Shown piece by piece: positions 1 to 25,892 of a stretch of 25,892 nucleotides of DNA. The position numbers and the translations under genes were made by a program. Numbering within the stretch: the stretch's first letter is position 1; every line of letters starts with the position of its first letter. Under the pieces are notes generated by a model, which saw only the letters and a program-made list of their open reading frames with translations, was not told where the DNA came from and made no database searches. The stretch is from a virus, in IMG/VR virus record IMGVR_UViG_3300045051_000287, positions 1 through 25,892 of that record; one strand, written 5' to 3'.

Positions 1-183
1 CGGCGCGATGGCCTGGTCGAGCGTGCCGGTGTCGGCGGTCGGGAACGTCCAGTGGGGATCGACGGTCGGGGCGAACGACCACGGCATCCGCCGCGTCGCG
101 GCCTGGGCCGTGTTGAAGGTCCCTTCGAGCCCGAGCTGGAAGGCCCGGAGGCGAGTGGACCCTGCCAGTGGGGTCAAAGGCAT
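1..183 (-). CDS. Tail protein, probable major tail/tube subunit (partial)
   Basis: Only the first 61 codons are present; the gene runs off the left edge. It begins MPLTPLAGSTRLRAF, followed by a segment rich in Ala, Thr and aromatic residues. The ATG at 183-181 has a clear ribosome site (GCAGGAGAA) 6 nt upstream. It directly follows the gp10-like and terminator-position genes, which is where the major tail tube gene normally sits in siphovirus operons. The LAGSTRLRAFQLG opening resembles actinophage-type tail subunits from memory, but no domain can be verified from 61 residues. The call rests mainly on synteny. It is preceded by one of the few intergenic gaps in the structural block, which contains a hairpin, so its expression may be set separately from the head genes. 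Confidence 0.55.
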   Translation of the reverse strand, partial: MPLTPLAGSTRLRAFQLGLEGTFNTAQAATRRMPWSFAPTVDPHWTFPTADTGTLDQAIAP

Positions 184-219
184 CGGCTTGTTCTCCTGCG
201 GAGTGAGGAGGCCGCGATC

Positions 220-248
220 CCCGTGGGTAACTCCGCATTCCCCACGGG
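220..248 (-). terminator. GC-rich hairpin upstream of the tail gene
   Basis: An 8-bp perfect inverted repeat (CCCGTGGG at 220-227, CCCACGGG at 241-248) with a 13-nt loop lies in the 80-bp gap between the terminator-position gene and the tail gene. No T-run follows it in the transcription direction, so it is not a classical intrinsic terminator. It could be a weak attenuator, an RNA processing or stability element, or a structure that sets tail gene dosage. Nothing else is recognised in this gap apart from the tail gene ribosome site. Confidence 0.35.
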
Positions 249-263
249 CACGGGTTCTCTAAG

Positions 264-884
264 TTAGGTCCGACCCTCCGCTACGTAGGCCCGGAAGTTG
301 ATGAGGTTGGAGTACCACGCCACGTTCACCCCTTCGGCCGGGCCACTCCCGCCATCCGACACGCCGATAGGTTCGACGATGCTGGTCCCGGATGCGCTGT
401 GATAGGCGGCGGTCAGGTAGTCGAGCAGGGCATCCACGAGGACATCCATCCGCGCCGCCGCTTCGAGGTTGTCCGGGGTCCGGTCCACCAGCTCGACGGT
501 GAAGTTGTCGAGCATCCGCTGGCGGATACCCTGCATGGTCGTGATCGTTTCGCTGAGGTCCCCGATGACGGCACAGGGCAGATCGCCCACGGTGAAGCCC
601 GTGGGCCGGACCTGCCAGACCTTCCGCAGCAGCTTGGGGTTCGCCGTCTTCCAGGTGGTCAGGGTGCCGCTGATCCCGGCCCGCACGTCCTCTCGGAAGG
701 TCGTGTTGAGCGTCCACGTCACGCTGCCGTCCGTGACCGTCCACGGCGCAGCGGTGGCCCACGTAGGCTCCGTGCCGCCGGAGGTTCCGGCGACGGTGCA
801 GCGCCACAACGGCAGCCCGGCCGTTTCGGTGACGACCGCGCCCGCGAGGTAGTCGTGGTTCGGGAGCCAGTCGATGTCCGTCAC
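264..884 (-). CDS. Tail-terminator-position protein with N-terminal YxC/TEPTW domain
   Basis: This 206-aa protein has two parts. Residues about 1-65 carry a module frequent in phage structural proteins, with WRCTVAGTSGGTEPTW followed by TVTDGSVTWT; such modules are often near receptor or carbohydrate-binding regions, but that role is not proven here. Residues about 70-206 are alpha/beta, with a regular helix (LEAAARMDVLVDALLDYL) and a C-terminal WYSNLINFRAYV strand pair, compatible with a tail terminator (lambda gpU or SPP1 gp17 position). The start is GTG 884-882, in a GTGA overlap with the stop of the gp10-like gene. The order gp10-like, this gene, tail protein supports a neck/tail completion role. 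The N-terminal domain on a terminator is unusual. Confidence 0.55.
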   Translation of the reverse strand: MTDIDWLPNHDYLAGAVVTETAGLPLWRCTVAGTSGGTEPTWATAAPWTVTDGSVTWTLNTTFREDVRAGISGTLTTWKTANPKLLRKVWQVRPTGFTVGDLPCAVIGDLSETITTMQGIRQRMLDNFTVELVDRTPDNLEAAARMDVLVDALLDYLTAAYHSASGTSIVEPIGVSDGGSGPAEGVNVAWYSNLINFRAYVAEGRT

Positions 885-1342
885 GCCGCACCGTTCCAGC
901 GCTTGACGATCTCATCGAGGCCCACGCCCTTGATGGCCCGCTTCGCGCCGGGGATGAGGTACGGGAACGCTCGCGTCGCACCACGGATGACGCGCATGGC
1001 GAAGTGCGTCGGCTTGGACCCCGAGCGCAGCGAGCCCGTGAGCCTGCGAGCCCCGCCCCACGCAAGCACCCGCGCGGCCTTGGGCGTGATGACCGTGCCG
1101 CCCCTGGTCCCGAACTCGACGTAGCCTGAGTACGGCGCACCCGCGGTGACGGTCACGGACGTTGGGGTGGCGGCGGTCACGCGGATCTGGCGGATGAGGT
1201 TGCCGGTCTTCTTGTTGGGGCGCGCGAGCAACTGCGACTCCCGGACCACGGCGGTGCCGATCTGCTTCATCAGCCCGGTGTCCCCCGCGCCGATGGCGTG
1301 GAGCCGCGCCTGGAGCTGCTCGTACCCTTGGAGCGTCGCCAC
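881..1342 (-). CDS. HK97 gp10-like neck/tail assembly protein
   Basis: This 153-aa protein shows the HK97-gp10-like pattern: an N-terminal helical segment (GYEQLQARLHAIG), KKTGNLIRQIRV, then APYSGYVEFGTR, and a C-terminal part with FPYLIPGAKRAI. The YxxxVEFGTR block is the most diagnostic element. These proteins act at the head-tail interface or in tail completion in siphoviruses. The start is GTG 1342-1340, one base after the stop of the upstream Cys-rich microprotein. The stop overlaps the next gene by GTGA. Its position after the connector and before the terminator-position gene agrees with the family. Confidence 0.8.
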   Translation of the reverse strand: MATLQGYEQLQARLHAIGAGDTGLMKQIGTAVVRESQLLARPNKKTGNLIRQIRVTAATPTSVTVTAGAPYSGYVEFGTRGGTVITPKAARVLAWGGARRLTGSLRSGSKPTHFAMRVIRGATRAFPYLIPGAKRAIKGVGLDEIVKRWNGAA

Positions 1343-1343
1343 G

Positions 1344-1511
1344 TCAGAGGACCCCGTGCGCGACGAGCGAGCGCATGACCGCGATCATCCGGGCCGGCCC
1401 GCAGACGTGGCAGAGCCACATCGACCGACCCACGAGGGGGAGTTGCACGAGGCGGGCCTTGCGGCCGCACGGGCACGATGGCGTGATGATGGCGGTGCTA
1501 GAATGAGTCAT
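1344..1511 (-). CDS. Cys-rich microprotein (zinc-ribbon-like), 55 aa
   Basis: This short reading frame starts at ATG 1511-1509 and stops at TGA one base before the gp10-like start. It encodes 55 residues with a CPC pair (residues 13-15) and a CHVC pair (34-37), joined by a basic/hydrophobic linker (GRKARLVQLPLVGRSMW), the spacing of a small zinc ribbon. The tight junction with the following gene supports its reality. Its ATG shares the CATG palindrome with the start of the divergent HNH gene. It occupies the slot where a head-tail stopper would be expected but is too short to resemble one. Function unknown; a structural zinc knuckle in the neck or a nucleic-acid-binding accessory are both possible. 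Confidence 0.6.
   Translation of the reverse strand: MTHSSTAIITPSCPCGRKARLVQLPLVGRSMWLCHVCGPARMIAVMRSLVAHGVL
1496..1504 (+). promoter_or_regulatory. Extended -10 promoter for the HNH gene
   Basis: The plus strand reads TGCTAGAAT, an extended -10 (TGn followed by TAGAAT at 1499-1504). Only 5 nt separate it from the ATG at 1510, so transcription would start at or one base inside the start codon, giving a leaderless mRNA. No good -35 is visible at 16-18 bp spacing, which is tolerated by extended -10 promoters. This would give the antisense HNH gene its own expression, independent of the structural operon. Confidence 0.45.
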
Positions 1512-1983
1512 GCCGCCTCACGTCCCCCTTGCTGATCGGTTCTGGACGAAGGTCGACAAGTCCGGCGACTGTTGGATGTGGACCGCTCATCGGAACCGCG
1601 ACGGCTACGGGTTGGTCGGCCTCGACTTCCGAGGCGTGGACCGCTCGCACCGGGTCGCGTGGCGACTCACCTACGGCGACATACCACCAGGAATGCAGGT
1701 ACTCCACCGATGCGACACCCCCGGTTGCGTCCGACCGGATCATCTGTGGCTCGGCACCCATCTCGACAACATGGCTGATCGGCAGCGGAAGCATCGAACC
1801 CGAACGCCGTTTGTCGGACCGGGAAGTGCTGCCCCCAACGCCAAACTCCGCGACGAGGACATCCCGGTGATCCGGGCGTACGTCGCCATTGGCGTGGGGG
1901 ACACGGCAATCGCTCGGATGTACGGCGTCAGCCGCGTCACGATCAACCATGTCCGCACAGGCAAGAGTTGGAGTCATCTCTAA
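1510..1983 (+). CDS. HNH homing-type endonuclease, antisense to the operon
   Basis: This 157-aa protein is the only clear plus-strand gene. It opens with RFWTKVDKSGDCWMWTAH and has the HNH core with LHRCDTPGCVRPDHLWLGT (about 65-83, Cys68/Cys73 and His78) and a downstream Asn (LDNMADRQRK). The C-terminal 45 residues (AKLRDEDIPVIRAYVAIGVG, then GVSRVTINHVRTGKSW) form the helix-turn-helix repeat common in free-standing phage HNH nucleases. The family makes nicks or breaks in intron-less or genomic target sites and spreads by homing. It lies exactly between the connector and the Cys-rich microprotein. Its start overlaps the microprotein start (CATG) and its stop overlaps the connector stop (CTAA). 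A leaderless extended -10 lies upstream. Confidence 0.92.
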   Translation: MPPHVPLADRFWTKVDKSGDCWMWTAHRNRDGYGLVGLDFRGVDRSHRVAWRLTYGDIPPGMQVLHRCDTPGCVRPDHLWLGTHLDNMADRQRKHRTRTPFVGPGSAAPNAKLRDEDIPVIRAYVAIGVGDTAIARMYGVSRVTINHVRTGKSWSHL

Positions 1984-2666
1984 CCCGCCGAGACGACTTG
2001 CTGGCCAGCTTGCCATGACGCAATAAAGTCGACGACCGTCTTCGGAATGCCAGCATAGTTGATGATCCCACCTTGGGGAGTCACGATGGTTTCTGCCAAC
2101 AGGGACGCGGGTTGCTTGGTGAAGAATGCCGCGAGCTGCTTCACGGCGAGGAGCCACGCGAACGGGTACTGGCCGGCCGGATACCCCCCGTCCCCCACCA
2201 CGATGAGGTCGTTGGGCATCGAGGTCCACGCATAGCCGCCGCCGTAGTTGCCGGGGTAGAACGGGTTGTCGAGCGCGGCGTCCCACCAGTTCGGGTTCGC
2301 CAGCCACCACTCGTGCATGTCGCCTCGGAAGGGCCGGAACTGGAGGGCGGTGTAGACGCCGGTGTTCTGCACGTCCGGAAGCGGCCAGACCGCCTGGTTG
2401 ACGGTGAGCACGGAGCCGTACGCGGTGACGGTCGTAAAGGCGTTGAAGCCCGGAATGGGGACGATGGCCCGGAGCATCGTCGTCGCGGTGTACGTCACGG
2501 CGGGGCGGTTGACGAACCACCGCCGGGTCGCGCGCTCGAGGGTCTCCTGGGCGGCGAGGATGTTCGACTCGATCTGCCCATCGGAGAGCGACGAGTTGCC
2601 GGTGGGGTTGTCGGCTTCGAGCTGGAGATAGTCGCGGACCTCGGCGGCGGAAACGGTGAGCGTCAT
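1980..2666 (-). CDS. Head-tail connector (gp6-like adaptor)
   Basis: This 228-aa protein opens with TLTVSAAEVRDYLQLEADN followed by a helical stretch (SDGQIESNILAAQETLERAT), the typical start of HK97 gp6/SPP1 gp15-type connector proteins. The central region is unusually rich in Trp, Tyr, Pro and Gly (WWLANPNWWDAALDNPFY), and the end returns to helix (PFAWLLAVKQLAAFFTKQPA). Such proteins form a ring below the portal. The start ATG 2666-2664 lies in an ATGA overlap with the GT4 glycosyltransferase stop, so its translation is probably coupled to the sugar cassette. Its stop overlaps the HNH stop on the other strand. Confidence 0.75.
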   Translation of the reverse strand: MTLTVSAAEVRDYLQLEADNPTGNSSLSDGQIESNILAAQETLERATRRWFVNRPAVTYTATTMLRAIVPIPGFNAFTTVTAYGSVLTVNQAVWPLPDVQNTGVYTALQFRPFRGDMHEWWLANPNWWDAALDNPFYPGNYGGGYAWTSMPNDLIVVGDGGYPAGQYPFAWLLAVKQLAAFFTKQPASLLAETIVTPQGGIINYAGIPKTVVDFIASWQAGQQVVSAG

Positions 2667-3946
2667 GCTGCCAGCGCCTTTCCCAGCTTCGCTTCGATGA
2701 GTTCGACGAACTGCGTTGCCGCTCGGTCCCAGCGGAACAGCGCGCCGACGTGGATCGGCCCGAGGTCGCCGAGCTCTCTGCGCATCCTACGCGACCGCGC
2801 GAGCCGTTCGACGGCGGCCCCGAACAGGTCCTCCCGAACACCGGCCCAGAAGTACGAGTAGATGTTGTCGATCAACCCAGCCGGTGGGACGACGATGCCG
2901 GCCTTGCCGATGACCTCGGGGACGGATGAGAAGTCCATCCCCACCGCCGGCACGCCGCACGCGAGGGCCTCCGCGATGCACAGCCCGAAGCCCTCCGCCG
3001 CGCCGGTCACGTAGATGTCGGCGGCGTTGAGCATGGCGCAGAGCAACGGCCGATCAACCGGCACCCCGGCATCGTGGAGGCCGGTCGTGAGCATCCGCTT
3101 CTGGAGCTCGACGGGATAGCCCGACTTCTCGATCTCGAGATCCCCGCCGTTGTAGATGGTCCGGGTGTGGTAGACGAGATCGACCTCGGGGTTCCGCGCA
3201 AGGACCGGCGCGAGGGACCGGAAGAGCGACTGCCAGCGCTTCCGGGGGACGTTGGCGTCGTGGCGGAACAACGTCACCCGGCCCGGCTGCCAGACCGGGC
3301 GCGACGGCGAGCCGTCCTGGTAGTTCACCGTGAGCATCGACCCCATGAACCGCTTGCAGTCGTCCTTGGAGCGGAGGGCCACGAAGCCCGATCGGGTCTT
3401 GATCGTGATGGGGTGCGCCTGGGACACGGGGTAGAAGGCGTCGGTGTCGACGCCGTGGTAGATGACCGCCGGGCGCTCGGGGTAGATGGTGGCGATCTCG
3501 TCCGCTCCAGCCTCGCACATCGCCACGGGCGTCATTTGGCGCCAGATGTCCGCGTGCCGGGGCTTCAGCCCCACCCCCTCGACGGGGACGTAGTGCCAGA
3601 CCGGGAAGCCGTCGGGGATGAAGCGCAGGATGTCCGAGAGATCGACTGAGGCGTGGTCGCCGATGATGATCGCCGCCTCGGGGCTCCAGCCGTCGATCTC
3701 CCGGAACAGGGCGTCCATCCGGCGCAGGATGACCTCGGCCTCCTCGGGAGACTTGGGGGTGCCGATCCAGCCATCCGTGGTCCCCAAGGCGATGACGCGG
3801 CCCTTGAACGCCTCGGGCAGATCCTTGGACTGGTTGAGCGACACGAACCGCACGTCCACGTCCTGCTTGAGCAAGGCCGCGCCCAAGTCACTCGTGACCG
3901 TGCCGAACCCGCTGACCGCGAGGTCACCGAGCACCAGCAGTCTCAT
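2663..3946 (-). CDS. GT4-type (GT-B fold) glycosyltransferase
   Basis: This 427-aa protein has a GT-B layout. The N-terminal Rossmann half begins MRLLVLGDLAVSGFGTVTSD; a link region contains VIYHGVDTDAFYPV, the classic start of the donor-binding half. EGFGLCIAEALACGVPAVG carries the E-x7-E donor nucleotide/phosphate signature (Glu318 and Glu326), followed by VPEVIGKAGIVVPP. It should transfer a hexose from a nucleotide sugar to an acceptor not identifiable from sequence. The ATG at 3946 is chosen because it overlaps the preceding stop as ATGA; a GTG three codons upstream is possible. It is the last sugar-related gene and overlaps the connector gene as ATGA. Confidence 0.9.
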   Translation of the reverse strand: MRLLVLGDLAVSGFGTVTSDLGAALLKQDVDVRFVSLNQSKDLPEAFKGRVIALGTTDGWIGTPKSPEEAEVILRRMDALFREIDGWSPEAAIIIGDHASVDLSDILRFIPDGFPVWHYVPVEGVGLKPRHADIWRQMTPVAMCEAGADEIATIYPERPAVIYHGVDTDAFYPVSQAHPITIKTRSGFVALRSKDDCKRFMGSMLTVNYQDGSPSRPVWQPGRVTLFRHDANVPRKRWQSLFRSLAPVLARNPEVDLVYHTRTIYNGGDLEIEKSGYPVELQKRMLTTGLHDAGVPVDRPLLCAMLNAADIYVTGAAEGFGLCIAEALACGVPAVGMDFSSVPEVIGKAGIVVPPAGLIDNIYSYFWAGVREDLFGAAVERLARSRRMRRELGDLGPIHVGALFRWDRAATQFVELIEAKLGKALAA

Positions 3947-4164
3947 GGGATGCACACGTGCTGCGGGTCAAGGTCGGACGGTTCCGTGAGCGTGTGCCCG
4001 TACAGCTTCACCGACACCAGCACCTGCTCGTCGGTGAGCTTGCACGCCTTGGCGTTGATGCGACCCGCCTTGATCCCGAGGCGGTGCCACGACCCGTTGA
4101 CCTTGACGAACAGGAAGTCAGGCACGCGCGCCGAGACATGGCGCGTGCTGCCCGTGGCCTTCAT
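3943..4164 (-). CDS. Small hypothetical protein of the sugar cassette, 73 aa
   Basis: The start ATG 4164-4162 overlaps the acyltransferase stop (ATGA), and its stop overlaps the GT4 start (ATGA). The 73-aa product is basic at first (MKATGSTRHVSARVP), then DFLFVKVNGSWHRLGIKAG, and ends with a region rich in Lys, Asp and Val. No known domain is recognised. The predicted strands could form a small beta-barrel or SH3-like fold. Its place between an acyltransferase and a glycosyltransferase suggests an accessory or substrate role for that cassette, but this is only context. Confidence 0.65.
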   Translation of the reverse strand: MKATGSTRHVSARVPDFLFVKVNGSWHRLGIKAGRINAKACKLTDEQVLVSVKLYGHTLTEPSDLDPQHVCIP

Positions 4165-4835
4165 GCCGGCACCCCGAGGAACGAGACGATGCGCTGGTGG
4201 AGCTGCGCGAGTCGAGGTTGTGCTTCGGCCGGGTACTCGCGGTAGTGGTTCGTCCAGGGGTAGCGGATGCCCTCCCACGTGAGGTCCGAGACATTCTTGA
4301 GGGTGCCCTTGACGAGTGCCATCGCGTCCGGGACATCGCGGGTGACGACCGTCCCGGCGCCCACGAACGACCCGAGCCCGATCCGCACGCCCGCGACAAC
4401 GACGCAGTTCATCGTGACCACGGACCCTTCGTCGAGGATGGCGGGGACGTTCACCCGCGACGGCGGCAGGCGGTTGTCGGTGACGTATGACCCCCCGTAC
4501 AACCGCGAGAAGTGGCGGAGCGTGCCCTTCGTCATCTCGCAGTCGCCGTGGATGCGCACGTAGTCACCGATCTCCCCGCCCCCTTCGAGCCGGGACATCG
4601 TGCCGATGCGGAGGTTCGTCCCGATCTCGTTGCCCGTGCGGATGAGGACGTGGTGCCCCGTTTCGAGGCCGTTGCCGATGCTGTTGCCGCCTTCGATGAT
4701 CGAGTGGCTGCGGACGATCGAGCCTTCCCCGAGGTACAGGTGCCCGTGGTCGGAGCCGATGATGCAGTACGGCTCGATGACCACCGAGGGGTGGAGCGTC
4801 ACGTTCGGGTGGATCAGGGCGGTTGGATGGATCAT
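4161..4835 (-). CDS. Left-handed beta-helix acyltransferase (hexapeptide family)
   Basis: This 224-aa protein is made of [LIV]-G-x-x-x-x hexapeptide turns from residue 1 to about 165 (HPTALIHPNVTLHPSVVIEP, IGSDHGHLYLG, IGNGLETGHHVLIR, IGTNLRIGT, IGDYVRIHG). The final coil VGAGTVVTRDVPDAMALVKG is typical of sugar O- or N-acyltransferases of the LpxA/WbbJ superfamily. His residues in HHVLIR and RIHGDCE are candidates for catalysis. A helical C-terminal tail follows (YPAEAQPRLAQLHQRI). It most likely acetylates a sugar hydroxyl or amino group using acyl-CoA. The start ATG 4835-4833 overlaps the SGNH gene stop as ATGA. Confidence 0.88.
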   Translation of the reverse strand: MIHPTALIHPNVTLHPSVVIEPYCIIGSDHGHLYLGEGSIVRSHSIIEGGNSIGNGLETGHHVLIRTGNEIGTNLRIGTMSRLEGGGEIGDYVRIHGDCEMTKGTLRHFSRLYGGSYVTDNRLPPSRVNVPAILDEGSVVTMNCVVVAGVRIGLGSFVGAGTVVTRDVPDAMALVKGTLKNVSDLTWEGIRYPWTNHYREYPAEAQPRLAQLHQRIVSFLGVPA

Positions 4836-5353
4836 GCGAGCACCATCGAGACCGCGCGGGCGTACTGGCGATGCCCTTCCGCGTCCAGGTGCAGCCCATC
4901 CGGCAGGACGCCCGTCACGCTCGACACGTCGATGACCGCGACGTTGTTCTCCCGCGCCACGTCCCGGAGGATGGAGTCGTACCAGCGCACGTCCTGGGCG
5001 TGCTGTGGGCTCCGGGTCGAGGGGGTCAGGGAGCAAAGGTACGGCACGGCCCCGAACCGCCGACTGCGGTCGATCATCTCGTGGAGGTTGGCCGCGTACG
5101 CCTGCGGGGAAACGCGCGGAAGTCCCCGGTCGCTCTGCCAGCGGTTGCAATCGTTGTGGCCGAACTGGATGACCACGATCTCGGGCTCGTGCGCCTGTAC
5201 GTCCTTGGGGAACCGCTCCAAGCCCAAGCGTGTCGTGTCACCGGAAACGCCCCGGACCAGCACCGGGCCGGCGGTGAGCAACACCGGCCACGGTACGTCC
5301 GGGGGGTCAAGATGCTGGCCCACGGTGATCGAGTCGCCGACACACACGATCAC
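4832..5353 (-). CDS. SGNH/GDSL-family hydrolase
   Basis: This 173-aa protein has the SGNH blocks: GDSITVG (6-12, nucleophile Ser8), a Gly in RGVSGDTT, GHND (block III, Asn), and DGLHLD near the C-terminus giving the Asp-x-x-His pair. No signal peptide or membrane segment is seen, so it should act in the cytoplasm. Family members are esterases, often removing acetyl groups from carbohydrates, and some act as acyltransferases. Next to a hexapeptide acyltransferase it may edit or transfer acyl groups on the same sugar. The start GTG 5353-5351 overlaps the upstream glycosyltransferase stop (GTGA). Confidence 0.87.
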   Translation of the reverse strand: MIVCVGDSITVGQHLDPPDVPWPVLLTAGPVLVRGVSGDTTRLGLERFPKDVQAHEPEIVVIQFGHNDCNRWQSDRGLPRVSPQAYAANLHEMIDRSRRFGAVPYLCSLTPSTRSPQHAQDVRWYDSILRDVARENNVAVIDVSSVTGVLPDGLHLDAEGHRQYARAVSMVLA

Positions 5354-6198
5354 ATCGGCACCGTCGTGTAGTCGAAGACCGGTCGGGGGAGGGTCGGGAG
5401 ATCGTCCTCCTGGCCCGTCTTGGCGACGACCATCTCCCGGTCGTTGCAGAACGCCCGCGAGGCGAGCACCTGCGCGTCGGTGCGGAGCAGCGTCCGGTGC
5501 TCGACGGTGTACGGCGTGACGAACCGGGCGTGCGGGAGCTGCTGGCGGGAAGCATCGCCGGCCCATGCCCAGACCGGGCGATTGTCCTTCGTGCCACCGA
5601 CCCACCAGTGGTGATGCTCGACCCGCAGATGGAGCGACGCCCGCCAGACCTGGGGGATCATCTGCGGCCCCTCGGTCTGGGCAAGGTGCCATTGCCCCGC
5701 CGCGCTTCGCACGTCGCCGCGCTTGGCGTTCCGGGGGGTGATGAACGGCACGTCCACCACATCGGCGGTTGAGGCGTACAGCTCGTTCCGCACCGCGTCG
5801 CGCTCGGTCTTGATGATGTGGTCCGCGTCGAGGGTCACGATCCAGTCACTCCCCACCCCGGCGAGGGCGAGCAGGTGGTTGCGCTTCTCGATCTGGCCGG
5901 CCCACAGCCGGTCGGGGATGACCACGAGGCAGTCCAGCTTCGCCTTGTCGCAGGCGTCCCGGATAGCCTTGGCCTGGCGGGGGTGGCTCATCACCGTGGC
6001 CCCCGGATACCGGGCGTACGCGCCATCGAGGGCCACCACGCGGTCGGCGATCTGCGCGGCGCCCTTGATGCAGGCCACGAGATCCTCGGGCCGCTCGTTC
6101 CACCAGCACAGCGCGGCGGTGACGATCATCGTCCGGTGACTCTTGACCGGCTCCGGCACCTGCCAGTACGACCGGCCGTACTCGCTGATCCCATTCAC
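5350..6198 (-). CDS. GT2-like (GT-A fold) glycosyltransferase
   Basis: This 282-aa protein has a GT-A fold pattern: TMIVTAALCWWNERPEDLVA at 23-42, RVVALDGAYARYPG, a charged helix with IEKRNHLLALAG, then SDWIVTLDADHIIK with the metal-binding DxD (DAD at 124-126). A His-rich acceptor-side region follows (LHLRVEHHHWWVGG). It should transfer a sugar from a nucleotide donor; donor and acceptor are unknown. The start GTG 6198-6196 is in a GTGA overlap with the amide ligase gene. An upstream in-frame extension exists but would run deep into the previous gene. Confidence 0.82.
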   Translation of the reverse strand: MNGISEYGRSYWQVPEPVKSHRTMIVTAALCWWNERPEDLVACIKGAAQIADRVVALDGAYARYPGATVMSHPRQAKAIRDACDKAKLDCLVVIPDRLWAGQIEKRNHLLALAGVGSDWIVTLDADHIIKTERDAVRNELYASTADVVDVPFITPRNAKRGDVRSAAGQWHLAQTEGPQMIPQVWRASLHLRVEHHHWWVGGTKDNRPVWAWAGDASRQQLPHARFVTPYTVEHRTLLRTDAQVLASRAFCNDREMVVAKTGQEDDLPTLPRPVFDYTTVPM

Positions 6199-7058
6199 GC
6201 GGCCCGCTTCCGTGGCTTGGCGGGCTCGTCGAGGCCCACGAGGGCGTACCACCACGTCCGGTCGAACGGCTTGCGGGCGTCCGGGAGGTAGCCCAAGCGA
6301 TCCCCGACGAACGAGCGCACGGGTTCTGTCTGGGCCCAGATGGCGAGGGGCGCCGGGAAGCCCATCTTGTCGGTCCGGTCGATGATCCGGTCGGGCACGA
6401 TGCCCCTGACAGCCTGACGGAGATGACGCTTGCCCACCCGCTCGGTGTCGGGCAACGCGAGGGCGTAGTCCACGATGGCGTGATCCGTGAACGGCGCGCG
6501 TGCCTCGATCCCGAACGCGCCGGTCATCTGGTCGTCGACCGCGAGGAGCTGCGGGAGGCGGTCGAGGTCGTACTGGAGGGCGTCGTGGAGGTTGGACGGG
6601 TAGTCCTTCGGGGGCTTGTAGCCCTTGTAGCCATCGGGCAGCCTCTCCCCCGCCGCCAAGAGCGTCCGAGCGTAGCCGCCGAACAGCTCGTCGCTGCCTT
6701 CCCCCGAGAGCGCGATCCTGATCCCGTGCTCGCTGAGGTAGCGGGCGACCATGTACTGCCCGAACGTGCCCATCCCCTGGACCGGGGGCTTGATGTGGCG
6801 GACCATCGTGTCGAAGTTATCCACGAAGTCCTGCGGCGTGATGCGGATCTCGTGGTGGACCGGGTGGCTCACAAGGCGGGCGTACTCCCGCTCGTCAAAG
6901 CCCGGCAGGTCGTAGTAGCCGGTGAACGTCGGCAGGTTGCGTGGGGACAGTCGCGCGACCGTCGAACTGTCCAAGCCGCCCGAGAGCACGATCCCCGTCG
7001 CGGGGCCGATCCGTGCCTGAATGGCACGGTCGATGAGCGAGAGCAAGGCGATCCCCAT
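6195..7058 (-). CDS. Stand-alone asparagine-synthetase-type amide ligase domain
   Basis: This 287-aa protein corresponds to only the C-terminal synthetase half of AsnB. The ATP pyrophosphatase loop LSGGLDSS is at 25-32 and the SGEGSDELFGGY block at 118-129; RAPFTDHAIVDYALALP and KMGFPAPLAIW follow. The N-terminal glutaminase domain (about 200 residues, Cys2 nucleophile) is absent. It would activate a carboxylate by adenylation and form an amide using free ammonia or ammonia from a separate glutaminase. In O-antigen clusters, related enzymes amidate uronic acids, a plausible role among glycosyltransferases. The start is ATG 7058-7056, two bases after the epimerase stop, with an AAAGGG ribosome site. 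Confidence 0.9.
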   Translation of the reverse strand: MGIALLSLIDRAIQARIGPATGIVLSGGLDSSTVARLSPRNLPTFTGYYDLPGFDEREYARLVSHPVHHEIRITPQDFVDNFDTMVRHIKPPVQGMGTFGQYMVARYLSEHGIRIALSGEGSDELFGGYARTLLAAGERLPDGYKGYKPPKDYPSNLHDALQYDLDRLPQLLAVDDQMTGAFGIEARAPFTDHAIVDYALALPDTERVGKRHLRQAVRGIVPDRIIDRTDKMGFPAPLAIWAQTEPVRSFVGDRLGYLPDARKPFDRTWWYALVGLDEPAKPRKRAA

Positions 7059-7060
7059 TG

Positions 7061-7948
7061 CTACCCTTTCAGCGCCAAGTGCGTGTAAACCTCGGCCGGT
7101 GGGTGCTCGGCGTACCACGCCACCGCTGCCTTGATGCCGGTGCTGAGATGCGTCCGGGCCGTCCAGCCGAACTCCTCGCGGGTGTGCGAGGGGTCGAGGA
7201 GGAGCGTCGCCACGTCGTCGGGTCCGCGTGCCTGGCGGATCGGCTCCGCGGCGCGCCCCATCGCGGTACCCACCTCCCCGTAGAGCTGCTCGATCGCGTA
7301 GTCACGACCGCTGCTGACATGGTACGGCCCCGATCCCCTCGCGAGGGCGTGCAGCGCGACGCGCACGAGGTCGTCGATGAACACGAAGTCCCGGCGCGAG
7401 TCCACGACGGTGCAGGGCTTCCCCTCGCTGAGCCGCTGGTAGAACGTCGGCACCGGACCCGACAGGTTGCGGGGGCCGTAGACGTTGGCGAGTCGGAGGG
7501 ACACGTAGTCGAGCCCCGAGTCACGGATGTACCGCTCGCCGGCCGTCTTCGACACCGCGTACGAGCCCACGGGCGCGATGGGGGCATCGATCTGCACCGG
7601 GGAGGCGGGGGTGGGACCGTAGCAGAGCGAGGTCTGGAAGTAGATGAGGCGCGCCTTGGTCTTCTGGGCCTCGCGGATGACGTTGATCGTGCCCCCGATG
7701 TTCACCGAGGCGTCCCGCTCCCAGTCGGCGCGGTCCTTGTACGACGCGGCGCAGTGGTAGATCACTTCCGCGCCTACGGGCAGCCAGCCCCGCACGTCGC
7801 CGAAGTGGAAGGCCACCGCGTCGGGGACGTTCTCCCGGCGCCCGGTGGTCAGGTCGTCAATGCCCGTGACCTCGTGCCCCTGCTCGAGGAGCGCGTCGGC
7901 AAGGTGCGAGCCGATGAAGCCCGCGACGCCGGTGATGAGGATCTTCAC
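7061..7948 (-). CDS. NAD-dependent sugar epimerase/dehydratase (extended SDR)
   Basis: This 295-aa protein starts MKILITGVAGFIGSHLADAL with the NAD-binding GxxGxxG (7-13), then DDLTTGRREN. The active-site triad is visible: Ser107 in QTSLCYG and Tyr130/Lys134 in SYAVSKTAGE. RLANVYGPRN and the FVFIDDLV segment complete the extended SDR pattern of GalE/RmlB/WbpP-type enzymes acting on nucleotide sugars. Whether it is a 4-epimerase, dehydratase or uronate-forming enzyme cannot be decided by eye. The start GTG 7948-7946 overlaps the GT2 stop as GTGA. It supplies the only visible nucleotide-sugar conversion step in the cassette. Confidence 0.9.
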   Translation of the reverse strand: MKILITGVAGFIGSHLADALLEQGHEVTGIDDLTTGRRENVPDAVAFHFGDVRGWLPVGAEVIYHCAASYKDRADWERDASVNIGGTINVIREAQKTKARLIYFQTSLCYGPTPASPVQIDAPIAPVGSYAVSKTAGERYIRDSGLDYVSLRLANVYGPRNLSGPVPTFYQRLSEGKPCTVVDSRRDFVFIDDLVRVALHALARGSGPYHVSSGRDYAIEQLYGEVGTAMGRAAEPIRQARGPDDVATLLLDPSHTREEFGWTARTHLSTGIKAAVAWYAEHPPAEVYTHLALKG

Positions 7949-8568
7949 GCCGCACCGATCTTGACGTAGAGCTCGGTGGACTCCGGTGCCACGTCCGACA
8001 GCTTGGAGTGGATGAGGAAGGCGCTCTTCGGGGCCTTCGGGAGCAACGCCGTGCCCCGGATCGACGACTCGCCCATGCCGCCGAGCTGGACCAACTCGTG
8101 CACCGGGCGATACCACTGTGCCTCGGACGTGCGGAACAGGCGGCAGTGCCAGTGCTCCTCCCATTCGGGGCCTTGTACGCCGTCCTCATAGTTCTTGGTG
8201 AAGAAGAGATACCCCCGCGGAGCCGGGTACCGAGCACCCTGCCAGGTCACGTCCGACCACTCGGACGCATCGACGGAACGCACGAAATCGAGCATCGCCA
8301 CGGTCGGCAGCTCGTCGGGGTCGAGAATGAGCGTCCAGTCACCCTTGCAGTGGGGGAGGGCGGCGTTCCGCCCGGCCGAGAAGTCGTCGACCCACTGGAA
8401 GGGAACGACGGTGCATCCCTCCCAGTGGGCGACGGTATTCGATGTCTCCGCTGCCGTCCGGTCATCGACCACGAACACGAAGTCCGAGACGACTGGCCGC
8501 AGGAACTCCACGAGCATGGAGAGGCGGTCCAGGGGCGGGTCCTTGACCAAGAAGGCAGCGGAGATCAT
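7945..8568 (-). CDS. GT2-family glycosyltransferase
   Basis: This 207-aa protein is a compact GT-A glycosyltransferase. It has an N-terminal ISAAFLVKDPPLDRLSML, VFVVDDRTAAETSN, the FQWVDDFSAGRNAAL block that precedes the metal site in this family, and the metal site DWTLILDPDEL (DPDE at 83-86). It is shorter than most GT2 enzymes and has no membrane segments. The ATG at 8568-8566 is 3 nt after the major capsid stop, so it should be co-expressed with the capsid. This makes it the first gene of the sugar cassette and the best candidate for the enzyme that touches the capsid. Confidence 0.87.
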   Translation of the reverse strand: MISAAFLVKDPPLDRLSMLVEFLRPVVSDFVFVVDDRTAAETSNTVAHWEGCTVVPFQWVDDFSAGRNAALPHCKGDWTLILDPDELPTVAMLDFVRSVDASEWSDVTWQGARYPAPRGYLFFTKNYEDGVQGPEWEEHWHCRLFRTSEAQWYRPVHELVQLGGMGESSIRGTALLPKAPKSAFLIHSKLSDVAPESTELYVKIGAA

Positions 8569-8571
8569 GGC

Positions 8572-9981
8572 CTACGGAATCAGGCCGGTGATGAGCTGGA
8601 ACGCACCCACGGCCACTGCCGTGTCTGCGTTGATCCCGAACTCTTCCTCACCGCGGAAGCCGATGAGGTTCTTGTCCCAGCGGTCGCCGGCGATGTCGGT
8701 CGAATCCACCCGGAACTCCATGCCCCGGTAGAACTTGAGCGTCTTCCACTCGCCGATGATGCCGATCTTCGTGGCCGCGTTGGTCCCGAGATCCGCGTCA
8801 TGGTAGATGGGGATGCCCCGCCACTTGAGCTGGTTGTCCCCACCGATCGAGAAGCCGGCGCCGAGGAACTCGGACATCCAGAAGCCAGCGCTGTCGGAGC
8901 CCTGGCTCCAGAGCGTCCAGAACGTCAGGGCACTGACCACGGCGGCGTCCGCGTCCCGGCTACGAGCGCCGAGGGCGGCCATCGCGGTGGCAAGGCCCGC
9001 CGCCGCCGAACCGGCCACGGTGGAGGCCGAGCCGGTGAAGGCGGTGGTGTAGACGTTGCCGAGGAGGGACGTGTAGACACCCTTGGTGGGGTCATTCACG
9101 CCGGGGGTGGCGGAGCCGGTGCCCGGACCCGCGATGACGGCCTTGTTCTCGGCGAGGGCCGCCGACTTGGTGAGCTCGTCGAGGACATCGGCCTCGGCCG
9201 CACCCGCGGAGAACCGCGCGTACTGCTTGCCGATGTCGTAGATCTTGGCGAACGTGCCGAGGGTCGCGGTGTACGTGCCGTACGCCTCGTCCACGTTGGT
9301 CTTGGTGGCGCCCCAGTTCTGGGCCGTCATCGCCGCCGGCGCTCCGGTGCGGTACGGCTGGTCGATCCCTCGGACCATGACGCCCGGAATGACCGTCACG
9401 ATCGGGTTGGCACCCGTGTAGACGGCCCGCTGGGTGTTCGGCTTGACGAGGGTGGCGACGAGGTTGTTCGGGAGGACGTAGCCGCCCGTGGCACCCGTCG
9501 TGCCGAGGGTGGCCTTGCCTTCCGGCGCGGCGAGGTAGGTGAGCCCGAGCTTCTCGAGCGACGCCTTGCCGGCCTGCTTGTCGCCGTTGAGCATCCCCAT
9601 CTCCGCGACGGCGGAGAGGAAGGTGCCGGCGGTGTAGGCCTCGCCGAGCGACGCCTTGAGGGCCGGGCTGGCGCCCATGTCGAAGTTGGCCGCGATCCGG
9701 GCAGTCTGTTCGAGCGATGGGCCACCGCCCACCTGGGCGGCGATGGACGGGGTGCGGATGTCGAGCAGGGCGGCCTTCACGGCCTCCTGCGCGATGGCCT
9801 TGAACTCCTCGCGGAGCTTCTTGGACTCGTCGGCCTCAGCGGCGTTGGCGATGTCGGTGCGGGCCTTCGCCAGCTCCGGGAGCGCCTCGACGGCCTTGGC
9901 GTCGCGGGTCGTGGTGGCGACCTTCGTCGCCTCGCGGATGGCAGCCTCGAGGCTGCCTACCCGATCTTCGAGATCAGTCAC
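8572..9981 (-). CDS. HK97-fold major capsid protein
   Basis: This 469-aa protein has an N-terminal charged helical delta/scaffold region (LEDRVGSLEAAIREATK to about residue 75). The shell domain contains GATGGYVLPNNLVATLV, the E-loop region, LTKSAALAENKAVIAGPGTG, WRGIPIYHDADL and a final strand region (FRVDSTDIAGDRWDKNLIGF). The length and order match HK97-type capsids with a fused scaffold removed by the prohead protease. The GTG at 9981-9979 overlaps the protease gene by 8 bp and has GGGAAG upstream. The Ser/Thr/Ala-rich insertion TTAFTGSASTVAGSAAAG may be surface-exposed and is a speculative glycosylation target for the adjacent enzymes. Confidence 0.92.
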   Translation of the reverse strand: MTDLEDRVGSLEAAIREATKVATTTRDAKAVEALPELAKARTDIANAAEADESKKLREEFKAIAQEAVKAALLDIRTPSIAAQVGGGPSLEQTARIAANFDMGASPALKASLGEAYTAGTFLSAVAEMGMLNGDKQAGKASLEKLGLTYLAAPEGKATLGTTGATGGYVLPNNLVATLVKPNTQRAVYTGANPIVTVIPGVMVRGIDQPYRTGAPAAMTAQNWGATKTNVDEAYGTYTATLGTFAKIYDIGKQYARFSAGAAEADVLDELTKSAALAENKAVIAGPGTGSATPGVNDPTKGVYTSLLGNVYTTAFTGSASTVAGSAAAGLATAMAALGARSRDADAAVVSALTFWTLWSQGSDSAGFWMSEFLGAGFSIGGDNQLKWRGIPIYHDADLGTNAATKIGIIGEWKTLKFYRGMEFRVDSTDIAGDRWDKNLIGFRGEEEFGINADTAVAVGAFQLITGLIP

Positions 9982-11071
9982 TAGCTTCCCTTTCGGTGGA
10001 AGGCCGACCTTGGGCGATCATCTCGCGGATGAGCGCAGGGAGTTCCTGCTCCGCGAGTGCGAGCACCCGTTCCAGGGCGGCGATGGTCTTTGCCGAGAGC
10101 ACGCGCCCCGCCTTCACCGCGTCCGAACCGGGCTCCGAGGAAGCGTTGACCGCCCCAGATGCCGAGCCAAGAAGCAGCTCCACCGTGGGAGCGTCGAGTC
10201 CCACCAGCAGCGCCTTGAGCGCGTCGGCGGGGATCTCGTCGAGAACAGAGTCGGTCAGGGCCGCCTTCAGAGGCGGCACGACCGCTGCGAGATTGACGGG
10301 TGAGGTCGAAATCGTGTGGTACTGGATGGGCCAGATGTCGATGCGCCCATAGTCGGCCTTGGCGACACCGCCCCGGATGGGCTGCGTCGAGCCGTAGAGC
10401 TGCGTGCCCCGGAGCTCCAGGTCGGCCACGAGCTTGCGCCGCTTCTCGCCAGCGTTGGCCCAGAAGTCGGCCCACAGGCCATCATCCTCCGTCGCATCGT
10501 CAAGGACAAGATGGCCGATGATCGCGGCCTTCATCGTGTCCTTCACAGGATCGACGTGCGAACCGGACGCAAACGTCGTGTGGTGCCAATCGACCGCCCG
10601 CTGGCGCGTCGATCGGAGCGACGGATACGGCCCGTAGAAATCGGTATCGGGGTGGAAGTATTCGCCCTGGAGGTCGCGGCCCTTGCCGTCCTCAGGCCAA
10701 CCGAACAGCCCGGCCTTGAGCGGACCATAGAACGGCGCCACGAGGATACGGCGCGGGATCTGGCCCCGCAGCCAGCGCTCGAGCTTGCCGGTGTCCATCG
10801 GCTCGGCCTTCAGTTCCGTCGCCTTGCCTTCCTGCCCGATGCCCATCCGCTTGGCGGCGGCTTCGACCTTGGCGCGGGCCTTCTCACCGAACGGGCTCTG
10901 GTCGAGGCGGGCGAGGGCGTTGCGGACGTGGGCCGCGTCGTGGATCGGGAAGTGGCGGAGGCTCCGGGGCTCGGTCTTGCCATCGACCACCGTGCCACCG
11001 GGCTCGATGTACGCGAACGCGGAATCGGGGAGGTCGTTGATGTCGGCGGATGTCATCTCAGCCATCGTCAT
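9974..11071 (-). CDS. Prohead protease candidate with N-terminal accessory domain
   Basis: This 365-aa protein has a first domain (about 10-80) containing LPDSAFAYIEPGG, RHFPIHDAAHVRNALARL and FGEKARAKVEAAAKRMGIG, a module met in several phage and prophage proteins. The protease-like part (about 110-275) has DWHHTTF (His163/164), LYGSTQPIRGG (Ser228) and YHTISTSPVNLAAVVPPLKA, which resembles the SxVxxPAN block of HK97-type prohead proteases. The catalytic assignment is tentative. The tail is long and helical (AALERVLALAEQELPALIRE). Its position between portal and major capsid is the canonical place. The start ATG 11071-11069 overlaps the small upstream gene as ATGA. Confidence 0.7.
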   Translation of the reverse strand: MTMAEMTSADINDLPDSAFAYIEPGGTVVDGKTEPRSLRHFPIHDAAHVRNALARLDQSPFGEKARAKVEAAAKRMGIGQEGKATELKAEPMDTGKLERWLRGQIPRRILVAPFYGPLKAGLFGWPEDGKGRDLQGEYFHPDTDFYGPYPSLRSTRQRAVDWHHTTFASGSHVDPVKDTMKAAIIGHLVLDDATEDDGLWADFWANAGEKRRKLVADLELRGTQLYGSTQPIRGGVAKADYGRIDIWPIQYHTISTSPVNLAAVVPPLKAALTDSVLDEIPADALKALLVGLDAPTVELLLGSASGAVNASSEPGSDAVKAGRVLSAKTIAALERVLALAEQELPALIREMIAQGRPSTEREASD

Positions 11072-11328
11072 GCCTCGATCCAGTCGATGAGGTCGAGCAG
11101 CATCTCGTCCTCGTGGTTGCGCTTGAAGCGAGCCGTGGCGGCAGCGATGGTCGCCGCGTCGATCCGCCGAGTCCCCGTTGGGCCGCGATAGTCCACGGGT
11201 TGCATCGCCCGCTGGCTCCAGAGAATGCCGGATGGCGTGCCGACGATCGTGTGGTCCTCGTTCCACTCGGCGGCCCCGATGAGCGCCGCACCCGGCGCCG
11301 TCGTGGTGTGCGTGACGGTGAGCGTCAC
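11068..11328 (-). CDS. Hypothetical structural-operon protein, 86 aa
   Basis: The GTG start (11328-11326) overlaps the portal-MuF stop and the stop overlaps the protease start, both by four bases. The N-terminus TLTVTHTTTAPGAALIGAAE followed by WNEDHTIVG resembles a short WNxDH motif common in phage tail and fibre proteins. The second half is helical and acidic (ARFKRNHEDEMLLDLIDWIE). No domain is certain. It may be a minor capsid or decoration-type accessory. Confidence 0.65.
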   Translation of the reverse strand: MTLTVTHTTTAPGAALIGAAEWNEDHTIVGTPSGILWSQRAMQPVDYRGPTGTRRIDAATIAAATARFKRNHEDEMLLDLIDWIEA

Positions 11329-13826
11329 AGGAGCTCGTCGCGGACTTCGGTGATGTTGCCCGCCGCGTCACGACTGACGACCTTGCGGGTGCGCGGTGGG
11401 GCGTAGTTCACCACCGGCGCTGGGACGTTGACGATGGGGGCAGGGGCAGGGGGCTGATTGCGGATCGTCTCGGCGAAGCGGTCGAAGGCGGCCGCGATGG
11501 CGCTGAGATCGACGTTGATGACGGGCGGGGTGTAGACGACCGGATCGACCGGCCGCTCGGCCTGGGTGGTCATGGCCTTCGCCACGTCGGAGAGTGTCCG
11601 CTGGAGGGTGGCGTTCTGGGCCTGCTCGTCGCGCTGGAGCTCGCTGAGCAACTCCTGGACCTTCGTCCCCCGGAGCGACGCCTTGACGGGCGCGAAGTCG
11701 AGGACGGGCACCCAATCTAAGGTCCCATTGGGGTGATCCTCGATGCCATCGGCTTCCTCAATGGGGAACTCCCGACCATCCCGTGCGGCGCATTCCTCGT
11801 CCTGGTCGCCGTCCATCGCCTGCACCGTCCGCACCCCGGCGTCACCGTACGAGTAGAGGGCGGCGGCGTTGTACGCGTCCATGAGCTCGGTCCGGGCGAT
11901 CATCTCCGCCCGGTACGCCAGATCCCCCACGACGCCGCCGGAGCGCCCGATGAGGGGCGTCAGGTCCGTACCGGCCTCGATGGCATCCGCGACCTCCGCG
12001 AGATCCACCCCCTGGTCGATGGCGGTCACGAGGATGTCCGCGATCTCCCCACGGGTCGTGTCGTTGATCTTCGTGACCCGTGCCACACCTCGAGAGAGCA
12101 CCCGATCCACGGCGGTCTCCCCGATGGGGTCGGCCTTGGCGGGGAGCTGCTCGGCCACCTGCCGGGAGACGGACGTTGCCATGCCCGCCAGCCCACCCAC
12201 GAGCGCGGAGCGGAGGGCCTGGTCCCAGCGCTTGCCGTCCCACCACACCGACGTGTCCTTGGGGTTCGCGGCGATGTGACTGGCCCTTCCCCGGATCCGC
12301 TGGGCGATCTCGGTCCGCTGCTCCCGGAGGACCCCGGCCACGGCTTCACGGATGCGGGGCGTGTGGTGGGTGGCGATGCTGTCCCGGAGGGCGAGGAGCG
12401 AGCGGCGCATCGGCTCCAAACGCGCGATGAGGTTGGCCTTGCCGGCGGTCGTCTCGCCCGCGGCGCCCATCGCGGCATCGCTGGCCGGTTCGGTATTACC
12501 GATGACGGTCGGCTCGCCAGTCGCCATCTGGACCTTTTTGCCGTTCTCATCGGGGGCCTGGAAGGCGGGCACCATCGTGGCCGGCAGCCACACCGCGTCA
12601 TCGACGCCCGGATCGTTGAACGGATCGAGCCCGATGAGCGCCCGGCGTTCGGAGTTGCGCATGGCGATGTTGATCGACTTCCCCAAGAGGTCATAGCGGG
12701 GGGAGTCGTCGTCGAACTCCGGCTCCTCGAGGATGAGGTCGGGCGTCCAGCCGAGGCGCTTCTGCCACTTGTCGATGATGCTGTCCTGGAGCCCCTCGCC
12801 CAAGATCACCAGCCGGTCGTGGACGGGACCCTGCCACAGCGCCGCCTCGTCGTACTTGCGCGAGTCCCCGGAGTTGAGCCCGGTCGAATGGGCCACCCCG
12901 ACGATCGTGCCCGGCACGTTCCAGACCACGAACAGGTCGTCGCGCATGAGCTTCATCAGCTCCACGATCGCCAGTTGGTCCGGGGTCATCGTGGTCTGCT
13001 GGAACTCGATCGGTGCGGCGATGAGCTGGATGCGCTTGGCGGCGTCGGGCTGCTCGGTGATCGTCCGCCAGTCGCGCTCCATCTGGAGGAGCTGCTCGCC
13101 CTGGATGACGCCTTCCTTCGGCGAGATGAAGCCCGACAACCGCCCGCCGGCTTGGAGGACGGACGCGATATGGCGGTCGAGGTTCGTGCTGACCTGGGCC
13201 ATGAGGAGCGCCGTCTCCACGAGGCCCACCCCGAAGTGCCCGCTGTCGGGGGGTTCGAGCATGAAGTGGATGATCTGCTCGAGGCTGACCTCGATGCCCG
13301 GCGAGGTCGGGGTCTTATCGATCTGCCACGACTTGAGGTTGCCTTGGCTGTCGTCGTTGGGCGTGAGGCGGTCGGGTCGCAGGTACGCCAGCCCCTTCGG
13401 GGTGCCGGCGAATGCCTCGGGCTGGTCCTGGAGGAGGAAGCCGTTGCCCGCCAGCCCCAGATGCCGGGACAACAGGCGCAGCAGCGATGAGCGGCTGAGG
13501 GGCTGCCCGATCCCCAGGAGGGCCTGCGGCTTGTCGAGGAGCGCCCACGCCGCCACCGCGTCCGGGTTGGGGTACGTGGCGTCGATCTCGACCCCCTCGG
13601 GGTCGTTGAGGTCCACGTCAACCGTGGCGACCTTGGAGCCAATGGCTCGCTCGGCGGTCCTGATCCACGGCGTGTTCCAGCCCATCTGGTAGGCCGTCCG
13701 CATCTTCGTGTGGGGGTCCTTGCCGAGGAAGCTGAACAGCGGGTACTCGGTCAGGAGCACGCCCGCCCCCGACCCGATGGGCCCGGCCTTCACGGGTGCG
13801 GCCTTGGCGGGGATGTAGATGCTCAC
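11325..13826 (-). CDS. Portal protein fused to MuF-type head morphogenesis domain
   Basis: This 833-aa protein is about twice a normal portal. Residues about 1-430 are an HK97/PBSX-type portal (GLAYLRPDRLTPND, then LFVVWNVPGTIVGV and a long stem helix region). After a Gly/Ala/Thr-rich link, about 500-710 is a helical MuF-like domain with RAEMIARTELMDAYNAAAL, GVRTVQAMDGDQDEEC and IEDHPNGTLDWVPVL in place of the usual HPNCRC ending. The last 120 residues are Pro/Val-rich (VYTPPVINVDL, PAPAPIVNVPAPVVNY) and end in a charged strand. The portal forms the DNA gateway; MuF proteins are injected or assist head assembly. The GTG start overlaps the small membrane gene stop (GTGA). Confidence 0.88.
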   Translation of the reverse strand: MSIYIPAKAAPVKAGPIGSGAGVLLTEYPLFSFLGKDPHTKMRTAYQMGWNTPWIRTAERAIGSKVATVDVDLNDPEGVEIDATYPNPDAVAAWALLDKPQALLGIGQPLSRSSLLRLLSRHLGLAGNGFLLQDQPEAFAGTPKGLAYLRPDRLTPNDDSQGNLKSWQIDKTPTSPGIEVSLEQIIHFMLEPPDSGHFGVGLVETALLMAQVSTNLDRHIASVLQAGGRLSGFISPKEGVIQGEQLLQMERDWRTITEQPDAAKRIQLIAAPIEFQQTTMTPDQLAIVELMKLMRDDLFVVWNVPGTIVGVAHSTGLNSGDSRKYDEAALWQGPVHDRLVILGEGLQDSIIDKWQKRLGWTPDLILEEPEFDDDSPRYDLLGKSINIAMRNSERRALIGLDPFNDPGVDDAVWLPATMVPAFQAPDENGKKVQMATGEPTVIGNTEPASDAAMGAAGETTAGKANLIARLEPMRRSLLALRDSIATHHTPRIREAVAGVLREQRTEIAQRIRGRASHIAANPKDTSVWWDGKRWDQALRSALVGGLAGMATSVSRQVAEQLPAKADPIGETAVDRVLSRGVARVTKINDTTRGEIADILVTAIDQGVDLAEVADAIEAGTDLTPLIGRSGGVVGDLAYRAEMIARTELMDAYNAAALYSYGDAGVRTVQAMDGDQDEECAARDGREFPIEEADGIEDHPNGTLDWVPVLDFAPVKASLRGTKVQELLSELQRDEQAQNATLQRTLSDVAKAMTTQAERPVDPVVYTPPVINVDLSAIAAAFDRFAETIRNQPPAPAPIVNVPAPVVNYAPPRTRKVVSRDAAGNITEVRDELL

Positions 13827-13987
13827 GGCTTCGGCTCAGCAGGCGGCGTGCGCTGGTCGGTGAGGTACCACGACAGAAGGAAGTACCCGGCCGCCACGAT
13901 CAGGGCCGCTGGCGGGAAGACGATCGCCACGCCTGCCACGGACAGGGCGTAGGCGACATCGAGTGCCGAGACGCCGGGGATCGTCAC
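13823..13987 (-). CDS. Small membrane protein between terminase and portal, 54 aa
   Basis: The start GTG 13987-13985 overlaps the large terminase stop (GTGA), and its TGA overlaps the portal GTG. The product has a hydrophobic core from about residue 11 to 42 (AYALSVAGVAIVFPPAALIV, then AAGYFLLSWYL), long enough for one membrane helix or a tight hairpin. It ends in a Pro/Lys tail (TPPAEPKP). A holin-like or membrane-anchoring role is possible, but holins usually sit near lysis genes. The double overlap makes it a convincing gene. Confidence 0.7.
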   Translation of the reverse strand: MTIPGVSALDVAYALSVAGVAIVFPPAALIVAAGYFLLSWYLTDQRTPPAEPKP

Positions 13988-15264
13988 GCCCGGACGCTCA
14001 CGGTCTTACCCACGAGTTGCTTCCACGGGTTGTCCTCCAGCGCGCCGGTGATCCCGACCACGCCGTAGCGTAGGGCATCGCAGGCGTCGTCATTGACCTC
14101 GATCGGTTCCTCGTGGAAACCGCCGGCCCGGTCGGGTTTCCAGGTGTAGCCGGGCATCTCGCCCAAGAGCCCGGCGCAGTTGGGGTCGACGGTCATTCCC
14201 GAGGCGATGGCGATGGACACGGCGTCGATGCCCGGCGACACCGCGTTGGCCGCAGGGACCATCGGGATACCGGCCCGCTGGCACTGGAGGATGTAGCCCG
14301 GCTCGGACGGGTCGCCGTAGAACGTCGTCACCCCGTGGAGGTCCTTCACGAGTTGGAGGCGGAGGATGATCTGGTCGATCGTCATGCCCTTCTCGTAGAG
14401 CTCGTCGATGACCGCGAGGCGGCCTGACCCGGACATGCCGATGACCTCGCAGGCGAAGGCGTGGACGAAGCCCCAGTCCACCCCCGCGGCGATGGTCTTG
14501 TACGGGGGCGTACCACGTTGTACCTGCTCCGTGGGCAGCGTCCAGATGACCCCCTCGGCCGCGGACCACTCACCCTTGCCCAGCCGCCGACCCGCCGCGG
14601 TGTCGGGGAGGGTGCGGAGCATCTCCACGTACTCGGCCGAGAGGAAGCGGTTGCGCTTGATCGCGATCATCTTGCGGTTGGGGACGTTCGCCGTCATCCG
14701 CGTGCGGAGCCAGTGCTTCGGCGGTCCGGGGTTGGTGGCGGCGGCGAGTTGGTGCCACGGCATCCGGGGATCGCGCAACCGTCCGAGGAGCATGATCCAG
14801 TCCTCCTCGGTCAGCTCCACCGCCTCATCCACGCCCGCCCAACCGAGGTCGAGCGAGCCCACCTTGGACGGGACGCCCGTGATCGGGTCGGGGTCGAGCC
14901 CGAGGAAGTAGATCCGGCTGCCGTTGGCGAGGCCGAACCAGTGCTCCGACTTGTTCCGCCCCGCATGGCCGGGGGCGAGGTAGCGGGGCTCCAGGACATC
15001 CCGTTCGAAGGTCCGTTGCGTCGTGGCGGCGATGGAGTTCTGCGCCTTGCGGAACAGGCCCACCGTGACGCCGGGATAGCGACGTGCCACGTTCCACGCC
15101 TTCTGGCACAGGACCCGCGACTTGCCGGCGCCCATCCAGCCCGAGGCCACGAGCTCCATGTGGCGGGAGCCGAAGAACTCCGTATGTTCGAGCGAGGCGT
15201 AGTCGAGGGGGACGGCGATCTCGTGGGCGATCTCCGCGAGCACGGGCTCAGGCGCCTCGATCAC
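13984..15264 (-). CDS. terL: Terminase large subunit (DNA packaging ATPase/nuclease)
   Basis: This 426-aa protein has the complete packaging motor layout. Walker A is GWMGAGKS (42-49), Walker B is GWAGVDEAVE (Asp146-Glu147), and the coupling motif is AATNPG (175-180). The RNase H-like nuclease domain has GVDWGF (Asp263), FYGDPSEPGY (Asp318) and NDDACDALRYG (Asp392, Asp393 and Asp396). It translocates phage DNA into the prohead and cuts the concatemer. The type looks PBSX/P22-like rather than lambda-like. The GTG start overlaps the small subunit stop (GTGA). Confidence 0.95.
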   Translation of the reverse strand: MIEAPEPVLAEIAHEIAVPLDYASLEHTEFFGSRHMELVASGWMGAGKSRVLCQKAWNVARRYPGVTVGLFRKAQNSIAATTQRTFERDVLEPRYLAPGHAGRNKSEHWFGLANGSRIYFLGLDPDPITGVPSKVGSLDLGWAGVDEAVELTEEDWIMLLGRLRDPRMPWHQLAAATNPGPPKHWLRTRMTANVPNRKMIAIKRNRFLSAEYVEMLRTLPDTAAGRRLGKGEWSAAEGVIWTLPTEQVQRGTPPYKTIAAGVDWGFVHAFACEVIGMSGSGRLAVIDELYEKGMTIDQIILRLQLVKDLHGVTTFYGDPSEPGYILQCQRAGIPMVPAANAVSPGIDAVSIAIASGMTVDPNCAGLLGEMPGYTWKPDRAGGFHEEPIEVNDDACDALRYGVVGITGALEDNPWKQLVGKTVSVRA

Positions 15265-15713
15265 GCCTCAGCGGCCATTCGCTTCCGGGCAAGGTCCAGC
15301 AGCCAGTCCTGGATAGCGTCGACCTCGCCATCGTCGAAGTCCTCGGTGAGCGCCCGGTGTTCCGTCCGCTCGGTGGCTTCACCGCGGAGGAGGAGGTACT
15401 TCTCCACGAGCATCGACGCGGCGTCGGTCTTGTCTCGGAGTGGTGTCTTGGGGTCGTCAAGGGACTTCACCATCGACGCGATGCCGGCCTGGGCAGCGGC
15501 CCACATCGACTCGATGACTTCCTCTCGCGCGGTAGTACGGAGTTCTACGTAGCGGGGATCGTGGTACCAGAGGTTGACTGTCGTCAGCGGCACGCCCGTC
15601 TCCTCGCTCGCCGCAGTCTGGCCCTTGACCAACGCAAGGCCGACGACCTTCGCTCGGGTGGGCCGGTCATACGATCGGCGCCGCTTGGGACCGGGCGGTA
15701 CAACGTTGGGCAT
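15261..15713 (-). CDS. terS: Terminase small subunit
   Basis: This 150-aa protein has a basic N-terminus (PKRRRSYDRPTRAKVV), a helix-turn-helix (ALVKGQTAASEETGVPLTTV followed by NLWYHDPRY) and a long helical oligomerisation region (EEVIESMWAAAQAGIASMVK). An acidic end precedes the large-subunit-binding tail (DGEVDAIQDWLLDLARKRM). This matches TerS proteins that recognise the packaging site and recruit TerL. The ATG at 15713-15711 is chosen because it shares a base with the stop of the 26-aa upstream frame (TGATG); a longer in-frame extension upstream lacks support. Confidence 0.85.
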   Translation of the reverse strand: MPNVVPPGPKRRRSYDRPTRAKVVGLALVKGQTAASEETGVPLTTVNLWYHDPRYVELRTTAREEVIESMWAAAQAGIASMVKSLDDPKTPLRDKTDAASMLVEKYLLLRGEATERTEHRALTEDFDDGEVDAIQDWLLDLARKRMAAEA

Positions 15714-15793
15714 CAATGCACCCAGCCGATGACGAGGAAGACCCACTGACCCGAGAGCCAGCGGAAGGGGAGCGTGATCGTGTAGGTCGTCAC
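15713..15793 (-). CDS. Hydrophobic microprotein, 26 aa
   Basis: The frame starts at GTG 15793-15791 in a GTGA overlap with the Cys-rich gene upstream. It stops at TGA sharing one base with the terminase small subunit ATG. The peptide begins MTTYTITLPFRWLSGQ and ends WVFLVIGWVH, amphipathic to hydrophobic. Both junctions are the type used by real genes throughout the window, which is the main support. It might be a membrane microprotein or just a translational bridge that delivers ribosomes to the terminase. Confidence 0.4.
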   Translation of the reverse strand: MTTYTITLPFRWLSGQWVFLVIGWVH

Positions 15794-15963
15794 CGGGGGC
15801 CGCCGATCCGCAGGCAGGTCTCGCAGGTGCGCTCGGAACCGGGCCGGTCATCCTGCTCGGGGCCAGAGGCGCGCCGGCCGCAGAGCGTGGTGAAGGTGTC
15901 AGGGACGCGGGTCGGCGTGAGGACGATGTGCCAGGAGCGGATGCGGACCCAGCGGACGTTCAT
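15790..15963 (-). CDS. Cys-rich small protein, 57 aa
   Basis: The ATG at 15963-15961 overlaps the upstream stop (ATGA). The 57 residues read MNVRWVRIRSWHIVLTPTRV, a TLCGRR segment, and an ending ERTCETCLRIGGPR. One Cys in TLCG plus the CETC pair and a His suggest zinc binding. Small proteins of this plan (TLCGR followed by CxxC) are common near replication or terminase genes in actinophages, based on recollection. Function unknown. Confidence 0.6.
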   Translation of the reverse strand: MNVRWVRIRSWHIVLTPTRVPDTFTTLCGRRASGPEQDDRPGSERTCETCLRIGGPR

Positions 15964-16145
15964 CGCCAGCCGAGCCGTTGCATCAGGGCCGACGTGGAGT
16001 TGAGCCGAAGCGCCCGGATGCGGTCCTCGAGCGCCCTGGCCTCGGCGATGGCCTTGGCCTCGGCGAAGCACGCGACGCAGAGGAGCCAGCCGTGCTCGGC
16101 GTTCGACGCGATGGCGTGATGTCGGGCGCAGAGGAAGGGCTCCAT
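15960..16145 (-). CDS. Small C/H-rich protein, 61 aa
   Basis: The protein has LCARHHAIASN followed by WLLCVACFAEAK, a Cys-His/CxxC arrangement suited to one zinc ion, and then a charged helix (AIAEARALEDRIRALRL). ATG 16145-16143 is preferred because AGGA lies 8 nt upstream; ATG 16154 or TTG 16172 would add residues. The stop overlaps the next gene as ATGA. The 33-bp gap before it, after the methyltransferase stop, holds a strong GGAGG and no other recognised element. Confidence 0.6.
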   Translation of the reverse strand: MEPFLCARHHAIASNAEHGWLLCVACFAEAKAIAEARALEDRIRALRLNSTSALMQRLGWR

Positions 16146-16178
16146 CGCCCGCATCCTACACCCGCTGTGCAAGCCTCC

Positions 16179-17186
16179 TTACACCGCCAGCTCGTCTGGT
16201 TCGTCCATGATCTCGGACTCGTGCATCGCCTCGATCCAGGACAGTTCTTCCGTCTGCTCGCCGTCCAGCGTCTCGAGGTTCTTGACCGCCTGCCGGTAGT
16301 AGGACGGCTTGAGCTCGGCACCGATCCCGAGTCTCCCCGCCTTGACGGCTGAGTAGACCTCTGACCCGACACCCATGAAAGGGGTCAGGACACGCTCGCC
16401 GGGGTTCGACCACAGGACCATCGTCCGATCGATCACGTCGAGCTGCAACGGGTGGACGTGCTTCTCGTCCTCCTCGTCCCGTGCCTCCCGGAACGGGAGC
16501 ACCCGATCCAAGCGCACATCGTCCCAGAACGCCGAGGCGTACTGCCTCCAGATCCAATGGCTGTAGCGGTTCTCAATCTGGTTGCCAGTCCAACCTCGGT
16601 AGCGGAGGAGCTCGGTCGGGACCTGTCGCTCGCCGGCGTACTCCATCAATCCATGCGGGTGCGCGATCGGGACCGGGTTCTCGCCCTTGCGTCGGAACAC
16701 CAGTAGGTAGTCAGCGGACGCCACGGCGCACTTGGACGAGTCGTCCACGATCGTCTTGTGGGCCAGGGCCTTGACCATCGTCCGGTTGCGGACGGTCAGG
16801 GGTTCCTTCCAGACGTGGTACCGAGCGACGTAGGTGAAGCCCACCCGCTCGTGCATCCGAATGATGTCGCCGGGGAAGTCGCGGAGCCCGTCGCCCTTGC
16901 CGGTGTTCGAGGTCGGAACGTCCATGCAGTGGACCGCCGTCATCCGACCCGGCATCGTGACCCGGAAGAGCTCGCGGACCACATACTCGTAGTGCTCGAA
17001 GAACTCCTCGTAGCCGCCCGCGTTCGACAGGTCCCGCTCGTCGGAGCTGTAGATATAGAGCCCCGCGAACGGCGGCGAGTAGACCGACAGGTGGATCGAC
17101 TCGTCCGGCAGGTCGGCGATGACCTCCATGCAGTCGCCGTTGTACAGCGCGTACCGATCGGTGATCTTCTGATCTAGGAGAGCCAC
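16179..17186 (-). CDS. Beta-class DNA methyltransferase (N4-cytosine type likely)
   Basis: This 335-aa protein begins ALLDQKITDRYALYNGDCME. The catalytic motif comes first (VYSPPF, SPPF at 37-40) and the S-adenosylmethionine site comes last (TPFMGVGSEV, then GIGAEL, about 269-292), the permuted beta order. SPPF/SPPY is associated with N4-cytosine enzymes such as M.PvuII, whereas N6-adenine enzymes usually have DPPY. The start GTG 17186 lies inside the helicase gene (13-bp overlap) with GAGG upstream. No endonuclease partner is adjacent, so protection of phage DNA against host restriction, or an epigenetic role, is likelier than a full restriction system. Confidence 0.87.
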   Translation of the reverse strand: MALLDQKITDRYALYNGDCMEVIADLPDESIHLSVYSPPFAGLYIYSSDERDLSNAGGYEEFFEHYEYVVRELFRVTMPGRMTAVHCMDVPTSNTGKGDGLRDFPGDIIRMHERVGFTYVARYHVWKEPLTVRNRTMVKALAHKTIVDDSSKCAVASADYLLVFRRKGENPVPIAHPHGLMEYAGERQVPTELLRYRGWTGNQIENRYSHWIWRQYASAFWDDVRLDRVLPFREARDEEDEKHVHPLQLDVIDRTMVLWSNPGERVLTPFMGVGSEVYSAVKAGRLGIGAELKPSYYRQAVKNLETLDGEQTEELSWIEAMHESEIMDEPDELAV

Positions 17187-18565
17187 GCGGGAACCTCGAC
17201 TTTCTGCGTTCCGATCCGGGAGCGGTTGATCGACAGCGCGTCGTTCATGTGCCCCACCAGCGCGTCGAACATCTTGTCGGCCTGTCCGGCCTTCCGCTCG
17301 AGGTTGTCGAGCGCGTTCTTCCCACCCTCCGTGGTCACGATGTCCACGATGACGGGATGCTGCTGACCGAACCGCCAGGACCTTCGGACGGCTTGGTAGT
17401 ACTGCTCGTAGGAATGGCTCGGGAAGAACGTCATCCGGTGGCAGTGCTGCCAGTTGAGCCCCCACGCCCCGATGATCGGCTTGGTGACGAGCACCCGGAT
17501 CTGTCCATGCGTGAAGGCGGCGAGGGCCTCTTCCTTGGCCTCGATCGAGTCCGATCCCGATACCTGGACGGCGCCGGGGATGAGCTTTGCCAATAGGTCC
17601 CCTTCGGGATTGAGGTAGCACCACGCTACCGCCGACTCGGCGTCCGTGAGGAGCTCGGCCACCTGCTCGCATCGCTCCGGGATCGTCCGGCGCATCTCGG
17701 CCCGCTCTTCGTGGATGCCGATGGCCGGGAAGTCGAAGAGCGTCCCTTCCGCCTTGGTCCGAGAGTCGATGATGTGCTGCCGGTGCACGAGCTCGGGGAG
17801 GATGAAGCCATCGTCCTCAAAGTCCATGTCGGACGGCCGCCGAAGCGCTCGAGCCCAGGAGCAGACCCAGCGCCAGAACGGATCCTCGGCATGGCCCTTG
17901 AAGCGCCACTTCGGCGCCCCGAACGAGCCCTCGGTCGACCACCGGAAGCGGCCGCCTCGGGTAGCTGAGTTGTTCATGTCGTTCTTGAAGAAGCGGTTGA
18001 GCATGTCCATGTGCCCGAGGTATCCGAGGGCCTCGGATGAGGTCCCGAGCTCGATGTAGTCGTTCGGCGCGGCCGTGGCCGTGGCGAGCAAGCGATAGCG
18101 GACCTTCCGCATGAAGTCGGTCACTTCCTGTCGGCGCACCCCGTCGAAGCTCTTGATCGCGCTCGACTCGTCACAGACCACACCGCCATAGTCGGTCCAG
18201 TCGAACAGGTGGAGGCGGTCGTAGTTGGTGATCGTGATCCCCGCCGCCACCTTGCCGGTCCGGGACACGGCCGCCTCAATGCCGAACTTCTCCGCCTCTT
18301 CGACGGTCTGCAACGACACCGCCAGCGGGGTCATGATGAGCACCGGCTTGCCGGTTTCGCGGCGGACGTTCTCGGCCCACACGAGCTGCATCGGGGTCTT
18401 GCCGAGCCCGCAGTCCGCGAAGATCGCCCCGCGGCCCTTCCGGATCGCCCACTCCACGAGCGCCACCTGGAATGGGAAGAGGAAGTCGGGCATCCAGTTC
18501 GGCTCGAACCCATCCAAGCCGTCGAGCTGCGTCTTCCGTTCGAGGAACGCCGCATAGTCGGTCAC
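17174..18565 (-). CDS. SF2 (SNF2/DEAD-like) helicase
   Basis: This 463-aa protein has motif I DCGLGKT (51-57), motif II CDESSAIK (DESS at 132-135), motif III-like ATATAAPNDY, a motif V-like TKPIIGAWGLNWQ, and motif VI-like YYQAVRRSWRFGQ. It is an ATP-driven DNA translocase or helicase of the type common in actinophage replication regions. GTG 18565 is chosen because AGGGAG lies 5 nt upstream; a longer GTG start is possible. The gene is immediately followed by a methyltransferase with overlapping codons, a pairing that suggests joint action on the same DNA, for example during replication or modification. Confidence 0.87.
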   Translation of the reverse strand: MTDYAAFLERKTQLDGLDGFEPNWMPDFLFPFQVALVEWAIRKGRGAIFADCGLGKTPMQLVWAENVRRETGKPVLIMTPLAVSLQTVEEAEKFGIEAAVSRTGKVAAGITITNYDRLHLFDWTDYGGVVCDESSAIKSFDGVRRQEVTDFMRKVRYRLLATATAAPNDYIELGTSSEALGYLGHMDMLNRFFKNDMNNSATRGGRFRWSTEGSFGAPKWRFKGHAEDPFWRWVCSWARALRRPSDMDFEDDGFILPELVHRQHIIDSRTKAEGTLFDFPAIGIHEERAEMRRTIPERCEQVAELLTDAESAVAWCYLNPEGDLLAKLIPGAVQVSGSDSIEAKEEALAAFTHGQIRVLVTKPIIGAWGLNWQHCHRMTFFPSHSYEQYYQAVRRSWRFGQQHPVIVDIVTTEGGKNALDNLERKAGQADKMFDALVGHMNDALSINRSRIGTQKVEVPAWLS

Positions 18566-18596
18566 GTCTTCTCCCTGACTTCCCACTGTTCACCCG

Positions 18597-19424
18597 TCAC
18601 GACACAACCTCGATGCCTTCGGGTTTCTCGCCCCACTCGGCGTGCCAGATGCCGGTGTAGCGGTACTGCTCGATGCGACGTTGGACCATCCGCTCATATC
18701 GGGCGTCGTTGCGCGCTTCCTGTTCCTCAGCGATGGCCGCATCGACCGAGATCCTCCCGGACGGAACGCGCTCCATCCCGTTCTCCAGGCCGAGGACCCA
18801 CTGGCGATCGGACATCTTGTCCTCGATCTTCGCCATCGCCTGGGCCTCAGTCATGACCGCCTCAGCTCCACGGCGCTCCATGAGCCCGATGAGCCTGATC
18901 CCCAACGGCGAGTCCGGTCGAACATAGGCGCCATGCTGCGCGAGGAACGTCCACACCGCGTCCTCCCCCTGCACCCCCTCGTCCGTTCCTACCTGTTCTA
19001 CCGTGTCTACCGTTCCTACCCTACCGGGTTGGAGAGTCCCCGAGAGTCCCGTGGACTCTTTCGGACTGGACGAGACAGCGGCGGACCCTCGGAGCTTCTG
19101 CTTGGACTCTTTCCAGACGCGGCGGGCCTCGATACCGGAGCCGACCCACTTGTCAAAGGACGACTCAGACAGGCGGTACTCATCATCGAGGAGCGAGGCG
19201 TCCCGGAGCGCATCGGCGGCCCACGTCTCGATACCCCGCACCACGTCACCGACGGGTCGGCGCTGACACGTCCTCCAGGAGTCGGCCACGACCCGGACGT
19301 AGCAGAAGCCGGCATAGCCGAACTTCAGTGGGTCAGGGAGTAGATCCCGAAGGTGCTGGAACTTCGGGTCAGCGAGGAAGCCGGTGTCCCAATCCATGCG
19401 GGGGAAGCCTGTACGGGTGCTCAT
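18597..19424 (-). CDS. Candidate replication initiation/organiser protein
   Basis: This 275-aa protein has an N-terminal winged-helix-like half (about 10-100: DTGFLADPKFQHLRDLL, FGYAGFCYVRVVADSWR, DALRDASLLDDEYRLSES). A low-complexity Ser/Gly/Thr/Val link follows, then a helical C-terminal half (RLIGLMERRGAEAVMTEAQ, DRQWVLGLENGMERVPSG). This two-part plan with a loose linker matches phage replisome organiser/DnaD-like proteins, and it lies directly upstream of the helicase. Assignment is from layout rather than a clear motif. The ATG at 19424 has GAGG upstream. Confidence 0.5.
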   Translation of the reverse strand: MSTRTGFPRMDWDTGFLADPKFQHLRDLLPDPLKFGYAGFCYVRVVADSWRTCQRRPVGDVVRGIETWAADALRDASLLDDEYRLSESSFDKWVGSGIEARRVWKESKQKLRGSAAVSSSPKESTGLSGTLQPGRVGTVDTVEQVGTDEGVQGEDAVWTFLAQHGAYVRPDSPLGIRLIGLMERRGAEAVMTEAQAMAKIEDKMSDRQWVLGLENGMERVPSGRISVDAAIAEEQEARNDARYERMVQRRIEQYRYTGIWHAEWGEKPEGIEVVS

Positions 19425-19549
19425 CTCTCAACCTCAGCAAGACGGCCCCAGCGCGGGGCTAGGCGAGGCGGCCGGGCGACCTCGGCTTGCTGTCCGAGGC
19501 CACCCGCCGCATCTTCACAGGTGGACGGGGAGAAGACCGTGGAACCCAC
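19421..19549 (-). CDS. Possible small protein, 42 aa
   Basis: In the 135-bp gap between the Cys-rich gene and the replication candidate, a GTG-started frame (19549) with AGGA 8 nt upstream ends in TGA overlapping the next ATG (ATGA). The peptide (MGSTVFSPSTCEDAAGGLG, later APRWGRLAEVER) has no recognisable domain. A competing frame starting at ATG 19563 overlaps the previous stop but ends 50 nt earlier. The overlap at the downstream end favours the GTG frame, without strong proof. Confidence 0.35.
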   Translation of the reverse strand: MGSTVFSPSTCEDAAGGLGQQAEVARPPRLAPRWGRLAEVER

Positions 19550-19559
19550 CTGCCAGTCC

Positions 19560-19898
19560 TCATCCTAGCGTCCCAGTATGGGGCTCGTCCACCTCGAAAC
19601 GCTTACGCCAACGAGCCTCGAAGTAGGCCCGTCGCCGCTCGCGGATGCGCTCCTGGTGGCGCTCCCGGTAGCGTTGCTGGCAGCGGCGGTTGGACTTCCG
19701 CCGGCTCTCGGTCACGGGTCGTGGGGGTTCGCCGGGTGTGCCGTTGCACCGCCCGATGGCGCGCATCTCGGCGCTGAACGCGAGCGTGCAATCGAAGCAC
19801 GCCTCAGCCGCGTTCGCCTGCCCCCATTTGCGCACGAGCGCCGCCTGTTCCTTCCACAACTCCAGTTCGTCGGGCGTCATGCACGCCGGAACGTCCAT
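19560..19898 (-). CDS. Cys-rich basic protein, 112 aa
   Basis: The protein begins MDVPACMTPDELELWKEQAA, then CFDCTLAFSAEMRAIGRCNG, and ends with a very basic helical region (RRCQQRYRERHQERIRERRR). The CxxC pair plus GRCNG could bind zinc, and the Arg/Glu-rich helix suggests nucleic acid binding. ATG 19898 is chosen for its strong ribosome site (AAGGGGAGAACG). The C-terminus is FEVDEPHTGTLG. It overlaps the preceding gene by 95 bp in another frame. Role unknown; a DNA- or RNA-associated accessory protein is the best guess. Confidence 0.6.
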   Translation of the reverse strand: MDVPACMTPDELELWKEQAALVRKWGQANAAEACFDCTLAFSAEMRAIGRCNGTPGEPPRPVTESRRKSNRRCQQRYRERHQERIRERRRAYFEARWRKRFEVDEPHTGTLG

Positions 19899-20154
19899 CG
19901 TTCTCCCCTTCGCAATCATGGCCCGTGCGGCCTCGTTGGCTTCTCTCGCGCCACTGCTTGCCGTTCCAGTAGACCCGCTTCCCACAGCCCTGACACCGGA
20001 CAGGCCCGAGGACTACTGAGCGGTACCGCTGGTCATACACACTGTGGGCATTCTTGACGCACTCTCGGCATCGCCGCCGGCGGCGATGCCGGCCGTGGTA
20101 CACGATGTCCGCTTCCGAGGCTATCGGGTGACCTCGCCGACACGTCCCGATCAC
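19804..20154 (-). CDS. Double zinc-ribbon-like protein, 116 aa
   Basis: Starting at GTG 20154 (GTGA overlap with the previous stop), it reads MIGTCRRGHPIASE, RRRRRCRECVKN, VRCQGCGKRVYW and a later GHDC. This gives two candidate zinc sites: C..GH with CREC, and CQGC with GHDC. The first half resembles the CxxGH...CRxC modules of HNH-like and zinc-ribbon phage proteins. The final 30 residues look like translation of the overlapping downstream gene in the wrong frame, so either the real end is close to GHDC and was lost by mutation, or the long overlap is genuine. Confidence 0.55.
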   Translation of the reverse strand: MIGTCRRGHPIASEADIVYHGRHRRRRRCRECVKNAHSVYDQRYRSVVLGPVRCQGCGKRVYWNGKQWRERSQRGRTGHDCEGENDGRSGVHDARRTGVVEGTGGARAQMGAGERG

Positions 20155-20390
20155 CACAACGGCACCTGCTCGGGCTCCGCCCGTCTCAGGACATACCGGG
20201 CTACCCGCTTGTTCCCGAAGCTGGCCCACTCGTTGACGATGACCTCGCCGGGCTCCAGGTACTCCCGTGCCTCGAAGACGCGCGCCCCGAGACGGAACGT
20301 GCCCACGGCCTCGAGCGCCTCGATTTGGGTCAACCCCTGCTCGCCCCGTTGACGGAGCAGGGCGAGGACTGCGGCAGTGGAGGGCTTCAC
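20151..20390 (-). CDS. Small winged helix-turn-helix protein, 79 aa
   Basis: The protein MKPSTAAVLALLRQRGEQGL then TQIEALEAVGTFRLGARVFE has a helix-turn-helix at about 10-45. A beta wing follows (PGEVIVNEWASFGNKRVARY). This matches the small winged-helix proteins often seen in actinophage early regions. The GTG start (20390) overlaps the previous stop and its stop overlaps the next start, both GTGA. It probably binds DNA as a regulator or replication accessory. Confidence 0.65.
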   Translation of the reverse strand: MKPSTAAVLALLRQRGEQGLTQIEALEAVGTFRLGARVFEAREYLEPGEVIVNEWASFGNKRVARYVLRRAEPEQVPLW

Positions 20391-20614
20391 GAGTTCGCCT
20401 CGATCTTCCGCGCGATGGCTTCGAGGTCGCGCTGCATCTGCCGACGCTGAGGATCAGCGGGGACCTCTAGGAATGCCTCAGTCGCGTCGTCAATCCGATC
20501 AAACATGACTGCGACGGCACGGAGCTTCGAGGCATCGTCCGCCTCGGCAGTAACGCCCTTGTCGCCGTAGAGGACGCGCACCAGCGCTTTCAGATAGCCA
20601 TCATTGTCGCTCAC
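20387..20614 (-). CDS. Small acidic helical protein, 75 aa
   Basis: The 75-aa product is mostly alpha-helical (YLKALVRVLYGDKGVTAEAD, then AVMFDRIDDATEAFLEVP and QRDLEAIARKIEANS) with no known domain. It is joined to both neighbours by GTGA overlaps: it follows the ERF-like annealing candidate and precedes the winged-helix protein. A partner or regulator of the recombination protein is possible from position only. Confidence 0.6.
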   Translation of the reverse strand: MSDNDGYLKALVRVLYGDKGVTAEADDASKLRAVAVMFDRIDDATEAFLEVPADPQRRQMQRDLEAIARKIEANS

Positions 20615-21408
20615 AGCAGCGCGTCCAGTTCTGCCTCAGCGGCGGCATCGAACAGGCCGGGACCCGACTGTTGCGGGACGGGCAGGGACCACGAGGCGGT
20701 GCGGATGCTCTTGAGCTCCAACCGGTCGAAGGGGCGGTCGAAGTCGCCGTTCTTGAACGGGACCGCATACATGTCGCCACCGATCGTCGCATCGAGGCCA
20801 TTGAGGACCCCCGAGGCGGCATCGTAGGCGTCCTGGGCGAGCTGCCCGGAGAACCGAACCTGCGGGATCAACCCCTGCTCGACCGTGCGGAACGCGACGA
20901 TGAAGTACGCCCCGTCCGGCCCCTGCCGCCAGAGCCCATCCGAGGCTCCGGTCTTGCGGACCAGGAACGATCCCGACAGGCCCGAGACCGCCTCTTTGAA
21001 GACGGGCTCCTCCGACCTCAAAGGTTCGCGGGTCGGCTCGGGCTTCTCGCCCGACTTGATCTTGACCTCGTTCGCGGATGCGACGGAGCGATCCACAAGG
21101 ATGCCTAGCGACGCGATCGCCCGGCCCCACGCGCTCGTCTCGGTGTTCTCCAACTCGGAGCCGCGGGTGAAGCTCGTGGTGCCCGGTAGTTCCATCCATG
21201 ACCAGCCGATGCCGGGGAGGGGATCGTCGGGCGTCCGGTACGCGGCGGCCTGGACCATGACCCGCGACTTCCCATCCGGGCCGAGCTCGACCCGGACCTC
21301 GCCCGTGACCAGCCGGCCCGTCCCGAACAGCTCGTAGAACTGGGCGATGCGCTGCGGGACCGTCACGTAGTCCGCGAGCGCATCCTTGGCATTGAACCGT
21401 TCAGGCAT
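20611..21408 (-). CDS. ERF/Rad52-like candidate ssDNA annealing protein
   Basis: This 265-aa protein has an N-terminal beta-rich half (TGEVRVELGPDGKSRVMVQA) and the ENTETSAWGRAIASLGI block, which matches the ETSAxGRAL pattern seen in phage ERF/Rad52-type annealing and related ssDNA-binding proteins. A polar link (EKPEPTREPLRSEEPV) leads to a second beta-rich half (VRFSGQLAQDAYDAASGVL) that could be an OB fold. The end FDAAAEAELDALL is an acidic/hydrophobic tail reminiscent of SSB tips. ATG 21408 has GGAG 7 nt upstream and overlaps the previous gene by 8 bp. Recombination or replication is the likely role; the family is not certain. Confidence 0.5.
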   Translation of the reverse strand: MPERFNAKDALADYVTVPQRIAQFYELFGTGRLVTGEVRVELGPDGKSRVMVQAAAYRTPDDPLPGIGWSWMELPGTTSFTRGSELENTETSAWGRAIASLGILVDRSVASANEVKIKSGEKPEPTREPLRSEEPVFKEAVSGLSGSFLVRKTGASDGLWRQGPDGAYFIVAFRTVEQGLIPQVRFSGQLAQDAYDAASGVLNGLDATIGGDMYAVPFKNGDFDRPFDRLELKSIRTASWSLPVPQQSGPGLFDAAAEAELDALL

Positions 21409-21595
21409 TTGGCTTCTCCCCTTCTGTGCGTTCCCGGACCACCCGCTCCCAGGTCGCGAGATCCTCCCGGAGCTCGGCGGCCCATTCCCCGGACGAGTAC
21501 GTCAGCATCTCCCGGAGCTTGGCGACGACCCCCTGCGCCTCCTCGAGGGTGGCGGTCGAGGGGTAGTAGGTCTTGGATAGGTCGAAGCGGGTCAT
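21401..21595 (-). CDS. Small helical protein, 64 aa
   Basis: The ATG at 21595 overlaps the previous stop (ATGA). The product MTRFDLSKTYYPSTATLEEA and GVVAKLREMLTYSSGEWAAE, then LREDLATWERVVRERTEGEK, is a coiled or helical-hairpin candidate. No domain is recognised. It precedes the annealing protein, with the shared ribosome-site box in its last codons. Confidence 0.6.
   Translation of the reverse strand: MTRFDLSKTYYPSTATLEEAQGVVAKLREMLTYSSGEWAAELREDLATWERVVRERTEGEKPNA
21411..21424 (-). promoter_or_regulatory. Ribosome-site box, copy 1
   Basis: The minus strand reads GAAGGGGAGAAGCC, 2 nt before the ATG of the annealing-protein candidate. The identical 14-nt box stands at 22387-22400, and a shorter version (AAGGGGAGAAC) lies before the ATG at 19898. 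Confidence 0.6.
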
Positions 21596-21936
21596 CGGAC
21601 GGTCTCCAGCCATTCGCGGCAGGCTCCAATGAGTTCGTCAGGCGTGCTCGCTCGCATGACGCCGTGTGCGCCCGTCTGAACGCGAAAGATGGGCGGGCCC
21701 AACGTGCCGTCGTGGTCCCCGCCGAGAAAGTAGTGACGCGTTACGTCCGTAGAGATGGGGCCGATGAGCGTCACCGACCAGTCGGTCTCCGCTCCGCCGA
21801 TGTTGAGGGTGGCGTCAGCGAGATTCCAACCGTGGCGAACATCCTCGGGTGTGACCAGCGCTGCGAGCCGCTCGGCAAGGTCGCGTACTGAGTCGCTCGC
21901 GCCGGTCACTGCCCATTCCGATCGCTGCGGCGTCAT
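21592..21936 (-). CDS. Hypothetical protein, 114 aa
   Basis: This alpha/beta protein has an N-terminal helix (SDSVRDLAERLAALVTPEDV), a beta core (ADATLNIGGAETDWSVTLIG and RHYFLGGDHDGTLGPPIFRV) and a closing helix (STPDELIGACREWLETVR). ATG 21936 overlaps the previous stop (ATGA) and the stop overlaps the next start. No family is recognised. Confidence 0.6.
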   Translation of the reverse strand: MTPQRSEWAVTGASDSVRDLAERLAALVTPEDVRHGWNLADATLNIGGAETDWSVTLIGPISTDVTRHYFLGGDHDGTLGPPIFRVQTGAHGVMRASTPDELIGACREWLETVR

Positions 21937-22169
21937 CGCGACGCCCGCTTCACCATGCGCCGGAGCGCCAGGAGCTCGACCAGGGCGGCAGCGTTCAGCA
22001 GCTCATCCGAACGCCACGAGGGATGCGACAGGACCGCGCGGTTCGCCCGGTACCAGCGCCGGTAGCCCCAGCGCATCTTGATCCGCTCCTCGAGAGCAAC
22101 GCTGAGGACGTGTTCCCGGCCCGCCGCTTCGATGGCGTCGCGGGTGATGTCTTCCATCGTTGTGGTCAC
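21933..22169 (-). CDS. Small basic helical protein, 78 aa
   Basis: The start GTG 22169 overlaps the preceding stop (GTGA). The product (MTTTMEDITRDAIEAAGREH, ERIKMRWGYRRWYRANRAVL, LVELLALRRMVKRASR) is helical and Arg/Trp-rich, as in DNA- or RNA-binding peptides. A longer upstream extension in the same frame overlaps two genes and is rejected. Function unknown. Confidence 0.55.
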   Translation of the reverse strand: MTTTMEDITRDAIEAAGREHVLSVALEERIKMRWGYRRWYRANRAVLSHPSWRSDELLNAAALVELLALRRMVKRASR

Positions 22170-22381
22170 GCCGATCGCTCGGTTTCCGTCTCGCTCAGAA
22201 CGATCTCGGTCGCCCGGCGAAGGGTCATCCCGTGAACGGAGGCATCCTCGATCGCGTCGAGGGCGCGGGTCGCCTGTTGGTTGGCGTTGCTGCGGTATAT
22301 GGACGGGACATCGTGCCAGCACAACTCCCGCGCGATCCGGGTGTGCAACACGGCCCGTTGGCGGGGCGTGAACTTCGGCAT
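22166..22381 (-). CDS. Small hypothetical protein, 71 aa
   Basis: The second gene after the promoter. ATG 22381 has GGGGAG 10 nt upstream in the repeated ribosome-site box. The product is helical: MPKFTPRQRAVLHTRIAREL, IYRSNANQQATRALDAIEDA, TLRRATEIVLSETETERSA. No motif is recognised; a small early regulator or DNA-binding protein is possible. Confidence 0.6.
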   Translation of the reverse strand: MPKFTPRQRAVLHTRIARELCWHDVPSIYRSNANQQATRALDAIEDASVHGMTLRRATEIVLSETETERSA

Positions 22382-22386
22382 GGTGT

Positions 22387-22400
22387 GGCTTCTCCCCTTC
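22387..22400 (-). promoter_or_regulatory. Ribosome-site box, copy 2
   Basis: This 14-nt sequence is identical to 21411-21424 and lies upstream of the ATG at 22381. Re-use of the box shows a common strong translation signal for early genes, or copying of gene starts. Confidence 0.6.
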
Positions 22401-22407
22401 GATGTGA

Positions 22408-22599
22408 CTAGCGCTTCGGTTTAGGTGCCGGCCGACTGGTCCCGAAGCCGGCCCGCGAAACGGGCTCAACGGTCGGGATGGTGGCGTGGTTGGTCGCCGG
22501 GGTCCAGGTCCCGATCGTGTGCCCGTTGACGGTCACGATGGTCGGGACACGGAGGCTGGCGTACCGCTTGCGGAACTCCGCGCTAGGGATGGTGTCCAT
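22408..22599 (-). CDS. Phd/YefM-like small protein, first gene of the leaderless operon
   Basis: This 63-aa protein reads MDTIPSAEFRKRYASLRVPT followed by IVTVNGHTIGTWTP, a helix then a strand pair with the spacing of Phd/YefM-type antitoxin DNA-binding domains (SAxEFRxxxxxL, V-x-NG-x-x-I). The C-terminal 30 residues are Pro/Thr/Arg-rich. No toxin gene is recognised next to it, so it may be a stand-alone regulator. The ATG at 22599 would be the first mRNA base if the promoter is read as placed, so no ribosome site is expected and none is seen. It could repress its own operator; this is inference. Confidence 0.45.
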   Translation of the reverse strand: MDTIPSAEFRKRYASLRVPTIVTVNGHTIGTWTPATNHATIPTVEPVSRAGFGTSRPAPKPKR

Positions 22600-22605
22600 A
22601 GCAAG

Positions 22606-22634
22606 ATTGTACGCGCCTGTACGCGCGCGTGCAA
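22606..22634 (-). promoter_or_regulatory. Sigma70-type promoter for a leaderless transcript
   Basis: Reading the minus strand, TTGCAC (22634-22629) and TACAAT (22611-22606) are 17 bp apart, both close to consensus. The ATG of the next gene begins 7 nt after the -10, at the expected +1. It lies in the only clear promoter-sized gap of the right half (22600-22638). It should drive the chain of overlapping genes from 22599 leftwards, including the recombination, replication and modification genes. Confidence 0.75.
22607..22634. promoter_or_regulatory. Operator-like palindrome and 10-bp direct repeat
   Basis: TTGTACGCGC (22607-22616) and GCGCGTGCAA (22625-22634) form an inverted repeat with 9 of 10 matches and an 8-bp spacer. 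It spans the space from the -10 to the -35. Overlaid on it, TGTACGCGC occurs twice exactly 10 bp apart (22608 and 22618), one DNA turn. A repressor bound here would block the promoter. The TGTAC core resembles known YefM operator cores, and the first gene resembles Phd/YefM proteins. Confidence 0.6.
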
Positions 22635-22638
22635 GCCC

Positions 22639-22824
22639 CTACCTGTAGTTCCAGAGGTCATCCATCGGCGCGTACGGAACCTCGAACGGCCCCGGTGTGA
22701 CCAGCACGGGCGCCGGCGTCACGTCCGGGAAGCGCGCCTCATCCACTGCGGGATTCCACGCAACGGTGAACGTCACGACCAGCCAGCCCGCGAGGAAGGC
22801 CAGGAAGCGGCGAGGGTTTACCAT
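22639..22824 (-). CDS. Small membrane-anchored protein, 61 aa
   Basis: The protein MVNPRRFLAFLAGWLVVTFT has a positively charged start and one hydrophobic helix (about 7-24), then a Pro/Val/Asp-rich tail (DVTPAPVLVTPGPFEVPYAP) that would lie outside the membrane. It overlaps the previous gene by 7 bp. It is the last gene before the promoter gap. Function unknown; superinfection exclusion or an envelope-associated role is possible but unproven. Confidence 0.6.
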   Translation of the reverse strand: MVNPRRFLAFLAGWLVVTFTVAWNPAVDEARFPDVTPAPVLVTPGPFEVPYAPMDDLWNYR

Positions 22825-23009
22825 TCACCTTGGACGGGCTGGAGCACGCCATCCCGGAAGACATAGCGCTGGATAGTGGAGCTGCTCTGCATCGTCGGCT
22901 CCCACGTGATCCGCCAATCATCGAGCGGCGCCGCGGCCTCCACGTCATGCGCTCGGAGCTTCCATGCCAGGACCGCGAACCCGATCGCCGCGAGCACGAC
23001 CCAGCGCAT
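22818..23009 (-). CDS. Small secreted or membrane-anchored protein, 63 aa
   Basis: The protein MRWVVLAAIGFAVLAWKLRA begins with a signal-anchor-like helix. The exposed part (DDWRITWEPTMQSSSTIQRY, then VFRDGVLQPVQGEW) looks like a small beta-hairpin domain. The ATG at 23009 has GGGGAGGGG upstream and is separated by 2 bp from the preceding TAG. It forms a pair with the next small membrane gene. No lipobox is seen. Function unknown. Confidence 0.6.
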   Translation of the reverse strand: MRWVVLAAIGFAVLAWKLRAHDVEAAAPLDDWRITWEPTMQSSSTIQRYVFRDGVLQPVQGEW

Positions 23010-23011
23010 CC

Positions 23012-23443
23012 CTACCCCTCCCCGAGCTGGCGGTCGATGGCGGCGAGGACGTCTCGGCGTTCGACCATGAAACGGCGCGGCGTCACGTCGTCGAACTCAA
23101 AGGCCAGCCCCTCTACCACCCCTCGCAGCGCCAGGGCGTCACGGCGGCCACGGGTGACCTCCGGTGGAAACTTGGAGCACGGGACCTTCTGAACGCTCTC
23201 GATCCCCTCGATGAAGTGCCAGCCATGCACCGCCGCGCTCTCGTGGTAGTCGCAGGCGGGCGGCGTCTCACCCCACCAATGAACATCGTGCTTCACCGCA
23301 AGGGCGAGGACCCGGAGTTCCCACGGCATGGGCTCATCAGCATCCCAGCTCATCCGTTCGACCGCGCCTTCCTCGATGGCCTTGGTGAATGCCAGCAGGT
23401 CGTCGGCGTAGACTTTCTCGGGCTCCGGGCCACTCGGACTCAC
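23012..23443 (-). CDS. Hypothetical protein, 143 aa
   Basis: The start GTG 23443 has GGAGG 6 nt upstream, and both lie inside the 22-bp repeat shared with the methyltransferase start. The product (MSPSGPEPEKVYADDLLAFT, EEGAVERMSWDADEPMPWEL, CDYHESAAVHGWHFIEGIES) ends in a charged region. No family is recognised. Its first 107 bp overlap the open end of the methyltransferase frame. The strong ribosome site makes this the better-supported start. Confidence 0.65.
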   Translation of the reverse strand: MSPSGPEPEKVYADDLLAFTKAIEEGAVERMSWDADEPMPWELRVLALAVKHDVHWWGETPPACDYHESAAVHGWHFIEGIESVQKVPCSKFPPEVTRGRRDALALRGVVEGLAFEFDDVTPRRFMVERRDVLAAIDRQLGEG

Positions 23444-24134
23444 GGGTGACCTCCAGGTGACGGATGAGCTGTGCGCCGATCCACTCGGTGTAGGCCGGGG
23501 GGATGGCCTCGGCAAGTTCTCGCCAGTCCATCCAGTCGATGCCCATCGCCACACGCGCTTCCTCGATCGAGGCGGCGGCACGTTGGCGGCTGCCGTCCTT
23601 TCGTTGCCAGAGCCATCGACCATCCGGCCGTTCGCCATAGACGCCGAGGGGATATTCGACGGGCGGACCCCACGACAACATCAGCAACTGGTTCGACTCA
23701 AAGAGCCGTGGGCGCTGGACGCCGAGGCCGAACATTCCGCCGTGGAGAACGACCCCCTGAACAGGGGAGCCCGGCACGTTCTCGAGAACCCACGGCGCAG
23801 CGGTCCGATCCGCCGGACCGGTTCCTTTCAGGAGCGTCCGTGTGATCCCAACGAGATCGGGATGCCCGTCCGCCTTGCCACCGCGGTCGCGCCAGCGGTT
23901 AGAGACATTCGTGTACGCCTGACATGGCGGGGAGGCGTGGTAGGCGTCGAAGCCCCTACCAGACCCGGTGAGCATCACCTGAACCGCATCTGCCTCCCAG
24001 AACTCGAACGGGTAGTGCGGCTGGGGTTTGATATCCACCCCCACCACGTCGAAGCCCGCCCGGTGGTAGCCCATCGCGGCCCCGCCGGCGCCGCAGAACA
24101 GGTCGAGCAACCGGGGTCGGCTACTCGGACTCAC
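23337..24134 (-). CDS. C5-cytosine DNA methyltransferase (Dcm type)
   Basis: This 265-aa open frame has motif I DLFCGAGGA (11-19), motif IV SPPCQAY with catalytic Cys71, motif VI ENVPG (118-122), motif VIII QRPRLF (140-145) and motif X-like IPPAYTEWIGAQLI. The target-recognition part between VIII and X is short (about 70 residues), so the enzyme is compact. The natural end is probably LEVTRESE, the same sequence that ends the upstream gene; here the stop is TGG instead of TAG, adding about 30 nonsense-like residues that overlap the next gene. It methylates cytosine in an unknown target, likely to evade host restriction. Confidence 0.9.
   Translation of the reverse strand: MSPSSRPRLLDLFCGAGGAAMGYHRAGFDVVGVDIKPQPHYPFEFWEADAVQVMLTGSGRGFDAYHASPPCQAYTNVSNRWRDRGGKADGHPDLVGITRTLLKGTGPADRTAAPWVLENVPGSPVQGVVLHGGMFGLGVQRPRLFESNQLLMLSWGPPVEYPLGVYGERPDGRWLWQRKDGSRQRAAASIEEARVAMGIDWMDWRELAEAIPPAYTEWIGAQLIRHLEVTRESEWPGARESLRRRPAGIHQGHRGRRGRTDELGC
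23432..23453. repeat. 22-bp direct repeat, copy 1 (end of methyltransferase)
   Basis: It is a perfect copy of 24123-24144. It encodes VTRES-type residues in the methyltransferase frame and, in another frame, provides the GAGG ribosome site and GTG start of the 143-aa protein. Confidence 0.9.
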
Positions 24135-24648
24135 GGGTGACCTCTAGACGGGCGGCGAGTTCGTCGACGGCATAGCCGATCTCGCGGACCATTCGTTGCA
24201 GCGTTTCGCGCGCCGCGTCCAGCCCGTCTGTCGGTGACACCGGCACGAACGGATTGCCCTGCTCGCGGATTTCCAGCGCCCGCTCACGCCACGTTCGGAG
24301 CGACAGGCCGAGGATTTCCGCGCCCCGGTTGGCGGTGATGGTTTCGGACCGGATGGCCGCATCGACGAGGTATTCGATCGCGTCCCAATCGAGACCCTGA
24401 TCCCGGCGCAGCCCGTCTGTCGGTGACACCGGGAGGGCGGCTTCGATGGCGGCATGGAGTCGCCGGAGTTCCTGTTGCAGATATGCCTCGGGCGCGGTGC
24501 GGGCGATGAACCACAGGCCCTCGTCCTCGGCCTGCTCATCGACAAGGTGTCGCAGGTCGGCAGTCACGGTTCGGCTCGGGCTAGGGGCGGTCATCGGAGG
24601 GTCCGGCTCGACGTAGCCGCGCATCCGGTCAAAGGCTGGTCGGCTCAT
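24121..24648 (-). CDS. Hypothetical protein with HTH-like segment, 175 aa
   Basis: The ATG at 24648 overlaps the previous stop (ATGA). The order is MSRPAFDRMRGYVEPDPP, an internal MTAPSPSRT block identical to the start of the neighbouring gene, helices, PVSPTDGL, a helix-turn-helix-like EILGLSLRTWRERAL, a second PVSPTDGL and LEVTRESE at the end. The HTH-like stretch recalls UPF0175 or FIS-like folds, but no family is clear. It appears to be a mosaic: a short MSR-type leader joined in frame to an MTAPSPSRT-type protein. Confidence 0.6.
   Translation of the reverse strand: MSRPAFDRMRGYVEPDPPMTAPSPSRTVTADLRHLVDEQAEDEGLWFIARTAPEAYLQQELRRLHAAIEAALPVSPTDGLRRDQGLDWDAIEYLVDAAIRSETITANRGAEILGLSLRTWRERALEIREQGNPFVPVSPTDGLDAARETLQRMVREIGYAVDELAARLEVTRESE
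24123..24144. repeat. 22-bp direct repeat, copy 2 (start of methyltransferase)
   Basis: It is identical to 23432-23453. It holds the end of the 175-aa gene (LEVTRESE) and the ribosome site plus GTG start of the methyltransferase. The two copies are 691 bp apart and bracket the enzyme. Confidence 0.9.
24221..24243. repeat. 23-bp repeat within one gene, copy 1
   Basis: It is identical to 24410-24432 (189 bp away). Both copies encode PVSPTDGL in the 175-aa protein, suggesting an internal duplicated linker. Confidence 0.85.
24410..24432. repeat. 23-bp repeat within one gene, copy 2
   Basis: It is identical to 24221-24243 and in the same reading frame. Confidence 0.85.
24567..24598. repeat. 32-bp repeat (MTAPSPSRT block), internal copy
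   Basis: It is identical to 25016-25047. Here it is inside a longer frame; in the other copy it forms the start of a gene. Confidence 0.9.
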
Positions 24649-25043
24649 TCCTTCTCCTTGCCGGTGCTTGTGGCGAGGGCGGCGCGGGCCAGATCGCGCA
24701 TTCGCCATTGCTGGTTCCGCGTGGCCTGTTCCCAGCGGTTGTCGCGTCGCCGCATGGCCCGATAGAGGTCGTCACACATCGTCGAAAGGTGACCGGGGAT
24801 CGACTTGATCCGCTTGCATTCCGCGCAGTCCGAGTGGTCCGGCAGCGACTCGTCCACCGCCTCCGGCTCCATGTCTCGGATCGCTTCCAGCGCCGTTCGC
24901 AGCCCGTCCAATCCGGCAGACGATGCGGGGGCTCGCCAAGAACCGGGGCACTCGTAGCCCTCGCCCTGACCGCTGTACGTCGCCATCCAGCCACTACAGC
25001 CGGGGCAATGAGTCTCGGTTCGGCTCGGGCTAGGGGCGGTCAT
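24645..25043 (-). CDS. Cys-rich protein with zinc-ribbon-like pairs, 132 aa
   Basis: The protein begins MTAPSPSRTETHCPGCSGWM, with CPGC and a later ECPG, then ASSAGLDGLRTALEAI, then DCAECKRI and a helical end finishing ARAALATSTGKEKE. The N-terminal CPGC...C pattern suits a rubredoxin-like or zinc-ribbon site and the CAEC a second one. ATG 25043 overlaps the previous stop (ATGA). Three segments are duplicated in neighbouring genes: the start, the GLDGLR linker and the ALATST tail. Function unknown. Confidence 0.6.
   Translation of the reverse strand: MTAPSPSRTETHCPGCSGWMATYSGQGEGYECPGSWRAPASSAGLDGLRTALEAIRDMEPEAVDESLPDHSDCAECKRIKSIPGHLSTMCDDLYRAMRRRDNRWEQATRNQQWRMRDLARAALATSTGKEKE
24662..24683. 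repeat. 22-bp repeat (ALATST gene end), copy 1
   Basis: It is identical to 25206-25227 and encodes AALATST near the end of the 132-aa protein, just before a gene starting MSR. Confidence 0.88.
24886..24932. repeat. 47-bp repeat (ASSAGLDGLR linker), copy 1
   Basis: It matches 25397-25443 at 46 of 47 positions (T/C difference at 24896 and 25407). It encodes the PASSAGLDGLR-type linker of the 132-aa protein. Confidence 0.9.
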
Positions 25044-25047
25044 CGGA
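25016..25047. repeat. 32-bp repeat (MTAPSPSRT block), gene-start copy
   Basis: It is identical to 24567-24598. It includes the ATG at 25043 and the first nine codons of the 132-aa Cys-rich protein. Confidence 0.9.
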
Positions 25048-25192
25048 CTTCACTTTCGTACTGTCGGCACCACTTGCAGCGGCGCTCGGTGTACGGGTGC
25101 TCGGGCGTGGACATCGTGCCGGGGACTTCCTCCCAGCGATGACGCCAGCCGCCCTTCGGGTTGCGGTAGCACTGGATCACGATGCGGCTCAT
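25040..25192 (-). CDS. Small protein with CxxC, 50 aa
   Basis: The start ATG 25192 overlaps the previous stop (ATGA), and the stop overlaps the next ATG (ATGA). The product MSRIVIQCYRNPKGGWRHRW, with HPYTERRCKWCRQYESEVR at the end, is basic and has CKWC, so one zinc site is possible. It starts with MSR like its counterpart at 24648. Function unknown. Confidence 0.55.
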   Translation of the reverse strand: MSRIVIQCYRNPKGGWRHRWEEVPGTMSTPEHPYTERRCKWCRQYESEVR

Positions 25193-25614
25193 GCTCGCGG
25201 CTCCTCGGTGCTTGTGGCGAGGGCGGCACGGAGCCGGTCGAGGATTGCGTCAGAGCACAGGTCATCGCACCCGTGCTGATCCTGCGGTCCATCGCCGGGC
25301 ATCCCGCCGCTACGAAGGTGCGGCCAGCCCTCAGGGAGCGGCGCGAGAAGGTGGTCACGTATCGCCCGCTCGTGGGCATCGCGGAAGTCGTCAGAGTCCA
25401 GCGCCGCTCGCAGCCCGTCCAATCCGGCAGACGATGCGGGGGCGGCGGCTTCGGCTCGTTCCAAGTCGTCGAGCACCTGAAGGATCGCGGTCGCGCTGTG
25501 TAACGAGAGAAACAGCGTGCCACCGGGATACGGCCGCTTCTCGATCGCCAATCGCTCGGTTGCGAGACGCCGCAGCCATTCGCGGTCCGTTTCTGTGCGT
25601 AGCTCACCGGCCAT
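25189..25614 (-). CDS. Hypothetical protein, 141 aa
   Basis: ATG 25614 has AGGTGGG upstream and overlaps the previous gene by 11 bp. The sequence is helical: MAGELRTETDREWLRRLATE, SATAILQVLDDLERAEAAAP, ASSAGLDGLRAALDS, a His/Cys-containing loop (DGPQDQHGCDDLCSD) and a tail RLRAALATSTEEPRA. It shares the GLDGLR linker and ALATST tail with the next large gene and the MAGE start with the previous one. A longer frame upstream reads through the neighbouring gene and is rejected. Confidence 0.6.
   Translation of the reverse strand: MAGELRTETDREWLRRLATERLAIEKRPYPGGTLFLSLHSATAILQVLDDLERAEAAAPASSAGLDGLRAALDSDDFRDAHERAIRDHLLAPLPEGWPHLRSGGMPGDGPQDQHGCDDLCSDAILDRLRAALATSTEEPRA
25206..25227. repeat. 22-bp repeat (ALATST gene end), copy 2
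   Basis: It is identical to 24662-24683 and encodes AALATST near the end of the 141-aa protein, again just before a gene starting MSR. Confidence 0.88.
25397..25443. repeat. 47-bp repeat (ASSAGLDGLR linker), copy 2
   Basis: It is the partner of 24886-24932 in the 141-aa protein. Flanking sequences are unrelated, so only the linker is shared. Confidence 0.9.
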
Positions 25615-25621
25615 CGGTTCC
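25602..25621. repeat. 20-bp repeat at a gene junction, copy 1
   Basis: The minus strand GGAACCGATGGCCGGTGAGC serves two frames at once: it ends one gene (GTDGR stop) and starts the next (ATG, MAGE). It is identical to 25783-25802. Confidence 0.88.
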
Positions 25622-25795
25622 CACCTTCCACTTCCGAGCGTGCTGCCAGCAGGCCCGCCACAGCCCATCCCCGAGATCGACGGTCGCTCGCCGAGAACAC
25701 TGGTCATGCTTGCGAACGATGGCGGGACACCAAGCGTTGTGAACGATCTCGACACCGTTCCGCCACTCCACGATAGGCGGGGGCTCACCGGCCAT
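25604..25795 (-). CDS. Small Cys/Trp-rich protein, 63 aa
   Basis: ATG 25795 is chosen because GGAGG stands 5 nt upstream; an ATG ten codons earlier is weaker. The product MAGEPPPIVEWRNGVEIVHN, AWCPAIVRKHDQCSRRAT, LWRACWQHARKW and the ending VGTDGR has three Cys and several His, so zinc binding is possible. Function unknown. The ending GTDGR is identical to that of the preceding partial gene. Confidence 0.55.
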   Translation of the reverse strand: MAGEPPPIVEWRNGVEIVHNAWCPAIVRKHDQCSRRATVDLGDGLWRACWQHARKWKVGTDGR

Positions 25796-25802
25796 CGGTT
25801 CC
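25783..25802. repeat. 20-bp repeat at a gene junction, copy 2
   Basis: It is identical to 25602-25621 and again ends a gene with GTDGR and starts the next with MAGE. Confidence 0.88.
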
Positions 25803-25892
25803 TCCCAAGCCCAACACCGTGACAATCCGAGCCGTCTGCCAGGCGCGTTCCTTGGAACGAGCGGCGGCGGCGGCGACGTAGGCGGCGGCGTT
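25785..25892 (-). CDS. C-terminal end of an upstream gene (partial)
   Basis: The last 35 codons of a gene enter from the right edge: an Ala-rich helix (NAAAYVAAAAARSKERAWQT) then ARIVTVLGLGGTDGR and TGA. The stop lies 11 bp inside the next gene. The Ala-run comes from a GCC-rich stretch near the window end. Its function cannot be judged. Confidence 0.5.
   Translation of the reverse strand, partial: NAAAYVAAAAARSKERAWQTARIVTVLGLGGTDGR

Follow-up and report, generated by a model that had tools for sequence, protein, structure and literature searches.

A variable slot of glycan genes in a phage head operon suggests that phages make and vary a putative sugar coat on their own particles

The window analyzed here is the whole IMG/VR contig IMGVR_UViG_3300045051_000287 (25,892 bp), in which eight glycan genes are located between the genes for the major capsid protein (MCP) and the head-tail adaptor (HTA). 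The centre of this cassette is swapped between related phages in the manner of bacterial serotype genes, which suggests, as far as gene content and order can tell, that these phages make and vary a putative sugar coat on their own particles. In our view the cassette is likely to serve virion glycosylation from within the head operon and to be exchangeable like an O-antigen locus; its cytoplasmic enzymes would modify a protein of the virion, and in the window the MCP is the likeliest acceptor. A variable head-operon slot of this type appears to be new, and no description of such a cassette was found in the literature searched, which omits most subscription journals. The features of the window are as follows.

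13984..15264, minus strand: large terminase subunit (PF04466, phrog_2)
11325..13826, minus strand: portal protein with a C-terminal Mu F-like domain (PF04860 7e-22, PF04233 5e-5)
9981-8572, minus strand: MCP, major capsid protein with HK97 fold (PF05065 9e-10, TIGR01554 2e-11, phrog_10 7e-14)
8568-7945, minus strand: GT2a, GT-A glycosyltransferase (GT) of 207 aa, first cassette gene (PF00535 4.7e-6)
7948-7061, minus strand: SDR, extended short-chain dehydrogenase/epimerase (PF01370 7e-44)
7058-6195, minus strand: AsnB, stand-alone synthetase domain (PF00733 1.7e-52)
6198-5350, minus strand: GT2b glycosyltransferase (phrog_7009 1.5e-14, without a Pfam match)
5353-4832, minus strand: SGNH/GDSL hydrolase (PF13472 3e-26; GTG start at 5353)
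4835-4161, minus strand: LbH, left-handed beta-helix acyltransferase (PF00132 8e-13)
4164-3943, minus strand: p73, small protein (without a Pfam or PHROGs match)
3946-2663, minus strand: GT4, GT-B glycosyltransferase, constant cassette gene (PF13692 2e-10)
2666-1980, minus strand: HTA, head-tail adaptor (phrog_442 1.7e-6)
881..1342, minus strand: neck/tail completion protein (phrog_5 2.8e-12)

The MCP, the cassette and the HTA are all encoded on the minus strand, with the MCP (also a candidate acceptor) as the upstream edge of the slot and the HTA, which is kept in relatives, as its downstream edge. GT2a starts after a 3-nt gap from the MCP stop, a 2-nt gap separates SDR from AsnB, and the seven remaining junctions (GT2a/SDR, AsnB/GT2b, GT2b/SGNH, SGNH/LbH, LbH/p73, p73/GT4, and GT4/HTA) are 4-nt overlaps, the last of them being ATGA. 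The GC content is even over MCP, cassette and HTA (0.66–0.70), and a gene finder based on codon usage predicted identical genes and junctions, the only deviation being a GT4 start 12 nt later. The Pfam and PHROGs matches, the gene finder and the coordinates thus bear out an earlier note on this DNA, which had described eight glycan genes beginning 3 nt past the capsid stop and ending in an ATGA overlap with the head-tail connector. This operon coupling points to co-expression of the cassette with the virion genes; gene position is evidence of co-expression and co-inheritance, not of the acceptor.

The SDR is related to Bordetella WbmH (2q1w; 3e-78, 266 bits) and WbmG (2pzk; 7e-67), and its alignment with 2q1w showed both the TYK catalytic triad and the GxxGxxG cofactor motif. 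The AsnB family (14 aligned sequences of ~270–290 aa) conserves the SGG(L/V/I)DSS and SGEG(S/A)DELFGGY motifs, and its best cellular matches reach only ~30% identity. Its reading as an AsnB-type ligase holds for the synthetase domain but not for the N-terminal glutaminase of class II AsnB, as no glutaminase (GATase) domain was matched with Pfam and the domain is absent from the window's AsnB and from all 13 relatives aligned. Profile searches with GT2a retrieved the protein glycosyltransferases GmaR (4.6e-9) and SunS (3e-4), matches that span the nucleotide-binding half common to many GT2 enzymes. A structural model of GT2a built from four sequences was of low quality (pLDDT 55). GT4 matches GT4 enzymes in profile searches, and GT2b recurs beside SDR-AsnB in many phage loci. 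The nearest solved relatives of LbH are QdtC (8e-25) and an LPS-biosynthesis acetyltransferase (3mqg, 2e-10), the SGNH hydrolase is possibly a sugar esterase, and p73 is missing in the closest relative (L003) and in every other locus of the clustering. Because the cassette has no nucleotidyltransferase, dehydrogenase or aminotransferase, the NDP-sugar must come from the host, and the description of the cassette as near self-contained was therefore too strong.

Relatives were retrieved mainly with MCP, GT2a or HTA queries and profiles, yielding 24 distinct loci with both MCP and HTA (the genes of L019, L273, and L274 were read by tblastn). The slot was never empty: all 24 carry glycan genes in it. 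GT4 lies immediately before HTA in 23 of them, with the 4-nt overlap present in 21 of the 22 relatives measured, while GT2a follows MCP in most relatives and is absent from two cassette types. Selfish cargo without a virion role was dropped as an explanation because it does not account for a slot that is never empty.

Between these edges, at least ten gene combinations occupy the slot centre. Both flanks of L205 and L217 are 88–91% identical and their middles differ, L210 and L211 have in common a ~5-kb block with 98% DNA identity next to capsids that are 31% identical, and the cassette types are scattered over the MCP, HTA, and GT4 trees with starred branches. Since GT2a accompanies capsids this divergent, either the feature it recognises is a general one or the MCP is not its substrate. 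The testable genes of unassigned families are also GTs (d23, d24 with a GT-B fold and, weakly, d38). That the slot is polymorphic, with a centre open to exchange, went beyond what the earlier note had seen.

The SDR-AsnB pair also occurs inside or next to head modules whose TerL, portal and MCP families differ and whose terminases are unrelated. In 7 of 10 long records it is no more than 2.5 kb away from TerL, portal or MCP, against 2.7 expected (P about 0.005; the null is rough and the distances were picked post hoc). No cultured relatives of MCP, GT2a or GT4 were found among 50,697 phage records, in which the best matches over most of the query had 28.6% identity for AsnB and 31.5% for SDR. 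The MCP profile had no matches in 296 genomes of the Nocardioides genome's phylum and six others, a weak test for phages that look virulent.

The enzymes of the pair have bacterial counterparts. In Bordetella, WbmF-H act in O antigen and the TYK triad has been described (PMC2279256), while AsnB-family enzymes amidate uronic acids and deletion of the AsnB homologue WbpS abolished glucuronamide in P. gingivalis (PMC7468200). An SDR related to WbmH/WbmG with matching TYK residues, combined with an AsnB homologue, recalls the uronamide pathways of enzymes such as WbpS and WbqG; in contrast to these, the cassette enzymes are phage-encoded, lie beside head genes, and have AsnB as a stand-alone domain. 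The glycan made by the window's cassette would probably contain an amidated uronic acid, with amidation attributed to AsnB from its fold. In the mechanism we propose, the cassette would be translated along with the capsid and its enzymes would act in the cytoplasm. The SDR (WbmG/WbmH type) would take a UDP-(di-N-acyl)uronic acid or a comparable UDP-sugar from the host and oxidise or epimerise it at C4, after which AsnB would adenylate the carboxylate and convert it to an amide (uronamide); as AsnB has no glutaminase, free ammonia or another amine would be needed. LbH would then N- or O-acylate the sugar and SGNH may trim an ester. The constant GT4, perhaps together with GT2a, would start the glycan on the protein, and GT2b and the other centre GTs would extend it. 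Recombination against the conserved edges would exchange the centre between phages, and related phages would therefore carry different coats, like O-antigen serotypes.

The cassette could instead modify the host surface (receptor masking, superinfection exclusion or serotype conversion) and merely be co-transcribed with the head genes. O-antigen and capsule loci typically contain GT2, GT4, SDR, AsnB, LbH, and SGNH genes, WbmH itself belongs to an O-antigen locus, and such serotype loci likewise have constant edges, a variable centre of GTs and sugar-modifying genes, and exchange by recombination. The present locus, however, sits at a fixed position in a late head operon in all 24 relatives, and when the slots of 17 distinct loci were scanned for hydropathy, no flippase, polymerase, ligase (Wzx/Wzy/ligase-type) or membrane-bound lipid-carrier GT was found. 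Values were at the soluble level, the exceptions being a single 53-aa ORF and some borderline segments of GT2a and d80. The lack of membrane proteins also sets the locus apart from a gtr-like serotype-converting moron, as do the lineage-A records, which are possibly incomplete and in which neither tyrosine integrase (PF00589; 8 records) nor resolvase (PF00239; 11 records) was detected, making lysogenic conversion unlikely. We regard a host-surface target as very unlikely. DNA hypermodification, in which the GTs would place sugars on modified bases as phage GTs are reported to do in other systems (Pyle et al. 2024, as cited in PMC12619734), seems extremely improbable: unlike in DNA glucosylation systems, genes of the thymidylate synthase/dCMP hydroxymethylase family were found in none of 11 lineage-A records (several maybe fragments; a control gave matches in 9 of 14 genomes). 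The position of the cassette within the head operon also speaks against it, as do the ordinary DNA methyltransferases encoded in the window.

An acceptor other than the capsid shell (neck, tail or head fibre) is unlikely in our view, even if GT4 is coupled to HTA and follows it better than MCP in the trees for L170 and L180. Between portal and protease, L168 encodes collagen-like proteins with extra GT4 and cytidylyltransferase genes and L181 a beta-helix protein, and such proteins could plausibly be acceptors, yet the window, with its full cassette, has only an 86-aa ORF there, and the slot starts immediately past MCP. A virion target, as the earlier note had proposed, fits better than the alternatives given the fixed slot, the SDR-AsnB pairs in other head modules, the soluble enzymes, and the 17 loci lacking an export or lipid-carrier step; the acceptor itself is inferred, and so are the sugar, the sequence of reactions and what the phage would gain from the glycan.

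Virion glycosylation is known in the mycobacteriophages Che8, Corndog, and Myrna, with glycans reported on capsid and tail-tube proteins (Freeman et al. 2023, as cited in PMC12363180 and PMC12619734). Like the cassette, Che8 encodes its own glycosyltransferases, in three adjacent genes, but there the adaptor directly follows MCP after 11 nt, and the GT genes are placed at the distant end of the genome. Comparisons of GT2a with gp109 and gp110 and of GT4 with gp108 gave hhalign probabilities under 1, and phmmer searches with gp108-110 retrieved neither GT2a nor GT4, so these Che8 GTs were rejected as homologues. Compared with the mycobacteriophage systems, sugar-modifying enzymes and an exchangeable slot are features of the present locus.

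A broader reading, for which we see an even chance, is that the locus gives particles serotypes: the fixed GT4 (often with GT2a) would anchor a glycan on a virion protein, while the centre, exchanged among phages with capsids down to 31% identical, would determine which sugar is made (an amidated uronic acid or a methylated, 3-keto-derived amino or acylated sugar), the SDR-AsnB core having entered the head modules of several phage groups that are not related to each other. By changing the sugars on their surface, bacteria escape from phages and predators; a phage locus that varies its own particle surface modularly would, if true, be the mirror image of this. The family of stand-alone AsnB domains is new; these domains and the GTs, which may act on protein, are of use in glycoprotein biochemistry. 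The slot would also provide a genomic marker for glycosylated virions of uncultured phages, and the role of a particle coat would become testable in soil and water, where there are no antibodies (e.g., in persistence, surface adsorption, protist grazing, and non-specific binding).

The record is an uncultured phage contig of 25,892 bp, with the head genes on the minus strand in the usual order:

Head genes of the window
15264-13984, -, terminase
13826-11325, -, portal
about 11065-9974, -, protein in protease/scaffold position
9981-8572, -, major capsid protein (MCP), upstream of the cassette
2666-1980, -, head-tail adaptor (HTA), downstream of the cassette
1342-881, -, neck protein
884-264, -, protein in tail-terminator position

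The eight genes that the earlier note read between MCP and HTA (GT2a, SDR, AsnB, GT2b, SGNH, LbH, p73, GT4) were confirmed as genuine coding sequences, all but p73 being backed by database or family matches. Between MCP and HTA there are nine junctions, seven with a 4-nt overlap and two with a gap of 2-3 nt; the cassette is therefore set for translation together with the capsid. Base composition of the cassette carried no mark of a foreign origin. Two DNA methyltransferases (16179-17177 and 23337-24134 (-); PF01555, phrog_363) are also encoded, adjoining a helicase (17174-18586).

Viral contigs were searched with MCP, GT2a and HTA profiles, genes were called and proteins were clustered; with near-identical contigs collapsed by eye, 24 distinct loci carried both MCP and HTA (17 loci together with L205, L208, L213, L217, L274, L210 and L211). 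The gene order that the earlier note proposed to seek in other phages recurred in its frame: glycan genes fill the MCP-HTA space in 24/24 loci, the slot never being empty, while the genes in the middle vary. The space measures 3.2-6.3 kb (17 loci measured), MCP is followed by GT2a in most cassette types, and GT4 lies directly before HTA in 23 of the 24 loci (in L211 another gene intervenes), overlapping it by 4 nt in 21 of the 22 loci measured.

Variable centre of the slot
window, L003: SDR-AsnB-GT2b-SGNH-LbH
L009 group: SDR-AsnB and GT2 genes (d13 judged a GT2 through a relative)
L168, L169, L208: cytidylyltransferase and others
L175, L182: GT2 and rhamnosyltransferase-like genes
L171, L174, L180, L185, L191, L274: FkbM methyltransferase and GT-B pairs
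L217, L215: single methyltransferase
L210 (6615-10354), L211 (6615-9954): QdtA/FdtA-type 3,4-ketoisomerase, GNAT-like protein, ACP-like protein, FabG-like SDR, KAS III (ACP, GNAT and FabG labels assigned by eye from sequences)

The last of these looks as if it made an acyl group for an amino sugar. Families without Pfam matches proved to be glycosyltransferases where tested (d23 by profile, d38 weakly), and the predicted fold of d24 points the same way (AlphaFold pLDDT 84; its best matches include MurG, PimA and HepE); the assignment covers these three and leaves out d75, d77 and d80.

Cassette types are scattered on the MCP, HTA and GT4 trees, and well-supported branches of the MCP tree require at least two changes for most of them; in all three trees the T2 locus L009 falls within or adjoining the T4 pair L175/L182, in one starred clade. 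L205 and L217 share 88-91% DNA identity over the stretch that runs from portal/protease into GT2a, and again from the GT4 start onward, whereas the genes between differ. For L210 and L211 the identity is 98% over about 5 kb starting at the first base of GT2a, a block in which L210 holds one extra GT2 gene, yet their capsids are 31% and their GT4 about half identical; the exchanged block can therefore include GT2a, and GT4 travels with the backbone. Because it stays behind while the block is exchanged, GT4 would be the leading candidate for the step at which the phage-specific acceptor is engaged. On the AsnB tree, L015 and L016 are close sisters (100/99) despite different head-gene backgrounds. 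Homing-type endonuclease genes, which could drive the exchange, border the slot on the opposite strand in the window (1510-1983, +, HNH_3) and in L002 (11388-11912 and 12586-12915, -, Endonuclease VII and an HNH relative); similar opposite-strand ORFs of families without a name occur in L173, L209, L211, L212 and L215.

GT2a is a short GT2 enzyme, for which a four-sequence profile searched against solved structures first matched the protein glycosyltransferases GmaR (4.6e-9) and SunS (3e-4), over the nucleotide-binding half only. The window SDR is nearest to Bordetella WbmH (266 bits), then WbmG (229 bits), with GalE-type enzymes well below, and has kept the T, Y and K that form the WbmG/H catalytic triad. 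The AsnB gene encodes the synthetase domain only, a short form shared by 14/14 aligned phage sequences with intact SGGxDSS and SGEGxDELFGGY motifs. It was found in about two dozen viral loci (48-76% identity), the best cellular matches reaching about 30% (35-44% in a few short local stretches), and looks confined to phages. Members of the AsnB family, WbpS for one, amidate the uronic acids of bacterial glycans (PMC7468200), and LbH is nearest to the sugar N-acetyltransferase QdtC. Together, SDR, AsnB and LbH point to a uronic acid that would be amidated and possibly di-N-acylated, a predicted substrate.

Every cassette family looks soluble, and no flippase, polymerase or lipid-carrier glycosyltransferase was found among them, which argues that the acceptor should be cytoplasmic, where heads are built. 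Lysogenic conversion is disfavoured, as records of the window's phage group (lineage A), which may be incomplete, held no tyrosine integrase (8 records) and no resolvase (11 records). The best-known routes to sugars on DNA are likewise disfavoured, no thymidylate synthase family occurring in the same 11, possibly incomplete, records. As a cytoplasmic virion acceptor, the capsid and neck proteins are possible, and so are proteins of collagen-like or beta-helix type in some relatives (L168, L181). For the window, MCP is the likeliest of these, since the unit begins with it and the interval between portal and protease showed no fibre gene. In L168 this interval (1815-5360 and 5491-7986) encodes two collagen-like proteins (PF01391, best 5e-22) along with a cytidylyltransferase and a second GT4, and may be a second slot, one whose head fibres are glycosylated; in L181 it holds a beta-helix protein, and in L172 and L180 genes without known function.

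SDR-AsnB with glycosyltransferases also occurs in or beside other phage head modules, whose terminases fall in different PHROG families (2, 9, 38):

Position of SDR-AsnB and glycosyltransferases
L005, L015: after protease-MCP
L030: after a protease-MCP fusion (3122-5671, 849 aa, directly upstream of the cassette)
L013, L023, L024: after terminase-portal
L016, L018, L020: before terminase-portal (L020 AsnB without SDR)
L029: after a terminase
L025, L026: before head-completion genes

Of 10 long records, 7 have the cassette no more than 2.5 kb from TerL, portal or MCP, where random placement would give 2.7 (P about 0.005; the test is rough and its cut-offs were picked after the fact); L006 and L022 show no clear fit. 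L006 encodes a 506-aa protein (452-1972) whose N-terminus matches RNA ligase profiles and whose C-terminus matches those of DNA methyltransferase/head maturation protease. A GT2a-methyltransferase pair is present in other phages (L220:1477-4709; L221:5861-7092); the L220 pair lies downstream of a terminase-like gene (labelled by eye), at a distance of about 0.9 kb.

Capsid and tail proteins of mycobacteriophages are glycosylated, according to PMC12363180 and PMC12619734. In Che8 the adaptor directly follows MCP and three glycosyltransferases lie at the other genome end; no kinship of GT2a or GT4 to these three was detectable. No earlier description of such a slot was found in the literature searched, most subscription journals falling outside its coverage. 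Both the sugar and the acceptor of the cassette glycan are predictions. If the proposal that the cassette glycosylates a virion protein is right, the locus would resemble mycobacteriophage virion glycosylation in its working, but differs in its separate origin, its additional sugar-modifying steps and its fixed but polymorphic slot.
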